Part shown: in pieces, positions 1 to 64,000 of the stretch
How positions within the stretch are numbered: the stretch's first letter is position 1
Layout of the letters: the number at the start of each line of letters is the position of its first letter
Assembly: GCF_000420825.1 (NCBI RefSeq)
Contig: NZ_ATVR01000011.1
Span: 1 to 64,000, forward strand
DNA from: Butyrivibrio sp. AE2015
Lineage (GTDB): Bacteria; Bacillota; Clostridia; Lachnospirales; Lachnospiraceae
Direction: 5' to 3'
Length of the DNA stretch: 64,000 bases
The notes under the pieces: model-generated
What the model saw: the letters and a program-made list of their open reading frames with translations, nothing else
The model's database searches: none
What the model was told of the DNA's origin: nothing
Position numbers and translations under genes: made by a program

Positions 1-22
1 ATAGTTTTTATAGAAGACAAAT

Positions 23-202
23 GGGCATATACAGCATTTATCTGTCCACAGCCACCATTTTGACGGGTGGCTCGAGTCTTGAAATCGGCCTATATGCCCA
101 TTTTAACTTCGTGAGGGGTGGCTGCCTCGTAAAAAGTTGCTATATGCCCAAAATAGTAAAAATCAGAGGTGGCTGGAAGCTTTCCAAAGCGCTATATGCC
201 CA
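23..202. repeat. Array of spaced motifs GGTGGCT-N17/18-TATATGCCCA
   Basis: Four units are visible. Three are on the plus strand with GGTGGCT at 66, 117 and 168 and TATATGCCCA at 91, 141 and 193. The first unit is inverted (GGGCATATA at 23-31, AGCCACC at 50-56), so 23-99 forms a large two-step palindrome. GGTGGCT starts are exactly 51 bp apart. The 17-18 nt between the two blocks and the 16-17 nt between units are not conserved. The array may extend left of the window. A 79-codon reading frame crosses it but appears to be a by-product of the 51-bp period. Function is unknown; a binding-site array for a DNA-binding protein is one possibility. Confidence 0.6.
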
Positions 203-324
203 AAAGATCAATTTCAGCGGGGGAGATTGTAGTACAATTCTGATGCGGAAGCGAGAATAGTTGCTTATGGAAGATTTAAATTTGGTAATTGTGATATTAA
301 CAATATGGGATTAGTTGAGCTGTA

Positions 325-420
325 GGATAAGACTGAAAAAACTGTAATATTTATCCCATTCTATCCAAGCCGATTTTCAGAGTTGTGGGATAAAACCCGA
401 AAAACAGTTTAATCATTATC
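325..420. repeat. Two hairpin units with GGATAA/TTATCC arms
   Basis: GGATAA at 325-330 faces TTATCC at 351-356 across a 20-nt loop. GGGATAA at 387-393 faces TTATC at 416-420 across 22 nt. Both loops contain a GAAAAA core (ACTGAAAAAACTGT and ACCCGAAAAACAGT). The loop pattern is shared with the three units at 433-610, whose arms differ. No reading frame is supported here. Confidence 0.5.
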
Positions 421-432
421 ACGATAAAAAAT

Positions 433-610
433 ATGACCTAAATAAAAGAAAAATACAGAATAGGTCATGAATTTTGTAGTAGTTTAGCAATATCACGCCA
501 AAAAACATGACCTAGACAGGTGAAAAAAGCTATTTAGGTCATGAATTCTGTAATAACAAGGCATATCATGACAAAAAGCATGACCTAGGCAAGTGAAAAA
601 AATAGGTCAT
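433..610. repeat. Three hairpin units with ATGACCTA/TAGGTCAT arms
   Basis: Inverted arms ATGACCTA and TAGGTCAT occur at 433-440/461-468, 507-514/535-542 and 580-587/603-610, with loops of 20, 20 and 15 nt, each containing GAAAAA. Units repeat every 73-74 bp. The sequence after each unit is also conserved (GAATTTTGTAGTA, GAATTCTGTAATA, TTTTTTGTAATA). Arms are perfect 8-bp palindromic partners. The role is unknown; operator sites or short structured RNAs are both possible. Confidence 0.55.
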
Positions 611-726
611 GTTTTTTGTAATAGCACGTTATCCGTGCAGGTTATAATAAATAAAATGTCACAGTAAAATGAAAATATAGCCCTACACATTATTGAAAGT
701 AGCCACTCCTACTGTTCTCGGAGTCA

Positions 727-891
727 GAGCCTGAGGCCCTTGTACCCAGCCACACCGAAGGTGCTTGCCATTGATGGGTTCTGAGGAAAACGCTACAATG
801 CTAATTCCGACGGTGAGAGAAAATCTACTGTTCCCATCATCCTCACCGTCGGCTCGCAGACCAAGGCGTTTTCCTCAGGCTCAGTCAATGG
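727..891. other. Nested palindrome, candidate structured RNA
   Basis: Three nested perfect stems are present: CCATTGA 768-774 with TCAATGG 885-891, CTGAGGAAAACGC 781-793 with GCGTTTTCCTCAG 866-878, and CCGACGGTGAG 807-817 with CTCACCGTCGG 842-852. The internal bubbles are 13 nt on each side. GAGCCTGAGG at 727-736 can instead pair with CCTCAGGCTC at 873-882, competing with the second stem. CTACTGTTC occurs at 709-717 and again in the apical loop at 825-833. No known RNA family was recognised, and the coding strand is undetermined because the palindrome folds on both. Confidence 0.5.
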
Positions 892-907
892 TGGCGGACG
901 CTGCCAA

Positions 908-1147
908 TTACTTACGCATATACAAAGATAAAATATTGGGATGGATGCTAATTACATCCATCCCAATACTCTTGCAGCGATTTCCTTTGTGACCTTCATC
1001 ATGAAAACTGATTTCAACTGTTACATCAGGTCTCTCTGAAAGTGCCTCAATGACCATCTTATGGACATGTGAACCGCCATTCGCATTTATATTTGATGTA
1101 TTTTCTTTCATCGCCGGATAATTCCACGCAATCTCCACCGAAAGCAA
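908..1147 (-). pseudogene. Possible decayed gene fragment
   Basis: A 79-codon frame lies downstream of the Pel operon. It has protein-like composition in its middle (residues about 25-60, containing SERPDVTVEISF). However, its last codons run through the terminator hairpin, no ribosome binding site precedes its ATG, and another short open stretch with a stop lies just upstream at 1148-1220. I do not recognise the family. It could be the remains of a secreted-protein domain or chance. The rest of 892-1237 shows nothing else. Confidence 0.2.
922..967 (-). terminator. Intrinsic terminator, probable end of the Pel-operon transcript
   Basis: Read on the minus strand, a perfect 13-bp stem (955-967 with 935-947) closes a 7-nt loop and is followed by ATTTTATCTTT. 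It is the first convincing leftward terminator after the DUF4832 stop codon at 1238. Confidence 0.75.
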
Positions 1148-1237
1148 TTACTGTCTTTCACGGATAGTATTCTTCCACGATAGCCATTTTTTCCTCGTAA
1201 GTAATAGTTTCTCCGCGTGTTTTCAATTAAAAAACTC

Positions 1238-2611
1238 TCATTTCTCCCACAAAAAAGATTTTGTCCCCGCTCTTTCTGCCTGCATATTTAGATATACTGA
1301 TGGCTCATTCTTCCCCGGTTCTTCTATCCCCACGTAGATCTTTGTTCCGTCTTCTTTTAACAGATCACTTGAAATCCTTATTGTGCTCTGCATTTCCTGG
1401 TCCTGGCAGAGTTTTTTCAGATCAATTGAAATCAGGCATTTGTCTAACAACTTGCCGTATTGATCTTCAACATATATGTATGGTAAAAGATCAAAATACA
1501 CCGGCGCAACGCCATCATTTGTCATTGTTATTCCAATTTCTGTAATATTATTAACTGTATTTTTCATGCTAAGCGAGCTGACCCTGTACCTATAACCAAC
1601 AGTCCTTAAGACATCACAGATAGCCTCCGAAATACCTTCATCCCCTCGTGGGCATTCTGGAACCATTGGCCCGATAAATGTCATATGAGAATCTTCAAGT
1701 AAAGACAAGGTTTTATCAAGATTATTTCCAAGCATGGTACTCATAGGTATTGAACTTGTAAACTCTCCGCCCACAGGTGCAATATTCCATACTTCAGGAG
1801 CACACCTAAGACCGTTTTCTTCTTTGGTCGCACTATAAGCACCGCCGTTTTCTATCCAGTCAAGCCACTCCAAAGTATCCTCTTCTGCTCCTGTCATATC
1901 ATTGAAAACTCCAAAGTCTTCAGGCATCTCTGCAAAAGGCCTTCTCATCAAAAGACGCGCATAAGGAAAAGCATTTACATAGTGCTGTACGTAAATGCTT
2001 CTTATCTCTGTCAGAGGCATTTTAGGAATTCCTGCGGGATAATATGTGTGCCATTCTCCCCAGTGACCAAGGCTTCCAAGCTCAACATAAGCAAGGAACC
2101 CATCTTCTGAAAAATGCCTTCCGATCTCATTTATAACTTTTTCATGTTCGCTGATAAATACCTGATTATTGTAATCCGGGCAATATCCGCATCCATACTC
2201 TATTGTATAAAACTCACCATCTTTTGTTTTTTCATAGAGCCAGTCCGGAATATCCATATGTTCTTCACTCTTTGGATAATCGCAAACAAATCTAAGGACA
2301 AGATGCTTGCCCTCTTTTCTCCATTCATCCAGATGATTGTCAGCTTCTATGTTATCCCAGGCATAAACGCCTTCTTCAGGTTCAAGCTCTCTCCATTTAA
2401 GATTCATATAAACAAGAGTACTTGTCTGACATAGATCCACGCTGTCACAATCAGGCGCAAATCCCATATATGGATTGGGATAAATGCCATCATCTGCCTT
2501 ATAGTAAAATACTTTTTCTTTTCTGAAATTAAAGAACATATAGAATGCTCCGACCAAAGCCGCTGCAAGAAGAGTAAATATAAACAGCAGCATCAGCTTA
2601 TTTTTACGCAT
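1238..2611 (-). CDS. DUF4832/DUF4874-type membrane-anchored putative glycosidase
   Basis: A 457-residue protein with an N-terminal membrane anchor (about residues 6-28) followed by an extracellular domain. NPYMGF near residue 46 and a GHWGEWH motif near residue 183 match what I know of the DUF4832 family, which has a predicted TIM-barrel, glycosidase-like fold with no established activity. The Glu in GHWGE is a plausible catalytic acid (inference). The start at 2611 is preferred because GGGGAG sits 4 nt upstream; it overlaps the DUF4956 stop by 8 bp. It is the last gene of the Pel operon. Because the PelA-type protein lacks a hydrolase domain and the GH3 protein appears inactive, this is the best candidate for a hydrolase acting on the polymer. 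Confidence 0.75.
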   Translation of the reverse strand: MRKNKLMLLFIFTLLAAALVGAFYMFFNFRKEKVFYYKADDGIYPNPYMGFAPDCDSVDLCQTSTLVYMNLKWRELEPEEGVYAWDNIEADNHLDEWRKEGKHLVLRFVCDYPKSEEHMDIPDWLYEKTKDGEFYTIEYGCGYCPDYNNQVFISEHEKVINEIGRHFSEDGFLAYVELGSLGHWGEWHTYYPAGIPKMPLTEIRSIYVQHYVNAFPYARLLMRRPFAEMPEDFGVFNDMTGAEEDTLEWLDWIENGGAYSATKEENGLRCAPEVWNIAPVGGEFTSSIPMSTMLGNNLDKTLSLLEDSHMTFIGPMVPECPRGDEGISEAICDVLRTVGYRYRVSSLSMKNTVNNITEIGITMTNDGVAPVYFDLLPYIYVEDQYGKLLDKCLISIDLKKLCQDQEMQSTIRISSDLLKEDGTKIYVGIEEPGKNEPSVYLNMQAERAGTKSFLWEK

Positions 2612-3275
2612 TGTACTCCCCATTATACTGAATGAGTGTTACATCTTTTACCTTATCAATGTTTCTTATCTTCTCTTCGAAGAAGAAGTCATCGCCTTTA
2701 ACATTAACTTCTACGGCAAGCTCTGTAACATCACCGCGCATAGTCTTGGACTTAACAAAGTATTTCTTTTTACCAAATGCTCTTAAGATCTCATCTCCGG
2801 CCTCTGTTCCCTCATAATGGATAACAGCGATATAAATCTTGCCATTTGATGATCTTGAATAGAAAATAGCAATCATGATTATCATGATAACTGCTGCCAC
2901 AAGTGTAAGTGCATACATTCCGGCGCCTGCAGTAATACCGGTTGTTATAGACCAGAACAGGTACAAAAGATCAAGGGGATCCTTGACTGCAGTTCTGAAT
3001 CTGACAATAGAAAGGGCACCTACCATACCAAGGGAAATAACAACGTTGGTACTGATTGCCAGAGTAACCATGCATGTAAGAACACACATACCAATAAGTG
3101 TTACTGCAAAGCTTTTTGAAAAAATGACACCTGCATAGAATCTTCTGTATACAAGGTAGATCAAAATTCCTAACAAAAGTGCAATTAAAAGTGCAATTGC
3201 AATGCTTCCAACATCATAAGTTGAATATGCATCAGAATTTAAAATTGATTTTTTGATCATATCTTTAACGCTCAT
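2604..3275 (-). CDS. DUF4956 membrane protein
   Basis: A 223-residue protein with about four transmembrane helices (residues about 22-45, 55-80, 85-105 and 110-140), with RFRTAVKDPLDLLYLFW between helices and a soluble alpha/beta C-terminal domain (about 145-223). The RFR-x-KDP-type loop and layout fit DUF4956. Its ATG overlaps the stop of the TTM gene (ATGA), so the two are translationally coupled. DUF4956 proteins are commonly found beside TTM/VTC-like polymerase-domain proteins and CotH kinases. By analogy with the yeast VTC complex it may be the membrane partner of the neighbouring TTM domain; that role is inference. Confidence 0.8.
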   Translation of the reverse strand: MSVKDMIKKSILNSDAYSTYDVGSIAIALLIALLLGILIYLVYRRFYAGVIFSKSFAVTLIGMCVLTCMVTLAISTNVVISLGMVGALSIVRFRTAVKDPLDLLYLFWSITTGITAGAGMYALTLVAAVIMIIMIAIFYSRSSNGKIYIAVIHYEGTEAGDEILRAFGKKKYFVKSKTMRGDVTELAVEVNVKGDDFFFEEKIRNIDKVKDVTLIQYNGEYNA

Positions 3276-4000
3276 ATAATATTCCTCTCATCTACAAAAC
3301 TATCGCTACCATAAAGGTATGCGGTCTTATCACAGCACAAAACAAATTTGGATGCAGCCGTAAATTCGCTTGACGCTGGCGGGCACAGATCCCTTACAAG
3401 CTGCGGTAAAAACTCTGTGTATTTCACTTCCATAATAAGTTTATCTGACGGAAGTGCATTAAGAGTCGGAAGGGTAGGATCAAATATATCGTAGCTTCCG
3501 ATTGCTGCCCTGACCTTTTTATCAAAGGTTATCCTGACAGTCCCTCCATCATGAATATATGGAGCCCTGTCATAATCCACAATAACCCTTGGCCTTAGAA
3601 CATTGCTCACACATTCAACATAGAACTCTTTTAAAAGGTTATTGTCCTTTTGCAAAAGAAATCCGTAATCTCCTTCAATTATCCTGTATACCTCATCTTT
3701 TGTGAGGCTTGCTGCTTCTTTATAAATATATTTATCGTTTTTGATTTTTCTTTCAAGCTTAATACCTTTATCAGAAAAATTATAAATCCTGATCCTGTAT
3801 TTTTTTCTGAAGAATACGCCCATGTCTTTTTCTTCGTAAGCACTGTTAAAAAAGTCATCAAAATACAGGCTCCTTATAAGATATTCTCCGTTTATTGCAT
3901 TAGGATCCAGCTTAAAGTAGGGCGCAAGCCTTGGTTTTAAGGCTTCAAACTCCCCATAGCTGATAAGATATTTCCACTCATGTCTAAAGGTTTTATCCAT
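3272..4000 (-). CDS. Polyphosphate polymerase (VTC/TTM) domain protein
   Basis: A 242-residue soluble protein made of a single triphosphate-tunnel-type domain. The expected tunnel residues are visible: RHEWKY near the N-terminus, RSLYFDD, RKKYRIRIYN, KLERKIK, a VDYDRAPY strand, RITFDK, IMEVKY and TAASKF near the C-terminus. These correspond to the basic and acidic residues that bind triphosphate or polyphosphate and metal in the VTC catalytic domain. It has no SPX or transmembrane segment, so membrane attachment would need a partner, presumably the coupled DUF4956 protein. Actual polyphosphate synthesis is not shown. It lies 28 bp after the CotH gene inside the Pel operon. Confidence 0.82.
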   Translation of the reverse strand: MDKTFRHEWKYLISYGEFEALKPRLAPYFKLDPNAINGEYLIRSLYFDDFFNSAYEEKDMGVFFRKKYRIRIYNFSDKGIKLERKIKNDKYIYKEAASLTKDEVYRIIEGDYGFLLQKDNNLLKEFYVECVSNVLRPRVIVDYDRAPYIHDGGTVRITFDKKVRAAIGSYDIFDPTLPTLNALPSDKLIMEVKYTEFLPQLVRDLCPPASSEFTAASKFVLCCDKTAYLYGSDSFVDERNII

Positions 4001-4028
4001 ATATACACCGCTTTACTAATTATAATGG

Positions 4029-5828
4029 TTACTCAACGACCGTATACCTGTCTATTGTACCATCTTCATTTATATAAAAACATAGTACTCCAAATGTTTT
4101 TCCAACTTCGGCTTCTTCGTAGTAATCAAAACACTCCTGAGAATTGCCTTTTTCATCATAGGCCCTGACAGAAAGGAAGTATTCACCAGGCTCCGGAACA
4201 TCGCAGCTAATCTTTGTCCATACACCCTCATAAGTAGCAACTACGTCTGTACCATCATTGTTTCTGGATAAAACTGCCTTGTAAGTAATTTCATCCTGCT
4301 GAAAATCATAGGCAGTATCCCAGTTCATAAGAAGCTTTCCATCCTCGATAACCGGTTCTCCGACATAGAAAGGTAATGGTTTTTCCAAAGATGCAAGATA
4401 GTGCTCATAGTTTTCCTCAATCTGATTCGGCAGTTCCAGTGCTACCTCATCATACTGCTTGGGAGTCAGCTGTTCATAAGTGATATCAGGAGCGTTCCAT
4501 AAATACTGTTCTACGACTGCCCTGTAATCTGTTATCATCTCGCTGATCCTGTTTGGAGTAATAACATTTTCTTTTAGATCAAGGATTGCTCTATCGAGCT
4601 CTTCTCTAAAGCTATCAGATTTTAAGCACCTGTTAAACAGTACATTACCCCAGTAGTTACTTACACCTTTTTCCCAGCTTCCATAATCTGTTCTTGTAAG
4701 GATTTCATTTTCTTTGATCCTGAATGCACCATCTAAATCCCAGCTAATAAAATACCACACATTTTCATTCTTAGGGCTATAAAGATAACAGTTTCTGCTC
4801 TGTGTATCAACATTTCCGGTCAAAATATTAAACGCAAGCCAATATGCAAGATTCTCTCTGTCAAAGTGCTTATCCAGCACTTCATCTATGGAAATTGAAT
4901 AATCATTAAGATCATCAAGCATATCAATGAGCTTTGTATGGTCACTATCCCCCTTTATCTCGAGGTACTGTTCGAATTTACTTACATCATATCCAGGATC
5001 TGTCTCGAGTTTTATAGCATCCTCATATCTGAAAAATTCAAAAAAGTTCACCTTATAGAGCTGACCATATCTGTCAAGTCCATGGGCCCTAAGAGCTGTC
5101 TTGTTGAGCTGTTCAACCTGCGTATACAAGCCATAATCTTCAAATCCGTCATCACTTCCATCTGTGAGGTCATTGACATAAAGATGAACAAATTGAGTTC
5201 TCAGGCTCATTAGCTGTTCCACATTTTTCAAAATATCAAATCCCAGTTTATTCCTAAATCTAAGTCCGTCAGTCTGGTGCTTGTTTAAGTCTATAGTAGT
5301 CTGTCCATTCCAATTTCCCTGATTCTCTTTGAGCTTGATCTTATAGTTCTTTTGAACATTCTTACTGGAACTCTGACCTCTTATCTGAACAGTCGCATTG
5401 GGAGCTGTCCTGCCAAATCCAAGATTTCCCGCCGGAATTCCCTCTTCTGTTCCAACCTGCAAAAGAGCTTCCACCTTATACCTTGGAATACCCAGTTCAT
5501 CGTAATAATAGGCAGAATGTGAGTTGACCTCTTCCCAGGTATGGTTCGTTCCTTCAATCTCATTGCCCTGTCTGACAGTCAGATACATAGTAACTACATC
5601 CATTCCATCATCCTCATACAGAGCATCAACATCCCGAATGTGACTGACACCACTTTCATCCGTACTGATATTCTTATTATCTATCACCTGCAAAAAAGTC
5701 TCTGTTTCTGCCTGTGACTGATTGTCCGTATTAAAATAGTAGTTATATATATTGCTTCCGGCAATAGCTGCCGCTACCACAATAAATCCAAATACTATTC
5801 CTATACTTTTTCTCTTTTTCTTTTTCAT
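4029..5828 (-). CDS. CotH kinase family protein, membrane anchored
   Basis: A 599-residue protein with a KKKKRK N-terminus and one transmembrane anchor (about 9-29), then an extracellular CotH domain. Family motifs are present: IRGQSSSKN (149-157) with a downstream KNYKIKL, GLYTQVEQ, a GNVDTQSRNCY segment, and SWDLDGAF near 363 giving the metal-binding DxD. CotH proteins are secreted atypical protein kinases known from Bacillus spore coat. Here the gene is in a polysaccharide operon, so a target among Pel or surface proteins is only a guess. The C-terminal 120 residues (LPFYVGEPVI onward) look like a fibronectin-III-like beta domain. The gene starts 13 bp after pelG. Confidence 0.85.
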   Translation of the reverse strand: MKKKKRKSIGIVFGFIVVAAAIAGSNIYNYYFNTDNQSQAETETFLQVIDNKNISTDESGVSHIRDVDALYEDDGMDVVTMYLTVRQGNEIEGTNHTWEEVNSHSAYYYDELGIPRYKVEALLQVGTEEGIPAGNLGFGRTAPNATVQIRGQSSSKNVQKNYKIKLKENQGNWNGQTTIDLNKHQTDGLRFRNKLGFDILKNVEQLMSLRTQFVHLYVNDLTDGSDDGFEDYGLYTQVEQLNKTALRAHGLDRYGQLYKVNFFEFFRYEDAIKLETDPGYDVSKFEQYLEIKGDSDHTKLIDMLDDLNDYSISIDEVLDKHFDRENLAYWLAFNILTGNVDTQSRNCYLYSPKNENVWYFISWDLDGAFRIKENEILTRTDYGSWEKGVSNYWGNVLFNRCLKSDSFREELDRAILDLKENVITPNRISEMITDYRAVVEQYLWNAPDITYEQLTPKQYDEVALELPNQIEENYEHYLASLEKPLPFYVGEPVIEDGKLLMNWDTAYDFQQDEITYKAVLSRNNDGTDVVATYEGVWTKISCDVPEPGEYFLSVRAYDEKGNSQECFDYYEEAEVGKTFGVLCFYINEDGTIDRYTVVE

Positions 5829-5841
5829 AAAAGTGCCTTTC

Positions 5842-7293
5842 TTATGCAGCTTTTTGATTCCTGCTTATAAACGCATAGAGTTTACTTCCGAAGCCATAAT
5901 GCCTTTCAGCCACAATAGGCTGTGAACTCAGGATATGATATGGAAGCTTTTTGGTATAACTGATAAGTTTAAAAAGTGCAAAAACGAAATAGATTATGCA
6001 GCTTAGGGCAAATCCAAATCCATAATATTTGGATTCAAGAAGCAGTGATAATGCACTGAGAACAGTAGATGAAACTCCAAAAAGAATCGCTGAATTTCTC
6101 GCGTCCTCATAATCCGTAAAATACATAAGGATAAGCATGAGAACATTACCTACTGCGTAAGCTCCATAGCCAACGCTCAGCACCCTAAAGTACCCTTCCA
6201 TCAGAGAATCAAATCCAAGGGGGAGTCTTTCCAAAAACACAAGTCCCACGGAAAGAATAAGTGCTGTGGCATAAAACTGCCTTCTGGCTGTGTAAACAAG
6301 CTCGTGTTCCAAAACAGTTATCATTTCATTTTCAGCCTGTTCTATTTCAACAATCGATCCTGTTCCATTAAAAAGATCGTAATATCTCCTGTACTTTGGA
6401 TAAAAATTAACTTCAACCGATGCCACAAAATTAATTGTGGTAATAAGAATCGTGATAAAGGCAAAAAGTGCAGCCACATCATGCTGAGGCGCTCCATAAT
6501 AAAGGCCTTTTATCTGTATTCCCACATCACTCATCCAGGCTATGACAAGATGAGAAAATAGCCCTAAGTTTGTAAAAAAGCCAACAAGCATAAGGTCTTT
6601 GTACTCGTCAAACCAAGGAAGAAAAGCGAAATGATTTTCCATGGAATTTGGAAAGTATCCATACAAAAGGATCATGTCATATACGATCATAACGCCATAT
6701 CCGACGCTTACGCTGAGCATCAGGATATGTAGGGATACTCCTAAAAAAGCACAGCCAAACATCGCAGTAAGAACAGAAAAAATAATGGCATAAACGTAGG
6801 ACATAAGAATACCTTTATAATCCTTGACTGCAGTCAGATAGTTCATCTGTGTCCAGGCCACTATAAGCTCCATAAATAAGACAAAATTGAGAATGCACAG
6901 CATAAGGTCAATTCCTGCATTTAACAAAAATATAATCCATAAAATGCCGCCAAAAGGCATCTCAAATCCAAGTATTCCCTCCATTGAAGGTATTACATCC
7001 TTTTCTTTTTCCTCATACAAAAGATCTGCAACATACCTGGTCATTACCATAGAAAAGATGCTGCTGATTGCCATAGATGCCAAAAGACAATATGTTATCA
7101 TGCATACCAGAAGGTCCTGTTCAGGCTTTTGCAGCCCTGCTGCCCTTCCAATATAGTTGATGCTAAGAAGGAAAAGAACCCCCAGCAGCATTGGACCTGC
7201 TGTGACCATCCCCGTATAGCCGTAGGCTTTCAGCATCGACAGGACACCTGTGGCTCTAAAGAGCTTTTTTAACTCAAATCCTATACCTGCCAT
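5842..7293 (-). CDS. pelG: Pel polysaccharide exporter PelG
   Basis: A 483-residue polytopic membrane protein with about 12 hydrophobic segments and the diagnostic PelG start MAGIGFELKKLFR. PelG belongs to the MOP flippase superfamily (polysaccharide transporters) and forms the membrane complex with PelD, PelE and PelF that makes and translocates the Pel chain. Its length is close to that of Pseudomonas PelG. Its ATG directly abuts the pelF stop codon, with GGAG inside the end of pelF as ribosome binding site. No missing segment is evident. Confidence 0.93.
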   Translation of the reverse strand: MAGIGFELKKLFRATGVLSMLKAYGYTGMVTAGPMLLGVLFLLSINYIGRAAGLQKPEQDLLVCMITYCLLASMAISSIFSMVMTRYVADLLYEEKEKDVIPSMEGILGFEMPFGGILWIIFLLNAGIDLMLCILNFVLFMELIVAWTQMNYLTAVKDYKGILMSYVYAIIFSVLTAMFGCAFLGVSLHILMLSVSVGYGVMIVYDMILLYGYFPNSMENHFAFLPWFDEYKDLMLVGFFTNLGLFSHLVIAWMSDVGIQIKGLYYGAPQHDVAALFAFITILITTINFVASVEVNFYPKYRRYYDLFNGTGSIVEIEQAENEMITVLEHELVYTARRQFYATALILSVGLVFLERLPLGFDSLMEGYFRVLSVGYGAYAVGNVLMLILMYFTDYEDARNSAILFGVSSTVLSALSLLLESKYYGFGFALSCIIYFVFALFKLISYTKKLPYHILSSQPIVAERHYGFGSKLYAFISRNQKAA

Positions 7294-8709
7294 TTATAAA
7301 TTAACTCCATATTCGATCATATTGTACAATTTATTGTACCTGGACATCATCTGCGGATGTTGAAAATACTTTTCAACTCTCCTCTTTCCGTTTTGTCCCA
7401 TCTCAATTCGCTTATTTCTGTCGCTGCACATTCTGTCCATAGCCTTTGCAAGCCCCTCTCTGTGCATAGGCGGTGCAATGAAGCCCGCAGTTCCGAAAAA
7501 GTCTCCGCTTGCCCCTTCTATAAGTTCACGACAGCATCCAACATCTGTTGTAACAACAGGCCTTCCTGCAGCAAAGGATTCAAGAACCGAAAGAGGCTGT
7601 CCTTCCGAAATACTAGTAAGCACAGTAAAATCCAGCTTCTCCATGTATTTCACCACATCAACCTGTCCAACAAATTTGATATTTTTTAGTTCAAGGCTCT
7701 CCACCAGCTGATAGCATTCCTCTGCATATTCCTCATCATCAACTCCACCAAGAATATGAAGACGGACATTATCTCTCATTCCCGAAAGTTCATGGAAAGC
7801 GTATATTAAAGTCTTTACATCTTTTATCTGAGCAATTCTGATAACTGCCCCGATATCCACAAAGCCATCATCTTCCTTGTAAGGGATGTTGCAAAATCTC
7901 TCGTATCTTATTCCATTTGGAATAACCCTGCATTTCTCCGGATCAGCCCCAAGCTCAACCTGTATCTTATTGGCATTTTCAAACAGGCAGGTGACATATG
8001 TAGCTCTTTTATATACTGCATCAGACAGCATGTAAAAGAACTTGATCCATTGCTTTTTAAAAGCAGGTATTACCCATTGGGCTCTTATTATCTCTTCTTC
8101 TCTTTCTCTTGAATAGATTCCATGCTCAGAAAGAATTATGGGCCTTCCTGTTTTATAATTGGCAAGTGAAGCCAACAGTCCACCATATCCCGTACATATT
8201 GTGTGGTATATGTCTGCTTCCGGGACCTTACTTCCAAGAAGATAAAGTACAGGAAGAAGCATGGATCTGATCGTGTGGAAAGTCTCCGCAAAAGCCACAT
8301 ATGGATATTTTTCTTTGCAGAGCCTTGTCAATATTTCAAGAAATTCCTCACTCATAAGAAAACTTGCAGGATTATAATGTCTATCCTGATACATGTTATA
8401 AAGCAGATTCCAGTCAGGGCTTTCGCAATCTATAAGTTTTTCTACGGCTTCTTTTTCCTCATTTGATAGTTTGAATCTGTCCTTTTTACCCGCTCTTACC
8501 TTTAAAGCGTCGTCCAAAAAGATCTCGTGAACCTCCTTAACATTTGGCGGAAGCTCATATTTGTATCTGCCTCTATCCCTGGCATGAGCACCAATCACCC
8601 ATAAAATAAAAGTATGCTCAGGAAGCGCCTGGATATAACCGTGCATCCAGGACGCAACGCCACCATATGTATAGGGATAACTTCCCTCCAAAATAAGGCA
8701 TATTTTCAT
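7294..8709 (-). CDS. pelF: GT4 glycosyltransferase PelF
   Basis: A 471-residue cytoplasmic GT-B glycosyltransferase. The N-terminus has the PelF signature LEGSYPYTYGGVASW, and the nucleotide-sugar site shows the EX7E pattern in EGQPLSVLE followed by AAGRPVVTTDVG. PelF polymerises the Pel chain from UDP-sugars (in Pseudomonas UDP-GalNAc/GlcNAc); substrate here is inferred from family. It sits between the deacetylase and pelG, 3 bp after the former, with AAGGAA upstream of the ATG. Confidence 0.94.
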   Translation of the reverse strand: MKICLILEGSYPYTYGGVASWMHGYIQALPEHTFILWVIGAHARDRGRYKYELPPNVKEVHEIFLDDALKVRAGKKDRFKLSNEEKEAVEKLIDCESPDWNLLYNMYQDRHYNPASFLMSEEFLEILTRLCKEKYPYVAFAETFHTIRSMLLPVLYLLGSKVPEADIYHTICTGYGGLLASLANYKTGRPIILSEHGIYSREREEEIIRAQWVIPAFKKQWIKFFYMLSDAVYKRATYVTCLFENANKIQVELGADPEKCRVIPNGIRYERFCNIPYKEDDGFVDIGAVIRIAQIKDVKTLIYAFHELSGMRDNVRLHILGGVDDEEYAEECYQLVESLELKNIKFVGQVDVVKYMEKLDFTVLTSISEGQPLSVLESFAAGRPVVTTDVGCCRELIEGASGDFFGTAGFIAPPMHREGLAKAMDRMCSDRNKRIEMGQNGKRRVEKYFQHPQMMSRYNKLYNMIEYGVNL

Positions 8710-8712
8710 AGT

Positions 8713-10536
8713 CTATTTCCTTGTTACAGTTACAGTTTCCTGCTTTGCATCAAGAAGATACAAAGTGCCATTTAGTTTCTTTAAAGATCCGCCTTCTGCG
8801 CTTACTAGTTCCCCTTCTGAAACTCTAATAAGGTAAAAAGCATCATCTATAAGTCCTTCTGTCTTAATCGTAAGATTTTTGTCATCAAGCTCCGTATCCG
8901 GGATTACATTGACATAGCGCTGGACAGCGCCTGCCATCCCAGAGCCCGTCAGGTGTCTTATATCAGGAGCTGATTCATCTATCCAGGTCATATAATCATC
9001 AAGATTCTGACTAAGCTGTTTCCACCCGATGGCAGCTCCTCTGTCTTCATCAAGAAGATCATCAGGGTGCATAAAGTGGGACGTAACAAAATGAAAATTG
9101 AGTTCCGAAAATGCCGCCAGCTTCATGTAGTCATCGATAATACAGCTAGAGACTATTCTTGGAGTCTCTACAATTCCATCCTCCGAGACTTCATATTCCT
9201 GAGAGTATGCATCAGGTCCCTCAAAATAAATACTTGCTATAGTCTTGATATTTGGAAACTCATCACTGATAAGTTGTCTTCCCTCAAGAGATAAAACATC
9301 AGAAGGTGGAACGTATACACTCAGTTCAGATCCCGGAAAAATGCCGGTAGAGAACTTTGTGAGTTCATCAAGAGAGTTGTACATGGCATCATAGCTCTCC
9401 CACACCTTATATCCGATGTCATCTTCATATACATAGTCAGGTCCGCACAAAGGCTGATGATTATAGCCATGATATCCTACTTCACCGCCCTTGTTCAAAA
9501 GCATGTTTCCGTAGTAATAATAATCTGCAGTGCTCTTATTGGTAGGAAGTTCTTCGCCGGTATCATCTTCATAAGTCTCAATGATCAGTCCTGTATATGG
9601 AATATTGTGTTTATCTCCAAGTGCAAGGACTTTGGGCCACCACACAGCTGAATAAAACTGAGCAATTCCCATCCCATAGTCTCTTCTGATATACTCGCCA
9701 TCACCTGAAGGAGTTGGTGACGGGAAATCATCCAGATAAAATGTAGAAGCATTTATAACAGGGTAGACAAAGACATCCTCCAAAAGAGTATAAGCACTTG
9801 AATATATGCCTCTGTATGCCTTTGAAACATAGCTGAAGTTACATACAACAAATTTCCCATCTCCATATTTATAGCTCCATATAAGTGGCTTACCATCTGA
9901 GGTATGGGCATAAACTTTGGCCGATAACTCAAGCTGAACAACAAGCGCAGACTCATAGGCATCGTCTACATAGTACGTTTTATCTGCTCCAATCATATAG
10001 TCTTTTTCTGAGACAAAATCGGAAACTGTCGAAAAATTGTTGCCCATTTCTACTATTCCAAGCTTAGGACTTATGATATCGAAGTTCTCTGACCTCAAAG
10101 GCGTTATTCCAAAAAGAAGTCTCCCACCATCTTTTACCCAGTCGGTCAAGATAAAAATATCTTCCTGCATGACAGAATAGTCACTAATAGCTGCAACAAC
10201 CGTTTCATATTCTCTACCACCACTAAAAAACATGCCTTCACTCATCTTGGTGTCAGCAAGATCAAGTGTATCGTAGCTCACTCTCATATCCTTAAGGATC
10301 TGCTCATACTGAGGATAGATAAGGTTACTTGTGGCATCGTTTGTGTTTATCATCAAAAGACATTTCTTTTCTCCTGAAGTTTCCTTCATATGCACAACAT
10401 TATCGCTTGGCAAAAGAGTCACTTTTTCAGCATTTCCCTTGTAAAGGATTCCGATCCTCTCAACAAGGAGAAGCAAGAATATGGCAAAAAAACCGATGGC
10501 CACATTTATCAAAACATAAAAATGTCTTTTCTTCAT
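8713..10536 (-). CDS. PelA-type polysaccharide deacetylase (DUF2194)
   Basis: A 607-residue protein with one N-terminal membrane anchor (about residues 6-27), an alpha/beta domain resembling a type-1 glutamine amidotransferase fold (about 55-250), then a CE4/NodB-like deacetylase domain. Metal-site candidates are visible: LDD near 268-270 and GYHGYNH at 354-360, plus TSHFMHPDD further on. It corresponds to the deacetylase part of PelA and lacks the hydrolase part, as in the Bacillus cereus type of pel locus. The ATG at 10536 is chosen because it overlaps the pelE stop (ATGA) and has GAGGAG/GGGAG upstream; a GTG eight codons earlier is less likely. Confidence 0.85.
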   Translation of the reverse strand: MKKRHFYVLINVAIGFFAIFLLLLVERIGILYKGNAEKVTLLPSDNVVHMKETSGEKKCLLMINTNDATSNLIYPQYEQILKDMRVSYDTLDLADTKMSEGMFFSGGREYETVVAAISDYSVMQEDIFILTDWVKDGGRLLFGITPLRSENFDIISPKLGIVEMGNNFSTVSDFVSEKDYMIGADKTYYVDDAYESALVVQLELSAKVYAHTSDGKPLIWSYKYGDGKFVVCNFSYVSKAYRGIYSSAYTLLEDVFVYPVINASTFYLDDFPSPTPSGDGEYIRRDYGMGIAQFYSAVWWPKVLALGDKHNIPYTGLIIETYEDDTGEELPTNKSTADYYYYGNMLLNKGGEVGYHGYNHQPLCGPDYVYEDDIGYKVWESYDAMYNSLDELTKFSTGIFPGSELSVYVPPSDVLSLEGRQLISDEFPNIKTIASIYFEGPDAYSQEYEVSEDGIVETPRIVSSCIIDDYMKLAAFSELNFHFVTSHFMHPDDLLDEDRGAAIGWKQLSQNLDDYMTWIDESAPDIRHLTGSGMAGAVQRYVNVIPDTELDDKNLTIKTEGLIDDAFYLIRVSEGELVSAEGGSLKKLNGTLYLLDAKQETVTVTRK

Positions 10537-11426
10537 GCTCCCATCTCCTCTTTTTCCCACAGTTTCACTATTTCTCTTATCTCTCTTGAATAGTAATTGC
10601 CGCTCTGTGCTGTATTTTTTATCATCTCTTTTAACTTGGTACTGGCACCTGTCTCATAATAGTATCTAAACCTTAAAAGCCAGTTTCTCTCATCCAAAGG
10701 CCAACTCTGCTCCATCGTAGAAAGAGCTACGTCAGCCCTGATATATAACTTTGAATCTAAAAGACTCTTAGCAAGTTTTTCATAGTCATCAATATTGGGA
10801 CTTAGGGTAAGCTTGGTAATAAGAAGCTGATGGTAGGTATTTCTCTGGATCTCAAGGAGCTGTCCCTGAACCATACCGCTTGATATATATTGGGCAAGAA
10901 AAGATATATATTCATCAAGAAGTCCCTCTCGCCCCGGATTATTGGCATACTCACTGCTATATTCCTGAAGCTTTAATTCATATTCTTTTGAAAGCTCCAC
11001 CATGGCTGTTGTAGCGTAATGGACTACTTCAACATCATCATTCATCCTGGCCTGATTGATAACGGGAATATATTTTTTTACATCAGTCATAAGAACGTCC
11101 ATCATGACTGATCGTCTCACAGTTGGATCATTCATAATAAGAGCATCTTCAAGGGGTACAATGTCATCAGATTCTGCTTCCTGCCTTGGTAAAAGAGACT
11201 GATCTATAAGATTGCTTCTCATGAGCTCAAGGTCGCCATTTTTATTTCCATCCCTGCCAAGCTTTATCATAATGGTTATGATCACAGCACAAAGAGCACC
11301 CCAAAAAGGAATGCATATTACCATGACCATCATGAGACTATCAATTTTTAATACGCCAAGCTTCATAAGTACGAATACAGCAAGGCATAGCACAAAATGT
11401 ATGAGCAGAAAAATGAATACTATCAT
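10533..11426 (-). CDS. pelE: PelE-like inner-membrane scaffold protein
   Basis: A 297-residue protein with two N-terminal transmembrane helices (about 2-22 and 32-54) followed by an all-helical cytoplasmic region (about 75-297) that looks TPR-like. In Pel systems PelE links PelD to the synthase complex. Assignment rests mostly on topology and on its position directly between pelD and the deacetylase gene, because sequence conservation of PelE is low. Its ATG overlaps the pelD stop codon (ATGA). Confidence 0.8.
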   Translation of the reverse strand: MIVFIFLLIHFVLCLAVFVLMKLGVLKIDSLMMVMVICIPFWGALCAVIITIMIKLGRDGNKNGDLELMRSNLIDQSLLPRQEAESDDIVPLEDALIMNDPTVRRSVMMDVLMTDVKKYIPVINQARMNDDVEVVHYATTAMVELSKEYELKLQEYSSEYANNPGREGLLDEYISFLAQYISSGMVQGQLLEIQRNTYHQLLITKLTLSPNIDDYEKLAKSLLDSKLYIRADVALSTMEQSWPLDERNWLLRFRYYYETGASTKLKEMIKNTAQSGNYYSREIREIVKLWEKEEMGA

Positions 11427-13528
11427 CCTACACTCTCCACTACATCACACTTAAGCCCCATATTCTGGAACCTCTTTAATACAATAGTTTCACTGCTGTC
11501 ATCCACCTGCGATGCCAAAAGATATATATTGTTATCACTGCCAAGTCCCACAATATCGTTGTTACGTATCTTAGTCTGAAGCATTTCATCAATTTCCGTA
11601 AGAGTCCTGTTCTCTCTCATGATCCTAAAGAGTCTAAAATCTGTAAGCTTATTATCAGCCATTTCTTTCTGTATATTAAACTGCTGTACAAAATACTCAT
11701 ACTGAGTGATCTGAGTTCCCTCAACATATGTTTTATCAGCAACAGCTTTCTGATACTCCCATGCCTTGATAATAAAGTTCTCCATAAGTCCGCTTAAAAT
11801 CCTGATAAGGTTTGTATAATACGTGCTGATCTGAATATACTCAACATGGTAGATCATTATCAAAACACTTAATGCACCTTCAGATTTTATTCCGGCAACG
11901 TAAGTTGGAAATCCTTCTCTAACATCTCTGTTAAACCAGATCTCCCCCTTGGAAACCTCATCTATAACCGTTCTGTAATCATCAAGATTTATGGATTTTT
12001 TCAGATTGGAACTGATCTGCTCTGACGCAACGCTAAGTCTTGCAAATCTTGCACCTTTGTCATTGATCGTGTATATTGCTATGGACCTGTTATCAAGAAC
12101 ATCTTCCATAACAGGAATTGACTCAGCAAAAATCTCTTCTGGTACAGTGGTACTGAGTTTCTGGACTACATCGAAAATTCTGCCAAATCCATCCCTGCTT
12201 CCTATAAGATCCTGCTTATACTGGTTCTTATATTCCATGGCTTCTTCATAAAGCCTGTTAACAAAGCCTTTTTCTTCTTTTAACAGCTTATTCTCATCAG
12301 ATATAAAAGCGAGGTCCTCATCTTTTCTCTGTTTGATATATCCGCAGACCGCTGCCGTGACTAAAAGGAGAATAAATGGTATCCAGTTGCTTGGATCATA
12401 GAAAAGCAAAATGCCATTAGTTCCCTGCCTGTAATATGCAAGTACCAAAGACACGATCTCCAATATAGCAGTAATTCCTCCAATACGAGTACCATAGACC
12501 AGGGACATAAGCACAACAAATAAGAGTCTTACATCAATCATTCTAAACTGCACACTGCCGCCGGAATAATAATTGTAAACCTCAACAAGAAAAGCACCCA
12601 GGATCAGTTCAAGGAACATCATTATCTTTCCGTTTATCCTTAGTTTTTCTCTAAGAATTTCGGCAATCTTCCTTTTAACATGGTACAATTCACGATACTG
12701 TTTTACATACTCATCAATTTCAGAAACAGCATCTTTTTGAGCAAACCATCCATAAAAATGCCTTGCAACATCCTGTCCATATTCAAGTCTGCCTCTAATC
12801 GATGACCCTGAAAAAACCACATCTGCATTCTTGTATATCTTTTTAATTGATGAAAATGCCTCTTCATAGGTAGTGTTTGCACCGCTTCGAAGATAAATAG
12901 TTTCATAGATACCATTGTCACTTTCATCTTCTCCCCACACATCGAAGAGTCTGCTCAAAAAATCCGAGAGGTCTTCGATTGACAGAAAATCTGCTATTTC
13001 ATCACCTCTTGCTTTGATCTCAACTTTTTCCCCTTTTTCAAGAGCATCAAAAATACGGCACCAAAAATCATCTTTATAGTGCCCACTTATCAAATGAGGA
13101 GAGTATATTATTTTTACTGAAATCTGGTATTGCTCAGCGTAATATCTGCAGATAGATTCCACAGAACTGTATATTAGAGAGTCACTATTTTCTACATCAA
13201 GAAGTGCCTCATCAGATGTCACATAAACAAATTGCTTTACTTTTGTCTTTCTGCAAAGTGAAAGGACATTACGAAGCTGCTCAATCTCACCCACCTCATA
13301 GCTGTCCTTATTTATAAAATGCGACACAAATACAACTCGCTCGAAGCCATAAGTAAAAAATAAAGTTTTAAAGTCATCACCCATGATAGACTTTTTAAAC
13401 CACCTGATATTACCTTCTTTCTGGCTTTCAAGCTTAGGTCCGCATAGTATTATATTGTCTGTCCCAAATGCAGTTTCGAGGGATTCCTTCGAAAAATAAC
13501 CATTACTACCTACTACAAGGGTATCCAT
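11423..13528 (-). CDS. pelD: PelD-like c-di-GMP receptor with N-terminal SDR domain
   Basis: A 701-residue protein. Residues 1-290 resemble an extended SDR/NAD-dependent epimerase but with a weak nucleotide loop (VGSNGYFS) and no YxxxK (YSSVES), so it may not be catalytic. Three or four transmembrane helices follow (about 303-400), then a coiled segment, a GAF domain (about 448-595) and a degenerate GGDEF domain (about 618-701). In the latter, RNND at 655-658 matches the RxxD inhibitory site that binds c-di-GMP, while the GGDEF position reads SDNNI and should be inactive. This is the PelD arrangement with an extra front domain. The gene follows the GH3 gene by 47 bp and has AGGGAG upstream. 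Confidence 0.9.
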   Translation of the reverse strand: MDTLVVGSNGYFSKESLETAFGTDNIILCGPKLESQKEGNIRWFKKSIMGDDFKTLFFTYGFERVVFVSHFINKDSYEVGEIEQLRNVLSLCRKTKVKQFVYVTSDEALLDVENSDSLIYSSVESICRYYAEQYQISVKIIYSPHLISGHYKDDFWCRIFDALEKGEKVEIKARGDEIADFLSIEDLSDFLSRLFDVWGEDESDNGIYETIYLRSGANTTYEEAFSSIKKIYKNADVVFSGSSIRGRLEYGQDVARHFYGWFAQKDAVSEIDEYVKQYRELYHVKRKIAEILREKLRINGKIMMFLELILGAFLVEVYNYYSGGSVQFRMIDVRLLFVVLMSLVYGTRIGGITAILEIVSLVLAYYRQGTNGILLFYDPSNWIPFILLLVTAAVCGYIKQRKDEDLAFISDENKLLKEEKGFVNRLYEEAMEYKNQYKQDLIGSRDGFGRIFDVVQKLSTTVPEEIFAESIPVMEDVLDNRSIAIYTINDKGARFARLSVASEQISSNLKKSINLDDYRTVIDEVSKGEIWFNRDVREGFPTYVAGIKSEGALSVLIMIYHVEYIQISTYYTNLIRILSGLMENFIIKAWEYQKAVADKTYVEGTQITQYEYFVQQFNIQKEMADNKLTDFRLFRIMRENRTLTEIDEMLQTKIRNNDIVGLGSDNNIYLLASQVDDSSETIVLKRFQNMGLKCDVVESVG

Positions 13529-13575
13529 TACGGTTTATTCTCCCTAAATACTTTTCTTCCCCACTTACATTCGCC

Positions 13576-14868
13576 TTAGCTTTCCTTAGTTATCTCCTCC
13601 ACCCTGTCAGCATACTTAATTCTGTATATCCTGCTAAGAGATTCTGTAATCCTTTCCTCAGATATTTCCCCATTATTGACAGCTTCTAAAAGTCCATTGT
13701 AAGCTGTCTCAAAATCTTCAGGAAGGTAGATCATATCTGCTCCGGCCTTTATTGCCATGACCGCAGCCTGATCTGAAGTGTAATACTCTGTGATGGCCCC
13801 ATCATCCAGAGCACCTGTTATTACTATGCCATCAAACCCAAGAACTCCCCTGAGTTCATCTTCTATGATCACTGATGAAAGTGAAGCCGGAGTGTTATCT
13901 CCAACCACATTTGGGAATGATGAGTTTGAGATCATGATCGCTGTAACATTTCCATCGTCTATAACATTTTTAAACAATGAATATTCACCGGTTGCAAGCA
14001 TTTCAGTGGAATCATCGATCTGCTCCATCTTAGAAGAAGTATCTCCCTGTTTAGGGAAAGAATATGCACAAGACCATATTCCCTCACTTCTAAGCGCCTG
14101 TGACAATGATGCTGTCAAAGCCTTGACAGTTTCAGCATCCGTGCCAAATACTCCACTTTCTGTAATATCCATATTCGGTGAAAGGTCAAAATTAAAACCA
14201 TATTTATACATAGAAGCTGCAACTATTGCCCCATTTTCTGAAGCAGCCTCTGCATCTGTATAATCCACTATTTCATCAATACCGATTGATGAGCTGATAG
14301 CTCCCTTTCCCCACTCGCTTACCATAGTGAAGAGTGGATACTTACTCATGGAAGTTGTGGTCGAAAGCATCTCAGTTATCTGATCCTCTGACTTGATGTT
14401 TTTGGCGGAGTAAACTATTCCGCCTACAGCATATTGGGAAAGAGCATCCTGTGTTCCGCTTCCTGCCTTGACTGCAGTAGCAACACCTGTAAGCTGTTCA
14501 GGTGTAACTATAAAAAGACCTGCAACCTTATCCTCAATAGGCATTGTATCTATTACATCTGATACAACCTCATCCATTATGTCCTCTTCAGACATTTCCT
14601 CGGGTTCACTAACCGCTTCCGGAGTTTCTATAACTATTTCCTGACTGCTCTCCAAAGATGCAGCTTCATCTCCAGCCTCTTCCGAAGAAGCAGCAGTTTT
14701 TCCTCCGCCAAGTAAGCTCTTTATGAAAACAACTCCAAAAACTATAGCTAAAACAATCAGAATGACTACAACTGCCAGTGATATATATGCAATGAGCTGG
14801 CTCCTTTTTCTTTTGTTCCTGCGAGCCATTCGCTTCTCATCAAAATCCTGTTCTTCCAATCTACTCAT
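13576..14868 (-). CDS. Membrane-anchored GH3-like pseudoenzyme
   Basis: A 430-residue protein: a short basic cytoplasmic tail, one transmembrane helix (about 25-50), an acidic linker (55-100) and a GH3/NagZ-type domain (about 100-425). The fold is recognisable from GDT, ALDDGAI, DQAAVMAIKAGAD and the C-terminal EERITESLSRI segment. Key residues are absent: the KHFPGHGDT loop reads YSFPKQGDT (269-277), the DSH that follows reads KME, and the nucleophile position in VTDAL reads ITGAL (Gly352). It should therefore be inactive as a beta-N-acetylhexosaminidase. As the first gene of the Pel operon, it may bind the polymer or a partner protein; that role is inference. Confidence 0.85.
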   Translation of the reverse strand: MSRLEEQDFDEKRMARRNKRKRSQLIAYISLAVVVILIVLAIVFGVVFIKSLLGGGKTAASSEEAGDEAASLESSQEIVIETPEAVSEPEEMSEEDIMDEVVSDVIDTMPIEDKVAGLFIVTPEQLTGVATAVKAGSGTQDALSQYAVGGIVYSAKNIKSEDQITEMLSTTTSMSKYPLFTMVSEWGKGAISSSIGIDEIVDYTDAEAASENGAIVAASMYKYGFNFDLSPNMDITESGVFGTDAETVKALTASLSQALRSEGIWSCAYSFPKQGDTSSKMEQIDDSTEMLATGEYSLFKNVIDDGNVTAIMISNSSFPNVVGDNTPASLSSVIIEDELRGVLGFDGIVITGALDDGAITEYYTSDQAAVMAIKAGADMIYLPEDFETAYNGLLEAVNNGEISEERITESLSRIYRIKYADRVEEITKES

Positions 14869-14979
14869 AAAATCCCCATTAAATGCAAAACTTTTTCTAT
14901 TCCTTATTTTATCATAATTTGTGCACCCAATGAAGAACCAATCCGTACACTTTCCACACTATTCACAAAAAATTCAGAT

Positions 14980-15029
14980 AAATAAAAATCAAGGGCAGAA
15001 GCTTCATCGTATTACCTGCTTCTGCCCTT
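14980..15029 (-). terminator. Terminator-like hairpin in the leader of the Pel operon
   Basis: On the minus strand a perfect 12-bp stem (15018-15029 with 14991-15002, arms AAGGGCAGAAGC/GCTTCTGCCCTT) closes a 15-nt loop and is followed by GATTTTTATTTAT. It lies between the strong leftward promoter at 15385-15413 and the first operon gene at 14868. It could end a separate short transcript or act as an attenuator. Confidence 0.65.
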
Positions 15030-15250
15030 ATACCGAGTACTCATCATCTAAATTAAAATTTTCTGCGTCCAATGGACTTTTCCTCCGATTCTCAGCTCAT
15101 CGTTCCATTTACATTTGCATTCATATGCTGTGGTTGCAAGATTTAAATATGCCCTAACCACTTCTCATGTACTTGAATTGCTGTAATTCTGATACTTCTT
15201 TGAACTTCGAACTTAAAACTTTTTTATAAAACTAAACTTAGTATGCTGGT

Positions 15251-15306
15251 GGACCGTACCATCCTTTCTCTGAATATTTTAATTAACTATCCCTTTGGAC
15301 CGTACC
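15251..15306 (-). repeat. Direct repeat in the long leader
   Basis: GGACCGTACC occurs at 15251-15260 and 15297-15306. On the minus strand both copies are preceded by a GAGAAAG-like purine tract and read GGTACGGTCCA. Both lie within the predicted transcript from the 15385 promoter. Elsewhere in the 14869-15755 spacer I see only short AT-rich hairpins (for example CTCCAAT 15318-15324 with ATTGGAG 15346-15352) and no supported gene. Confidence 0.4.
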
Positions 15307-15384
15307 TCCCTTTCTTTCTCCAATTTACGATCTCACTATATATTGATTGGAGAAGTATTTTTGTAACTCTTACTTGATGGTTTT

Positions 15385-15413
15385 ATTATATTTATATCCA
15401 TCCAATTTGTCAA
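15385..15413 (-). promoter_or_regulatory. Consensus sigma-A promoter, leftward
   Basis: On the minus strand TTGACA (408-413 of 15 kb) and TATAAT (15385-15390) are separated by exactly 17 bp, a full consensus promoter. Transcription would start near 15378, giving a leader of about 510 nt before the GH3 start codon. A weaker second promoter nearer the gene (TTGGTT and TATGAT around 14900-14930) is also possible. Confidence 0.8.
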
Positions 15414-15755
15414 CACATTTTATTAATTTCTTTTATTTATTTTGACATCTTGCATGTTATTGTTGAATATTCTGCATATTATTCTAATTGTATATTCATT
15501 ATACACAATTCTGCATATTACTTCACCTTACAAAAAGATGCCTATATATTGTGTTATTCCATAGTGATCAATTCTCATACACTTTCATATCAAAGCACCC
15601 AAACATCTGTATTATTCTCTGAATTTTATGATTATTGGATCATTTTTTCTTCTAAAATTTTGAACATAAAGTCTCTGTACATAATCAGATAAAATAATTA
15701 TGATAATAAAAGGGTTTCTTTATATAGCCCAATAATACACGAAGGAAGATGTGAC

Positions 15756-16712
15756 ATGTACCACTGCATTGTGAACCCATCAGCACGCTCAGGAAAAGGA
15801 AAGGATATCTGGAAAAAGTTAGAACTTAAGTTCCACGAAAAAGGAATTGATTACACAGCTTATATGACTAAAGGTCCCGGAGACGGAACAGTCCTGGCCC
15901 AAAGCATAACATCTTCAAACACTGATACAAAAATAGTTGTCCTTGGCGGAGACGGTACTCTTAACGAAGTAATGAATGGTATCACCGACTTTGACAAAAC
16001 TATAGTCGGCTATATTCCAATTGGTTCATCCAATGATTTTGCAAGAGATCTCTCCTATCCCCAGAATATAGATACTCTTTTGGATGCCATTCTTGAAGGA
16101 AAAGTTCTGCGAAAGCTTGATCTTGGAAAGCTGACTTATAATTCTATGACAGCTCCAATGTCCAGGCTGCATGAAAAAGAAATCTCAAAAACAAGAATAT
16201 TTGACGTAAGTTCCGGAATCGGATTTGATGCTGCGGTCTGCGAAGAAGCACTTGCATCAGGTACAAAGAACTTTCTAAACAAAATAGGACTCGGGAAGCT
16301 CACCTATGGTCTTATAGCTATCAGGCAGCTTCTAAAGGCCGATAAAATTCCTTGTGACATCGAGCTTGATAGCGGTGAAGTCATTCATTTAAAACGTTTT
16401 ATATTCATTGCGGCCATGATTCATCACTACGAAGGCGGTGGTTTTAATTTCGCTCCAAAGGCAGACTTAACCGACGGCAAGTTCGATCTGGTTTATGCAG
16501 GCGACATGCCACCACTACGAATGATGTTTGCACTTCCTTTCTCATTCTTTGGCAACTACTATTGGATAAAGGGAATCGGACATCATACAGTTAAAAAAGT
16601 CACCATCAAACCTCTGCTCCCCATGTGGGTCCACACCGATGGCGAAGTCTCAGTAAAATCCGACAACATTACGCTTGAATGCTTACAGGAAAAACTTCAG
16701 CTTATGTGCTAA
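15756..16712 (+). CDS. Diacylglycerol/lipid kinase family protein
   Basis: A 318-residue DAGK-catalytic-domain enzyme (DagK/YegS type). VNPSARSGKG at the N-terminus and VLGGDGTLNEVMNG (about 67-80) form the nucleotide-binding site, and IPIGSSNDFARDL is the matching GTxNDFAR-like motif. The C-terminal beta domain ends with the usual HTDGE segment. It should phosphorylate a membrane lipid such as diacylglycerol at the inner leaflet. It is monocistronic, with GGAAG upstream of the ATG, and convergent with glyA across a shared terminator. Confidence 0.88.
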   Translation: MYHCIVNPSARSGKGKDIWKKLELKFHEKGIDYTAYMTKGPGDGTVLAQSITSSNTDTKIVVLGGDGTLNEVMNGITDFDKTIVGYIPIGSSNDFARDLSYPQNIDTLLDAILEGKVLRKLDLGKLTYNSMTAPMSRLHEKEISKTRIFDVSSGIGFDAAVCEEALASGTKNFLNKIGLGKLTYGLIAIRQLLKADKIPCDIELDSGEVIHLKRFIFIAAMIHHYEGGGFNFAPKADLTDGKFDLVYAGDMPPLRMMFALPFSFFGNYYWIKGIGHHTVKKVTIKPLLPMWVHTDGEVSVKSDNITLECLQEKLQLMC

Positions 16713-16750
16713 AAAAGCTTTGGACTGTTAATACAGCCCAAAGCTTTTTA
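16711..16750. terminator. Bidirectional terminator between lipid kinase and glyA
   Basis: AAAAAGCTTTGG and CCAAAGCTTTTT form a 12-bp stem with a further CTGT/ACAG extension. A and T runs flank both sides, so the hairpin can stop both convergent genes. Confidence 0.85.
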
Positions 16751-16756
16751 TATTTA

Positions 16757-17995
16757 TCAGTCAAGCGGATACTTGTCTGTAAGGCTCTTGATGATGGCCC
16801 TTGCTTCATCATTCTTTTCGCCCTTGTTCTTAATAACAATTGATATAGCTTCTGCTATCTGATCCATATCTGCTTTGTTCATTCCTCTTGTTGTAACAGC
16901 AGCTGTTCCAAGACGGATTCCACTTGTTACAAATGGTGACTGCTGCTCATTAGGAATAGTATTTTTATTAGCTGTGATATGTGCATCATCAAGCCAAGCC
17001 TCAACTTCTTTTCCTGTAAGACCAAAGTTTGTCAGGTCAACAAGCATAAGATGATTGTCTGTTCCGCCTGAAACAATCTTGATTCCTCTCTGCATAAGTC
17101 CATCGCAAAGAGCTTTACAGTTTTCTACTACATCTGTTGCATATTTCTTAAATTCAGGAGAAAGAGCTTCTTTAAAACATACTGCCTTAGCTGCAATAAC
17201 ATGCTCAAGCGGGCCACCCTGAATTCCAGGGAATACCGCCTTGTTGATCTTAAACTTATCCTGAGCTGACTGATTCCAAAGAATGAGTCCGCCTCTTGGT
17301 CCGCGAAGTGTCTTATGAGTTGTTGTAGTTACAACATCTGCATATGGGAATGGGCTTGGATGAACGCCTGCAGCAACAAGTCCTGCTATATGCGCCATAT
17401 CCACCATAAGTATTGCTCCACATGCATCTGCAGCTTCTCTGAACTTCTTAAAGTCAATTGTTCTGCAGTATGCTGATGCACCGGCAATGATAAGTTTAGG
17501 TTTATGCTCTACAGCAAGTTTGTACATTTGGTCGTAGTCAAGGAAGCCGTTTTCATCAACACCATAAGGAACTACGTTAAAATATGTTCCTGAAATATTA
17601 GCCGGGCTACCATGTGTAAGATGTCCGCCCTGATTAAGGTTCATACCCATAATGGTATCTCCGGGCTGAAGCAAAGCAAACTGAACAGCGAGGTTTGCCT
17701 GTGCGCCTGAATGAGGCTGAACATTTGCATAGTCACAGCCAAAAAGCTCTTTTGCTCTCTCGATTGCAAGCTTTTCAACTTCATCGACTACAAAACATCC
17801 ACCATAGTATCTTTTTCCAGGAAGACCCTCTGCATATTTGTTAGTTAACGGACTCCCCATAGCTGCCATAACAGCTTTACTTGTCCAGTTTTCTGACGCA
17901 ATAAGTTCAATGTGATCATTCTGTCTTGCAACCTCTTTTTCGATGAGAGATGCAATCTCGGGGTCCACTTTCCTGACTTCTTCCAGTGAATACAT
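16757..17995 (-). CDS. glyA: Serine hydroxymethyltransferase
   Basis: A 412-residue PLP enzyme interconverting serine and glycine with transfer of a one-carbon unit to tetrahydrofolate. Conserved family segments include [15 protein letters not shown] near the N-terminus, the PLP-lysine motif [14 protein letters not shown] (about 225-238) and [12 protein letters not shown]. Length is normal. AGGAGG lies 8 nt before the ATG. It has its own upstream spacer, separated from the GH31 gene by a terminator. Confidence 0.97.
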
Positions 17996-18097
17996 TTTTC
18001 GCTCCTCCTAAACATTTTTACAATTTAATGTGTTAAAGTTACACACATGGCATATCGTAACATATAACCCCTAAAAAATCTAGGTGTTTTTCTAAAC

Positions 18098-18141
18098 AAA
18101 AAACTCCCAATATGCTATTTTTAACTGCATACAGAGAGTTT
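18098..18141 (-). terminator. Terminator after the GH31 gene
   Basis: On the minus strand AAAAACTC pairs with GAGTTTTT and an inner TATGC pairs with GCATA. The hairpin is followed by TTGTTT and separates GH31 from glyA. Confidence 0.7.
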
Positions 18142-18159
18142 TTAATCTTAAATACAATA

Positions 18160-20148
18160 TCAAATTTTACAGAACACAGGAATTGATTCAAGTGGCGCCT
18201 TTGCTGTTATTGTCTGTCCGCCCTCATAAATTTTTTCATCGCGGATATCCTTCCACTTTCCCTTCGGAAGGTATACCTTTCTCTCAAAGCAGTTAAGGTC
18301 AGTGACAGGAGCAACAAGATATGAATGGCCAAACATGTACTCATCAAAAGTTTCCCAGCACTTTTCATCTTCAGGGAACTCATAGAAAAGAGTTCTCAAA
18401 AGAGGAGAACCATTTTGGCTGCTTTCCTCAAACAAGCTCTTGATATACGGCTTTAGCTCCAAACGAAGCTGCAGCTGCTTTTTCAGAATCTCGTAGACTT
18501 CTTCTCCATAGCTCCAAAGCTCGTTAGGCTGTCCTGTGTGAAGGTAGCCGCCTCCAAAATCCCTGTTATCAAGAGGTGCAATATCATAAGGGCCTCTATC
18601 ACCATGCATCCTAAGTACAGGAGAAAATACCGCAAATTCAAACCATCTGACAAGAAGCTGCTTAAAGTCAGGATCATTTACATCGTCAGTCATAAAGCCG
18701 CCAACATCAGTAGTCCACCATGAAATGCCACAAAGTCCCATATTAAGTCCCGCTGCGATCTGGTCCTTTAGGGACTCAAAGGTACTTGGAACATCCCCTG
18801 ACCACACAACGTTTCCATATTTCTGACTTCCTGCCCAGGCAGATCTTAAAAGATTGACCACAGGTTTATCAGTCTCTTTTTTCATATTCTCGTAAAAGAG
18901 CCTGCTATAATACTGTGGATAGATATTACTGACTTCAAGTCCCGGTCCAAGATAGTATCTAAGCGCATCAAAATCATACTTAACAAGATCCGGCTCTGAA
19001 TTATCAAGCCAGAACATATCTATTCCAAGGTCATAATAATTCTTTTTGCAGACATTCCACACATACTCTCTTGTCTCCGGATTGGTCGCATCAAGAATAG
19101 TGCAGTCGCCCTGATAGTCATAATTCTGCAAGCCGCCGCGTTCATTTTTTACCAAAAGGCCTTTCTCAAGCATATCATAGAAATGTTCGCTTCTCTTATC
19201 AACACTGGGCCATACGGAAACAACCACTTTTATTCCCATGCTGTGAAGTTCATCTACCATAGCTTTTGGATCAGGCCAGTAGGTCTCATCAAATTTCCAG
19301 TCCCCCTGCACCGTCCAGTGAAAGAAATCGATAACAATGCAGTCGATAGGTATTCCCTCGTCCTTGCACTTATGCGCAACTTCAAGTACTTCCTTTTGGG
19401 TGCGGTAACGAAGCTTGCACTGCCAAAGCCCCATCAGATCCTCCGGCATTTGTGGAGTTCTTCCGGTTACAGCAGTATAGTTTTCCAAAAGACCTTTAGG
19501 AGTATCAGACACAGTGATCCAATAGTCCATCTCCTTTGTGGCCTCTGCCACCCATTCAGTATAATTCATGCCAAATGTTGTTCTTCCAACAGCAGGATTA
19601 TTCCACAAAAATCCATATCCCAGACTTGATACCTCAAATGGAACCGACACCTGAGAATTGCGCTGTTCAAGATCCAGAATACAGCCTTTTAAATTGCTAT
19701 ATGGATGCTGGTACTGACCCATACCAAAGATTTTTTCCCCGTCATTACTCTCAAACTTAACAGTTATCCTGTAATCGCCGCCTACATGTGGCTTGTAATC
19801 ACGGTTGATGTATTTCAGACATCTCGACTCCTTAGACTCTGTGCCGCCATAGCATCTAAAGTACTCCCTAAGGATCATGGAGTCGTCCTTGTAAAAAGAA
19901 ATGACTCCTGCGAAATTGACAGTTGCCTTAATGCGACCGTTAATAATAGTTGCAAAAGGTCCATCTTCCCTTTGAGAAACAATAACTTCAGGCCTGGCAC
20001 TTTTCTTTTCAAGAGCCCAGTTATTCCCCGTAAAATCCGGATACATAGTACTTCTGACCCTGAACGAATCTTCGCCCCATCCTTCGATCCTAAGGGTCTC
20101 ACCCTGTCTTTTTGCTACTAATGCCCCATTTTCATCAGTAAAAACCAT
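18160..20148 (-). CDS. GH31 family glycosidase (alpha-glucosidase/alpha-xylosidase type)
   Basis: A 662-residue cytoplasmic enzyme without signal peptide. The GH31 barrel shows DCIVIDFFHW, the nucleophile motif MFWLDNSEPD, and the acid/base segment WSGDVPSTFE followed by GISWWTTDVGGF. N-terminal and C-terminal beta domains are present and length is typical. Substrate cannot be fixed; WLDNSEP resembles alpha-xylosidase-type members. The start at 20148 is preferred over an ATG six codons earlier because GGGGAGG lies 6 nt before it, inside the longer frame. It probably processes imported oligosaccharides in a plant-fibre degrader. Confidence 0.88.
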   Translation of the reverse strand: MVFTDENGALVAKRQGETLRIEGWGEDSFRVRSTMYPDFTGNNWALEKKSARPEVIVSQREDGPFATIINGRIKATVNFAGVISFYKDDSMILREYFRCYGGTESKESRCLKYINRDYKPHVGGDYRITVKFESNDGEKIFGMGQYQHPYSNLKGCILDLEQRNSQVSVPFEVSSLGYGFLWNNPAVGRTTFGMNYTEWVAEATKEMDYWITVSDTPKGLLENYTAVTGRTPQMPEDLMGLWQCKLRYRTQKEVLEVAHKCKDEGIPIDCIVIDFFHWTVQGDWKFDETYWPDPKAMVDELHSMGIKVVVSVWPSVDKRSEHFYDMLEKGLLVKNERGGLQNYDYQGDCTILDATNPETREYVWNVCKKNYYDLGIDMFWLDNSEPDLVKYDFDALRYYLGPGLEVSNIYPQYYSRLFYENMKKETDKPVVNLLRSAWAGSQKYGNVVWSGDVPSTFESLKDQIAAGLNMGLCGISWWTTDVGGFMTDDVNDPDFKQLLVRWFEFAVFSPVLRMHGDRGPYDIAPLDNRDFGGGYLHTGQPNELWSYGEEVYEILKKQLQLRLELKPYIKSLFEESSQNGSPLLRTLFYEFPEDEKCWETFDEYMFGHSYLVAPVTDLNCFERKVYLPKGKWKDIRDEKIYEGGQTITAKAPLESIPVFCKI

Positions 20149-20180
20149 TGCTGCCTCCCCTAACACATATATATAGTTTT

Positions 20181-20222
20181 AAAAAAGACCTCAATTACCA
20201 ATACTTTTTGGAAATTGAGGTC
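20181..20222 (-). terminator. Terminator after the PAP2 gene
   Basis: GACCTCAATT (20187-20196) pairs with AATTGAGGTC (20213-20222). On the minus strand the stem is followed by TTTTTT. Confidence 0.85.
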
Positions 20223-20228
20223 ATATTT

Positions 20229-20948
20229 TTAATTATAACGAACAGCCAGTTCTTCCTCTCTTCTCTTGCAGAAAGCCTCCAGTATGGAAGTATGATACAC
20301 AACAAGATAAAGAATGATCGCCATGATAAATGCTGTGATCACATCATACATGGAATGCTGCTTAATAAACAATGTAGAAAGAATAATCGATGTTCCTATG
20401 ATATCACTTACTATCTTACCTGTTTTACTAAAGCGTCTACTGCGATGGATTGCTATCATGGATCCAATCGAATTATATACATGAATGCTTGGCCATAAAT
20501 TTGCAGCCGTATCACTTTTATAAATAATCGCAACCAGATGAGTAAATATATTATCTCTAGGCATAACAGCAGGTCTTAGCTGATGCATGTTTGGAAACAA
20601 AGTCGAGATAATGAGAAAAATTGTCATACCTGTTGCTAAAAACGCGAAGTTTTTGTAATAATCCTCTACATCGCAGGAAAACATAAAAAACAAAAGCGTA
20701 AGTGAAACATACAAAAACCACATATAATACGGAATAACAAAGGCTTCTACAAAAGGGATCATATCATCGATAACAGTATGGATAACTGCATAATGTGAAA
20801 ATCTGTGTTTCTCGATCCAGATAAACCACATCAGATAAATAGGTCCATACACTAAAATAGGTGTTGAAAGTTTTAGCATATCATGCCAATAGTCCCTGTT
20901 TAGCGGCCTTCCTATCCACTCTTCAATTTTTACTTTCATGTTTTTCAT
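20229..20948 (-). CDS. PAP2-like membrane phosphatase
   Basis: A 239-residue protein with about six transmembrane helices. The C-terminal part carries PAP2 features: LRPAV, LWPSIHVYNSI in place of the usual PSGH region, and KQHSMYDV near the end for the third motif. The first motif is weak, so activity on a lipid pyrophosphate is likely but not certain. GAGGAG lies 3 nt before the first ATG and 12 nt before a second ATG at 20939, so either start is possible. Confidence 0.75.
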   Translation of the reverse strand: MKNMKVKIEEWIGRPLNRDYWHDMLKLSTPILVYGPIYLMWFIWIEKHRFSHYAVIHTVIDDMIPFVEAFVIPYYMWFLYVSLTLLFFMFSCDVEDYYKNFAFLATGMTIFLIISTLFPNMHQLRPAVMPRDNIFTHLVAIIYKSDTAANLWPSIHVYNSIGSMIAIHRSRRFSKTGKIVSDIIGTSIILSTLFIKQHSMYDVITAFIMAIILYLVVYHTSILEAFCKRREEELAVRYN

Positions 20949-21033
20949 AAACTCCTCAATTTAGAAAGAACACATATCAACTTCGTATTATTTTATCACT
21001 TAATTTTAGTAATACAAGCCGAACAAATTATAA

Positions 21034-21055
21034 AGAATCTGTTAACTCAGATTTT
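21034..21055 (-). terminator. Weak terminator after the GT2 gene
   Basis: AATCTG (21036-21041) pairs with CAGATT (21048-21053), followed on the minus strand by CTTTATAATTT. The stem is short, so termination may be partial. Confidence 0.45.
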
Positions 21056-22080
21056 TAATTGAAGTGGAATATCTTCTGAAGGAGCTTGTATCCTGCAAGT
21101 GTGATCTTTCGTCCCCCTTTTCCAGGAAGGTAGATATATGTTCCTTCAATACTGTATCTGATTTTAAGATAGAGCCAGTAGTTCTTGTCCTTAATATATT
21201 CAAGCAGCTCTTTTCTCTTTTTCAGGTTCTCCGGAGTATCCTCCGTGATCAAAAGAACTGATGAAATAGCTGTAATGATCTCAAGATAATTGAACATATA
21301 TTTATGTCTCTCTCTCTGAGAGCGGATCATTCCATAATTCTCTACATAGTAATCAACCATGAGCTTATTTACACGAAGCTGCTGGTCAATACGTGAAAGC
21401 ATGATCTTCTGATTAACTGACTGATCCTCACGGCCAATGTAGTAATAATAGAAATTGACATCAAGGTAGTACATAGTCTTAACAAAAGGAAGTGGATTAA
21501 ATACATAAATGTTATCCACATAAAATGTGTGCTCAGGGAGCTTGAGTCCACAATCCTTCAAAAGTTTTGTTCTGAAGATAACAGAATGCATCAAAAGATA
21601 ATGTCCCTTTGGAGTTCTCTTGATATCTTTCCATGTGAAGAGTTCCTCGATCGGGAACATTGAATTGTAGCGCATAACTTTATGTCTCTTCTCGCCAACC
21701 TTGTTGTAAACAAAGTTACTGATAAGAAGATCAAGCTGTTTCTCTCCTCCTGCAAGCTCTTCAAGAGTAGAAAGGATTTTTCTGTAAGCTATTTCTTTTA
21801 CCCAGTCATCTGAGTCAACTACTTTAAAGAACAAACCTGTAGCAGCTTCAAGGCCTGCATTTACAGCGCTGCCGTGTCCACCATTTGGCTTGTGGATAGC
21901 TTTACAGATTGTAGGATACTTTTTAGCATACTCATCAGCGATCTCAGCTGTCTTATCCTTTGATCCGTCATCTACTATAAGAATTTCTACATCCTCGCCG
22001 CCTACAAGAAGGGACTCGATACATTTTGACATATATCCTTCTGAATTGTAGCAAGGGATTGCAACAGAAAGTAATTTCAT
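21055..22080 (-). CDS. GT2 family glycosyltransferase
   Basis: A 341-residue GT-A transferase. The N-terminus shows LSVAIPCYNSEGY, IVDDGSKDKT and FKVVDSDDWV, which are the nucleotide-sugar and metal-binding (DxD-like) motifs. There are no transmembrane segments of note, so it acts at the cytoplasmic face, probably on a cell-surface glycan or lipid. Its stop is followed closely by a hairpin. It is 4 bp downstream of the DUF1653 gene and should be co-transcribed with it. Confidence 0.88.
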   Translation of the reverse strand: MKLLSVAIPCYNSEGYMSKCIESLLVGGEDVEILIVDDGSKDKTAEIADEYAKKYPTICKAIHKPNGGHGSAVNAGLEAATGLFFKVVDSDDWVKEIAYRKILSTLEELAGGEKQLDLLISNFVYNKVGEKRHKVMRYNSMFPIEELFTWKDIKRTPKGHYLLMHSVIFRTKLLKDCGLKLPEHTFYVDNIYVFNPLPFVKTMYYLDVNFYYYYIGREDQSVNQKIMLSRIDQQLRVNKLMVDYYVENYGMIRSQRERHKYMFNYLEIITAISSVLLITEDTPENLKKRKELLEYIKDKNYWLYLKIRYSIEGTYIYLPGKGGRKITLAGYKLLQKIFHFN

Positions 22081-22084
22081 TTTC

Positions 22085-22750
22085 TTAACTCCTTAATCTG
22101 GTACTCTCAAATTTTTCCATTGTTGTAAGACAGGTCCTAAGATCATTGTATCTGTCGTACACATCTCCTTCGTTAACAACAACGCCAAGTGACATGGCCA
22201 TAATATCTATCATATCATTTGTTATTATAGGACGAAGCTTGGTTAAAATATCGTTTTTATCTACAGCAAGATCTGCATCCATAAACTCTATAACAAGTGG
22301 ATTCAGATTCAGTTCCTTAGCCTCTGTGTCAATAGACTTATCCATAACTTCAGAATGCTTATAGGGTTCGCTCCTAAACTGCTTTCTTATTTCTTCCCTG
22401 TCGGTACTATTATTTTCTACTGTTTTTTCAGGACTTATAACATTTGATCCGATCTTTTCAGATGAAGCTTCAACATTATCAAGCCTTTCTGCATTCTCTG
22501 AATTTCTCTCTATCCTCTCAAAACGATATTTCTGTTTTACATCAGGGTATTTAACGTGATCAACTTCAGACATAAACATATCCAGCGGTCTTACATATAC
22601 TTTGTAATCACCATAAAGAGCCTGATAAACAACCATCTCTTCTCTTGTCTCGGAATGGATCGCAATAGAAACGATCTGATACATATTCCCCTTAAAATGC
22701 CTGAACAGTTCATAAGGTACAGGTCTTTTTCTCTCCATACGTCTCTCCAT
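22085..22750 (-). CDS. DUF1653 domain protein
   Basis: A 221-residue cytoplasmic protein. Residues about 9-75 are a DUF1653 domain (VPYELFRHFKGNMYQIV, VVYQALYGDYKVYVRPL, MF). The central part (80-140) is charged and of low complexity. A helical C-terminal region (about 145-221) is not recognised. DUF1653 is a small beta-barrel domain of unknown function. It precedes the GT2 gene. Confidence 0.75.
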   Translation of the reverse strand: MERRMERKRPVPYELFRHFKGNMYQIVSIAIHSETREEMVVYQALYGDYKVYVRPLDMFMSEVDHVKYPDVKQKYRFERIERNSENAERLDNVEASSEKIGSNVISPEKTVENNSTDREEIRKQFRSEPYKHSEVMDKSIDTEAKELNLNPLVIEFMDADLAVDKNDILTKLRPIITNDMIDIMAMSLGVVVNEGDVYDRYNDLRTCLTTMEKFESTRLRS

Positions 22751-22842
22751 TAATAAAAATCAATCCTCTAAATATAGTTTTAATTACAAACTATTTAGCC
22801 AATATGTTGTATAGTATAACCCTAAAATACTATATTTTCAAA

Positions 22843-23859
22843 TTAGTGCTTACGTGTTGCACTTATAATGACCATTTCTACACTTATTATGTAATCAAGC
22901 TTGCCTGTTTTTACAGCTTCATCATTGGAAGCGCAAAGTTCAAGGGCACTTCTAAGTTCCTCAAAAGTATACGCTCTTGCCCAGCTCTCATATTTTCCAA
23001 CAAGGAATGGAGCTATTCCTGCTCCTGAAGCTATCTGTGATCTGTCCTTGCGGTTTACACTCATCTCCTTTACCTGGAGCATAATATTAAACTGCCTTGT
23101 AATAAGCGCAAGTATTTTAGCCGGCGGTTCTTTCAAAGCCAAAAGATCATAGTAAAGGTCGATGGCTTTTTTCTGATCCTGGGAGGCTATTGCATCAGTC
23201 ATTGAAAATATCCTGCTTGTAAGCCATCCTGCACACACAGCATTTATATCCTCAACAGTTATCTCGTTTCTATCAATGCAGTAGCAAACAAGCTTTTCTA
23301 TCTCTGTACTGATATTGGACATATCCGTTCCAACTCTCTCAAGGAAAAAAGCTGCTGCCCTTGGAGATATATTTTTCCCTTCTGAAGCAAACTTCCCTGC
23401 TATCCACCTTTTCAAGGTATCTTCATCCTGAGTGTCGCAGTTCATTTCAAGGCCGATCTTGCTGACAGCCTTAAAAATATCTTTTCTTTTATCGACCTCT
23501 TTTTCTATGAATATGAAATAAGTAGTCTCTGAGGGCGATTTCAGATAATCAGCAAGTTCAGGGCATCCGCTCTTAAAAAAGCCGCTGTTTTCTACAAGGA
23601 TCACTCTCTTATCAGATAAAAAAGGCATAGTCTCAGCCATGTCTATGACCTGGGCCGGATTTATCTGGTCTCCTTCATACTTTGTGAAATTCATGGAAGA
23701 AGCTCCGCCCCCCAAAGCCTTCACAAGTTTATCTCTGTTCTGGAGTCTAAGATATGCTTCCTCGCCATAGATAAGATAGCATTTCTTAAACACCCCGTTT
23801 TTTATATCTTCATTAAGTTGTCTCTGTTTAACAGGAAAATCTGTTGTTTTAGCTGCCAT
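22843..23859 (-). CDS. holA: DNA polymerase III subunit delta
   Basis: A 338-residue clamp-loader subunit. CYLIYGEEAYLR near the N-terminus, LVENSGFFKS, and the helical C-terminal domain (RQFNIMLQVKEM) match HolA. It loads the beta clamp with delta-prime and tau. It follows comEC by about 56 bp, an arrangement often seen in Firmicutes. Confidence 0.93.
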   Translation of the reverse strand: MAAKTTDFPVKQRQLNEDIKNGVFKKCYLIYGEEAYLRLQNRDKLVKALGGGASSMNFTKYEGDQINPAQVIDMAETMPFLSDKRVILVENSGFFKSGCPELADYLKSPSETTYFIFIEKEVDKRKDIFKAVSKIGLEMNCDTQDEDTLKRWIAGKFASEGKNISPRAAAFFLERVGTDMSNISTEIEKLVCYCIDRNEITVEDINAVCAGWLTSRIFSMTDAIASQDQKKAIDLYYDLLALKEPPAKILALITRQFNIMLQVKEMSVNRKDRSQIASGAGIAPFLVGKYESWARAYTFEELRSALELCASNDEAVKTGKLDYIISVEMVIISATRKH

Positions 23860-23915
23860 AAAATCACACTCCGTAGACTATTCTAGCAGAAGGATGTATA
23901 AAAAGCCAATAATGC

Positions 23916-26198
23916 TCATTCCAAAAAACTCCTTAGTTTTATATGACCATCTTCAACCTCAACTGTTATGCATCCCTCTTCATCCGTTCTGTAGATTGCA
24001 GCTCCTATACTCTTTAGTCTCTCAAGAGTTTCTTTGTGGGGATGGCCGTATTTATTGCCCTCTCCGCAGGAAATAAGAGCCAGCTCAGGCTTCGTCAGCT
24101 CAAGAAACTCCTCGTCTGTGGTATACATTGAACCGTGATGGGCAACCTTAAGAAGAGTTACATCTTTCCTGCTCAACCTGAGTTTTTCCTTAACATTATC
24201 AAGTCCCTCTTTTTCCATATCTCCTGTAAAAAGAGCTGTGAAATCCCCATACTTCATGTAAAGCACTGTAGAATAGGCATTTGCTCCTTCTGTTACCATA
24301 TCCTTCTGAGGATTCAGACATAAAAACGATATATCTGACATATTAAAACTCTCACCCGTGTTTATATAAAAGATCGGAATGCCAAGCTCCTTAGCCCTCG
24401 TTTCAAGATGGTTGTAGTTCTCACCCCTGGATTTTACTGACACTTCAGGAAGAATAAGTTTTTTAATGCATACCCCTCCCTTTTCCATATCATCCATTAT
24501 CTCCAAAAGTCCGCTTATATGGTCCTCATCCTCATGAGTTACAATAGCCCCATCAAGTTTCCCGACGCCCTTATACTTTAGGAAAGGTATGATCTGATAC
24601 TTTCCAACGTTCTTCTTACTGGTACTTCCTCCATCGATCAGGATATTTTTCCCGTCTGAGGATATCAGTATTCCATCCCCCTGCCCCACATCTATCATAT
24701 TTATTTCAAGATCCGGATGAATACTAAAGGTAAGTACTGTTACAGAAAAAAGTATAAATAAAAATTTGAATGCATCAAACTTAATAAGCTCCCTGCGAGC
24801 ATACTTTTTACCAGCATGGTTATCCCTTTCAAAATACAAAAACGCTATAAATACGGTGATGAGAAGCACATAAATAACAACCTGTATTTTTGAGGAGTGC
24901 CCTACGTACCAGGTAAGCCCTCCATTTACCTTACTTATATTGCAGGACACTTTATAAAATAAAAGGATAATATGAGCGCCAAAACCAAATGCTTTTCCAA
25001 CAAAAATAATAAGAACTCCGACACTCATGCAGATTATTCCAATTACCATAAGCACGCCCATAAGTGGCAAAACTACCAGGTTTAAGACAATCGATCCTAT
25101 TGGATATGTGTAATAAAAGGATGTATACACAGGAAGCGTAACAAGCATTATCGCAAGACATGTAGAGACACAGTCAAGACACTTATTTAGTACCTTTTTG
25201 CTCAGACTTTCCTCAGTATCATCAGCAAACTTCATGGTAAATGGCGCATATGTTAAAACTTCAGGTTTTAAAAGGGGCTTTACAAGAGCAATTCCTATGA
25301 TTGCTCCAAAAGAAAACAAAAATCCGCTGCTATATAAATATAAAGGTTGCTCTAAGAGTAAGAGCATAAAAGCCAATGAAAGGCTTGTAAAAATATCATA
25401 CGTTCTTCCTAAAAGTGGTGCCAAAAGCCGCAGTGAAAACATAAGAATAGCTCTAAAAGCAGATGTATTCATTCCGCACATTGCCCCATAACAGAACATG
25501 ATGGTCAGCGCTATTGCCACAGATAATCCCCCGGGAGCCTTTATTTTCCTTAATAAGCGGTAAATTTCCATTCCGATTATTGATATATGAAGCCCACTCA
25601 CCGCCAGAATATGCATGATCCCGGAGTCTTTATACAGATTTTTTATATCCTCATCCATAAAAGATTTATCTCCAAGAAGCATTGCCTTCATGATGGCTGC
25701 ATCTTCTTCATCAAGAGTCTTATCAAGATTACTTTCAAATACAAGCCTTAGTTTATACAGACTTTCTTTGAAGAGATCCTTTTTGCCATTGGCTTTGTCT
25801 ATGTAAGCATTTTTGATCCGATATGCAATTTTTAAAGTTGAATAATAGAGGCGAGAGTCAAATTCACCGGGATTTCGCGGCGGTGCAAATTCATTTACCT
25901 TACCTGAGACAAGAACTGTCTCTCCAATAGAGGGCTCATAGGAGTCCGCAGATAAATAACATTCGATATATTCAAATTTTCCTTTTAAAGGTTTTCTTGG
26001 AACCAGATAAAGAGCTGTGTATATATCGCCAAGAGAGTTTTTCTTTTGTTCCTTTTGGATCACTACTCCAACAACTTTGGTAGTCTCAGTAAAACTCTCT
26101 TCCGGCTCATATACAGTCAGTTTAGAAATAGAAAATTCCAGATAAATATAGACAATCGCCGCCATTAAAAGCGCAACTGCGCAAAGCGGCCTTTTCAT
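23916..26198 (-). CDS. comEC: ComEC/Rec2 family DNA uptake protein
   Basis: A 760-residue protein with an N-terminal membrane/OB region (DUF4131-like, about 1-160), the Competence transmembrane domain (about 180-475, with ILAVSGLHISIIG), and a C-terminal metallo-beta-lactamase domain (about 500-760) with DVGQGDGILI, THEDEDHISG, FTGDMEKEG and KVAHHGS. All three parts are intact. It would form the channel for single-stranded DNA. A comEA-like gene lies further upstream in the same block. Confidence 0.95.
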   Translation of the reverse strand: MKRPLCAVALLMAAIVYIYLEFSISKLTVYEPEESFTETTKVVGVVIQKEQKKNSLGDIYTALYLVPRKPLKGKFEYIECYLSADSYEPSIGETVLVSGKVNEFAPPRNPGEFDSRLYYSTLKIAYRIKNAYIDKANGKKDLFKESLYKLRLVFESNLDKTLDEEDAAIMKAMLLGDKSFMDEDIKNLYKDSGIMHILAVSGLHISIIGMEIYRLLRKIKAPGGLSVAIALTIMFCYGAMCGMNTSAFRAILMFSLRLLAPLLGRTYDIFTSLSLAFMLLLLEQPLYLYSSGFLFSFGAIIGIALVKPLLKPEVLTYAPFTMKFADDTEESLSKKVLNKCLDCVSTCLAIMLVTLPVYTSFYYTYPIGSIVLNLVVLPLMGVLMVIGIICMSVGVLIIFVGKAFGFGAHIILLFYKVSCNISKVNGGLTWYVGHSSKIQVVIYVLLITVFIAFLYFERDNHAGKKYARRELIKFDAFKFLFILFSVTVLTFSIHPDLEINMIDVGQGDGILISSDGKNILIDGGSTSKKNVGKYQIIPFLKYKGVGKLDGAIVTHEDEDHISGLLEIMDDMEKGGVCIKKLILPEVSVKSRGENYNHLETRAKELGIPIFYINTGESFNMSDISFLCLNPQKDMVTEGANAYSTVLYMKYGDFTALFTGDMEKEGLDNVKEKLRLSRKDVTLLKVAHHGSMYTTDEEFLELTKPELALISCGEGNKYGHPHKETLERLKSIGAAIYRTDEEGCITVEVEDGHIKLRSFLE

Positions 26199-26211
26199 AT
26201 AAAACTCCTAA

Positions 26212-27159
26212 TTATTCGACAATATCAAGATTTCTCTCATAAGGACCTGAAATCACAAAATCCATAAAGGTAAATGATGGTTCTCCGTTTACGGAAAGAA
26301 CTACCTTGTTGACATCAGAAAACTCTGTAACAGTGTTCACTATTGAATAAAGTGCAACTTCAGCAGATATATTCTGTGTCTGTGTCAAAAATGTTGAATC
26401 AAAGTCTATATAGCAGACTCCGTCTTTTATATTTACACTTTTTATCTTGCTGTCCTTATTCACTGTAGGAAATGCCACATCTGTGTTAGGTCCGCTTATG
26501 ACCTGTTCTACAGCAAGCCTTTCCATTGAAATATTACTGTTGTAGACAACAGATCTGTAGACAGGAACCAGTTTAGTCCCTGTTTCATCGGCAAAATACA
26601 GCTTCAGCTCAATCTTCTCATAGGTACTTATTTCTTTTCCCACATTATAGATGAAGGTATCAGCGGACATATTTCCGATTACGCTTCCATAATGATCTGT
26701 AAGAGGTGTCCCCTCCACCTGGAATGTAACGTATTCTACATCATCAAGCTGGCAAAAAGTCCTGACGATCGCAGCTCTGTCAAGTATCTCTATAGTTCTC
26801 CCAAGCTCATTGTACTTGCGGTCAAAATTAAGTGTAAGGAGCTTATCCTTCAGAGAATAGTTTATAAGCTTGATATCGCCTGCAATGGGTGCCTCGTATT
26901 GAAGCCTGTCAGGCATGGTTTCAAGTGCCGTAACAAGTTCATTTATAACTGCTTTGGAATCCGACTTATCAGATTGTATCTCATAGTTTTCCGAAACAAT
27001 CCCAGTCTCGCTGCTGTTTACATAATAAACTTTAAAAGCACCGGAATCATCACGACTTTTTCTCTCACAGGAAACAGATGTAACCATGATGAGCATTCCA
27101 ATGAAAACAGGCATTATTCTTTTGTATAATAATTGTCTTTTATTCATAGTCTTAATCAT
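26212..27159 (-). CDS. GerMN domain lipoprotein
   Basis: A 315-residue exported protein with a basic N-terminus, a hydrophobic stretch and a probable lipobox ending at Cys (VTSVSC). Two GerMN repeats follow (about 70-175 and 200-310; VYYVNSSETG and KLYFADETGTKLVP open them). The domain occurs in Bacillus spore-germination protein GerM and in related lipoproteins. The start at 27159 is chosen because ATG overlaps the histidine kinase stop (ATGA). It is probably co-transcribed with the two-component system and may belong to its signalling or cell-wall regulon. Confidence 0.8.
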   Translation of the reverse strand: MIKTMNKRQLLYKRIMPVFIGMLIMVTSVSCERKSRDDSGAFKVYYVNSSETGIVSENYEIQSDKSDSKAVINELVTALETMPDRLQYEAPIAGDIKLINYSLKDKLLTLNFDRKYNELGRTIEILDRAAIVRTFCQLDDVEYVTFQVEGTPLTDHYGSVIGNMSADTFIYNVGKEISTYEKIELKLYFADETGTKLVPVYRSVVYNSNISMERLAVEQVISGPNTDVAFPTVNKDSKIKSVNIKDGVCYIDFDSTFLTQTQNISAEVALYSIVNTVTEFSDVNKVVLSVNGEPSFTFMDFVISGPYERNLDIVE

Positions 27160-28670
27160 TTTGAACCTACGCAAATAAGCGGAATTCTCACAGTAAAGGT
27201 TGTTCCTTCTCCTAAAGTACTCTGAACATCAATTGATCCTCTGTGCATAAGGACTGCATTTCTAGCGATTGCCAGTCCAAGGCCGGTACCACCGATCTCT
27301 CTTGAGCGTGACTTGTCAACTCTGTAGAATCTCTCATAAATATGGTCAAGGCTATCTTCAGGAATACCTATTCCGGTATCTATTACCTTTATTGAAAAAT
27401 ACTGATGATCTGCATCAAGCTCAACCTTAACAGTACCGTTTTCTTTGTTGTACTTTATAGCATTCTCAACCAGGTTCATGATCACAAGTGATATTTTAAC
27501 TTCATCAATCTCAGCTGTGATAGCCCTGTTACTCTCAAGTGTGAGGTCTATATTGTGTTTTCTTGCTATAGGACGCATTCTTTTAAGCACTACTTCTGTA
27601 AGACTTACAACATCAACTGATGTGATAGAAAGACCTGATGCTTTTTTGTCCATCTTAACAAGTGCAAGAAGGTCATTGATTATCTTATCTTCCCTATCAA
27701 TCTCTTCACCTATATCAGTCATAAATTCCCTATATACTTCATTGGGTACATCTTCCTGAGATAAAAGAGAATCTGCCAAAACCTTGATAGAAGTTATCGG
27801 GGTCTTAAGCTCATGTGACACGTTGGAAACAAATTCCTGTCTTGAGTCATCAAGCACCTTCATGCGCCTTAACATGGCATTAAAAGCATTGATGATCTGC
27901 TCTGTCTCCAGGTAGTTTGGTCCAACAACAGGCTTATCTGTATAACCGGCTTTAACATCATTGATAGCAGCTGTAATCCTGTCGAAAGGCTTAAGCAGTG
28001 CATATGAAACCAGTGCAGAAAATACAAGGATAATTGTTACGATAAGAGTTTCAAGGGTTGTGGCACGTCTGCTTAAGATTTCAAGCGTATTGGCAATAGT
28101 CTCAGTAGATACGCTTGTCAAAAGAACTCCTCGTACAACCTCATTGGAATTCCCTGCTACAGCTATATCGCCCTCTTCAATAAGTTCAGTTGTTACTATA
28201 GGAGTGATCATCTCAATATAACCATTTGCGCTGTCATATTTTGACAATGTACCCTTGGATCCTGTCTTAAGGCAGTTAACAACCTCTTCAGAAATAATAG
28301 TCTTTCCCTGGCTTATATTGTAGGTATCCTTCACAACCTTAAGATCGTCATTGATAACCATTACACGGCCATCGTAAAGGTTTGCAAGCATATCAAGTTC
28401 CGCATTTATAACCTCTGAAGAAGTATCCTGCAAATAATTATATGTAATAAGATGGTTCGCAAGTATGCGAAGCTGTGTCTGAACTTCCGTTGATTTAACG
28501 TTGACAGCACGATCTTCATAGCTCTGTAATATCAGGGCATGCATAACCAAACAAGAAAGCAATCCCGTAATAGAAACCACTATGAAAAATCGCACTCTTA
28601 GACTCTTGAAAATATTTCTTATTTTGAGCTGAATAGCTATATCTTTTACTTTTGATAAAAAAAGATTCAT
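27156..28670 (-). CDS. Sensor histidine kinase
   Basis: A 504-residue membrane kinase: transmembrane helix (about 25-48), extracellular sensor domain (50-200), second helix (about 205-225), HAMP (about 225-280), HisKA with the phospho-accepting His in SHELKTP, and HATPase with NLVENAIKYN, DTGIGIP and GGTGLGLAIA. The architecture resembles WalK/PhoR-type kinases but lacks a visible PAS domain. It is encoded 15 bp after its response regulator. Confidence 0.92.
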   Translation of the reverse strand: MNLFLSKVKDIAIQLKIRNIFKSLRVRFFIVVSITGLLSCLVMHALILQSYEDRAVNVKSTEVQTQLRILANHLITYNYLQDTSSEVINAELDMLANLYDGRVMVINDDLKVVKDTYNISQGKTIISEEVVNCLKTGSKGTLSKYDSANGYIEMITPIVTTELIEEGDIAVAGNSNEVVRGVLLTSVSTETIANTLEILSRRATTLETLIVTIILVFSALVSYALLKPFDRITAAINDVKAGYTDKPVVGPNYLETEQIINAFNAMLRRMKVLDDSRQEFVSNVSHELKTPITSIKVLADSLLSQEDVPNEVYREFMTDIGEEIDREDKIINDLLALVKMDKKASGLSITSVDVVSLTEVVLKRMRPIARKHNIDLTLESNRAITAEIDEVKISLVIMNLVENAIKYNKENGTVKVELDADHQYFSIKVIDTGIGIPEDSLDHIYERFYRVDKSRSREIGGTGLGLAIARNAVLMHRGSIDVQSTLGEGTTFTVRIPLICVGSK

Positions 28671-28685
28671 ATTTTTATATTAAAA

Positions 28686-29366
28686 TCATCCTTGAAAATA
28701 GTAACCACTGCCCCATTTTGTACGTACATATCTAGGTTCACTTGGGTTACTCTCAAGTTTCTCACGAAGTCTTCTGATATGAACATCAACAGTTCTCTCA
28801 TCCCCCGGGTATTCTGTTCCCCATATAGTGTGCAAAAGTTCTTCTCTTGAGTACACCCTTCCTGCATTAGAAGCAAGATGCTCTAAAAGCTCATACTCTC
28901 TGCTGGTAACATTTATCTCTCTGTCTTTTACAAAGACTCTTCTGTAAGCCTCATTAAGCTTAAGATCACCAAATGTCAAGGTTTTCTCAGGTGCCTGTGA
29001 TCTGCTGGTCCTTCTTATGATTGCCTTGATCCTTGCCTTAACTTCAAGAATATTGAAAGGCTTAGTCATATAATCATCTGCGCCATATTCAAGACCAAGT
29101 ATCTTGTCCATATCATCACCCTTTGCTGTAAGCATGATAATAGGAACATTAGAAAACTCTCTGATCTGCTGACATACTTCAAAGCCTGTAAGTCCGGGAA
29201 GCATCACATCCAGTAGAATAATGTCATAATTGTTAGTTCTGGCCATTTCAAGCGCTGTCTGACCATCATAGGCACAGTCACAGACTATATCATCCTGCTC
29301 CAGGCTAAACTTAATACCTTTAACTATTGCTTTTTCATCATCTACTACAAGTGCTTTCTTACTCAT
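28686..29366 (-). CDS. OmpR/PhoB family response regulator
   Basis: A 226-residue regulator. The receiver domain (1-120) has VDDEKAI, the phospho-acceptor in ILLDVMLPG, and TKPFN. The winged-helix DNA-binding domain (about 130-225) ends in the usual RTVDVHIRRLREK and RGSGYYF-like segments (WGSGYYFQ). It pairs with the kinase immediately downstream. The target genes are not evident. Confidence 0.95.
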   Translation of the reverse strand: MSKKALVVDDEKAIVKGIKFSLEQDDIVCDCAYDGQTALEMARTNNYDIILLDVMLPGLTGFEVCQQIREFSNVPIIMLTAKGDDMDKILGLEYGADDYMTKPFNILEVKARIKAIIRRTSRSQAPEKTLTFGDLKLNEAYRRVFVKDREINVTSREYELLEHLASNAGRVYSREELLHTIWGTEYPGDERTVDVHIRRLREKLESNPSEPRYVRTKWGSGYYFQG

Positions 29367-29389
29367 TACTTCTCCGCTTTCTAAAACTG

Positions 29390-30007
29390 TTAAACTGTAA
29401 TATATTCCTTTATTTTAGAAAAAAGTTTATCCTTAATGCCTGACACTTTCATAATATCTTCAATGCAGGTAAAATTCCCATTCTGCTCCCGGTAATCGAC
29501 TATCTTACCGGCAACCTTCTCCCCAATTCCAGGAATAGTCTTAAGTTCCTCCTTTGTGGCTTTGTTAATATTTATAAGTCCATTGCTGCTAAAACTATCA
29601 GTGCTGTCAGTATTTTCTGCAACAAGGCCATTTTTAACTTCGTCTTTAGTTGGAATCATGAGTTTGGTGCCATCCTCGACTACGGCAGCAAGATTAACAT
29701 AAGTATCATCTGCGCCATCGACGAAACCACCTGCCGCTTTTACTGCATCATCTGCTCTCGAAGCAGGAGGTAATTCATAAACACCAGGACAAACAACTGC
29801 ACCACAAACATACACCACAATATTTTCCTGCTCTATCAGAGCAACTGTAGCGCAATCCCCCGTGCTGCAATTCCCATCAGAAATATCTTCAGACCCCTCA
29901 TCATTCATAGTATCACTAAGAACTATATCCGAATCATATCCGGCATTTGTACACCCAGCCAAAGTAAAAGCCATAGTGCAATAAAATATAAATATAAACC
30001 TACGCAT
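29390..30007 (-). CDS. comEA: ComEA-like helix-hairpin-helix lipoprotein
   Basis: A 205-residue exported protein with lipobox LAGC near residue 19, an SLBB domain (about 63-125, VVYVCGAVVCPGVYELP) and a C-terminal double helix-hairpin-helix (about 143-205, ININKATKEELKTIPGIG). This is the ComEA layout, a surface DNA receptor feeding ComEC. The ribosome binding site AGGAGG lies in a small hairpin (TTCCTC-TTAG-GAGGAA), which may lower translation. Confidence 0.88.
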   Translation of the reverse strand: MRRFIFIFYCTMAFTLAGCTNAGYDSDIVLSDTMNDEGSEDISDGNCSTGDCATVALIEQENIVVYVCGAVVCPGVYELPPASRADDAVKAAGGFVDGADDTYVNLAAVVEDGTKLMIPTKDEVKNGLVAENTDSTDSFSSNGLININKATKEELKTIPGIGEKVAGKIVDYREQNGNFTCIEDIMKVSGIKDKLFSKIKEYITV

Positions 30008-30085
30008 GTTTTCCTCCTAAGAGGAACCCCGCCATGCTTTTTTATTCTAGTCGATTAAAAAAAATTACGCAAGCACAAACAAAAA

Positions 30086-31576
30086 TTAATCGCTCTCTTC
30101 TGTAAGACCGTCTGTAACATCAAGATCTGTAGGATCAGGAAGAGTTTCTTCTTCAAAAGCTGTACCTGTAACCTGAGTCATGATATTCTCAGATACATTT
30201 TTCAAAGTAGAATTACAATCATCTCCATTCCAGATCTTGGTAAATGCGATTTCAAGTTCCATCCAGAGGTTACTTGTCTCTATAGTTTTTGGCATAGGTA
30301 CTGAATCTGCATAAACTTCAGTAAAGGTATCAAGGTTTTTATCCTCATAGTTTACGCCAAAGTGAGCCGCCGGCTTTCCTCCAAGCTTATAAATATCACC
30401 TGAATTATCATTTAAGAGATATCTTGCAAAAGAATTAGCTTCTGTAGGGTGCTCAGAGTATCCGTTAACAACAATGCAGTCTGTAACTGACATGGTTCTT
30501 GTCTTGTAATCTGAAGTTATATCGGGAATGTCAGCAACTTCAAAATCATATTCACATTCTCCGGAAGCCTTAGCCGCTTCAATCTTAGACAGGATATCTG
30601 TTGTAGCAACAGTAAATACGATCTTGCCATCAATAAAGTCCTGAACGATCTGGTCATAATCAATTTCTTTTGCATCAATGGCAAAGAACTGGTTAAGCTG
30701 CTGATATATCTTCATGCAACTGATGGTATCTGAATTGTAAATATCGATAAGACTTACATCATCTCCTGCCTTACCGCCTACATTCATGTAGTTTCCAACA
30801 AAGAAATAATTATAGAAAATATCTGTAACATCCCATTTAAACACAGCTTCAACCTGATCAGGCGCGTTATAGCTCTGAGCAAATTTCAAAATATCTGCAA
30901 TAGTATGAGGAATCTTTTCCTCAACTCTAGCCTGAACCTCTTTGTCTGAAATAGCAGAGTCCTCATCTCCATCAGCCTCAGCCACAGCTTCTGCAGAGCT
31001 GTCCTCTGATGCTTCCTCTTCTGCTTCCTCGCCCTCTGCCATGTCAGCCTCAGCCTGCAGTTCTTCTCTTACCATATTCTCAAGGTATGTCTTGTTATAG
31101 ACTAGTGAACTTGTCTCATAATAGAAAGGATAGGCTATAAGTCTTCCATTATAAGTAACAGAATTAACTGCAGATGTAGGGAAAGTCTCCTCATCAAGGA
31201 AGTCAGCTCCATTGTCAATCTCAAGAGCAAGTCCTGCCAAATAAGCCTTTTCAAGGGAATCATTTGTTATTATATAAAGATCAGGATAATTATCATCTTC
31301 AAGAGAAGCCTTATTGATAGCTTCAAGATATTCAAGACCTGATACAAGTACAGGCTCGATACGCACTCTGCTACGCGATTCAGAATAAGCAACCGCTTTA
31401 TTCTGAAGGTATGGAGTAAGCGCATCGTCCGTGTACCATATTCTTACAGTTGTCTTGTTCAGATTAAAAAGAGAATGATCCTCAAACACGCTCTGTTTGG
31501 ACTGCGCGTAAAGAATCGTACCAGATAACATACAAAGTATTAAAACAATAGAAAAAACCTTAACTCTTAATCTCAT
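30086..31576 (-). CDS. Extracellular solute-binding protein, orphan
   Basis: A 496-residue exported protein of the ABC family-1 binding-protein type. It has a hydrophobic signal segment (about 6-25) without a clear lipobox, a TVRIWYTDD-type first strand, YPDLYIITND and a C-terminal helical half. An acidic insertion (about residues 175-220, mostly Glu/Ala/Asp) interrupts the domain. No permease or ATPase gene is nearby. The start at 31576 gives an ATGA overlap with argD and uses AGGAG in the end of argD. The ligand is unknown. Confidence 0.75.
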   Translation of the reverse strand: MRLRVKVFSIVLILCMLSGTILYAQSKQSVFEDHSLFNLNKTTVRIWYTDDALTPYLQNKAVAYSESRSRVRIEPVLVSGLEYLEAINKASLEDDNYPDLYIITNDSLEKAYLAGLALEIDNGADFLDEETFPTSAVNSVTYNGRLIAYPFYYETSSLVYNKTYLENMVREELQAEADMAEGEEAEEEASEDSSAEAVAEADGDEDSAISDKEVQARVEEKIPHTIADILKFAQSYNAPDQVEAVFKWDVTDIFYNYFFVGNYMNVGGKAGDDVSLIDIYNSDTISCMKIYQQLNQFFAIDAKEIDYDQIVQDFIDGKIVFTVATTDILSKIEAAKASGECEYDFEVADIPDITSDYKTRTMSVTDCIVVNGYSEHPTEANSFARYLLNDNSGDIYKLGGKPAAHFGVNYEDKNLDTFTEVYADSVPMPKTIETSNLWMELEIAFTKIWNGDDCNSTLKNVSENIMTQVTGTAFEEETLPDPTDLDVTDGLTEESD

Positions 31577-32772
31577 AAACTCCTCAGACATGAATCAAGT
31601 ATACCTATCATGTCATCCACATTTTCCTTGGTTATCACAAGAGGAGGTACAAAACGGATGATATTAGGCCCTGCATTTATCAGAATAAGGCCATTTTCAA
31701 GTGCCTTATTGATAACATCAGCCACAGGTCTGTCAAATACAAGTCCCTGCATAAGTCCCATTCCTCTTCTGCACGTAATGAAGTCATAGCGTCCAGCAAG
31801 CTCATCCAAGCGCTCTTCAAGATATGGAGCCACCTCATTCACATTCTCTATTATATTGTCCTGTTTAAATAAATCAAGTACTTTGCCCACTGCTGCACAT
31901 GCAAAAGGATTGCCGCCGTAAGTAGTACCATGGTCACCTGCAACGAGAGAATTAGCCCCTACTTTTTCAGTCATAAGGAATGCTCCTACAGGTACTCCAC
32001 ATCCAAGGGCCTTGGCCGTTGTCATGATATCAGGTTTTACTCCATATTTCTGCCATGCAAACATATATCCTGTCCTGCCCATACCGCACTGTATCTCATC
32101 AAGGATAAGAAGGATATCTCTTTCATCGCAGAGCTTTCTTATCTTTGTAAGGAATTCCTCTGTTGCCGGATAAATTCCGCCTTCTCCCTGTACCGTCTCA
32201 AGAATTATAGCGCAGGTCTTATCATTCACCTGTGAAAGAACGCTTTCAAAGTCATTTAGATCAGCAAACTTTATATTTCCGATCATAGGCTCAAAAGCCT
32301 CTCTGTAGTGAGGATTTCCTGTTACTGAAAGCGCTCCGAAGGTCCTGCCGTGGAAAGAATGGTTCATGGCGATTATCTCATGATCAGTTTTTCCATCCTT
32401 TAAAAACGCATACTTTCTGGCAGCCTTAAGTGCGCCTTCGACTGCTTCCGCGCCGCTGTTTGTAAAAAAGACTCTGTCCATTTTTGACACTTCTTTTAAC
32501 TTCTTAGCTGCTTCTATAGCCGGCACATTATAATAATAATTTGATGTATGGAGAACCTTATCGATCTGAGCTTTTAAGGCGTCATTGTATTCCTTGTTAT
32601 TGTAACCAAGGGCAAAAACAGCAATACCTGCCACAAAGTCAAGGTACTTTTTTCCATCGATATCATATAGGTACACTCCATCGCCCTTTTCAAGGACAAT
32701 CTGATATCTGTTATATGTATGAAGCAGCGCTTTCTCAGCCTCTTCGATATATGATTTCATCTTTTCGCTCAT
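31573..32772 (-). CDS. argD: Acetylornithine aminotransferase
   Basis: A 399-residue class-III PLP aminotransferase converting N-acetylglutamate semialdehyde to N-acetylornithine. It shows FTNSGAEAVEGALK, FHGRTFG, LDEIQCGMGRTG and the PLP-lysine segment TTAKALGCG. Length is typical. It lies in the leftward arginine operon after argB. Its gene end carries the ribosome binding site of the following solute-binding protein. Confidence 0.95.
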   Translation of the reverse strand: MSEKMKSYIEEAEKALLHTYNRYQIVLEKGDGVYLYDIDGKKYLDFVAGIAVFALGYNNKEYNDALKAQIDKVLHTSNYYYNVPAIEAAKKLKEVSKMDRVFFTNSGAEAVEGALKAARKYAFLKDGKTDHEIIAMNHSFHGRTFGALSVTGNPHYREAFEPMIGNIKFADLNDFESVLSQVNDKTCAIILETVQGEGGIYPATEEFLTKIRKLCDERDILLILDEIQCGMGRTGYMFAWQKYGVKPDIMTTAKALGCGVPVGAFLMTEKVGANSLVAGDHGTTYGGNPFACAAVGKVLDLFKQDNIIENVNEVAPYLEERLDELAGRYDFITCRRGMGLMQGLVFDRPVADVINKALENGLILINAGPNIIRFVPPLVITKENVDDMIGILDSCLRSL

Positions 32773-32816
32773 AGCTTAAGTTCTCCCTTATTATTATGTT
32801 TTTTTGCTGCTACTTC

Positions 32817-33689
32817 TTAGTCAGCTGTAAACATTGTTCCAACACCCTTGTTGGTAAATATTTCCAAAAGCAGGCAATGTGCTATTCTTCCATCCAGGAT
32901 ATGAACGCTGTTAACGCCCTGTCTTATGGCATCTGTGCAGTTGTTGAGTTTTGGAAGCATTCCTCCGCCTATATTTCCACCAGCAATAAGGGCATCTGCC
33001 TCCGAACATGTAAGTCTTGACAGGAATGATGATGGATCGTTTATATCTTTATAAACACCTTCTATATCAGTCAAAAATGCGAGTTTGTCTGCCCCAACAG
33101 CCTTAGCGATGGCACATGCCGCATCATCTGCATTGATATTGTAGGTATCAAAATTATCATCAAATCCAATAGGTGCAATGACAGGGAGATACTCATTATC
33201 AATAAGGTCAAATAAGACCTTCGGATCAACCTTGTCGATCTCACCAACATAGCCAATATCCTTGCCATCTGAATATTTCTTTTTAACATGCAAAAGACCT
33301 GAGTCTTTTCCGCTTATACCTATGGCCTTTACTCCAAGCTCCTGAACCATCGTAACCAGCTGCTTATTTACTCTGCCAAGGACCATCTCGGCTATTTCCA
33401 TAGTCTCTGCATCAGTCACTCTAAGTCCGTTTACGAACTGGGCCTCTTTTCCCACTTTTGAAACCCAGGAACTGATGGCCTTTCCACCGCCATGTACAAT
33501 GATCGGTTTAAGTCCTACAAGCTTTAAAAGAGTAACGTCTGTTATTACACTCTTTTGAAGTTCCTCGTTGCTCATGGCACTACCGCCATACTTGACAACG
33601 ATGATCTTCTTATTGAATTTCTGAATATATGGAAGGGCCTCAACCAGTACTTCTGCTTTTTTTAATACACTTTCCATATCCTTATCCAT
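32817..33689 (-). CDS. argB: Acetylglutamate kinase
   Basis: A 290-residue amino-acid kinase phosphorylating N-acetylglutamate. Motifs include [37 protein letters not shown] and [14 protein letters not shown] precedes the ATG. It is 12 bp after argJ in the operon. Confidence 0.96.
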
Positions 33690-33701
33690 AGTAAGTCCTC
33701 C

Positions 33702-34925
33702 TTATGACCTGTAATCGGCATTGATCTTCACATAATCATATGTGAGATCACATCCCCATGCTGTTGCCGACTCGTTACCTTCATGCATATCCACAAGTAC
33801 TGTTACAGCATCAGCCTTCATGATCTGAAGTGCCTTATCTTCATCAAAATCAAGTGGTGTTCCCATATGAAATACTTCTATCTTGCCATTTGCGCTCTCA
33901 AAGAAAAGTTCCACATCGTTCTGATCAAAGATAGCGCCTGAATATCCCATGGCACAAAGAAATCTTCCAAAATTGGCATCACAGCCGTAGATAGCTGCTT
34001 TTGAAAGATTTGATCCAACAATTGCTCTTGAAAGAGTTCTTGCGTCTGCTTTACTTTTTGCATTTACAACTTTTGCTTCAAAGAGCTTTGTTGCTCCCTC
34101 ACCATCAGAAGCCATCTTCTTTGCAAGAAATGTGCAGACATAGGAAAGAGCTTCTTTAAACTTTTTATAATTATCATTTTTCTCGCTGATGCAGTCATTT
34201 CCTGCAAGTCCATTTGCCATACACAAGAGAGTATCGTTGGTTGAGGTATCACCATCAACTGTTATCATATTAAAAGAGTCTGCTACTACGTCTTTTACCG
34301 CTTCCTGAAGCAGTGATTTCTCAATCTTAAGATCGGTAGATAAAAATGCAAGCATGGTGCACATATTGGGATGGATCATTCCTGATCCCTTGCTCATGCC
34401 TCCAAGAGTGATCTCCTTACCATCAATATCAAAGGTCACGGCAATCTCTTTGTTAACCGTATCAGTTGTCATTATGGCCTTTGAAGCTGCAGTTCCTGCT
34501 TCAATACTGTCATCAAGACTTTCGCTCATCTTAGATACGCCAAGTGTCATCTTATCTACAGGAAGCTGCATTCCAATTACACCGGTAGATGCGACGCCAA
34601 CTGATAAATATTCAACTCCAAGGCTCTTTTCAACTGCCTTTGCCACCGCCTCGCATGCGTCAAATCCCTCTTTCCCTGTACATGCATTGGCAATTCCTGA
34701 ATTGATCACAACTGCCTGCATAGTACTACCGGATTCAACTATTTTTTTATCCCACTGGACACATGCAGCCTTTACCACATTGGAAGTAAAGGTTCCTGCG
34801 CACACACAGGGCTCTGTGGAATATATAAGTGCCATATCAGTCCTGTCTTTATACTTGATACCTGCTTCGCAGCTTGCCGCCTTAAATCCTTTTGCTGCTG
34901 TAATACCACCTGTTATCTCTTTCAT
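33702..34925 (-). CDS. argJ: Glutamate N-acetyltransferase / N-acetylglutamate synthase
   Basis: A 407-residue ArgJ. The autoproteolysis site is seen in ATMLAFL-like sequence CTMLAFLSTD, and AVVINSGIANACTG, GMSKGSGMIHPNM and DGDTSTNDT are family motifs. It recycles the acetyl group from N-acetylornithine to glutamate and may also use acetyl-CoA. It is 8 bp after the GNAT gene. Confidence 0.95.
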   Translation of the reverse strand: MKEITGGITAAKGFKAASCEAGIKYKDRTDMALIYSTEPCVCAGTFTSNVVKAACVQWDKKIVESGSTMQAVVINSGIANACTGKEGFDACEAVAKAVEKSLGVEYLSVGVASTGVIGMQLPVDKMTLGVSKMSESLDDSIEAGTAASKAIMTTDTVNKEIAVTFDIDGKEITLGGMSKGSGMIHPNMCTMLAFLSTDLKIEKSLLQEAVKDVVADSFNMITVDGDTSTNDTLLCMANGLAGNDCISEKNDNYKKFKEALSYVCTFLAKKMASDGEGATKLFEAKVVNAKSKADARTLSRAIVGSNLSKAAIYGCDANFGRFLCAMGYSGAIFDQNDVELFFESANGKIEVFHMGTPLDFDEDKALQIMKADAVTVLVDMHEGNESATAWGCDLTYDYVKINADYRS

Positions 34926-34933
34926 ATATCACC

Positions 34934-35377
34934 TCATTTATTAAATATAGTCAGATTACCTTCATTTAAAGCAAAATCGTAATAATTGAGATCAGTTCTT
35001 AATGTCCATCCCATTTTCTGCCAGAACTTATTGCCAACTGTATTTGTAACAAAAGCATTCAGGCAGACCTTATTGATCTTTTCTTTTTTTAGCTGCTCAC
35101 AGCAAAACTCAACCATTTTTTTGCCGATTCCATGCATTCTGTACTTTTCACTTACGCATACATGATAAAGACAGGCCCTTCGTCCATCATGTCCACATAA
35201 AATAGCACCGACTATCTTTCCATCCTCCACATCAACTGCGCTTGTGGTGGGATTTCTTTTTAAAAACATCTCTACGCCTTCTTTAGTATCGTCAATTGAA
35301 CGGATTCCAAAACCATGTATCGACATCCAGAGCGCGTATACTTCATCATAATCATCAATCGTCATTGTACGAACCAT
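34934..35377 (-). CDS. GNAT acetyltransferase in the arginine operon
   Basis: A 147-residue GNAT protein. The acetyl-CoA loop is in HVCVSEKYRMHGIGKKMV, and the beta4 strand region is VGAILCGHDGRRACL. Lying between argC and argJ, it could be a short-form N-acetylglutamate synthase feeding the acetyl cycle, but this is inferred from position only and the substrate is not shown. The upstream ribosome binding site is weak. Confidence 0.8.
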   Translation of the reverse strand: MVRTMTIDDYDEVYALWMSIHGFGIRSIDDTKEGVEMFLKRNPTTSAVDVEDGKIVGAILCGHDGRRACLYHVCVSEKYRMHGIGKKMVEFCCEQLKKEKINKVCLNAFVTNTVGNKFWQKMGWTLRTDLNYYDFALNEGNLTIFNK

Positions 35378-35404
35378 AGTTTCACCAGCTTTTCTTTTTA
35401 TTTA

Positions 35405-36457
35405 TTAGGGGAAGCAGGGAACAATCTCAAGTCCCATACTCTCTTTAAGACCAAAGGCAATATTCATATTCTGAACCGCCTGTCCCGCAGCACCCTTTAC
35501 AAGGTTGTCGATGGCACCCATCATGATTATTCTTCCGGTACGCTCATCGATCTTAAATCCAATATCTACAAAATTACTGCATTCTACCCATCTTGTTTCA
35601 GGATAAACGCCATCCTCAAGAAGTCTTATAAAATACTCATTCTTGTAATATTTTTCATATGCAGCTCTTATATCCATAGCGCTTGGAAGCTTGCCATCCT
35701 TCTTTATAAGAGATGCGTACTCTGTTGCAAGTATTCCTCTGTTCATAGGAACAAGGTGAGGTGTGAAGTTTAACACAAGCTCTTTTCCCGCAGCGTAGCC
35801 CAGCTGTTCTTCTATCTCAGGAGTATGTCTGTGTGTAGCTACTCCATATGGTTTGCAGCTCTCATTGACTTCACAGTAGAGATTTGCAACCTTAGCACCT
35901 CTTCCAGCTCCGGAAACACCACTTAAGGCATCAATTATCAGAGAATCAGGATCAATAAGTTCTTCTTTAATAAGAGGATATGCTGTAAGGATCGAACAGG
36001 TCGTATAGCATCCCGGATTTGCAATGATCCTTGCATTCTTTATCTTATCTCGATTTATTTCGCACAGACCATATACAGCTTCATTTATATATTCAGGAGC
36101 TTTATGTTCTATCTTGTACCATTTCTCATATATAGATACATCTTTTAACCTGAAATCAGCTGACAGATCTATTACCTTCACCTTATTTAATATAGTTTCA
36201 TTGATCAGTGATGCACAAAGTCCCTGAGGAGTTGCTGTGAAAATAACATCTACCTCATCTGAAAGCTTATCCATGTTGTCGTCCATGCATTTTGCATCTA
36301 CCAATTTAAAAAGGTTTCCATATATACTACTGTACTTCTCATCTATGTAGCTTCTGGACCCATACCAAACAACTTCTGCTTCAGGATGTCCCTGCAGTAA
36401 TCTCACAATTTCTGCGCCTGCATATCCGGTTGCACCAATGATTCCTACTTTTATCAT
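35405..36457 (-). CDS. argC: N-acetyl-gamma-glutamyl-phosphate reductase
   Basis: A 350-residue NADPH-dependent reductase. GIIGATGYAGAEIVRLL is the dinucleotide fold, and the catalytic Cys is in NPGCYTTC. HRHTPEIEEQLG and HLVPMNRGI follow. It is the first gene of the leftward arginine operon, with AGGAGG 10 nt before the ATG and its own promoter. Confidence 0.96.
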   Translation of the reverse strand: MIKVGIIGATGYAGAEIVRLLQGHPEAEVVWYGSRSYIDEKYSSIYGNLFKLVDAKCMDDNMDKLSDEVDVIFTATPQGLCASLINETILNKVKVIDLSADFRLKDVSIYEKWYKIEHKAPEYINEAVYGLCEINRDKIKNARIIANPGCYTTCSILTAYPLIKEELIDPDSLIIDALSGVSGAGRGAKVANLYCEVNESCKPYGVATHRHTPEIEEQLGYAAGKELVLNFTPHLVPMNRGILATEYASLIKKDGKLPSAMDIRAAYEKYYKNEYFIRLLEDGVYPETRWVECSNFVDIGFKIDERTGRIIMMGAIDNLVKGAAGQAVQNMNIAFGLKESMGLEIVPCFP

Positions 36458-36486
36458 CTTCTTGAAACCTCCTATAAACTTTTTTC

Positions 36487-36515
36487 AGTATACGACCTAT
36501 AAAAAAAATATGCAA
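36487..36515 (-). promoter_or_regulatory. argC promoter
   Basis: On the minus strand TTGCAT (36510-36515) and TATACT (36487-36492) are separated by 17 bp, just upstream of the argC ribosome binding site. Confidence 0.7.
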
Positions 36516-36524
36516 CAGAAAATA

Positions 36525-36570
36525 TAAATATTTATGCATGTTTTTAATTATTTTTAAATATTTATACATT
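36525..36570. promoter_or_regulatory. Pair of ARG-box-like sites
   Basis: TAAATATTTATGCATG (36525-36540) and TAAATATTTATACATT (36555-36570) are near-identical 16-mers 30 bp apart, or about three helical turns. They lie between the divergent argC and argG promoters. AT-rich sites with TGCAT ends fit ArgR operators. The ArgR assignment is inference; no argR gene is in the window. Confidence 0.55.
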
Positions 36571-36575
36571 TTTGG

Positions 36576-36604
36576 TTGCATTTTGTGCATAAAGGGTTTA
36601 TATT
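36576..36604 (+). promoter_or_regulatory. argG promoter
   Basis: TTGCAT (36576-36581) and TATATT (36599-36604) are 17 bp apart, and GAGGAG lies 6 nt before the argG ATG. Confidence 0.65.
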
Positions 36605-36653
36605 ATGATAAAACAAATTCGTGAAAACATAAAAGAAAGACGAGGAGAGAAAA

Positions 36654-37883
36654 ATGGCAAAAGAAAAGGTTATTCTTGCATATTCAGGCGGTTTGGACAC
36701 TACTGCTATCATACCCTGGCTTAAGGAAAACTTCGATTATGAAGTTGTATGCGTCTGCATAGATTGCGGTCAGGAAGAGGAACTTGATGGCCTGAATGAA
36801 AGAGCTTTAAGTTGCGGGGCAAGCAAACTCTATATATTAGATGTTGTTGATGAATTCTGTGATGAGTACATAGTTCCATGTGTAATGGCTCACGCAGTTT
36901 ATGAGAATAAGTACCTTCTTGGCACTTCAATGGCTCGTCCTCTTATTGCTAAAAAGCTTGTTGAGGTAGCAAGAAAAGAAGGCGCTGTAGCTATCTGCCA
37001 CGGAGCAACAGGTAAAGGAAATGACCAGATCCGTTTCGAACTTGGTATCAAGGCTCTTGCTCCTGATATAAAGATTATCGCAGCCTGGAGAAATGATAAG
37101 TGGACAATGGATTCACGTGAATCTGAGATTGAATACTGCAAAGCTCATGGCATCAATCTTCCATTCTCTGCAGATTCAAGCTACAGCCGTGACAGAAACC
37201 TCTGGCACATCTCACACGAAGGTCTTGAGCTCGAAGATCCTTCTCTAGAGCCAAACTACAAGCATCTCTTAGTACTCGGCAAAACTCCTGAAGAGGCTCC
37301 TGACACACCAACAACTGTAACAATGACATTTGAAGCAGGTGTTCCAAAGTCTGTTAACGGAAAAGAAATGAAGGTTTCAGACATCATCCGTACACTCAAC
37401 AAGCTTGGAGGCGAAAACGGTATCGGAATCGTTGACATAGTTGAGAACCGCGTAGTTGGAATGAAGTCCCGTGGCGTATATGAGACACCGGGCGGAACAA
37501 TTCTTTACGAAGCGCACCAGCAGCTTGAGGAGTTGATTTTAGACCGCGATACCTATACAATGAAGAAAGATATGGGCAACAAGTTTGCTGATATAGTATA
37601 TGAAGGGAAATGGTTTACTCCTCTTCGTGAAGCAGAACAGGCATTTATCGAGTCCACACAGAAATATGTGACAGGCGAAGTTACATTTAAGCTTTACAAG
37701 GGCAACATCATTAAAGCAGGCACAACTTCTCCATACTCTCTCTACAACGAGAGCATCGCATCATTCAAGACAGGTGACCTTTACGATCACCATGATGCAG
37801 AAGGATTCATAAATCTGTTTGGCCTTTCTTCAAAGGTACGTGCTATGAAGATGCAGGAAGCCGAAAAGAACTGCTGTAAATGA
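36654..37883 (+). CDS. argG: Argininosuccinate synthase
   Basis: A 409-residue enzyme joining citrulline and aspartate with ATP. LAYSGGLDTT is the PP-loop, followed by CHGATGKGNDQIRFE and SPYSLYNESIA. Codon usage is strong. It is divergent from argC and is followed by an overlapping DUF1294 gene. argH is not in the window. Confidence 0.97.
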   Translation: MAKEKVILAYSGGLDTTAIIPWLKENFDYEVVCVCIDCGQEEELDGLNERALSCGASKLYILDVVDEFCDEYIVPCVMAHAVYENKYLLGTSMARPLIAKKLVEVARKEGAVAICHGATGKGNDQIRFELGIKALAPDIKIIAAWRNDKWTMDSRESEIEYCKAHGINLPFSADSSYSRDRNLWHISHEGLELEDPSLEPNYKHLLVLGKTPEEAPDTPTTVTMTFEAGVPKSVNGKEMKVSDIIRTLNKLGGENGIGIVDIVENRVVGMKSRGVYETPGGTILYEAHQQLEELILDRDTYTMKKDMGNKFADIVYEGKWFTPLREAEQAFIESTQKYVTGEVTFKLYKGNIIKAGTTSPYSLYNESIASFKTGDLYDHHDAEGFINLFGLSSKVRAMKMQEAEKNCCK

Positions 37884-38173
37884 ATTCACTCACTTATTTA
37901 ATAGGTTACTTCATTTTAGTGAATATTATTGGGTTTGCCTTAATGGGAATAGACAAGCGAAGGGCGCGTAAAAACGCCTTTCGCATTCCAGAGGCAACCC
38001 TTTTTTCAGTTGCAATAATAGGTGGAAGTTTGGGGGCCATCATAGGTATGCAGCTATTCAGGCACAAGACAGCGCACTTGTCTTTTAAGATTTGGATGCC
38101 TGTTATTCTTTTGCTTCAGATATTGGTTGGTGTATTATTATTTATAGCTCCGATCAGTATTGATTTCATTTAA
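37880..38173 (+). CDS. DUF1294 membrane protein
   Basis: A 97-residue protein with three predicted transmembrane helices and the DUF1294 signature GIDKRRARKNAFRIPE, GGSLGAIIGMQLFRHKT. Its ATG overlaps the argG stop (ATGA). The function of the family is unknown. Confidence 0.85.
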   Translation: MNSLTYLIGYFILVNIIGFALMGIDKRRARKNAFRIPEATLFSVAIIGGSLGAIIGMQLFRHKTAHLSFKIWMPVILLLQILVGVLLFIAPISIDFI

Positions 38174-38201
38174 TTGTTTTTTTGGGGAATGGGGAGGAAA
38201 A

Positions 38202-38939
38202 ATGCATATAGCAGTATGTGACGACAACATTGCAGACAGAAAGCAGACTGAAAGGCTTCTGGGAAGACAATCAGACAGGTTTTTTAAGGATCTTGGGGAA
38301 AGGATCTATATCGACTCCTATGGCAACATTGACGCTTTTATGCAGCACCCGCAGATGTATCACGGTCTGTTTGTTGACATGGTGAATAGTGATGTAGACG
38401 GCTGTCAGGTGGCAAAGATGCTGCTTGCTGACGGTGTTACTAACCCAATCGTACTCTGCTCTTCTTCTATTGACTATAGAAAAAGAATTGCAGATGAAGG
38501 TATAAATGAACCAAATATCTTTTTTCTGGACAAACCAATAAAAGTAGCTGATCTTACAGCTACAATGGACGAAATAAGAAGATGGATGGGTGATCCCATT
38601 CAGACTTTGGAACTTAGAGGACAGCACGGGACAATCTATGCCAAGGGCGATGACATAATATGCGTCATAAAAAAAGGCGCAGAGCTTTGCATCCACCTTG
38701 CTGATGGACGAATTCAGGTCATTATGGATGATATCTATAATTTCTATGACCAGTGCGCGATTTTCCCACAGATCTGCCCTGTTTCCGATACCACACTGAT
38801 CAACATAAATCATATATCAAAGACTGCTTTTATGAGAGTTACTATGGACAATAATAGTACCTATCAGGTCACCCTGACCTACAGAAACTCGATCAAGCAG
38901 GCCCGAGAGATTTGTGATCGCATAGCAAAAGAAAAGTGA
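38202..38939 (+). CDS. LytTR family response regulator
   Basis: A 245-residue regulator. The receiver domain (about 1-120) starts IAVCDDNIADR and has the phospho-acceptor in LFVDMVNSD and the conserved Lys in FLDKPIK. The LytTR DNA-binding domain (about 130-240) ends with TYRNSIKQAREI. The start at 38202 is preferred because GGGGAGG lies 5 nt before it; a longer frame from 38160 lacks a site. No histidine kinase is adjacent. Confidence 0.88.
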   Translation: MHIAVCDDNIADRKQTERLLGRQSDRFFKDLGERIYIDSYGNIDAFMQHPQMYHGLFVDMVNSDVDGCQVAKMLLADGVTNPIVLCSSSIDYRKRIADEGINEPNIFFLDKPIKVADLTATMDEIRRWMGDPIQTLELRGQHGTIYAKGDDIICVIKKGAELCIHLADGRIQVIMDDIYNFYDQCAIFPQICPVSDTTLININHISKTAFMRVTMDNNSTYQVTLTYRNSIKQAREICDRIAKEK

Positions 38940-38987
38940 CCTATAATCCGTTTGTTTACTGGCAGTTGTGCACGTGGTATCATCATG

Positions 38988-39011
38988 ATGTAGTAATTGA
39001 TACTACATTTT
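38988..39011 (+). terminator. Short hairpin before degV
   Basis: ATGTAGTA (38988-38995) pairs with TACTACAT (39001-39008) across a 5-nt loop, followed by TTTG. It is probably the terminator of the LytTR gene, though the U-run is short. Confidence 0.5.
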
Positions 39012-39038
39012 GCATTATGTATATTATTTGGAGGATCT

Positions 39039-39875
39039 ATGAGTTATAAAATTGTAGTAGACAGTTGTTGCGACCTGCCGGTTGAATATAGGAAAAATCC
39101 CAAGTTTGAGGTAGTACCTCTTATTCTTGAGATAGACGGTAACGTTATAGTTGATGATGATACCTTTGACCAGGCAGATTACCTTGCCAAGGTTGCAGCA
39201 TCTGAAAACTGTGCAAAGACAGCCTGCCCATCACCTGAGCTTTATATGAGCGCATATGACTGCGATGCAGATGATGTTTACGTTGTAACCCTCTCATCCA
39301 AGCTCAGCGGAAGCTACAACAGTGCGCTTTTAGGCAAAGATCTTTTTCACGAAGAAAAAGGTAACAAGAATATCCACATCATAGATTCACTTTCTGCATG
39401 CTGCGGAGAAGCAAATATAGCACTTAAGGCCATGGAACTTGCTGAATCAGGCCTTTCGTTTAACGAAGTTGTTATTGAAGTTGAAAAATACAGAGATGAG
39501 ATGGCTACATACTTTGTTTTGGACTCTCTAGATACTCTCAGAAAAAATGGCCGTTTAACCGGAATGAAAGCCCTTGTTGCTACAACACTCAATATCAAAC
39601 CTGTATGCATCGGCGCAAGGGGTGAGATAATGCAAAAGAGCCAGGGAATCGGCATTAGAAAAGCTCTTGTAAAAATGACAGAAATAGTTGCTTCAGAGAT
39701 TGAAAATCCCGAAGAAAAGCGACTAATGATCACACATGTAAACTGCTATGAAAGAGCCTGCGTAGTTCGTGACCTTATTCTTAAAAAGGTTCCGTTTAAA
39801 GAGACTCTTATTGTTGATGCAGCAGGCGTAGCCACAACATATGCAGGAGACGGCGGAATCGTAGTAACATGCTAA
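39039..39875 (+). CDS. DegV family fatty-acid-binding protein
   Basis: A 278-residue DegV protein. It has VVDSCCDLP at the N-terminus, TACPSPELYMSAY, VVTLSSKLSGSYNSA and RLTGMKALVATTLNIKP. DegV/FakB proteins bind a fatty acid for the FakA kinase; no fakA is seen here. The start at 39039 has GGAGG 5 nt upstream and gives the usual family length. Confidence 0.92.
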   Translation: MSYKIVVDSCCDLPVEYRKNPKFEVVPLILEIDGNVIVDDDTFDQADYLAKVAASENCAKTACPSPELYMSAYDCDADDVYVVTLSSKLSGSYNSALLGKDLFHEEKGNKNIHIIDSLSACCGEANIALKAMELAESGLSFNEVVIEVEKYRDEMATYFVLDSLDTLRKNGRLTGMKALVATTLNIKPVCIGARGEIMQKSQGIGIRKALVKMTEIVASEIENPEEKRLMITHVNCYERACVVRDLILKKVPFKETLIVDAAGVATTYAGDGGIVVTC

Positions 39876-39910
39876 ATACAGCTGCATATAACCAAAGGAA
39901 ACAGTAATAA

Positions 39911-40408
39911 ATGATAGCTATAAAGATACAACATCAAAAAGATTTTATGGGCAAGTTTCTTACAAGTGAAGTATTTGATGCTTTTCTTGTTAATGAAGCT
40001 ACTATAGAAACTTTCAACACTTTCCATATCGATGGGAAGATACACAAAGATTTTTATAAATCCAATGCCCAATCCGATGATATTCCTGTAAATGAATTTT
40101 CCTCCTGGAAGGAACTTCGCCCCATTTGTCTTGATCTTATAAAAGGGAAAAGAACTCCTCTTGGATTTAAATTCATCTTCTACCTTGATGATTCTTCCAG
40201 AAAAGAACTGATAGCTGCAAACGGATGTGATATTCTTCCTGAGCAGGTAAACCTTGGACTTAATATTAAATACTCAGGTGGTGAAATGGTTCTAACCACA
40301 GGAACTGCCTTCAATATTTTTACTCTTGATAAAGAAATAGAAAAAGCCTGGGATTCCTATATCCCAAGCTTTCTTGGCAAAAACAATATTGAATACGAAC
40401 TCTTATGA
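39911..40408 (+). CDS. DUF5721 family protein
   Basis: A 165-residue soluble alpha/beta protein that matches, as I recall it, the Lachnospiraceae family DUF5721: FMGKFLTSEVFDAF, TFNTFHIDGKI, GLNIKYSGGEMVLTTGT and a terminal WDSYIPSFL. No function is known. It follows degV by 35 bp. Confidence 0.65.
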   Translation: MIAIKIQHQKDFMGKFLTSEVFDAFLVNEATIETFNTFHIDGKIHKDFYKSNAQSDDIPVNEFSSWKELRPICLDLIKGKRTPLGFKFIFYLDDSSRKELIAANGCDILPEQVNLGLNIKYSGGEMVLTTGTAFNIFTLDKEIEKAWDSYIPSFLGKNNIEYELL

Positions 40409-40550
40409 TTGAAGGGCTGAGTCAAATGGTGTACAATTATTTTATATAGTTGATTTATATTTTCAAAATCGTAGGTATCCTGATCATATTTTTTCAGAAA
40501 CCCGCGTATTCTGCAGGTTTCATGAAACCATTATTACGGAATGGAGAGCT

Positions 40551-40910
40551 ATGGACGCTGGATTTAAAGCAGAACTAATTGAATGGGGCGTGGATTGGGA
40601 CGAAATATTAGACCGATTCATGGGCAACGAAGATCTTATCGCAAAATTTATGTTTAAATTTTTGAATGATCAGAGCATGAATGATCTGACTAAGTATCTT
40701 GCTGAAGAAAACATATCAGAAGCTTTTAAGGCTGTTCATACGCTAAAAGGTGTAGGAGCCAATCTTGGGCTTAAAGGTTTTTTAACCCCCGTATGCGAAC
40801 TCACTGAGATCCTAAGAGCCGGTTCCATGGACGGATACGAGGAGAAATATAACCAGATAAAGCCCAAATACGACGAACTTATCTCCATCCTCACCAAATA
40901 CAACGTATAA
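40551..40910 (+). CDS. Hpt domain protein
   Basis: A 119-residue all-helical histidine phosphotransfer protein. The phospho-accepting His is in VHTLKGVGANLG (about residue 63). GGAGAGCT precedes the ATG. It could serve the orphan LytTR regulator upstream or a kinase elsewhere. The 140-bp gap before it holds a small GAAACC/GGTTTC hairpin and nothing else. Confidence 0.85.
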   Translation: MDAGFKAELIEWGVDWDEILDRFMGNEDLIAKFMFKFLNDQSMNDLTKYLAEENISEAFKAVHTLKGVGANLGLKGFLTPVCELTEILRAGSMDGYEEKYNQIKPKYDELISILTKYNV

Positions 40911-41101
40911 CCCATACTTTCTTGTAAACGGACGCAGACGAGCTTGTAGTATAGGCATAGCTCTGTTTTCTGTTCTGAATAAGCATGAAAGAAAACAGGG
41001 CGCATTATTTTATATTTACTGTGTCTTTGCGAATACTCCGAGATCTATCCGAAGGTATGGGCACTTTTGGATTTTATGCCACTCGCAAGAAAGTATGGTT
41101 A
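40907..41101. repeat. Long-range inverted repeat between Hpt gene and prfA
   Basis: CCATACTTTCTTG (40912-40924) and CAAGAAAGTATGG (41086-41098) are perfect 13-bp partners. With a one-base bulge the pairing extends through TAACC and GGTTA, and includes the prfA stop codon. Between them lies a terminator-like hairpin (CTGTTTTCT 40963-40971 with AGAAAACAG 40990-40998), which probably ends the Hpt transcript. Confidence 0.5.
40961..41012 (+). terminator. Terminator after the Hpt gene
   Basis: The stem GCTCTGTTTTCT/AGAAAACAGGGC with a 17-18-nt loop is followed by GCATTATTTTATATTT. Confidence 0.6.
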
Positions 41102-42163
41102 GTCAGCTGCAAGCTTTTCCGCCTGATCTGCAGCTATCAGTGAATCAATGATCTCATCAAGATCTCCGTCCATAATCTGGTCAATCTTGTAAAGGGTAAG
41201 ATTGATTCTGTGATCTGTAACTCTTCCCTGATGGAAATTGTATGTTCTTATCTTGTCAGAACGGTCTCCGCTTCCAACCTGAGATTTTCTTAGTGCTGCT
41301 TCACTGTTGTGCTTCTTTTGCTCTTCAAGCTCATAAAGCTTGGCTCTTAAAACCTTAAGTGCCTTTGCCTTATTCTGCTGCTGACTCTTCTCATCCTGGC
41401 AGGAAATAACGATTCCTGTAGGAAGGTGGGTAAGTCTTACTGCAGAGTCAGTTGTATTAACGCACTGTCCACCGTTACCTGACGCTCTGAACACATCAAA
41501 TTTGCAGTCGTTCATGTCGATCTCAACTTCAACATCCTCAACCTCCGGCATTATCGCTACCGTGATAGCTGAAGTATGTATTCTTCCACCTGATTCTGTT
41601 GCAGGAATTCTCTGAACTCTGTGAACTCCACCCTCAAATTTAAGTCTTGAGTATGCCCCGGCACCCTTTATCATAAAGCTGACATCCTTGATGCCGCCTA
41701 TGCCTGTGTCCTCGACACTCATAGTCTCAACACGCCAGTTCTGCCTCTCAGCATACCTTGTATAGAGCCTGTACATATCTGCAGCAAAAAGAGCTGCCTC
41801 TTCTCCGCCTACACCTGCACGTATCTCAACAATAACGTTCTTTTCATCATTAGGGTCCTTAGGCAAAAGAAGTATCTTGAGCTGGTTCTCAAGCTCCGGT
41901 ATCCTGTCCTTGGCTTCTGAAAGCTCTTCACGAAGCATTTCCTTCATATCAGGATCTGACTCCTCATCCAAAAGCTGCAAACTGTCATCTATTGTCTGTT
42001 TACACTTTTTGTACTCCTGATAACACCCAACCAAAGCCTCAAGGCTCTTTTGCTCCTTCATCAGGTTCCTGAATTTATTCTGATCAGATACAACATAAGG
42101 ATCATTAAGTTCCATTGTTATATCTTCATATCGCCTTAATATATCTTCTATCTTATCAAACAT
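41099..42163 (-). CDS. prfA: Peptide chain release factor 1
   Basis: A 354-residue class-I release factor. GGQ is in [18 protein letters not shown], and the stop-codon-recognition region lies near IPATESGG. It ends translation at UAA and UAG. It follows prmC, whose product methylates the GGQ glutamine. Confidence 0.97.
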
Positions 42164-42210
42164 AGCTTCCTCTATTCCTACAAAGTCTCATGGTAAAAAG
42201 AAATACACAG

Positions 42211-43053
42211 CTAATAAAAGCACGCCCTTACCACCCTGTCATTACCTGAATAGTCCTTTATTACATCTATGTCGTGATATCTCTCATCCTGCTCGAGCAG
42301 CTCTTTTACAACCTGTCCCTGATCATATCCTATTTCCATGATAAGATATCCGTTAGAATAAAGATACTCCGGAACTTCATTTATAATTCTTCTGTAAAAA
42401 GACAGCCCATCCTCATCACCATCAAGTGCAAGCCTTGGCTCGTAATCCTTAACTTCAGGTGCGAGAGTCTCAATTACACTACTTGCTATATAAGGAGGAT
42501 TGGATACTACAAGATCATATTTGCTTCCATCTTTTTTAGGAAAAAGATCTGCATGAACGAATTCAGCTCTTTCCCCAAGGCCTAACTTCTCACTATTTTC
42601 GGCGGCAACCTCTAAAGCCTTATCTGAAATATCTGTACATACCGCTTTAGTATCATTGGTAAAATGAAGTATACTTAAAGCTATGCATCCTGAACCTGTG
42701 CACAGATCAAGGATCCTCATGCCGTCCTCACAGAACCTCAAGGCTTCTTCTACAAGAGTTTCTGTATCCTGTTCCGGAATAAGGACATTTTCATTAACTA
42801 TGAAAGTAAGCCCCATAAAATCCTGATTTCCAAGAATATAAGCTACAGGTTCTCGGCTTACTCTCCTTGCTATAAGAGCCTTGTAACCTTTCTCTTCTTC
42901 CTCGGTAAGTTCCTTATCAGGATGGGCGTATAAGGTGCTGTGATCAGTACTACATATATATTCCAAAAGGAGCCGTGCATCCAGACCTGCGTCTGGAATT
43001 CCGACTCTGGAAAGTTCATTTATTCCGTTTTCAAAAGCCTCTTTATAATTCAT
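42211..43053 (-). CDS. prmC: Release factor glutamine methyltransferase
   Basis: A 280-residue SAM methyltransferase. The SAM motif is ILDLCTGSGCIALS, and the catalytic NPPY is in VVSNPPYIASS. The N-terminal helical domain is complete. It is coupled with prfA. Confidence 0.95.
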   Translation of the reverse strand: MNYKEAFENGINELSRVGIPDAGLDARLLLEYICSTDHSTLYAHPDKELTEEEEKGYKALIARRVSREPVAYILGNQDFMGLTFIVNENVLIPEQDTETLVEEALRFCEDGMRILDLCTGSGCIALSILHFTNDTKAVCTDISDKALEVAAENSEKLGLGERAEFVHADLFPKKDGSKYDLVVSNPPYIASSVIETLAPEVKDYEPRLALDGDEDGLSFYRRIINEVPEYLYSNGYLIMEIGYDQGQVVKELLEQDERYHDIDVIKDYSGNDRVVRACFY

Positions 43054-43075
43054 AAAGTATCACCAAATAAGAATA

Positions 43076-44083
43076 TCAGTTAGCAGATTCCAGATCCTCA
43101 GTTTCCTCTTCATCATTGAGCCAACTGTCATCTATCTCATATCCAAAAGAATCTTTAAGATAAGCCTTCCAATCAAACACTGCCTCAACAGACTTTATTG
43201 CAACTTCAATCATGCTATCGTCAGGTTCCTTAGTTGTCAGTTTCTGAAGCCAAAGTCCTGGAGCTGAGATCATTCTTACAAGGAAGAAATTATATCTTCC
43301 TGCCAATCTTATAAGCTCATAGGATATTCCTGAAATCACAGGAATAAGAAGAATCCTTACTACAATTCTCCATAAATAAGAATCAACTCTTATAAAGAAA
43401 AACAGAATAATGCTTACGAGCATTACAAATAATATAAAGCTGCTGCCACATCTTCTGTGAAGTCTTGAGCTTTTTCTTACATTTTTAACTGTAAGAGGTC
43501 TCCCCTTTTCAATGCAATTGATGCATTTATGCTCAGCGCCATGATACATAAATAAGCGCTTAATATCTTTCATCTGAGAGATCAAAAGAATATACAGGAT
43601 AAAGATAAGGATCCTGAGTACACCCTCTATAATAGCGACGAGAGAGGTATTTCTGATGTACTTACTGATAACTTCCGAAAGTGCATATGGGAGGATCATG
43701 AAAAGACCTATGGCAAAAATAAAAGATAAAGCCGTTGTAAGGATCATAAGAAATGTATCCTCATGGCCTCCTGACACCTGATCAATACCCTCATCAAGCT
43801 TTGATGGTTTTTCTTTTTCCTCTTCATAAAATGTAGAAGAATAATTCAAAGATTTAAGGCCCAAAATAAGAGAGTCAATAAAAACAAACACACCTCTGAC
43901 AAATGGGATGTTTAAGAGCTTACTGCCATATGCAATGCCATGGAACTCATCCACCTCAACAGCTATATCACCGTCGGGCTTTCTGACCGCAACAGCATAC
44001 ATATCTTTATTTCTCATCATTACACCTTCAAGAACAGCCTGTCCGCCAATACCTGAATAGTGTTTAACTTTTCTTTTCTTCAT
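43076..44083 (-). CDS. DUF1385 membrane protein
   Basis: A 335-residue protein with several transmembrane helices. It shows the DUF1385 signature GGQAVLEGVMMR, GAEHKCINCIE and SSRLHRRCGSSF. The function is unknown; the gene is usually next to prmC and rpmE as here. The start at 44083 (ATG) is favoured over a GTG two codons earlier, because the GAGGTGA that contains that GTG serves as the ribosome binding site. Confidence 0.9.
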   Translation of the reverse strand: MKKRKVKHYSGIGGQAVLEGVMMRNKDMYAVAVRKPDGDIAVEVDEFHGIAYGSKLLNIPFVRGVFVFIDSLILGLKSLNYSSTFYEEEKEKPSKLDEGIDQVSGGHEDTFLMILTTALSFIFAIGLFMILPYALSEVISKYIRNTSLVAIIEGVLRILIFILYILLISQMKDIKRLFMYHGAEHKCINCIEKGRPLTVKNVRKSSRLHRRCGSSFILFVMLVSIILFFFIRVDSYLWRIVVRILLIPVISGISYELIRLAGRYNFFLVRMISAPGLWLQKLTTKEPDDSMIEVAIKSVEAVFDWKAYLKDSFGYEIDDSWLNDEEETEDLESAN

Positions 44084-44120
44084 ACTCACCTCGCGCTTAA
44101 GCCATGATAATGCTTATTAC

Positions 44121-44157
44121 GGAAAAAAGAGGTTGAGGCCAAAAGCCTCAACCTCTT
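44121..44157 (-). terminator. Terminator after rpmE
   Basis: AAGAGGTTGAGGC (44127-44139) pairs with GCCTCAACCTCTT (44145-44157), followed on the minus strand by TTTTCC. A strong 13-bp stem. Confidence 0.9.
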
Positions 44158-44176
44158 AACTCTACACTTTTATGAA

Positions 44177-44383
44177 TTACTGATTGTTCATGCCGTATTT
44201 CTTGTTGAACTTATCAATACGTCCACGAGCAGTTGTAGCCTTCTGCTGACCAGTATAGAATGGATGGCACTTTGAGCAGATTTCTACGTGAATCTCACTC
44301 TTTGTTGATCCAACTGTAAATGTGTTACCGCAGTTGCAAGTAACAGTTGCCTGATGGAATTCTGGCTGAATGTCCTGTCTCAT
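44177..44383 (-). CDS. rpmE: Ribosomal protein L31
   Basis: A 68-residue L31 of the zinc-binding type, with CNCGNTF and [13 protein letters not shown] giving four cysteines. It has its own terminator. Confidence 0.97.
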
Positions 44384-44472
44384 CTCTTCTCACCTCTCTA
44401 TATACAAAAAATCTTCATAATTAACTATAGTTACCGCTGCTTGCACAGCTATATCAATATAACATAATAAAG

Positions 44473-45087
44473 TTACTTTCGCAAGTATTTTTTTAATTTC
44501 TTTCTAATGCGCTGCATTGCGTTGTCTGTAGACTTAAGATCCCTGCCAAGCACAGCAGAAATCTGCCTTATACTCATTCCGGTTATGTACAGATCAAGTA
44601 TCTGTCGTTCAAGATTACTTAACTCTTTATCGATAACATCTTCAAGCGCTTTGATATTTTCCTGCTCTATTATGAGCTGCTCAGGGATTGAGCTTGAATC
44701 AGACTCCATAATACTTTCTATAGCCGTCGCACTGCTTTCATCATCTTCCCTGCTGGTATAGATGGAAATATAGGAATTAAGCGGTGCATGCTTTTTTCTG
44801 GCAGAGGATGCAATTGCCGAGTACATCTGTCTTGATATGCACAGATCGGCAAAGGTCATAAAACTGGCATCTCTCCCAATATCATAGTCCCTGATTGCCT
44901 TAAAAAGACCTATCATTCCCTCCTGAATAAGATCATCCCTGTCAGCGCCGAGAATATACATTGATCCGGCTTTTTTTCTGACAAGGTTTTTATATTTGTT
45001 CATGACATAGTCTATGGCATCAGATTCGTTGTCATCATGAATTTTCAGTACTAACTGCTCATCAGTGTAGTCTTTATAATTCTTCAT
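44473..45087 (-). CDS. sigH: Sigma factor SigH-type
   Basis: A 204-residue sigma-70 family factor. Region 2 reads DRDDLIQEGMIGLFKAIRDY and region 4 reads SIRQISAVLGRDLKSTDNAM. Length and position after rlmB and mrnC match Firmicute SigH, which in sporulating species drives early stationary genes. Whether this organism sporulates is not shown. It is 0 bp from rlmB. Confidence 0.88.
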   Translation of the reverse strand: MKNYKDYTDEQLVLKIHDDNESDAIDYVMNKYKNLVRKKAGSMYILGADRDDLIQEGMIGLFKAIRDYDIGRDASFMTFADLCISRQMYSAIASSARKKHAPLNSYISIYTSREDDESSATAIESIMESDSSSIPEQLIIEQENIKALEDVIDKELSNLERQILDLYITGMSIRQISAVLGRDLKSTDNAMQRIRKKLKKYLRK

Positions 45088-45837
45088 TTACTTAAGTCTC
45101 TGTCTCACTATCTCAAAAGCAAGTACTCCGGTTGCAACTGAAGCATTAAGGGAATCAATATCGCCCTTCATAGGAATAGATGCGATCATATCGCATTTTT
45201 CCCTTACAAGTCTTGATACGCCGCTGCCTTCATTACCTATCACAAGTCCGATAGGTCCCTTAAGATTAAGGTCGTACATGGTTGTACCGCCCATATCTGC
45301 GCACACAAACCAAAGTCCCTTATCTTTAAGCTCTTCAATGGTCTGGGCTATATTAGTAACCTTGGCAACAGGTGTGTAATTGATAGCACCTGCAGAAGCC
45401 TTTGCAACAGTTGCTGTAAGTGATGCTGCTCTGTGCTTTGGGATGATAACTCCATGTGCTCCGGAAAGGTTAGCAGTTCTTATAATAGCTCCAAGATTGT
45501 GTGGATCCTCAATATTGTCCAAAATGATGATAAAAGGATCTTCACCCTTCTTTTTGGCTGCATCTAAAATATCATCAACTTCAGCATACTCATAGGCTGC
45601 CGCGTAAGCGATCACACCCTGATGTTTGCCTGTTTCTGACAACTGATCCAGTCTTTCTTTTTTGACAAAAGAAATAACTGTATCCTTGTGTTTTTTTGCT
45701 TCACGCAAAATGCTCTGAACCGGACCATCCTTGCATCCGTCAAGTACAAACAGTCTGTCTATTACTTTACCGGATCTAAAAGCCTCAAGAACGGCGTTTC
45801 GGCCCTCAACGATTCTGCTCTCTAAATTTTCTTCCAT
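45088..45837 (-). CDS. rlmB: 23S rRNA (guanosine-2'-O-)-methyltransferase RlmB-type
   Basis: A 249-residue SPOUT methyltransferase with an N-terminal substrate-binding domain (VEGRNAVLEAFRSG) and catalytic motifs NIEDPHNLGAIIRTA, VIGNEGSGVS and PMKGDIDSLNASVA. The target nucleotide is inferred from family. Confidence 0.93.
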   Translation of the reverse strand: MEENLESRIVEGRNAVLEAFRSGKVIDRLFVLDGCKDGPVQSILREAKKHKDTVISFVKKERLDQLSETGKHQGVIAYAAAYEYAEVDDILDAAKKKGEDPFIIILDNIEDPHNLGAIIRTANLSGAHGVIIPKHRAASLTATVAKASAGAINYTPVAKVTNIAQTIEELKDKGLWFVCADMGGTTMYDLNLKGPIGLVIGNEGSGVSRLVREKCDMIASIPMKGDIDSLNASVATGVLAFEIVRQRLK

Positions 45838-45848
45838 ATTTTTCCTCT

Positions 45849-46289
45849 TTATTTCAAGATATCAAGATCAGCTTTTTCAATCGCCAATCTAACAATTTCG
45901 CAGGCTCTGTCCATATCTCCTTTGAGATAAAGAAATCCCATCACAGCTTCAAAGCCTGTGGCATCAAGATACTCTATAGTTGACGCATTTTTGGCCTTGG
46001 TATGTGGTTTGGAATTGCGTCCTCTTCTATAGATTTCTTTTTCCTCTTCTGTAAGATCATCCATTATAGCCCTTACAATAAGTGACTGAGTTCCCGCCTT
46101 AACTATGGAGCTTGCTCTGGAATGAAGCTTATTTACAGCTGTATTGCCCTTATTGACCAGTATAGAACGCACTATCACATCAAAAATAGCATCTCCTATA
46201 TAGGCCAGTGTCAGAGGAGAAAAAGTTCTTATATCCTGCTCTTTTATTCCAAATTGTTCATTAAAATAATCATTTAACGAAGCTGCCAT
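45849..46289 (-). CDS. mrnC: Mini-ribonuclease III
   Basis: A 146-residue RNase III catalytic domain without a dsRNA-binding domain. The signature is LAYIGDAIFDVIVRS, with an RRGRNSKPHTKAKNAS segment. In Bacillus it matures 23S rRNA ends. Its start overlaps the end of cysS by 16 bp. Confidence 0.93.
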   Translation of the reverse strand: MAASLNDYFNEQFGIKEQDIRTFSPLTLAYIGDAIFDVIVRSILVNKGNTAVNKLHSRASSIVKAGTQSLIVRAIMDDLTEEEKEIYRRGRNSKPHTKAKNASTIEYLDATGFEAVMGFLYLKGDMDRACEIVRLAIEKADLDILK

Positions 46290-47701
46290 TTAACACCTTC
46301 CCTGGTATCTTTGATCTCAACACCCTTTTCAAGCAGTTCATTTCTGATAGCATCTGCAAGTTCAAAATTCTTTTCTTTTTTAGCCTGGCTACGGCGCTCG
46401 ATGGCATCAAGAACATAGGCCTCAAGCTCAGGATCAACGCTTGTAGCTGATTCCTTCACATTTTTAGCATGACCAATAAGATCAAGAGAAAGAACTTTAT
46501 CAAAGCTCTTTATGATAGCAAGCTTGGTAGCATCGTTGGTGTCAGCCTTCAATGCGTCATAAAGAACTGTTATAGCCATTGAAGTATTAAGGTCTCCGCA
46601 GATCGCATCTGCAAAGCTGTCCTCAAACTTCTTAAGTACGCTTTCGTCAACTGCTCCATCTTCCTTAAGCTCAGCAATTCTCTTAACCAGCTTGTCAAAA
46701 GCAACAGCTGTACTATCAAGTACATCAAAAGAGAACTCTAAAGGCTTACGGTAATGTGACTGGAGGCAGAAGAATCTGTAAACCAAAGGATCATAACCTT
46801 TTTCTTTTAATACGGAAACAGTGAGCACTGCACCCTTTGACTTACTCATCTTACCTGCTCTGTCATTCAAGTGATTGCTATGGAACCAGTACTTGCACCA
46901 CTCATGGCCAAGATAGCTTTCTGACTGGGCAATTTCATTTGTGTGGTGTGGGAAGATATTATCCACACCGCCGCAGTGAATGTCAATATATTCTCCAAGG
47001 TGCTTCATGGAAATGCATGAGCACTCAATATGCCATCCAGGATATCCAACGCCCCATGGACTCTCCCATTTAAGAGCCTGATCTTCAAACTTTGATTTTG
47101 TAAACCAGAGAACAAAGTCAGTTTTGTTCTTCTTATTAACGTCCTCTTCTACATCATCACGAACGCCGACCTGAAGCTGCTCTTTCTCAATATCTGAAGA
47201 GAATACATAATAGTCATTTAACTTGCTGGTATCAAAGTATACGTTTCCACCTGCTACATATGCAAAGCCCTTCTCAAGGAGAACTTCAACCATATGAATA
47301 AACTCGGGAATGCAGTTTGTTGCAGGTTCCACAACATCAGGACGCTTGTTGCCGACAGCGTCAAAATCTTTAAAGAAAGCATCTGTATAGTACTTTGCAA
47401 TTTCCATTACTGTCTTGTGCTCTCTTTTTGCTCCTGCAAGCATCTTGTCTTCGCCTGTATCAGCATCCGAAGAAAGGTGTCCTACATCTGTGATGTTCAT
47501 GACCCTTTTTACATCATAGCCTGCATATTCAAGTGCTTTTATGAGCACGTCCTGCATGATGTATGTTCTGATATTACCAATATGAGCGTAATGATATACA
47601 GTAGGTCCGCAGGTATACATTGACACCTTGCCTTCCTCTCTTGGTATGAAATCTTCGACTTTTCTTGATAAAGTATTATAAAAAGTAAATGAATGTGCCA
47701 T
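46274..47701 (-). CDS. cysS: Cysteinyl-tRNA synthetase
   Basis: A 475-residue class-I synthetase. It has CGPTVYHYAHIGNIRT (HIGH-type), ECSCISMKHLG with zinc ligands, and KMSKSKG. Full length. No T-box is seen in the 21 bp before it, as it is inside an operon after ispF. Confidence 0.97.
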   Translation of the reverse strand: MAHSFTFYNTLSRKVEDFIPREEGKVSMYTCGPTVYHYAHIGNIRTYIMQDVLIKALEYAGYDVKRVMNITDVGHLSSDADTGEDKMLAGAKREHKTVMEIAKYYTDAFFKDFDAVGNKRPDVVEPATNCIPEFIHMVEVLLEKGFAYVAGGNVYFDTSKLNDYYVFSSDIEKEQLQVGVRDDVEEDVNKKNKTDFVLWFTKSKFEDQALKWESPWGVGYPGWHIECSCISMKHLGEYIDIHCGGVDNIFPHHTNEIAQSESYLGHEWCKYWFHSNHLNDRAGKMSKSKGAVLTVSVLKEKGYDPLVYRFFCLQSHYRKPLEFSFDVLDSTAVAFDKLVKRIAELKEDGAVDESVLKKFEDSFADAICGDLNTSMAITVLYDALKADTNDATKLAIIKSFDKVLSLDLIGHAKNVKESATSVDPELEAYVLDAIERRSQAKKEKNFELADAIRNELLEKGVEIKDTREGVKWQLR

Positions 47702-47722
47702 TTTCTCTCTCCAATTATTCTC

Positions 47723-48265
47723 TCAATTTTTAGGGCATCCGGCGCAACCTGCACACTTTGCCTCACTATCATATACAGTAGCTCCTTTTTCAAAAAAGCT
47801 ACTGATCATACAGACTGCCTGAGAGGATATTCCTTCACCGTTTCCGGTAAATCCCAGTCCTTCCTCTGTTGTAGCTTTGACATTGACCTGAGAGACATCA
47901 ATTCCAAGCGCATTTGCAATATTTTCTCTCATAGTATCTATATGTGGTCTCATTTTGGGAGCCTGAGCTATGATTGTAGCATCAATGTTCTCAATCATAA
48001 AGCACTTTTCCGAAAGCATTTCTCCGACTGTCTTTAAAAGAAATAATGAATCAGCTCCCTTGTATTTGGGGTCTGTGTCAGGGAAGTGCTTGCCGATATC
48101 TCCAAGAGCTGCCGCTCCAAGAAGTGCATCCATGATTGCATGTAAAAGTACATCCGCATCTGAATGACCAAGAAGCCCTTTAACATAAGGAATCTTTACT
48201 CCACCGATGATCAGATCTCTATCTTCAACCAGGCGATGGACGTCATATCCCATTCCAACTCGCAT
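47723..48265 (-). CDS. ispF: 2-C-methyl-D-erythritol 2,4-cyclodiphosphate synthase
   Basis: A 180-residue MEP-pathway enzyme. Metal ligands are in GYDVHRL and [29 protein letters not shown] is at the C-terminal end of the core. The last 25 residues extend beyond the usual length and hold a Cys-rich tail ([11 protein letters not shown]). The tail is in frame with the rest and precedes a normal stop. Confidence 0.95.
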
Positions 48266-48308
48266 GTTTATTACCTCATTCTTTCTATCTATGAACTATA
48301 TAATAATC

Positions 48309-48614
48309 TCAATGAAGAAATATTTCCACTATAAATGCAACAGCGCAGGCTGCACCTGCAACTGTAAGAAGGCTCTTTTTATTAAGAGCCAGTACAAGTG
48401 CTACTGCAAAGCCTATTACCGACGATAACACATAGTCTGTGGCATGAAGTATTGCAGGAAAAGTCATAGCTGCAAGTGTTGCATAGGGCACGTAGTGTAA
48501 AAAAGACTTAACAAAGTTACTCTTTATCTCTTTTCTTATAAGAGTCAAAGGCAGCGCTCTTATAAGATATGTCACAAGCGCCATAACTATGATATAGGAA
48601 AAAACATTATTCAT
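48309..48614 (-). CDS. azlD: AzlD family branched-chain amino acid exporter subunit
   Basis: A 101-residue membrane protein with three to four helices, ALVTYLIRALPLTLI and FLHYVPYATLAAMTFPAIL matching AzlD. It overlaps azlC by 8 bp and together they form a two-part exporter. Confidence 0.9.
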   Translation of the reverse strand: MNNVFSYIIVMALVTYLIRALPLTLIRKEIKSNFVKSFLHYVPYATLAAMTFPAILHATDYVLSSVIGFAVALVLALNKKSLLTVAGAACAVAFIVEIFLH

Positions 48615-49323
48615 GGCTTTCCTCCTTTACCGGCGCGATGATTGCAGCTAAAGCGGCAACAACAACAGTTACGATTATTATTCTAAAGCCTGATGAAATT
48701 TCTTTTACCAAAGGGGCATATGTAAATACTGTACTTAGTGTCATCGCTGATATTACAACATACATAACAGCCTTGCTGGTCCTGGTATCCGGAATGATGA
48801 TCGCAACAAACATGCCATATATGGCAAGTCCAAGACAACTGATTATTCTGGCAGGCATTATTGCTCCTGCTGTAGCACCAAGCCCAGTTCCAAGCACCCA
48901 TCCAAAAACAGAAGTGACAATAAGGCCGTAGGAATACATAGGATAAAGCGTCCCCTGTTTCAATATGCTGACGCCAAATATCTCATCAGTTACTCCATAG
49001 GATATTCCCATTCTATGGAGCGTGCCAATATGGGTATCAAGTTTTTGGGAAAGAGCTGTAGACATAAGGCTGTAACGCAGATTGATAACAATCTGAAGCA
49101 TGATAAGCTCGATGTAACTGCCATTTCTGGCGATAACATCAAGGGCTGAAAACTGCCCTGCGCTTGTGACATTCAAAAGTGATGTCATAACTGCCTCAAG
49201 AACAGACATTCCAATTTTGGAACTCTCTATTCCAAAGGCAAAAGAAACTGCAATATAACCAAGACAGATTGGAATAGCATCCCTGCATCCATCCCTGAAA
49301 TCCTTTATTGTTCCAGCACTCAT
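48607..49323 (-). CDS. azlC: AzlC family branched-chain amino acid exporter
   Basis: A 238-residue membrane protein with FRDGCRDAIPICLGYIAVSF, SLLNVTSAGQF and LRYSLMSTALSQ, the AzlC hallmarks. GAGGAG is 13 nt upstream of the ATG. Partner of azlD. Confidence 0.92.
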   Translation of the reverse strand: MSAGTIKDFRDGCRDAIPICLGYIAVSFAFGIESSKIGMSVLEAVMTSLLNVTSAGQFSALDVIARNGSYIELIMLQIVINLRYSLMSTALSQKLDTHIGTLHRMGISYGVTDEIFGVSILKQGTLYPMYSYGLIVTSVFGWVLGTGLGATAGAIMPARIISCLGLAIYGMFVAIIIPDTRTSKAVMYVVISAMTLSTVFTYAPLVKEISSGFRIIIVTVVVAALAAIIAPVKEESHE

Positions 49324-49330
49324 TTTTTCA

Positions 49331-50572
49331 TTACAACTCCTCTATTTTTTCTAAAACATCTGAAATTCCTGTTCCCGATATACTTCCCTGGATCATCTGG
49401 GCATTTCCTCCGCCCTTTGCCCCGAAGTCTTCTCTTAGGACTTTTATCACTTCATTTAAATCTTTTTTCTTTTGGCCGGATGAAAAGACAAACTTATACC
49501 CCTTCTCATCAGATCCTGCAAAAACTCCGCAGAATCCATCATGGCTCTGCGAAAGCAAGTTGACAATCTTTCTCATGGAATTCCCATCTGTTGTTTCATC
49601 TTTTACCAAAATGACATTCTCTTTATCAGAAGGAATCTCTTTAAGCTCATACTCAATAAGTTTTTCCTTTGTAGCCGAAAGCTCCCCTTTAAGATCTGCA
49701 TTTTCAGATAAAAGTTTTTTTACAGAAGGAATTATGTTATCAAAAGACGTCGTAAACCGCCTTGAGAGCTCGTCCACGATCTGCTGCTGGCTTGTTACAT
49801 ACTCAAACGCACGATTTCCACACAAAATATTGACTCTGACACCGCCCTTGTAATTCTGAAGGCCGGTAACTTTCAAAATCCCGATCTGGCCGGTGCACTC
49901 AACGTGAGGCGCACAACAGGCACATACATCATAACCTTCCACTGTAACAATTCTGACATCACCTGATAGTTCTTTTTTACTCCTATAATTTAATGACTTA
50001 AGAGTCTGTTCATCCGGAAACTCGCATATAACAGGAACATTCTCCCAGATTGCCCTGTTTACCTTTAATTCTATGTCTCTGATATTATCAAGAGTAAGAA
50101 GACCATTGTAATCCATGGTAACTTCAGTGTCGCTTAGATGAAATCCCACATTGTCATAACCATATTCTGATGACACGATTCCTGAAAAAATATGCTCTCC
50201 CGTATGCTGCTGCATATTGGAAAATCTGTGAGTCCAATCAATAACGCCATGGACATTTTCACCTTCAGCTAACGGTGTATCTGCCACATGCCTTATCACA
50301 GCTACGGATTCTTTTGCAGCTCCCTCCAGGTTTTTGCAGGAATCTGCAAGAGGCTCATTTTTTATGGATACGTGGGTCACCTTGTGCTCTACTCCATTTT
50401 CATCAACTATTGTGCCCACATCAGAGCTCTGTCCACCCTGCTCAGGGAAAAAAGCTGTTCTGTCAAGGATAACATCGTATTTCCCATCTTTTCTCTCCTT
50501 ACAGGAGATGACAACTGCATCAAACTCCTTTATATATGCACTTTCATAATAAATTTCCACTATTTTTTCCAT
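49331..50572 (-). CDS. AlaX-type alanyl-tRNA editing protein with DHHA1 domain
   Basis: A 413-residue trans-editing protein. The editing zinc site is seen in QQHTGEHIFSG (HxxxH) and CACCAPHVECTGQIG (CxxxH). The C-terminal DHHA1 domain ends GGGNAQMIQGS. It would hydrolyse Ser- or Gly-tRNA(Ala). It heads the operon running to sigH, 7 bp before azlC. Confidence 0.88.
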   Translation of the reverse strand: MEKIVEIYYESAYIKEFDAVVISCKERKDGKYDVILDRTAFFPEQGGQSSDVGTIVDENGVEHKVTHVSIKNEPLADSCKNLEGAAKESVAVIRHVADTPLAEGENVHGVIDWTHRFSNMQQHTGEHIFSGIVSSEYGYDNVGFHLSDTEVTMDYNGLLTLDNIRDIELKVNRAIWENVPVICEFPDEQTLKSLNYRSKKELSGDVRIVTVEGYDVCACCAPHVECTGQIGILKVTGLQNYKGGVRVNILCGNRAFEYVTSQQQIVDELSRRFTTSFDNIIPSVKKLLSENADLKGELSATKEKLIEYELKEIPSDKENVILVKDETTDGNSMRKIVNLLSQSHDGFCGVFAGSDEKGYKFVFSSGQKKKDLNEVIKVLREDFGAKGGGNAQMIQGSISGTGISDVLEKIEEL

Positions 50573-50642
50573 AGCCCCAATTTTAGCACATTAAAGTGTA
50601 GAAATAAAGAGAAATGGCTGCTGTAGCCCTGCCAGTTTTATC

Positions 50643-50671
50643 TTGAACATACAAATAAAGACGTATACAAT
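50643..50671 (+). promoter_or_regulatory. Promoter of the zinc-ribbon protein gene
   Basis: TTGAAC (50643-50648) and TACAAT (50666-50671) are 17 bp apart, 42 bp before the ATG. Confidence 0.6.
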
Positions 50672-50713
50672 AATCATTGTTTTTCCAAAAATGTGTTTTG
50701 AAAGGTGATAATA

Positions 50714-51970
50714 ATGTTGGGGTTAATATTCTTTGGAATTCTTATATACATCATTGTACTTATAGTCAAATATAACAAGCTTAAGGCCAACGCATTCAGC
50801 GAAGAAGAGGTCAGAAAAGCTGCCCAGGAACAGGCTAAAAAAATAAAATATAAAGAGCCTGTAATATCCTGCGACTACTGTGGCTGTGCTGTAGACACAC
50901 GAAAGAATAAGGTCTGCCCTCACTGCGGCGCGCCCTATGATAAAGACGATGAATGGTCTGCAAGATTTAATGTCAGTGAACAGTTTATCGAAAAAAGTAC
51001 TGCAAAAGTTATTTCCCAAAGAGAAAAAAAAGCTGATATAGAAAGTAAAAAAGTTCTGAAAAAGATTAAAAAGACGATATTTTTACTGGCAGGAGCACTT
51101 GCAGGCATAATTATACTTGGTGTCGCCATAACTATAGCAGACACCCATTCCCGCTATCGCAAAAATGAAGAACTGAATGACAAACCCTATTATGAATTTG
51201 TTCCTGCTGACTATGCGGCCTGCGGCGACGGAATTATCTATGATGATGGAAAAGTTAAGGTAACAGTTAATGGCTTTTACTATACAGAGGATGGATCTGA
51301 AATTGTTAAAGTAGGACTTTTAGTAGAAAACACTTTGGATAAGGCTATAAAGCTCAGCCTTTCCTGTAATTCCATAAATGGCATCGCCACATCAAACGAT
51401 TACATTTATATGTATGATTCTTTTAAGAAAAAAAGCACCACCCAGATATATGAGGATATGTACTATATTACAGACAGCCTCATAACAGAAATGGTATTTA
51501 ATGATATCGCTGTAAGATCTGAGGACTATAATTACAGAAAGATCATGTCGCAGCCGGTTACCATAAGCACCACAGCAGACGCAAAAAGACTCAGCAATCC
51601 TACAGACGAAGAAATAAATGCTTCGACTCTCGTCTACTCAAATGAGCAGGCAGATATCTACGCCTATACCAAGGAAGATGACAAAGACGGCTTCTATCTG
51701 TACATCAAGAACAAAAGCGAAAGCGGATTATATTTGGAAAAAGTAGATCTTAATATTGATGGAGAAATCACATCCTCTTACGGACTCTACAAAGACTACC
51801 TGCCATCCAATTACCTGTATGTATCACGCCTTATCCATTCAGACGATAATACTATCGAAGATCTGACCGGCAAAAAAGTTTTCTTCACACTTTCAGTATC
51901 TTGTAAAGAGAACCCTTCATACGACTTCTCGACAGAGTACTTAGATATAAGCGATCTTTTTAAGCAGTAA
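50714..51970 (+). CDS. Zinc-ribbon membrane protein of unknown function
   Basis: A 418-residue protein with a transmembrane helix at the N-terminus (about 2-20), a zinc ribbon (CDYCGCAV and CPHCGAPY, about 56-80), a charged helical segment, a second transmembrane helix (about 125-145) and a C-terminal extracellular beta-rich region (about 165-418). The start at 50714 has AAAGGTG 6 nt upstream; a GTG three codons before is part of that site. The pattern suggests a cytoplasmic ribbon loop and an outside domain. No close function is recognised. Confidence 0.7.
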   Translation: MLGLIFFGILIYIIVLIVKYNKLKANAFSEEEVRKAAQEQAKKIKYKEPVISCDYCGCAVDTRKNKVCPHCGAPYDKDDEWSARFNVSEQFIEKSTAKVISQREKKADIESKKVLKKIKKTIFLLAGALAGIIILGVAITIADTHSRYRKNEELNDKPYYEFVPADYAACGDGIIYDDGKVKVTVNGFYYTEDGSEIVKVGLLVENTLDKAIKLSLSCNSINGIATSNDYIYMYDSFKKKSTTQIYEDMYYITDSLITEMVFNDIAVRSEDYNYRKIMSQPVTISTTADAKRLSNPTDEEINASTLVYSNEQADIYAYTKEDDKDGFYLYIKNKSESGLYLEKVDLNIDGEITSSYGLYKDYLPSNYLYVSRLIHSDDNTIEDLTGKKVFFTLSVSCKENPSYDFSTEYLDISDLFKQ

Positions 51971-52000
51971 AATTCCCCTAAGCGCAAAGCATTTATGTAC

Positions 52001-52029
52001 GAAAAAAGAGACTGCTTTATGCAGTCTCT
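52001..52029 (-). terminator. Terminator overlapping the carD stop
   Basis: AGAGACTGC (52007-52015) pairs with GCAGTCTCT (52021-52029), followed on the minus strand by TTTTTTCG. The carD stop codon lies within the hairpin. Confidence 0.9.
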
Positions 52030-52535
52030 AGTGGTAAATGTGATAGTTCCTCGATTACGCGGCTCTTTACGACATCCTTTTCTGTCTCCAGTGCAAAAGC
52101 CATTTCTGTAAAAAGAAGTTTCTCAGCGATATTAAGGTACTTTTCGTTAAGGGCAGCGAATTTCTTGCCCTCTGCCTCACGCATCGCCTTGATCTTGTGA
52201 AGTGTCTTTACAAGGCTCATCATCTCTTCCACAACGTTACGCTTGATGACACTGGTGATGGCCGGTTCAGCCTTTTTTCCTTCAAGTAGTTCAATCTCCG
52301 GTGTATCCTCGATATCATCTATAAGTCCCATAGCTTCATCAGCGCTCATAACATCTCGAACCTTATCCTCAGCTCCGTCAACCGGAACATAAAGGACACT
52401 GCCCGCATCTACAGCAGAAATCATCATGTAATATTCTTTTTCATTTCCCCTCTCAAGAAACGACGGTACGAGAATCTCTCGAACCTTACATAAACCATGA
52501 CTACCGTAAATAACGCACTCTCCTACATTTAACAT
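52017..52535 (-). CDS. CarD/CdnL family transcriptional regulator
   Basis: A 172-residue protein with the CarD-type RNA-polymerase-interacting domain (about 1-65: VGECVIYGSHGLCKV, EKEYYMMI) and a helical C-terminal DNA-binding domain. CarD-like factors stabilise open promoter complexes. AGGAGG precedes the ATG. Its leader contains a perfect cre-like palindrome, so carbon-source control is likely. Confidence 0.9.
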   Translation of the reverse strand: MLNVGECVIYGSHGLCKVREILVPSFLERGNEKEYYMMISAVDAGSVLYVPVDGAEDKVRDVMSADEAMGLIDDIEDTPEIELLEGKKAEPAITSVIKRNVVEEMMSLVKTLHKIKAMREAEGKKFAALNEKYLNIAEKLLFTEMAFALETEKDVVKSRVIEELSHLPLETA

Positions 52536-52575
52536 ATTGTTCCTCCTTCTGAAAAAAACAACCTGCTGTATTGTC

Positions 52576-52589
52576 TGAAAGCGCTTTCA
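52576..52589. promoter_or_regulatory. cre site (CcpA operator) in the carD leader
   Basis: TGAAAGCGCTTTCA is a perfect 14-bp palindrome matching the ideal catabolite-responsive element. It lies about 40-55 nt downstream of the predicted carD start point, a roadblock position. Confidence 0.75.
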
Positions 52590-52605
52590 TCTATGGACTT
52601 TTTTA

Positions 52606-52666
52606 AAGTGCCTTTGGCACTTTTCGAACGTGACTAAATTATAACATATTATTACAAATTTTGTAA
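52606..52666 (-). promoter_or_regulatory. carD promoter with an AAAGTGCC/GGCACTTT hairpin
   Basis: On the minus strand TTACAA (52661-52666) and TATAAT (52638-52643) are 17 bp apart. Just downstream an AAAGTGCC-AAA-GGCACTTT palindrome lies near 52606-52624 between promoter and cre. A similar TAAAGTGC/GCACTTTA palindrome occurs at 60344-60366 upstream of a PAP2 gene. Confidence 0.65.
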
Positions 52667-52731
52667 TAGTTAATCGTTTAAAATTTTTGATAATTTTGTG
52701 TCTTTTTTATGTGCGATTCTCAGTATCTATG

Positions 52732-53274
52732 CTACATGCGCTCAGCTGCGCACATCACATTCACGTACTCTTTTCTAGTTTCCTTGAGCATCGGAATGTA
52801 CGTTTTATCGTTTATTGTATAGGGCACAAATCCGCACTTTTCCTGAACTCTTTTTGACTGTTCATTTCCATCAAAATAGCAGCAAAAAATGCGTCTTAGT
52901 TTTATATCTTCAAAACCATGTCTTATTATCTCTTTTGCCGCTTCCGGAGCTATTCCTCTTCCCCAGAAAGGGACACCGACCCAGTATCCAAGCTCAGCAT
53001 CTCCTTCCAAAAGAGGTCTCTCCTTACTTCCCGTAAGCGTAAGACCTATGCTTCCAACAGGTTCATCGTTGCCACCTTTAAGGCAAATGGCATACACTTC
53101 TTTTTTATTAAAAATAGTCCTTATCACTGCCCTGCTATAGCCCACACTTTCATGGGGCAGCCAACCGGCAGAAAGGCCTATTCTCTCGTCACTTGCAAGC
53201 CTAAAAAGGCTGGCAGCGTCACTATCCTGCCAGCCTCTAAGTATCAGCCTGTTTGTCTCAAGTATTATTCCCAT
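52732..53274 (-). CDS. GNAT acetyltransferase, RimJ/RimL type
   Basis: A 180-residue GNAT protein. It has ETNRLILRGWQDSDA at the N-terminus, ELGYWVGVPFWGRGIAPEA for acetyl-CoA binding, and NEQSKRVQEKCGF near the end. It could acetylate a protein N-terminus or a small molecule. It is 1 bp after the preceding unknown gene, so part of the EAL operon. Confidence 0.88.
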   Translation of the reverse strand: MGIILETNRLILRGWQDSDAASLFRLASDERIGLSAGWLPHESVGYSRAVIRTIFNKKEVYAICLKGGNDEPVGSIGLTLTGSKERPLLEGDAELGYWVGVPFWGRGIAPEAAKEIIRHGFEDIKLRRIFCCYFDGNEQSKRVQEKCGFVPYTINDKTYIPMLKETRKEYVNVMCAAERM

Positions 53275-53275
53275 T

Positions 53276-53719
53276 TTACTGACTCATGTAACTGAAACCG
53301 GTTTTTTCAATGAACACATCAAACGCTTTCTTGAACAGGATAAAATAAGCTTCCTCCTTATACTGTGCATCATGAGAAAGGAAAAAGATAACTTTTCCAC
53401 TCTTTATATCCCACTCAATATCATGCTGAGGATCAAGCGCATCTATATCCTTAAAAGAAAGACCATACTTTTCTTTGCAGTAATCATCCTTATTTTCCAT
53501 ATCCATTGTAGCTTCGATAATATTGGATTTTATCTTAAGAAGATTATCAAGCTGTTCCAGCATGATCTGATGAACAATATTCAGGGCTGAGATTTCATAG
53601 CCCACAAGACGCATGTCAGAAATGATCCTGTGAAAATCAACATTAGTGTATTCAAAAGGATCTATCCTGTTCTCACCATAACAAAAAACCGCATCATATA
53701 ACGCCTCGTTCATAATCAT
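53276..53719 (-). CDS. Protein of unknown function coupled to the EAL gene
   Basis: A 147-residue soluble, acidic, mostly helical protein with no signal or transmembrane segment. I do not recognise the family. Its ATG overlaps the EAL gene stop (53716-53719), so translation is coupled. A partner or target of the phosphodiesterase is possible from position alone. Confidence 0.65.
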   Translation of the reverse strand: MIMNEALYDAVFCYGENRIDPFEYTNVDFHRIISDMRLVGYEISALNIVHQIMLEQLDNLLKIKSNIIEATMDMENKDDYCKEKYGLSFKDIDALDPQHDIEWDIKSGKVIFFLSHDAQYKEEAYFILFKKAFDVFIEKTGFSYMSQ

Positions 53720-55635
53720 TCTCCTTTCATGCTTGGCTCAAAAAGCCCTTTTTGTGTGTTCAAAAACTCTATGTATTCTTTTTCAGGAATAGGCCTTGAA
53801 TAATAAAATCCCTGCAAATACTCAACTCCGTTATCTATAAGGATCTTCGCCTGCTCCATTGTCTCAACACCTTCCGCCAGAATATGAAGCCCGTACTCCT
53901 TCAGGAAATTTATGGTATACTGAAGCATTTTCAGGTTTTCAGGCCTTTCCTTATCAAGGCAGTTCCATATGAATTCCTTATCCATTTTGACCAGGATATA
54001 ATCCATCTTGAGTATTTCAAGGAGATTAGAGTACCCCGATCCAAAGTCATCCATTGAGAAGGTGCTTCCCATTTCCTTGAGCCTTCTGACATTTTCTCTG
54101 AAAGCCTCATCATTATTTATGTAGGCCGTCTCTGTTATTTCAAAATTGATAAACTTAGGTGGGATGTGGTACTTTTCCATTTTCCGGCTAAGTCTTTCAA
54201 ACGCCTGATGATCAACAACTTCATTGCCTGAAAGGTTGACCTCGATAGTCTTTACTCCAAAGCTTGAAATATTTTCTTTTGCGATGAAAGAGCATACTTT
54301 TTCAAACACCAGATCATCAATCTGCTGGATAAGACCGCATTTCTCAGCTATCGGAATGAAATCTTCAGGAGAAATATAATTCGCCGAATCAGGTCTTTTA
54401 AGTCTTACCAGCGCTTCTGATGATGAAAAAGCTCCGTCTTTAACCGAAAGGATTGGCTGGTAATAAACTTCAAAAGCATTATTCCTCACTGACTCTCTTA
54501 CCACATCCTCGATAGTGTTTCTGTACCTCATCTTGTCGATAACGCTCTCATCAATCACCAAATTCGGTGCTGACTGTTTGTAGATATATTCTCCGGAAAC
54601 ATATGTCAGGATCTGAAGAGCCTCATTGGCGTCTTTTGCACACTTAAGAGCATCTATTACAGCAAAGGTAAGTTTATAATTACCACCATCCACTTTGTAA
54701 TTGTTTATGATGTTCATAAACTCTTCTATCTTTTCAGGAGAAGCAACAACAAAACTAAGTGTATTCCAATTTGAAAGATAACTGTCTATATCAAGTTTAT
54801 CCTGAACAAGCTCAGCCACATTGGCCTGAAGTTTATATAGTTCGTCTCTGTTGGCTGCAGTCTGAACACTTGTCTTTCCGGTAAAAATGACAGAGATAAT
54901 GAAAAACGGCTTCTCGAGTCCATACTTCTCCAAAAGATACATTGTGAAGGCATCCTTATTTTTTACATTAGGAAGCGCCCTCTCAAACAGTTCCTTAGGA
55001 TTCTCAATGACTAAAAATACCACAAGAGCCATGATCATCATGGCTATGGAAGACACCTGAATTCCCTTTGTATAATACTGGTATGCCGCAAGGAAAAGCC
55101 ATGCTAATGCTCCTGAAAAAAGAGTTATAAACTCTTCTCGCCTAAGACGTTTTCTATGAACCACAAGACCTACCACCATGGCAAGTAGGTAAAAGAAGCC
55201 TATGGAATAACAAACTATTACCATAGTTCCATAGTTGTAATAAAAGCCTGTCTGAGTCCTTCCATACCTTGCTTTTCCAATAAGTATCGAAATCAATCCG
55301 ACCACAAGCGGGATAGAAGGTATTGCGCTCATCCTTGCAGATATGCCTCTTCTGATAGTTACTTTCGAACAGATGTATAATGTCATCACATATGTACATA
55401 TCAAAAGAGATCCTATATAAAAATTCTGAACACCGCGCCTTAAGACATTATAAGATCCTCCAAGATACACAAATACATAGCATTCTGTTATTTCAGAGAG
55501 AATATTTATAAATGCCATCACGAGAAAGACGAAAAAAACACGCGATGAACTAAGCTGCGGTTTTGTCTTGCGCAGGTAAATGATGATCAATATAGAAAGT
55601 ACTATAATTGCAACAATAGGTGTACGTATTTCCAT
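53716..55635 (-). CDS. Membrane EAL-domain c-di-GMP phosphodiesterase
   Basis: A 639-residue protein. Residues 1-220 hold seven or so transmembrane helices, about 240-370 look like a divergent GGDEF-type linker domain, and 390-635 are an EAL domain. Catalytic residues are intact: SEALVRL, EVNLSGNE, FEITETAY, SMDDFGSGYSN, KMDKEF, LAEGVET and LQGFYYS. It should degrade c-di-GMP to pGpG. No ribosome binding site precedes the ATG and the promoter -10 is only 6 nt upstream, so the message may be leaderless. It can oppose the c-di-GMP signal read by PelD and the riboswitch (inference). Confidence 0.92.
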   Translation of the reverse strand: MEIRTPIVAIIVLSILIIIYLRKTKPQLSSSRVFFVFLVMAFINILSEITECYVFVYLGGSYNVLRRGVQNFYIGSLLICTYVMTLYICSKVTIRRGISARMSAIPSIPLVVGLISILIGKARYGRTQTGFYYNYGTMVIVCYSIGFFYLLAMVVGLVVHRKRLRREEFITLFSGALAWLFLAAYQYYTKGIQVSSIAMMIMALVVFLVIENPKELFERALPNVKNKDAFTMYLLEKYGLEKPFFIISVIFTGKTSVQTAANRDELYKLQANVAELVQDKLDIDSYLSNWNTLSFVVASPEKIEEFMNIINNYKVDGGNYKLTFAVIDALKCAKDANEALQILTYVSGEYIYKQSAPNLVIDESVIDKMRYRNTIEDVVRESVRNNAFEVYYQPILSVKDGAFSSSEALVRLKRPDSANYISPEDFIPIAEKCGLIQQIDDLVFEKVCSFIAKENISSFGVKTIEVNLSGNEVVDHQAFERLSRKMEKYHIPPKFINFEITETAYINNDEAFRENVRRLKEMGSTFSMDDFGSGYSNLLEILKMDYILVKMDKEFIWNCLDKERPENLKMLQYTINFLKEYGLHILAEGVETMEQAKILIDNGVEYLQGFYYSRPIPEKEYIEFLNTQKGLFEPSMKGE

Positions 55636-55641
55636 AAATTA

Positions 55642-55670
55642 ATTATAATATAGTTTCTTTACAACAACAA
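55642..55670 (-). promoter_or_regulatory. EAL gene promoter inside the end of the upstream gene
   Basis: On the minus strand TTGTTG (55665-55670) and TATAAT (55642-55647) are 17 bp apart. The -35 hexamer is formed by the last Leu codons of the upstream gene. Start of transcription would fall at or next to the ATG at 55635. Confidence 0.65.
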
Positions 55671-57944
55671 CTTATTTGCTTTTACAACCTTGGTATAGAA
55701 CAAGGCAAGTGGCAAAAATCCCTGTGCGAAAGCCTTAGGTGCTCCACTGCCAACAACTACAGTATCTTCAATAATTTTTTTCTGCCCCAGACTGTATCCG
55801 GCAGATGCCATATGTTTTTTGAATGTCTTTATTCCCTTATCCAGATATGAAGCATCCCCTGTAAGCTCATAGGCAATAGCCATAGCTTCAAGAAGCAGCG
55901 GATTATTTCCATTTCTGGCAAGGCTCGGAAGTTCTTTGTAATAGAAAAGTCCGTAAGGATTCATCTGATTCTTGACTATATCATCTATAGCGCCCAGGAT
56001 CATCTCTTTTAACTTATCCGAAGGAAAAACTCTGTAGTAGCGCATAAGCGAGCCGACAGCCACAGAGATCATAAATCCAACTCTGATGGTTGTATTGTCA
56101 GTATATGGTGCAAGCCAGTGTCCGTACTTTTTGTTCCACTCATCAAACTGAGAAACGATCCACTCACACTTTTCTATCCAGCTCTCATCATGGGTTTCAA
56201 CGTATAGCGCAGACAGGCTTCTAAGGGCCCAGCCGGTCTCTCTGGCACTGCTCTCTCCCGGAGTCTTGAACATAGGAGTATCAAGAAGTTTTTGAACGTT
56301 TTTGCCTATTCCTATAGCTGTTTCAAGAGCTCTTTCATCCCCGGTAAAATGATAATAGTCCAAGAGGCCTTCGACCCACTCATGGCTGCAGGCCAGAACT
56401 CCGGTGCATCCATTCCCATCTTTTGAGCCACCGGTATGGCCATTTATGTGTTCCCACTGCCCGCCGATCTGGAGATCGTCTTTGCTGTAATGACAAACAT
56501 CCACATCCATCCAGTGCATAGCTGCCACATTGGCGTAGCCCAGAAATCTCCTTATTCCACTCCTTGCGTACATCATATACATTGCATGAGGATAATCGTA
56601 CTCGTTATTGGTCCAGACAAGCCTTCCGCCTCCGCGGCCCTGGCTGGTATATCCCGGATCAGGTCCATCCCCCCAGTTCAGCATTCCATAGCAGCGCACA
56701 TGATTATCTGCCTTGTCGATAAGCGCCAGTTCATAGTCATCTACCTTTTTTTCTTCAGGTAAAAAGATATCCGGCATGATTCCTGCCTGTTCAAAGACCT
56801 CAGGAGCAAGCAAAGGTGTATCAGGCATCTGATAAATAAGACTTCTGTTATTTATCTCATATACATCAAGATCAGCTTCGTGAAAATGAAGTAGAATCTT
56901 TTGCTCTCTTGCCATTCCTGAGCTAAATACCACAGGTTCACTCTGCGACTTTACTTTAGTCTCTTCCTGATCAGGAATAAGAGAAATGCATATTCCGTCA
57001 GCTGACGCCTTTACTGCTTTTGGAAAGTTCTGCTGTGCCTGAAATACAGTTGCACATATTCCCATTCCTGAATCGTAGCTTGTACAGTCAGCAAAAAAAG
57101 TACCATAGAACACTTCTGCAAAATGCTCATTAGCTTCCTTTTCAAGCATCTCAGCCATAATCTGTAAAGAGACCTCTTCGCCCTCATTGCCAGTGGTAAT
57201 GACAGTCTTGTAATTAGATCTTGCAACCATTGTTCTGATCTTGTCTTTTTTATCTTCTGAACTGTTTTTTATTTCAAACGTAAGAGACTGGGGCTCAAAA
57301 TCACCATCAGTGCAGTTAAAGAGTCTTACAGCGCACTCAATCCATGGCTTTCCGGCAGTTACATAAAACCTGAAGGTAAACTTTATACCCTCTCCCGAAA
57401 GGTGTTTTTCTTTTTCTATAAATCTTCCATTTGCCTCAAGAGCAGCATATATTTTGCCCTCTTCAACTACTTTGAAATCATCAAAAACTGTTTCAAACTC
57501 TTCACCTGCTGCACATAAAACAGGGCCTGCAAACCTCTCTCTGTCTATTTTTTTACCCTGATAAAAAAATTCTTCAAAAATACCATCTGTATTATTTTTT
57601 ACCTTGAAGCTTATAACTCCATTGGAAACAGATATAAAGTCTCCATCTTTACTTATATCGATCTTCGCATCCAGATCAGCTTTTTTGCCTGAAAACTCAA
57701 GGTCAAAATCCTTATCTGCATTGCCCGGAAGATCAGCTAAAAACCTTGAAAAAACATATTTTACAGTCCCATCCTCCCAGGTAGAAGTTATCTTAAACTG
57801 GGAAGGAATCGCTTTATCTTTATCCATAACGCACAAAGACTCATACTTTTCCAAGGAAACTTCGCCCTTTGGAAATGGAATACCAAGCCCGCACAGTTCT
57901 TTTTTTCTATCATCCTTATAAAGCTTGTCAAAATGTATTTTCAT
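55659..57944 (-). CDS. PcRGLX/YetA-like exo-rhamnogalacturonan lyase family protein
   Basis: A 761-residue protein without a signal peptide. Residues about 1-300 form a beta-rich RIFT-barrel-type region (GIPFPKGE, FKITSTWEDG), and about 420-750 an alpha/alpha-barrel (MHWMDVDVCHY, GCTGVLACSHEWVEGLLDYYHFTGD, REGWALRSLSAL-type ARETGWALRSL). This layout is what I know of PcRGLX/YetA (PL26-type) enzymes, which act on rhamnogalacturonan fragments. Intracellular location implies action on imported oligosaccharides. It follows GH13 by about 118 bp. Confidence 0.7.
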   Translation of the reverse strand: MKIHFDKLYKDDRKKELCGLGIPFPKGEVSLEKYESLCVMDKDKAIPSQFKITSTWEDGTVKYVFSRFLADLPGNADKDFDLEFSGKKADLDAKIDISKDGDFISVSNGVISFKVKNNTDGIFEEFFYQGKKIDRERFAGPVLCAAGEEFETVFDDFKVVEEGKIYAALEANGRFIEKEKHLSGEGIKFTFRFYVTAGKPWIECAVRLFNCTDGDFEPQSLTFEIKNSSEDKKDKIRTMVARSNYKTVITTGNEGEEVSLQIMAEMLEKEANEHFAEVFYGTFFADCTSYDSGMGICATVFQAQQNFPKAVKASADGICISLIPDQEETKVKSQSEPVVFSSGMAREQKILLHFHEADLDVYEINNRSLIYQMPDTPLLAPEVFEQAGIMPDIFLPEEKKVDDYELALIDKADNHVRCYGMLNWGDGPDPGYTSQGRGGGRLVWTNNEYDYPHAMYMMYARSGIRRFLGYANVAAMHWMDVDVCHYSKDDLQIGGQWEHINGHTGGSKDGNGCTGVLACSHEWVEGLLDYYHFTGDERALETAIGIGKNVQKLLDTPMFKTPGESSARETGWALRSLSALYVETHDESWIEKCEWIVSQFDEWNKKYGHWLAPYTDNTTIRVGFMISVAVGSLMRYYRVFPSDKLKEMILGAIDDIVKNQMNPYGLFYYKELPSLARNGNNPLLLEAMAIAYELTGDASYLDKGIKTFKKHMASAGYSLGQKKIIEDTVVVGSGAPKAFAQGFLPLALFYTKVVKANKLLL

Positions 57945-58062
57945 GTTCTAAGCATCCTCCATATACTCTTTTGTTGTACTACATAAATATTATCTTATAA
58001 GCACTCTAAAAAAGTATTTTTGCTTGTGACATGGAGACTCAAAATATTATTCTTGTGTCTAT

Positions 58063-59367
58063 TTAAACCTGAATAAGATATCCGGTGTAAGGAGGTATAT
58101 CCAGTCCTCCGCCAAAATCAATGTCTTTTCCCGTTATCATATCTTTCCCCTTGCCGGCTCTTGCATTGAAATCAGCATGGAAGCTATTCTCGTCAGCATT
58201 TATCACAACTATCATCCTGTCTCCATCTGCCTCTCTTTCAAATATGCACTGCCTGTTAGTTAAAAGAAGCGATGAAAAGCCGCCGTAACTAAGTGCCTTA
58301 GAGCCTTCTCTTGCCTTACACAGCGCTGCAATCACATCTGTAAGATCTGTCCAGTCCGGCCTGTCAAAACATGGCCTCAAAGCCGGATCTCCCTGGGATT
58401 TATCAGCTTTTTCGCCCCATTCACTTCCATAGTAGATCGTGGGAATACCTGGCATTCCGAACATCAATGTATAGATAAGTTTTAAATGCTCCGGCCTAGA
58501 AAGCGTGCTTGCTATCCTGCTCACATCGTGATTGTCCACAAAAGAGAGAAGGTGCTTTCCCTTATAAAGCGTCCAATTCTCAGGTCCAAACTGCCTAAGA
58601 AGTGAATGGACTATTTCAAACATATTCATGCTGTTAAAGGAAGAAAACATTCCTTTATAACACTCATAATTAGTGGCACTGTGGCAGAGTTCATCAGACA
58701 TGATGCGGTTATAGTCGCCGCCTATCATCTCACCCATTAAAAAGAAGTCTTCTTTCCACTCACTAGTATCATGGCGGAGCCTTCTTAAAAAGTCAGTATC
58801 CACACAATAAGCTACATCGAGTCTAAGGCCGTCTATTCCAAACTCATCGATCCAGAATTTAATGCTCTCCAAAAGATAATCCGTAACGGCAGGATTTTTC
58901 AGATTGAGCTTTACCAGATCGTAGTTGCCTTCCCAGCCTTCATACCAAAATCCGTCGTTATAATTGCTATTTCCGTCAAAGCTTATGTTAAACCAGTCTT
59001 TATAGGAAGAATCCCACTTCTTTTCCTTAACATCTTCAAAGCCAAAGAAGCCTCTGCCTGCATGGTTAAACACACCATCAAGCACAACTCTTATATTTTC
59101 CTTATGCAGAGCTTTGCAAACCTTCTTAAAATCAGCATTTGTCCCCAGGCGCACATCGATCTTTTTATAATCCCTTGTATTGTAGCCGTGAGTATCCGAC
59201 TCAAACACCGGGTTAAAAATAACTGCGCCCACGCCAAGCTTTTTCAAATGAGGAATCCAATCTATGACCTTTAATATCCTGTGCTCCAGCACACCGTCAT
59301 TTTCAAAAGGTGCCCCGCAAAATCCAAGGGGATAGATCTGATAAAAAGATGTTTCATAAGCCCACAT
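58063..59367 (-). CDS. GH13 alpha-amylase family enzyme
   Basis: A 434-residue cytoplasmic enzyme. The four GH13 regions are present: DGVFNH, GLRLDVAYC with the nucleophile Asp, FLMGEMIG with the acid Glu, and FVDNHDVSR. The C-terminal beta domain is short. The start at 59367 has AGGAGG 7 nt upstream; the frame is open to 59430 but that part overlaps the PAP2 gene. Likely acts on maltooligosaccharides. It is 4 bp after the PAP2 stop. Confidence 0.9.
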   Translation of the reverse strand: MWAYETSFYQIYPLGFCGAPFENDGVLEHRILKVIDWIPHLKKLGVGAVIFNPVFESDTHGYNTRDYKKIDVRLGTNADFKKVCKALHKENIRVVLDGVFNHAGRGFFGFEDVKEKKWDSSYKDWFNISFDGNSNYNDGFWYEGWEGNYDLVKLNLKNPAVTDYLLESIKFWIDEFGIDGLRLDVAYCVDTDFLRRLRHDTSEWKEDFFLMGEMIGGDYNRIMSDELCHSATNYECYKGMFSSFNSMNMFEIVHSLLRQFGPENWTLYKGKHLLSFVDNHDVSRIASTLSRPEHLKLIYTLMFGMPGIPTIYYGSEWGEKADKSQGDPALRPCFDRPDWTDLTDVIAALCKAREGSKALSYGGFSSLLLTNRQCIFEREADGDRMIVVINADENSFHADFNARAGKGKDMITGKDIDFGGGLDIPPYTGYLIQV

Positions 59368-59371
59368 GAGT

Positions 59372-60310
59372 TTACCTCCTAAACTTCTTTTCCAATCTAA
59401 AAACATAAGGGTATAAGCCAATAGCAGCAAAGGAAACTAAAAAATATCTAATACTTCTTACAAGTCCTGCAAGAAAAACTCCGGAATCCAAAAACTCCTT
59501 GCTAAATGGGAGTTTTAAAAGAGTATTCACTGCAAAATAGATCACAAAGCCGCCAATTATCCTTGTTACACAAAAAAGCGGATTTCTGGTATTTTCAAAA
59601 TTCACAAATTTCTTTTCAAATTCGACAGAAACAAAAAATCCACCCATAAGACCTAAAGAAGTGAAATAGTCGCTTGTCTTACAATAAAATAGTCCAAGGC
59701 ATGAAATCAAAAAGATCACAATATAAACAATCCAGTGTTTCTTTTCATTTACCTTGCTGAAGATAAATGGGATCAAAAGAACTATCAAAAGACCTGAGAG
59801 CCATCCGCAAATAACATCAGTTGGGTAATGTACACCAACTGCCACTCTTGAAAAGCCAACCAGTAGCGGAATAACAAAAGCAAGTACAGTAAAAGCCATT
59901 TTCTTTTTATACATAGCTATCGAGCTATACGCTGTAACTGAGTTTGTAGAATGGCCACTGGGAAAAGAAAATCCTTGCGCTGCAATATCATAAAGATCAG
60001 CATCTTTTTCCACAGGTCTGAAACACTTTATGGCCCCATGATCAAAATATGGTCTTCTCCTCCAGAAAATGTTCTTGATAAGAGGATTAAGAACAAGTCC
60101 AACAATAACATTTATTCCAATATAAGTTCCATATTTCTTGTCATAGCACCAGAATATAAATCCCAGTATACCTATAAGCAGCATTTCTTCGCCAAAAGCA
60201 GAGAAATGCGATATTATTTCTGCTCCTTTTTCTCCCAAAACACTCTGGAGCCACTGCATAAATATCACTTCAAAGTCAAAATAAAATGATCTCCCAACAA
60301 CTAAATTCAT
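59372..60310 (-). CDS. PAP2 family phosphatase
   Basis: A 312-residue membrane protein with about eight helices. All three PAP2 motifs are seen: KNIFWRRRP, FPSGHST and SRVAVGVHYPTD. It should dephosphorylate a lipid phosphate at the outer membrane face, possibly undecaprenyl pyrophosphate. GAGGAAAA precedes the ATG. It is transcribed with the GH13 gene. Confidence 0.92.
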   Translation of the reverse strand: MNLVVGRSFYFDFEVIFMQWLQSVLGEKGAEIISHFSAFGEEMLLIGILGFIFWCYDKKYGTYIGINVIVGLVLNPLIKNIFWRRRPYFDHGAIKCFRPVEKDADLYDIAAQGFSFPSGHSTNSVTAYSSIAMYKKKMAFTVLAFVIPLLVGFSRVAVGVHYPTDVICGWLSGLLIVLLIPFIFSKVNEKKHWIVYIVIFLISCLGLFYCKTSDYFTSLGLMGGFFVSVEFEKKFVNFENTRNPLFCVTRIIGGFVIYFAVNTLLKLPFSKEFLDSGVFLAGLVRSIRYFLVSFAAIGLYPYVFRLEKKFRR

Positions 60311-60472
60311 AAAAATTTTCCTCGCTCATTCCCAAATGATGTCTAAAGTGCAAACATAGCACTTTACTATATCTTAACACAATTCAAAATCGGTGTTTGG
60401 GTAACTTATGCTTGAATTAGCACAAATTAGAAATTTAAGAGATATTTTTCCAAGTTTTTTTAAAAAATTGTG

Positions 60473-60502
60473 TTGACAACACCGGTTAGTCTGAGGTATA
60501 TT
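60473..60502 (+). promoter_or_regulatory. tRNA-Met promoter
   Basis: TTGACA (60473-60478) and TATATT (60497-60502) are 18 bp apart, about 41 bp before the tRNA. Confidence 0.75.
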
Positions 60503-60543
60503 ATACGAGTCGGCTGCGACAGACAGAACGACAAAGCCCATAT

Positions 60544-60617
60544 GGCGAGATAGCTCAGTTGGCTAGAGCACGCGGTTCATACCCGCGGTGTCGAGGGTTC
60601 GAATCCCCCTCTCGCTA
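60544..60617 (+). tRNA. tRNA-Met (CAT)
   Basis: A 74-nt cloverleaf: acceptor GGCGAGA/TCTCGCT, D-arm with GCTC/GAGC, anticodon stem CGCGG/CCGCG around loop TTCATAC, and T-arm GAGGG-TTCGAAT-CCCCC with one A-C mismatch. CCA is not encoded. Sequence fits elongator tRNA-Met; a tRNA-Ile2 with modified C34 cannot be excluded. Its last 16 nt begin the left copy of the 83-bp direct repeat. Confidence 0.93.
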
Positions 60618-60684
60618 CTAAAAAAAGGAAAGCATTCATGCTTTCCTTTTTTTGTGCCCCAAAGTGGCCCCCAGGGACGGGGTT
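60602..60684. repeat. Left 83-bp direct repeat (attL-like)
   Basis: Identical over 83 bp to 62080-62162. It contains the last 16 nt of tRNA-Met, the tRNA terminator and about 33 nt beyond (CAAAGTGGCCCCCAGGGACG segment). This is the pattern left by site-specific integration at a tRNA 3' end. Confidence 0.9.
60620..60651. terminator. tRNA-Met terminator
   Basis: AAAGGAAAGCAT and ATGCTTTCCTTT form a stem with TTTTTTT following. It is part of the direct repeat. Confidence 0.9.
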
Positions 60685-60805
60685 TGTGGTCCATTTTTAT
60701 GATTCTTAAAAGAGATTCCTTTCAATCACTTCTTTCTACTTTCTTTGAAGCAAAAATTCCCTCTCCTTGATTGCTGAATTCAAAAAAGACATAAACCCGT
60801 AGAAA

Positions 60806-60814
60806 TGCTATAAT
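60806..60814 (+). promoter_or_regulatory. Extended -10 promoter of the islet operon
   Basis: TGCTATAAT (60806-60814) is an extended -10 element. The -35 region is weak (AAGACA). It lies 50 bp before the MNT start codon. Confidence 0.6.
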
Positions 60815-60863
60815 AGGCTTGTAAAGATTATGTTTCCTTGTTATTAGATAAGAGGATTTTAGG

Positions 60864-61175
60864 ATGGTTGTATTAGAAAAATATACAGTTGATGATATCA
60901 AAGAGCTAGTCAAACCTCTCCTTAAAAAGTATTCAGCCAAAGGAGCTATCCTGTTTGGTTCTTATGCCAGAGGAGAAGCTACTGAAGAATCTGATATCGA
61001 TATTGTGGTATTGGGAGGCAAAGACTTTGACCCTACGGATGTTTTTTGCATAGCTGATGAGCTATATGACTTGTCTGGTAAGGATGTGGATGTCTATGAA
61101 GAGCGAGAAATTGATAAATCTTCTGAGTTTTATAAAAACATATTGAAGGATGGTATTTGGATTGAATCTACTTGA
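60864..61175 (+). CDS. MNT-type nucleotidyltransferase domain protein
   Basis: A 103-residue minimal nucleotidyltransferase. LFGSYARGEATEESDIDIVV gives the GSxxRG and DxD motifs (about residues 32-51). Such proteins usually pair with HEPN toxins as antitoxins that modify the toxin. Here no HEPN gene is present; the next gene is RelA/SpoT-like and starts 26 bp before this one ends. AGAGGA lies 8 nt before the ATG. An antitoxin role is inferred from family and arrangement. Confidence 0.85.
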   Translation: MVVLEKYTVDDIKELVKPLLKKYSAKGAILFGSYARGEATEESDIDIVVLGGKDFDPTDVFCIADELYDLSGKDVDVYEEREIDKSSEFYKNILKDGIWIEST

Positions 61176-61776
61176 AAAAGATGGTCTCTCAACTGAGATA
61201 CTTAGCATACTTTCATATAAATCAGAACTAGATATAAGCCTGAAAAAGAATCTTCATCATTTTGATAAAGAATCAATACTAAAAGATGTAGATAATGCAA
61301 TCAGCTTCTATGACACTCAGGGTGATATCCTTGATAGCATAGCTGTAGACTACAGAATTAAGTCAGAACAGTCTGCTCATCACAAATATGAAAGATACTA
61401 CCCAGATACCCTTGCAGAAAAAGTATTTAATGATTTACTAGGTTTTAGGTCTCTTTGTGATTCATACTCAGATATACTGGCATTAAGCAAAGAAAAGAAC
61501 TTCAGAGTTGCAGATATGTCTATGGGTAAATCAAATGATGATGGATACAGAGGAATTCACGTATACTTCCAGATAGACCACTACCATTACCCTATTGAAA
61601 TTCAGTACAACACATATTATGATAGACAATTAAATAACTGGCTACATTCATTCCTGTATAAAAAAGGGTATGACAATTCAATTGGTAAAATAATGCGAAC
61701 AGAGTATGAACGTGGAAATATAAAATCCGATATAGATTTTGAGGAGGTGTTAAAAGATGTGCTATCTCGTAGCTAA
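61150..61776 (+). CDS. RelA/SpoT-like synthetase domain protein, putative toxin
   Basis: A 208-residue protein whose centre matches the (p)ppGpp synthetase fold: RIKSEQSAHHK (RxKxxxSxxxK), FNDLLGFRSLCDSY, DDGYRGIHVYF with the conserved Tyr, and YPIEIQYNT with the catalytic-type Glu. No hydrolase, TGS or ACT domain is present, so it is a small alarmone-synthetase type. Small members in operons with antitoxins (toxSAS) can pyrophosphorylate tRNA or nucleotides. The start is uncertain: the ATG at 61150 lacks good spacing to a ribosome binding site and a TTG 12 nt later is possible. Confidence 0.78.
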   Translation: MVFGLNLLEKDGLSTEILSILSYKSELDISLKKNLHHFDKESILKDVDNAISFYDTQGDILDSIAVDYRIKSEQSAHHKYERYYPDTLAEKVFNDLLGFRSLCDSYSDILALSKEKNFRVADMSMGKSNDDGYRGIHVYFQIDHYHYPIEIQYNTYYDRQLNNWLHSFLYKKGYDNSIGKIMRTEYERGNIKSDIDFEEVLKDVLSRS

Positions 61777-61981
61777 AGATATAAACAAAAGAGGTTGTGT
61801 AGCATTAAAGACTAAGCACGGTCCTGAACTTGTTGCACTCAAAAAAGAACTCATTTCAAAAGTAGGACTTGATAGAATACAGCTTGTGACTATCAGCAGA
61901 CCTTCTGCTTATGGTGAATATGAGCCATACAGCTTTGTAAAGACTGAATCAGAACTCAAAGAAGCTGTGCTAAATATGTAA
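61757..61981 (+). CDS. Small protein of the islet, unknown function
   Basis: A 74-residue protein beginning MCYLVAKDINKRGCVALKT and containing TISRPSAYGEYEPY. It overlaps the previous gene by 20 bp and has a strong GAGGAGGTG site 8 nt before the ATG. It resembles a small Firmicute family that I recall as DUF6718, but I cannot confirm this. It could be the antitoxin or a third component. Confidence 0.7.
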   Translation: MCYLVAKDINKRGCVALKTKHGPELVALKKELISKVGLDRIQLVTISRPSAYGEYEPYSFVKTESELKEAVLNM

Positions 61982-62079
61982 TTGTTTGGTTACTTTTTAT
62001 TTTTTCATTGGTTACTTTGATGATTGGCAGTCCTGGAATCCTCCTTTCTTGTGGTTTCTAGGACTTCGTTAAAGGGTGA

Positions 62080-62162
62080 AATCCCCCTCTCGCTACTAAA
62101 AAAAGGAAAGCATTCATGCTTTCCTTTTTTTGTGCCCCAAAGTGGCCCCCAGGGACGGGGTT
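62080..62162. repeat. Right 83-bp direct repeat (attR-like)
   Basis: Perfect copy of 60602-60684, starting with the last 16 nt of the tRNA but without the rest of the tRNA (upstream reads AAAGGGTGA). It lies 16 bp from the 3' end of the leftward surface-protein gene. Confidence 0.9.
62098..62129. terminator. Second copy of the tRNA terminator
   Basis: Same hairpin as at 60620-60651, with A and T runs on both sides. It can end both the islet operon and the leftward surface-protein gene. Confidence 0.85.
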
Positions 62163-62178
62163 GTAGGGCCATCCAATC

Positions 62179-63567
62179 TCACATCGCAAAAGCAACTGTC
62201 CCTAAAAATTCCGTGTTTATCTGAACTTTACCGTTTGTTACTACTGCATCATAGGAATGAACCTCACCTGTAACAGTTCTAACATATACTGTTATGGTCT
62301 TTCCTTCATAAGCTTTATCGAGAGTAAATGTGTATTTTGCTGGTGCTTCAAGCTTTGTAAGGCTTACTCCTGCTGCATAAGCTCTGATAAAGAGAGCGCC
62401 TTCAATCGGAGTCTTTCCGGACTCTGTTATTGCTGTATTGAGGGCCTGTGCGTTTTTATCAAGTCCGTTGTTTTCATTTCCGTTTCTATCAAGAGCAGGA
62501 ACAATTGTTGCTGTTATCTTTGATGAATTGCCCGCAGAAGCACTTGCAGAACTAAGGTCAACAACAACGTTCACTGACTTTCCATTTGAATCTTTTACTG
62601 CTACAGTAGCCGCACCTGAATTATTTGATACAGCTGCAAAATTACCATTTGATATATCAGATGTGTATACATTAGCGTAGTCTGACGTGGTTGTTATATT
62701 TGATCCTGATGAATTATTGTCATCTGAAGATGCACTGCTTCCACTATCTGTACCAGAAGCGTCTGAATCTGATGAAGACTCTGATGAAGGCTTTGTACCG
62801 GCTGTAATAGTGACGTTTCCTTTGTATGCATAGTCTTCAGATGAAGTTATGATTCTTCCGATTTCGCCTGCATGAATATCCGTTCCATAATAACCTTGAT
62901 TAAGAATTGACCCATCAGAAGGAGAAGATATATAGCTATCATTAAGAGTAATCGTGCCACCTACTGCAGCAATAGGAAACTGTCCAGAATTTTCAGCAGC
63001 AACATTTGAGTTGTTGATAACAACATTATGGTTTCCGTATTCGCCCTGAGCATGAGAAGACATCTGGTCTTGTCTTCCAGCTTCAATACTGCCTGTACTT
63101 GTTACATTTGAATCAGTGATAATAACATCTCCATCTGTTCCTTTACCGTCTTTTCCACCGTTTATGCCATCAGCAGATACAGTTGATTCTGTTATCCTCA
63201 AATCTCCATCAGCAGAAATGGAACCTCCTGCAGTAATGTTGGCACTATTAATTGTAAGATCAGCATTGGTTGAAGAATCGGATGTACTTACTTCGATATT
63301 TCCGGAAACTGTAACAGGGTCATTGTTTGTTGTAACAGTAATATCATTATCAGCCACGACATCACCATCAACATCGTCTGTCAAAGTAAGTATGCTGTCG
63401 CCAGAATTCCAGGTAAACCCTTCGCCGCTTTCAGTCTCATCATTAAATGCATTGGATTCTTCACCAACATATCCTGATGTTCCAGCATAAGCAATTATCG
63501 GAGAACCGATGAGACTTGCTGCAACAAGCCCACTCAAAACTTTGGCAGCTACTAAATGTCCTTTCAT
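62179..63567 (-). CDS. Secreted surface protein under c-di-GMP riboswitch control
   Basis: A 462-residue exported protein. The signal peptide ends near IIAYAG (about 26). Residues 40-260 are Asp/Thr/Ser-rich beta repeats (for example DNDITVTTNNDPVTVSGNIEV-like strands), suggesting a right-handed beta-helix. A Ser/Asp-rich linker (about 265-300) leads to a C-terminal beta domain (about 310-462). There is no LPXTG or S-layer motif. The start at 63567 has GGAGGTGG upstream. Adhesion or biofilm-matrix function is suggested by the upstream GEMM-I riboswitch but is not shown. Confidence 0.85.
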   Translation of the reverse strand: MKGHLVAAKVLSGLVAASLIGSPIIAYAGTSGYVGEESNAFNDETESGEGFTWNSGDSILTLTDDVDGDVVADNDITVTTNNDPVTVSGNIEVSTSDSSTNADLTINSANITAGGSISADGDLRITESTVSADGINGGKDGKGTDGDVIITDSNVTSTGSIEAGRQDQMSSHAQGEYGNHNVVINNSNVAAENSGQFPIAAVGGTITLNDSYISSPSDGSILNQGYYGTDIHAGEIGRIITSSEDYAYKGNVTITAGTKPSSESSSDSDASGTDSGSSASSDDNNSSGSNITTTSDYANVYTSDISNGNFAAVSNNSGAATVAVKDSNGKSVNVVVDLSSASASAGNSSKITATIVPALDRNGNENNGLDKNAQALNTAITESGKTPIEGALFIRAYAAGVSLTKLEAPAKYTFTLDKAYEGKTITVYVRTVTGEVHSYDAVVTNGKVQINTEFLGTVAFAM

Positions 63568-63596
63568 TAAAATCCACCTCCATGAAATAAAAATGA

Positions 63597-63633
63597 ATAT
63601 AAAAAAACTGCTTACCATAAAGACAAGCAGTTT
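63597..63633 (-). terminator. Riboswitch expression-platform terminator
   Basis: On the minus strand AAACTGCTT (63625-63633) pairs with AAGCAGTTT (63605-63613) across 11 nt, followed by TTTTATATTC. It lies between the aptamer and the start codon. Confidence 0.88.
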
Positions 63634-63648
63634 CCCGACTAAAAAAAT

Positions 63649-63712
63649 GCAACTGGCTGTCTCATAAAGACCCTATAGCTTTGCGTCACCGGATTGCTCC
63701 GGCTTTGCTGAT
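63649..63712 (-). ncRNA. Cyclic di-GMP-I (GEMM-I) riboswitch
   Basis: The minus strand reads AGCAAAG, then hairpin CCGGA-GCAA-UCCGG with a GNRA loop, then UGACGCAAAGCUAUAGG, then hairpin GUCU-UUAUG-AGAC, then AGCCAG. These are the two conserved joints, the tetraloop and the tetraloop receptor of GEMM-I in the right order and spacing. A convincing P1 stem was not identified. The terminator follows 16 nt later. Confidence 0.88.
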
Positions 63713-63735
63713 ATATTAACTTTAACTGATACTCA

Positions 63736-63764
63736 TTAATAACAGATTATTTCCCTGTTGTAAA
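63736..63764 (-). promoter_or_regulatory. Promoter of the riboswitch transcript
   Basis: On the minus strand TTTACA (63759-63764) and TATTAA (63736-63741) are 17 bp apart; transcription would start near 63729, 17 nt before the aptamer. Confidence 0.55.
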
Positions 63765-63772
63765 GAAATTAT

Positions 63773-63814
63773 ATATAAAAAATGGATAAAACAACTTTCG
63801 CTTTTGGTTTATCC
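63773..63814 (-). terminator. Terminator of the gene entering from the right
   Basis: On the minus strand GGATAAACCAA pairs with TTGTTTTATCC (10 of 11 bp) followed by ATTTTTT. The stop codon of the partial gene is within the first arm. Confidence 0.8.
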
Positions 63815-64000
63815 AACCTTCTTAAGCACCATTTCATTTGACCAGGAATAATTCTCCGTGTTCGATCTTCTTCCTAGGTAACGCTTTGTGGTAAACAGTA
63901 CAAACTGAACGATTCCGCAGATCACAAGCTCTATCACAGAAAAGATAAGTCCAAAACCATTTCCTCCAATGCAAAGCTCACGAATGATCCCGATAAGAAC
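63809..64000 (-). CDS. C-terminal end of a membrane protein gene, partial
   Basis: The last 63 codons of a leftward gene that starts beyond the window. The visible part has a hydrophobic helix (about LIFSVIELVICGIVQFVLF) followed by a basic tail TTKRYLGRRSNTENYSW and ending KKVG. The family is not recognisable from this piece; it is consistent with a polytopic membrane protein. Confidence 0.7.
   Translation of the reverse strand, partial: VLIGIIRELCIGGNGFGLIFSVIELVICGIVQFVLFTTKRYLGRRSNTENYSWSNEMVLKKVG

Follow-up and report, generated by a model that had tools for sequence, protein, structure and literature searches.

In the window analyzed here, i.e., the whole 64,000-nt stretch of DNA from Butyrivibrio sp. 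AE2015, the ten ORFs of the original prediction lie where it had placed them, all on the minus strand. Its description of a tightly spaced leftward series is accurate: gaps are ≤47 bp and overlaps reach 28 bp, with junctions, in transcription order, of +47, −4, −28, +3, 0, +13, +28, −4, and −20 bp. Nine of the ten genes form a Gram-positive Pel operon with the order pelD-E-ADA-F-G, cotH, VTC, DUF4956, DUF4832. The features are as follows:

15385..15413, minus strand: sigma-70-type promoter match (12/12) upstream of an RNA and the GH3-like gene (promoter-like sites overall: 47 found, 50.2 expected)
13576..14868, minus strand: GH3-like protein (PF00933) that has an N-terminal transmembrane segment and has lost its glycosidase residues; encoded by the genus backbone, upstream of pel
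11423..13528, minus strand: PelD, with an N-terminal degenerate SDR domain, a transmembrane region, and a degenerate GGDEF domain keeping RxxD (RNND)
10533..11426, minus strand: PelE-like protein
8713..10560, minus strand: PelADA-like deacetylase (Pfam DUF2194, E 6e-151; DUF2334 below cut-off)
7294..8709, minus strand: PelF glycosyltransferase (NCBIfam equivalog NF038011, 343 bits; cut-off 100)
5842..7293, minus strand: PelG transporter (Pfam PF16933, E 1e-129)
4029..5828, minus strand: CotH-family kinase (Pfam PF08757, E 3e-71), N-terminal signal-anchor by inspection
3272..4000, minus strand: VTC/triphosphate-tunnel, polyphosphate-polymerase-like protein (Pfam PF09359, E 1e-35)
2604..3275, minus strand: DUF4956 membrane protein (Pfam PF16316, E 3e-11), weakly MgtC-like
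1238..2623, minus strand: DUF4832 glycoside-hydrolase-like protein (Pfam PF16116, E 2e-12), positional counterpart of SIR_1591
930..972, minus strand: terminator-like hairpin 3′ of DUF4832, with 19 base pairs including 6 G-C (12 terminator-like sites found against 9.2 expected)

The PelF and PelG scores bear out the original assignment to the Pel type. PelE had no match in the Pfam search; its position and its own profile recur in other pel loci. PelD has only a weak Epimerase match in Pfam and is identified by synteny and by a profile that likewise recurs in other pel loci. RxxD is retained in 33/33 PelD proteins of at least 600 aa, including the window PelD (RNND at the aligned place), and marks a predicted c-di-GMP site in the degenerate GGDEF domain; the domain type of this PelD is one described in PMC7112168. 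GGDEF genes lie ≤400 bp before pelD in three loci (L047, L039, and L060). PelD would sense c-di-GMP through RxxD and act with PelE, the PelF synthase, the PelG exporter, and the PelADA deacetylase; this core should yield a Pel-like GalNAc polymer, and DUF4832 should act as a matrix-cutting glycosidase. Enzyme activity has been demonstrated for SIR_1591 (PMC12345266).

Proteins encoded by the cassette

The CotH protein matches the Bacillus cereus CotH structure 5JD9 (E 4e-6) and retains D341 and, from position 363, WDLD, i.e., the aspartate and the WDxD motif that we take to be the catalytic residues of CotH. The VTC family profile matches yeast Vtc4 best (E 1.6e-18), with Vtc2 and Vtc3 at E 1.6e-9 or weaker. 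Counted along the HMMER alignment, window residues R69, R71, and E191 fall on Vtc4 R264, R266, and E426, residues reported to have been altered to impair the yeast enzyme. By alignment, the window VTC therefore retains the catalytic residues of the Vtc4 tunnel, although E426 is matched in a second, low-scoring HMMER segment of only 1.4–3.1 bits. Among pel-linked VTCs, R6, E8, K10, K67, R69, R71, E83, K85, R145, R156, E191, K193, S217, and K218 are invariant (19/19). A search for activity of bacterial VTC proteins in print, including the available text of PMC10657179, found none. VTC is ruled out as the sole source of polyphosphate, since Ppk1 is encoded in 19/23 genomes looked at, including that of the window.

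In an AlphaFold2 model (mean pLDDT 82), DUF4956 consists of five long helices followed by an ACT-like domain at the C-terminus. Its likeness to MgtC is weak: hhalign gives a probability of 67.6% against the MgtC of the window genome, and the NCBIfam match to MgtC/SapB (E 0.001) is far below cut-off. No solved structure matched the membrane part in a fold search, and a PDB search with the DUF4956 profile gave chance-level matches only.

The GH3-like gene and the neighboring RNA

The original prediction counted the GH3-like first gene as part of a ten-gene operon. However, GH3 follows the RNA in 22/23 other RNA-bearing Butyrivibrio regions, 15 of the 22 having no pelD behind GH3, and pelD occupies that place in only 7/23. 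For this reason, we reject GH3 as a part of the Pel machine; it is a conserved Butyrivibrio backbone gene beside an unclassified RNA, and pel has been inserted behind it in some strains. A 24th region (L152) has pel, with neither the RNA nor GH3 within the stretch covered.

The GH3 protein also differs from beta-N-acetylhexosaminidases of the NagZ type. Against NagZ-type structures, TD, presumably the catalytic Asp nucleophile, has become TG, and KHFPGHG, presumably the catalytic histidine motif, has become YSFPKQG. In 23 aligned members from the genus, the window protein included, TD is kept in three and the histidine motif in none.

The RNA has no Rfam match up to E 1. A conserved leader acting as a pel riboswitch is rejected as its main role because the RNA occurs in 57/79 genomes of the genus (E 0.01 or better), far more widely than PelG, which is above cut-off in 6/41.

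Distribution of the cotH-VTC-DUF4956 module

We surveyed gene neighborhoods of VTC across the phylum of the window and of PelG in Lachnospiraceae. The phylum sample comprises 76 VTC regions: 75 from 398 genomes and the second VTC of the window genome (L003). From the search results we left out a fragment below cut-off and both matches in the window genome itself, the second of which was restored as L003. CotH was scored when found anywhere in a region (~10 kb per side, less at contig ends, such that short contigs undercount neighbors), and adjacency was judged on a custom list of non-overlapping ORFs. The clusters called Cthe_2159, LRR/LTD, response regulator, and MBOAT are each named from one scanned representative, with some MBOAT-type members scanned additionally.

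VTC and DUF4956 are adjacent in 72/76 regions. VTC and DUF4956 occur with CotH and without PelG in 36 regions and with PelG in two; 38 VTC regions have neither CotH nor PelG. The next gene beside the pair varies, being CotH in 32/76 and a member of the Cthe_2159 cluster in 20/76; LRR/LTD also occurs. The order CotH-VTC-DUF4956 is found without PelG in L235, L248, and L258, within stretches of 20.6–20.7 kb (~10 kb on each side). This contradicts a statement in the available text of PMC12345266 that the three-gene arrangement had not been found outside the Pel locus. A Dethiobacter region (L256) was excluded from the non-pel count, since a PelF-like GT4, an HD protein, and a GH114 come next.

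A few VTC regions adjoin cellulose-, chitin-, or teichoic-type genes. Polymer genes neighbor the module in L139, L087, L147, and L129, and L248 has teichoic-type genes. Using single-sequence queries, a GT2 neighbor was found in 4/36 CotH regions and 1/37 others; three of the four are the query loci themselves, and GT2 synthases as a rule among the neighbors are thus rejected.

For Lachnospiraceae, we dropped a weak G177 match and a G092 fragment of 61 positions. Across the surveys, a G545 gene that came up in two pieces yielded a single region. The four extra genes, originally predicted to belong with pel, are contiguous with it and recur beyond this strain: pelG-cotH-VTC-DUF4956 is present in 13/36 PelG regions from other genera of the family, a recurrence beyond chance. 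Leaving out two regions that end ≤1.4 kb past PelG, the module is present in 13/34 and missing from 21/34. The PelG-CotH gap is ≤62 bp in 12 of the 13 loci; in the remaining one (L043), a DUF4832 gene lies in between. A scan seeded with the window VTC found pel in 35/53 loci, indicating that the pel-type lineage of VTC is tied to pel in most cases. The two parts can nevertheless be separated. In one Butyrivibrio locus (L153), pel is accompanied by CotH and DUF4832, with no VTC or DUF4956 match in 19.9 kb; conversely, VTC-DUF4956 pairs 78–83% (L210 and L211) or 72–74% (L192) identical to the window's occur without the pel core or CotH. The data do not show that pel captured the module more than once: although the tree places L109 away from the remaining pel-linked VTCs, a topology grouping all of these with L114 is compatible with the alignment (p-AU 0.29). 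Taken together, cotH-VTC-DUF4956 is a separate surface module that is not Pel-specific and lies mostly away from pel in the phylum sample.

Possible functions and comparison with known systems

The original prediction knew of no earlier description of the function it proposed for the cassette. In fact, the architecture is already published: in streptococci and clostridia, according to PMC7112168, cotH-PPP-DUF4956-DUF4832 adjoins pelDEADAFG (PPP, "polyphosphate polymerase," being the VTC gene), and the authors of PMC12345266 deleted all four accessory genes (SIR_1591-1594) in Streptococcus intermedius. None of the four deletions abolished Pel production. Deletion of DUF4956 increased Pel and lowered aggregation by >50% in artificial sputum medium, deletion of CotH decreased both Pel and aggregation, and no phenotype is reported in the available text for deletion of VTC.

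These data weaken the original idea that the four genes are integral to one machine in which export of the polymer is coupled to a step involving phosphoryl groups or polyphosphate. The tight junctions in 12/13 other-genus loci, the pel genes in 35/53 loci found with the window VTC, and the compatibility with a single origin all favor such a machine, but continued Pel production in the deletion strains, the absence of VTC-DUF4956 from L153, the absence of the module from 21/34 informative PelG regions, and its position mostly away from pel make it very unlikely.

We instead regard the locus as a Butyrivibrio copy of the known Pel operon plus a separable cotH-VTC-DUF4956 module that acts on the quality of the matrix or on attachment, not on the synthesis of Pel, a reading to which we give about an even chance. 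Gene order, catalytic residues, separability, and distribution of the module are established here. We infer that VTC would be a cytoplasmic polyphosphate polymerase, that DUF4956 would partner it in the membrane, where it would hold the chain or pass it on, and that CotH would be a secreted kinase phosphorylating a target at the surface or in the matrix. The DUF4956 deletion, with more Pel and less aggregation, fits a change of matrix quality. By contrast, the DUF4956 and CotH deletions shift the amount of Pel in opposite directions (PMC12345266), and the lack of a reported phenotype upon VTC deletion argues against a need for polyphosphate in the CotH effect. The minority of polymer neighbors (GT2 in 4/36 CotH regions), the 35/53 pel-bearing loci, the weak likeness of DUF4956 to MgtC and the lack of a structural match for its membrane part, the low score of the E426 segment, the negative search for bacterial VTC activity, and the presence of Ppk1 in the window genome also speak against this reading.

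Two alternatives assign the cassette a regulatory role. In the first, proposed in PMC7112168, CotH phosphorylates proteins of the Pel machinery and sets Pel output beside or instead of c-di-GMP. The fall in Pel upon CotH deletion (PMC12345266) and the lack of a GGDEF domain in streptococcal PelD, as given in the available text of PMC7112168, are consistent with this. However, in the Lachnospiraceae examined, control by c-di-GMP seems to persist alongside CotH, because RxxD is universal among the 33 PelD proteins and GGDEF genes can lie near pelD; moreover, CotH with VTC-DUF4956 is mostly found without pel in the phylum sample. Judging from these families in general, CotH faces the outside of the cell, whereas PelD and PelF are mainly inside. 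We consider regulation by CotH improbable. In the second, VTC and DUF4956 make no polyphosphate; instead, like MgtC-type proteins, they adjust envelope genes or transport, using the tunnel and the ACT-like domain to sense a nucleotide or phosphate. The weak MgtC likeness and ACT-like C-terminus of DUF4956, both domains being named in PMC12345266, point this way, as do two adjacent genes of one cluster directly before VTC in 25/76 regions; one scanned cluster member is a response regulator, and the partners resemble histidine kinases by size. The preference of the VTC profile for catalytic Vtc4 over Vtc2 and Vtc3, and the invariant catalytic residues of pel-linked VTCs, argue against sensing, which we judge unlikely.

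Returning to the matrix-tuning module, a bolder version holds that VTC-DUF4956 is a polyphosphate synthase and translocase supplying extracytoplasmic CotH with a phosphoryl donor where ATP is scarce. CotH would phosphorylate surface polymers or their proteins, and the unit would be plugged into Pel, cellulose-, chitin-synthase-, and teichoic-type clusters, with Cthe_2159 or LRR/LTD replacing CotH elsewhere. We find this version doubtful and give it a low probability. If the pair does make and move polyphosphate, this polymer would be a plausible donor outside the cell for extracytoplasmic kinases.

The locus is thus a further member of the published Pel operons with the cassette. New here are the GH3 backbone assignment, the finding that the module is not Pel-specific, and the retention of Vtc4 catalytic residues, by alignment, in VTC. 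The function of the cassette is a question posed by two papers (PMC7112168 and PMC12345266), and the survey changes how it can be asked. Since the module was not made for Pel, its function can be studied at loci where it occurs by itself or next to genes for other polymers; since VTC and DUF4956 are almost always paired while their partners vary, the making and moving of polyphosphate can be tested directly.

The closest relatives are the streptococcal and clostridial pelDEADAFG systems (PMC7112168), which have the same gene set and order, the same PelD extension by an SDR domain (judged inactive in that paper), and, in S. intermedius, the same four accessory genes. Unlike these systems, the window operon is preceded by the GH3-like backbone gene, and its PelD keeps the c-di-GMP RxxD site that the streptococci lack. 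The published correlation between SDR-extended PelD and the cassette is not strict, because SDR-length PelD also occurs without the cassette in Lachnospiraceae (e.g., L034, L036, and L037). NELoc-2 of Clostridium perfringens (PMC2879425) has VTC-domain genes, each followed by a "tubulin/FtsZ, GTPase" gene, which may be DUF4956 by size and place, and then CotH, as in the module. A 685-aa protein, a HEAT protein, and a chitin-synthase-type enzyme come next, none named Pel in the available text, and L087 resembles NELoc-2 in composition. In L139, VTC-DUF4956-CotH is directly followed by MBOAT, AlgX-type, GT2 with PilZ, and GH5 genes, similar, compared by function alone, to the clostridial cellulose synthase ccsZABHI (PMC7710045). 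Lastly, the window VTC shares the tunnel domain and catalytic residues with the yeast VTC complex (PMC9911596), from which it differs in that DUF4956 replaces the transmembrane part of Vtc, the SPX domain is missing, and a kinase gene is linked.

The window locus and the gene ahead of pelD

Ten ORFs lie on the minus strand between 1238 and 14868, and neighbouring ORFs overlap by up to 28 bp or are separated by up to 47 bp. All ten of the leftward, close-packed genes in the original prediction are therefore present. In gene order, domain searches identified GH3, PelD (with only a weak Epimerase match), the PelE position (which itself gave no match), DUF2194, PelF, PelG, CotH, VTC (a polyphosphate-polymerase-like tunnel protein), DUF4956, and DUF4832. 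Going by what is known of these families, the core genes would direct Pel synthesis under c-di-GMP. In a scan of named genomes, the nearest relatives of the window VTC were from Butyrivibrio (97, 92, and 85% identity). The genes are flanked by the following features; promoter-like sites overall are no commoner in the window than in shuffles:

15413-15385, minus strand: sigma-70-type promoter match (12/12), upstream of the RNA and GH3
14990-15380, minus strand: strongly conserved RNA of ~340–400 nt upstream of GH3, bounded by the perfect promoter match and a hairpin resembling an intrinsic terminator
972-930, minus strand: long terminator-like hairpin past DUF4832

Two 73-nt direct repeats, 74% alike, lie past the end of the operon (409-555). 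The window that encodes PelD also encodes an EAL-domain protein (53716-55635, minus strand), a candidate c-di-GMP phosphodiesterase. In addition, at 62179-63719 (minus strand), a c-di-GMP-I riboswitch is found immediately upstream of a 479-aa protein for which Pfam gave no match at E 1e-4.

The conserved RNA occurs in 57 of 79 genomes of the genus (E ≤ 0.01), usually with one main match per genome, and has no match in Rfam up to E 1. Among 199 other genera, a model of its 5′ part found matches in 10, all of them weak (E no better than 2e-5). In the 3′ part, where the sequences are very alike, two-sided change was seen in 1 of 33 predicted pairs. GH3 follows the RNA in 22 of 23 other RNA-bearing Butyrivibrio regions (the exception is L196). 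Wherever the region extends far enough, the opposite flank carries serine hydroxymethyltransferase and diacylglycerol-kinase-like genes, in either order. By contrast, pelD lies behind GH3 in just 7 of the 23 regions (L153, L154, L155, L187, L190, L194, and L195); the others have unrelated genes there or, in L192, VTC-DUF4956 alone. Relative to NagZ-type structures, 3 of 23 GH3 proteins keep the nucleophile Asp, whereas the catalytic histidine motif is absent from all 23 (window included in both counts). GH3 is thus a pseudo-glycosidase specific to this lineage, with pel inserted after it, rather than the Pel operon member it was predicted to be. Given the 47-bp gap, GH3 may still be the first gene of the pel transcript.

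Accessory genes at Pel loci

PelG was present in 36 of 200 sampled Lachnospiraceae genera, 35 of them above the cut-off. Of 36 PelG regions taken from other genera, 13 have the CotH-VTC-DUF4956 cassette behind PelG, with a PelG-CotH gap of ≤62 bp in 12 of the 13; the extra genes thus lie beside PelG in other genera as well, not only in the window strain. Many of the remaining PelG regions have an extra GT4 gene and DUF4832 genes behind PelG. The RxxD motif is kept in all 33 PelD proteins of at least 600 aa, and none of those readable at the relevant site has the full SDR-fold GxxGxxG. PelD proteins of SDR length occur both with and without the cassette; the SDR domain of the PelD proteins described in PMC7112168 was judged likely inactive there. 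In three loci (L047, L039, and L060), GGDEF genes precede pelD at distances of 53 to 369 bp.

The original prediction knew of no description of the function that it proposed for the accessory genes. The set itself is in print: in streptococci and clostridia, the pelDEADAFG genes adjoin cotH, a polyphosphate polymerase gene, DUF4956, and DUF4832 (PMC7112168). Each of the four genes has been deleted in Streptococcus intermedius, and Pel production and aggregation persist in all four strains (PMC12345266). Deletion of DUF4956 gave more Pel and deletion of CotH less, while aggregation in artificial sputum medium fell by >50% in both; the DUF4832 protein dispersed aggregates (PMC12345266). We interpret the accessory genes as an independent surface module, whose loss shifts aggregation more than polymer supply.

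The VTC profile matches yeast Vtc4 at E 1.6e-18. Three Vtc4 residues that were changed to impair the yeast protein, R264, R266, and E426 (PMC9911596), have equivalents conserved without exception in all 19 pel-linked VTCs. VTC is best read as carrying out polyphosphate synthesis. The polyphosphate would then pass via DUF4956 and be used by CotH, although the silent VTC deletion in S. intermedius counts against both steps (PMC12345266). The structural model of DUF4956 (mean pLDDT 82) shows five long helices and an ACT-like domain, and only the latter matches solved structures, with weak scores; across 42 sequences, G86, R92, R94, and G113 do not vary. The window CotH retains the catalytic Asp and WDxD. 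Tandem CotH genes behind PelG in L057 and L060 comprise one intact copy and one without WDxD, the latter also lacking the catalytic-loop Asp in L060; judged by motifs, these pairs are possibly kinase plus pseudokinase.

The module away from pel

PMC12345266 states that the three-gene arrangement was not found outside Pel loci. In the window's phylum, 64 of 398 genomes carry VTC. Among 76 VTC regions (75 fetched, plus L003, the second copy in the window genome), 2 have PelG, 36 have CotH without PelG, and 38 have neither. VTC and DUF4956 are non-adjacent in only four. The gene next to the pair is CotH in 32 regions; in 20 it belongs to the Cthe_2159 cluster, whose scanned member has PF14262, and in 6 to an LRR/LTD cluster. 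In 25 regions, VTC is immediately preceded by two adjacent genes from one cluster, the scanned member of which is a response regulator. A named-genome scan seeded with the window VTC gave 53 loci, some of them short contigs: 35 pel, 8 CotH without pel, and 10 VTC-DUF4956 only. The CotH-VTC-DUF4956 order without PelG was found in 20.6- to 20.7-kb stretches of L235, L248, and L258, and also in that of L256, excluded here for being pel-like. About 7 kb further on, L235 and L248 each encode a 368-aa protein that matches the PelF profile; GT4 enzymes generally match it too.

Individual loci vary in composition. L210 and L211 have VTC-DUF4956 78–83% identical to those of the window, without the pel core or CotH. 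L153 holds pel, CotH, and DUF4832, and tblastn of that stretch found no VTC or DUF4956. The second pair in the window genome (L003:8754-10258, contig C1) has a VTC 24% identical to the first, with no CotH or pel in 19.5 kb. In Butyrivibrio L255, a single 20.7-kb stretch carries GH3 and two VTC-DUF4956 pairs, of which the second, located further along, is joined by CotH.

Of the 36 non-pel CotH regions, our own queries found a GT2 synthase nearby in only 4, three of the four being query loci. Polymer neighbours are therefore a minority, and in this sample the module commonly stands by itself. In L248, the genes immediately ahead of CotH encode a 60KD_IMP-sulfatase (LtaS-type) protein, a CDP-glycerol glycerophosphotransferase-type protein, and a nucleotidyltransferase; L235 has the same ORF layout, compared by layout only. 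Behind CotH in L139 are MBOAT, AlgX, metallo-beta-lactamase, GT2 with PilZ, and GH5. L087 encodes a 713-aa protein, HEAT, and a chitin-synthase-type GT2; in L147, GT2 is accompanied by an LRR protein that weakly matches bactofilin; and L129 has a DHHW/MBOAT protein, a weak bactofilin match, and a gene of the same GT2 cluster. The VTCs of L139, L087, L147, and L129 form one clade (100/90). A gene set tabulated for Clostridium perfringens, including a chitin-synthase gene, resembles these loci (PMC2879425).
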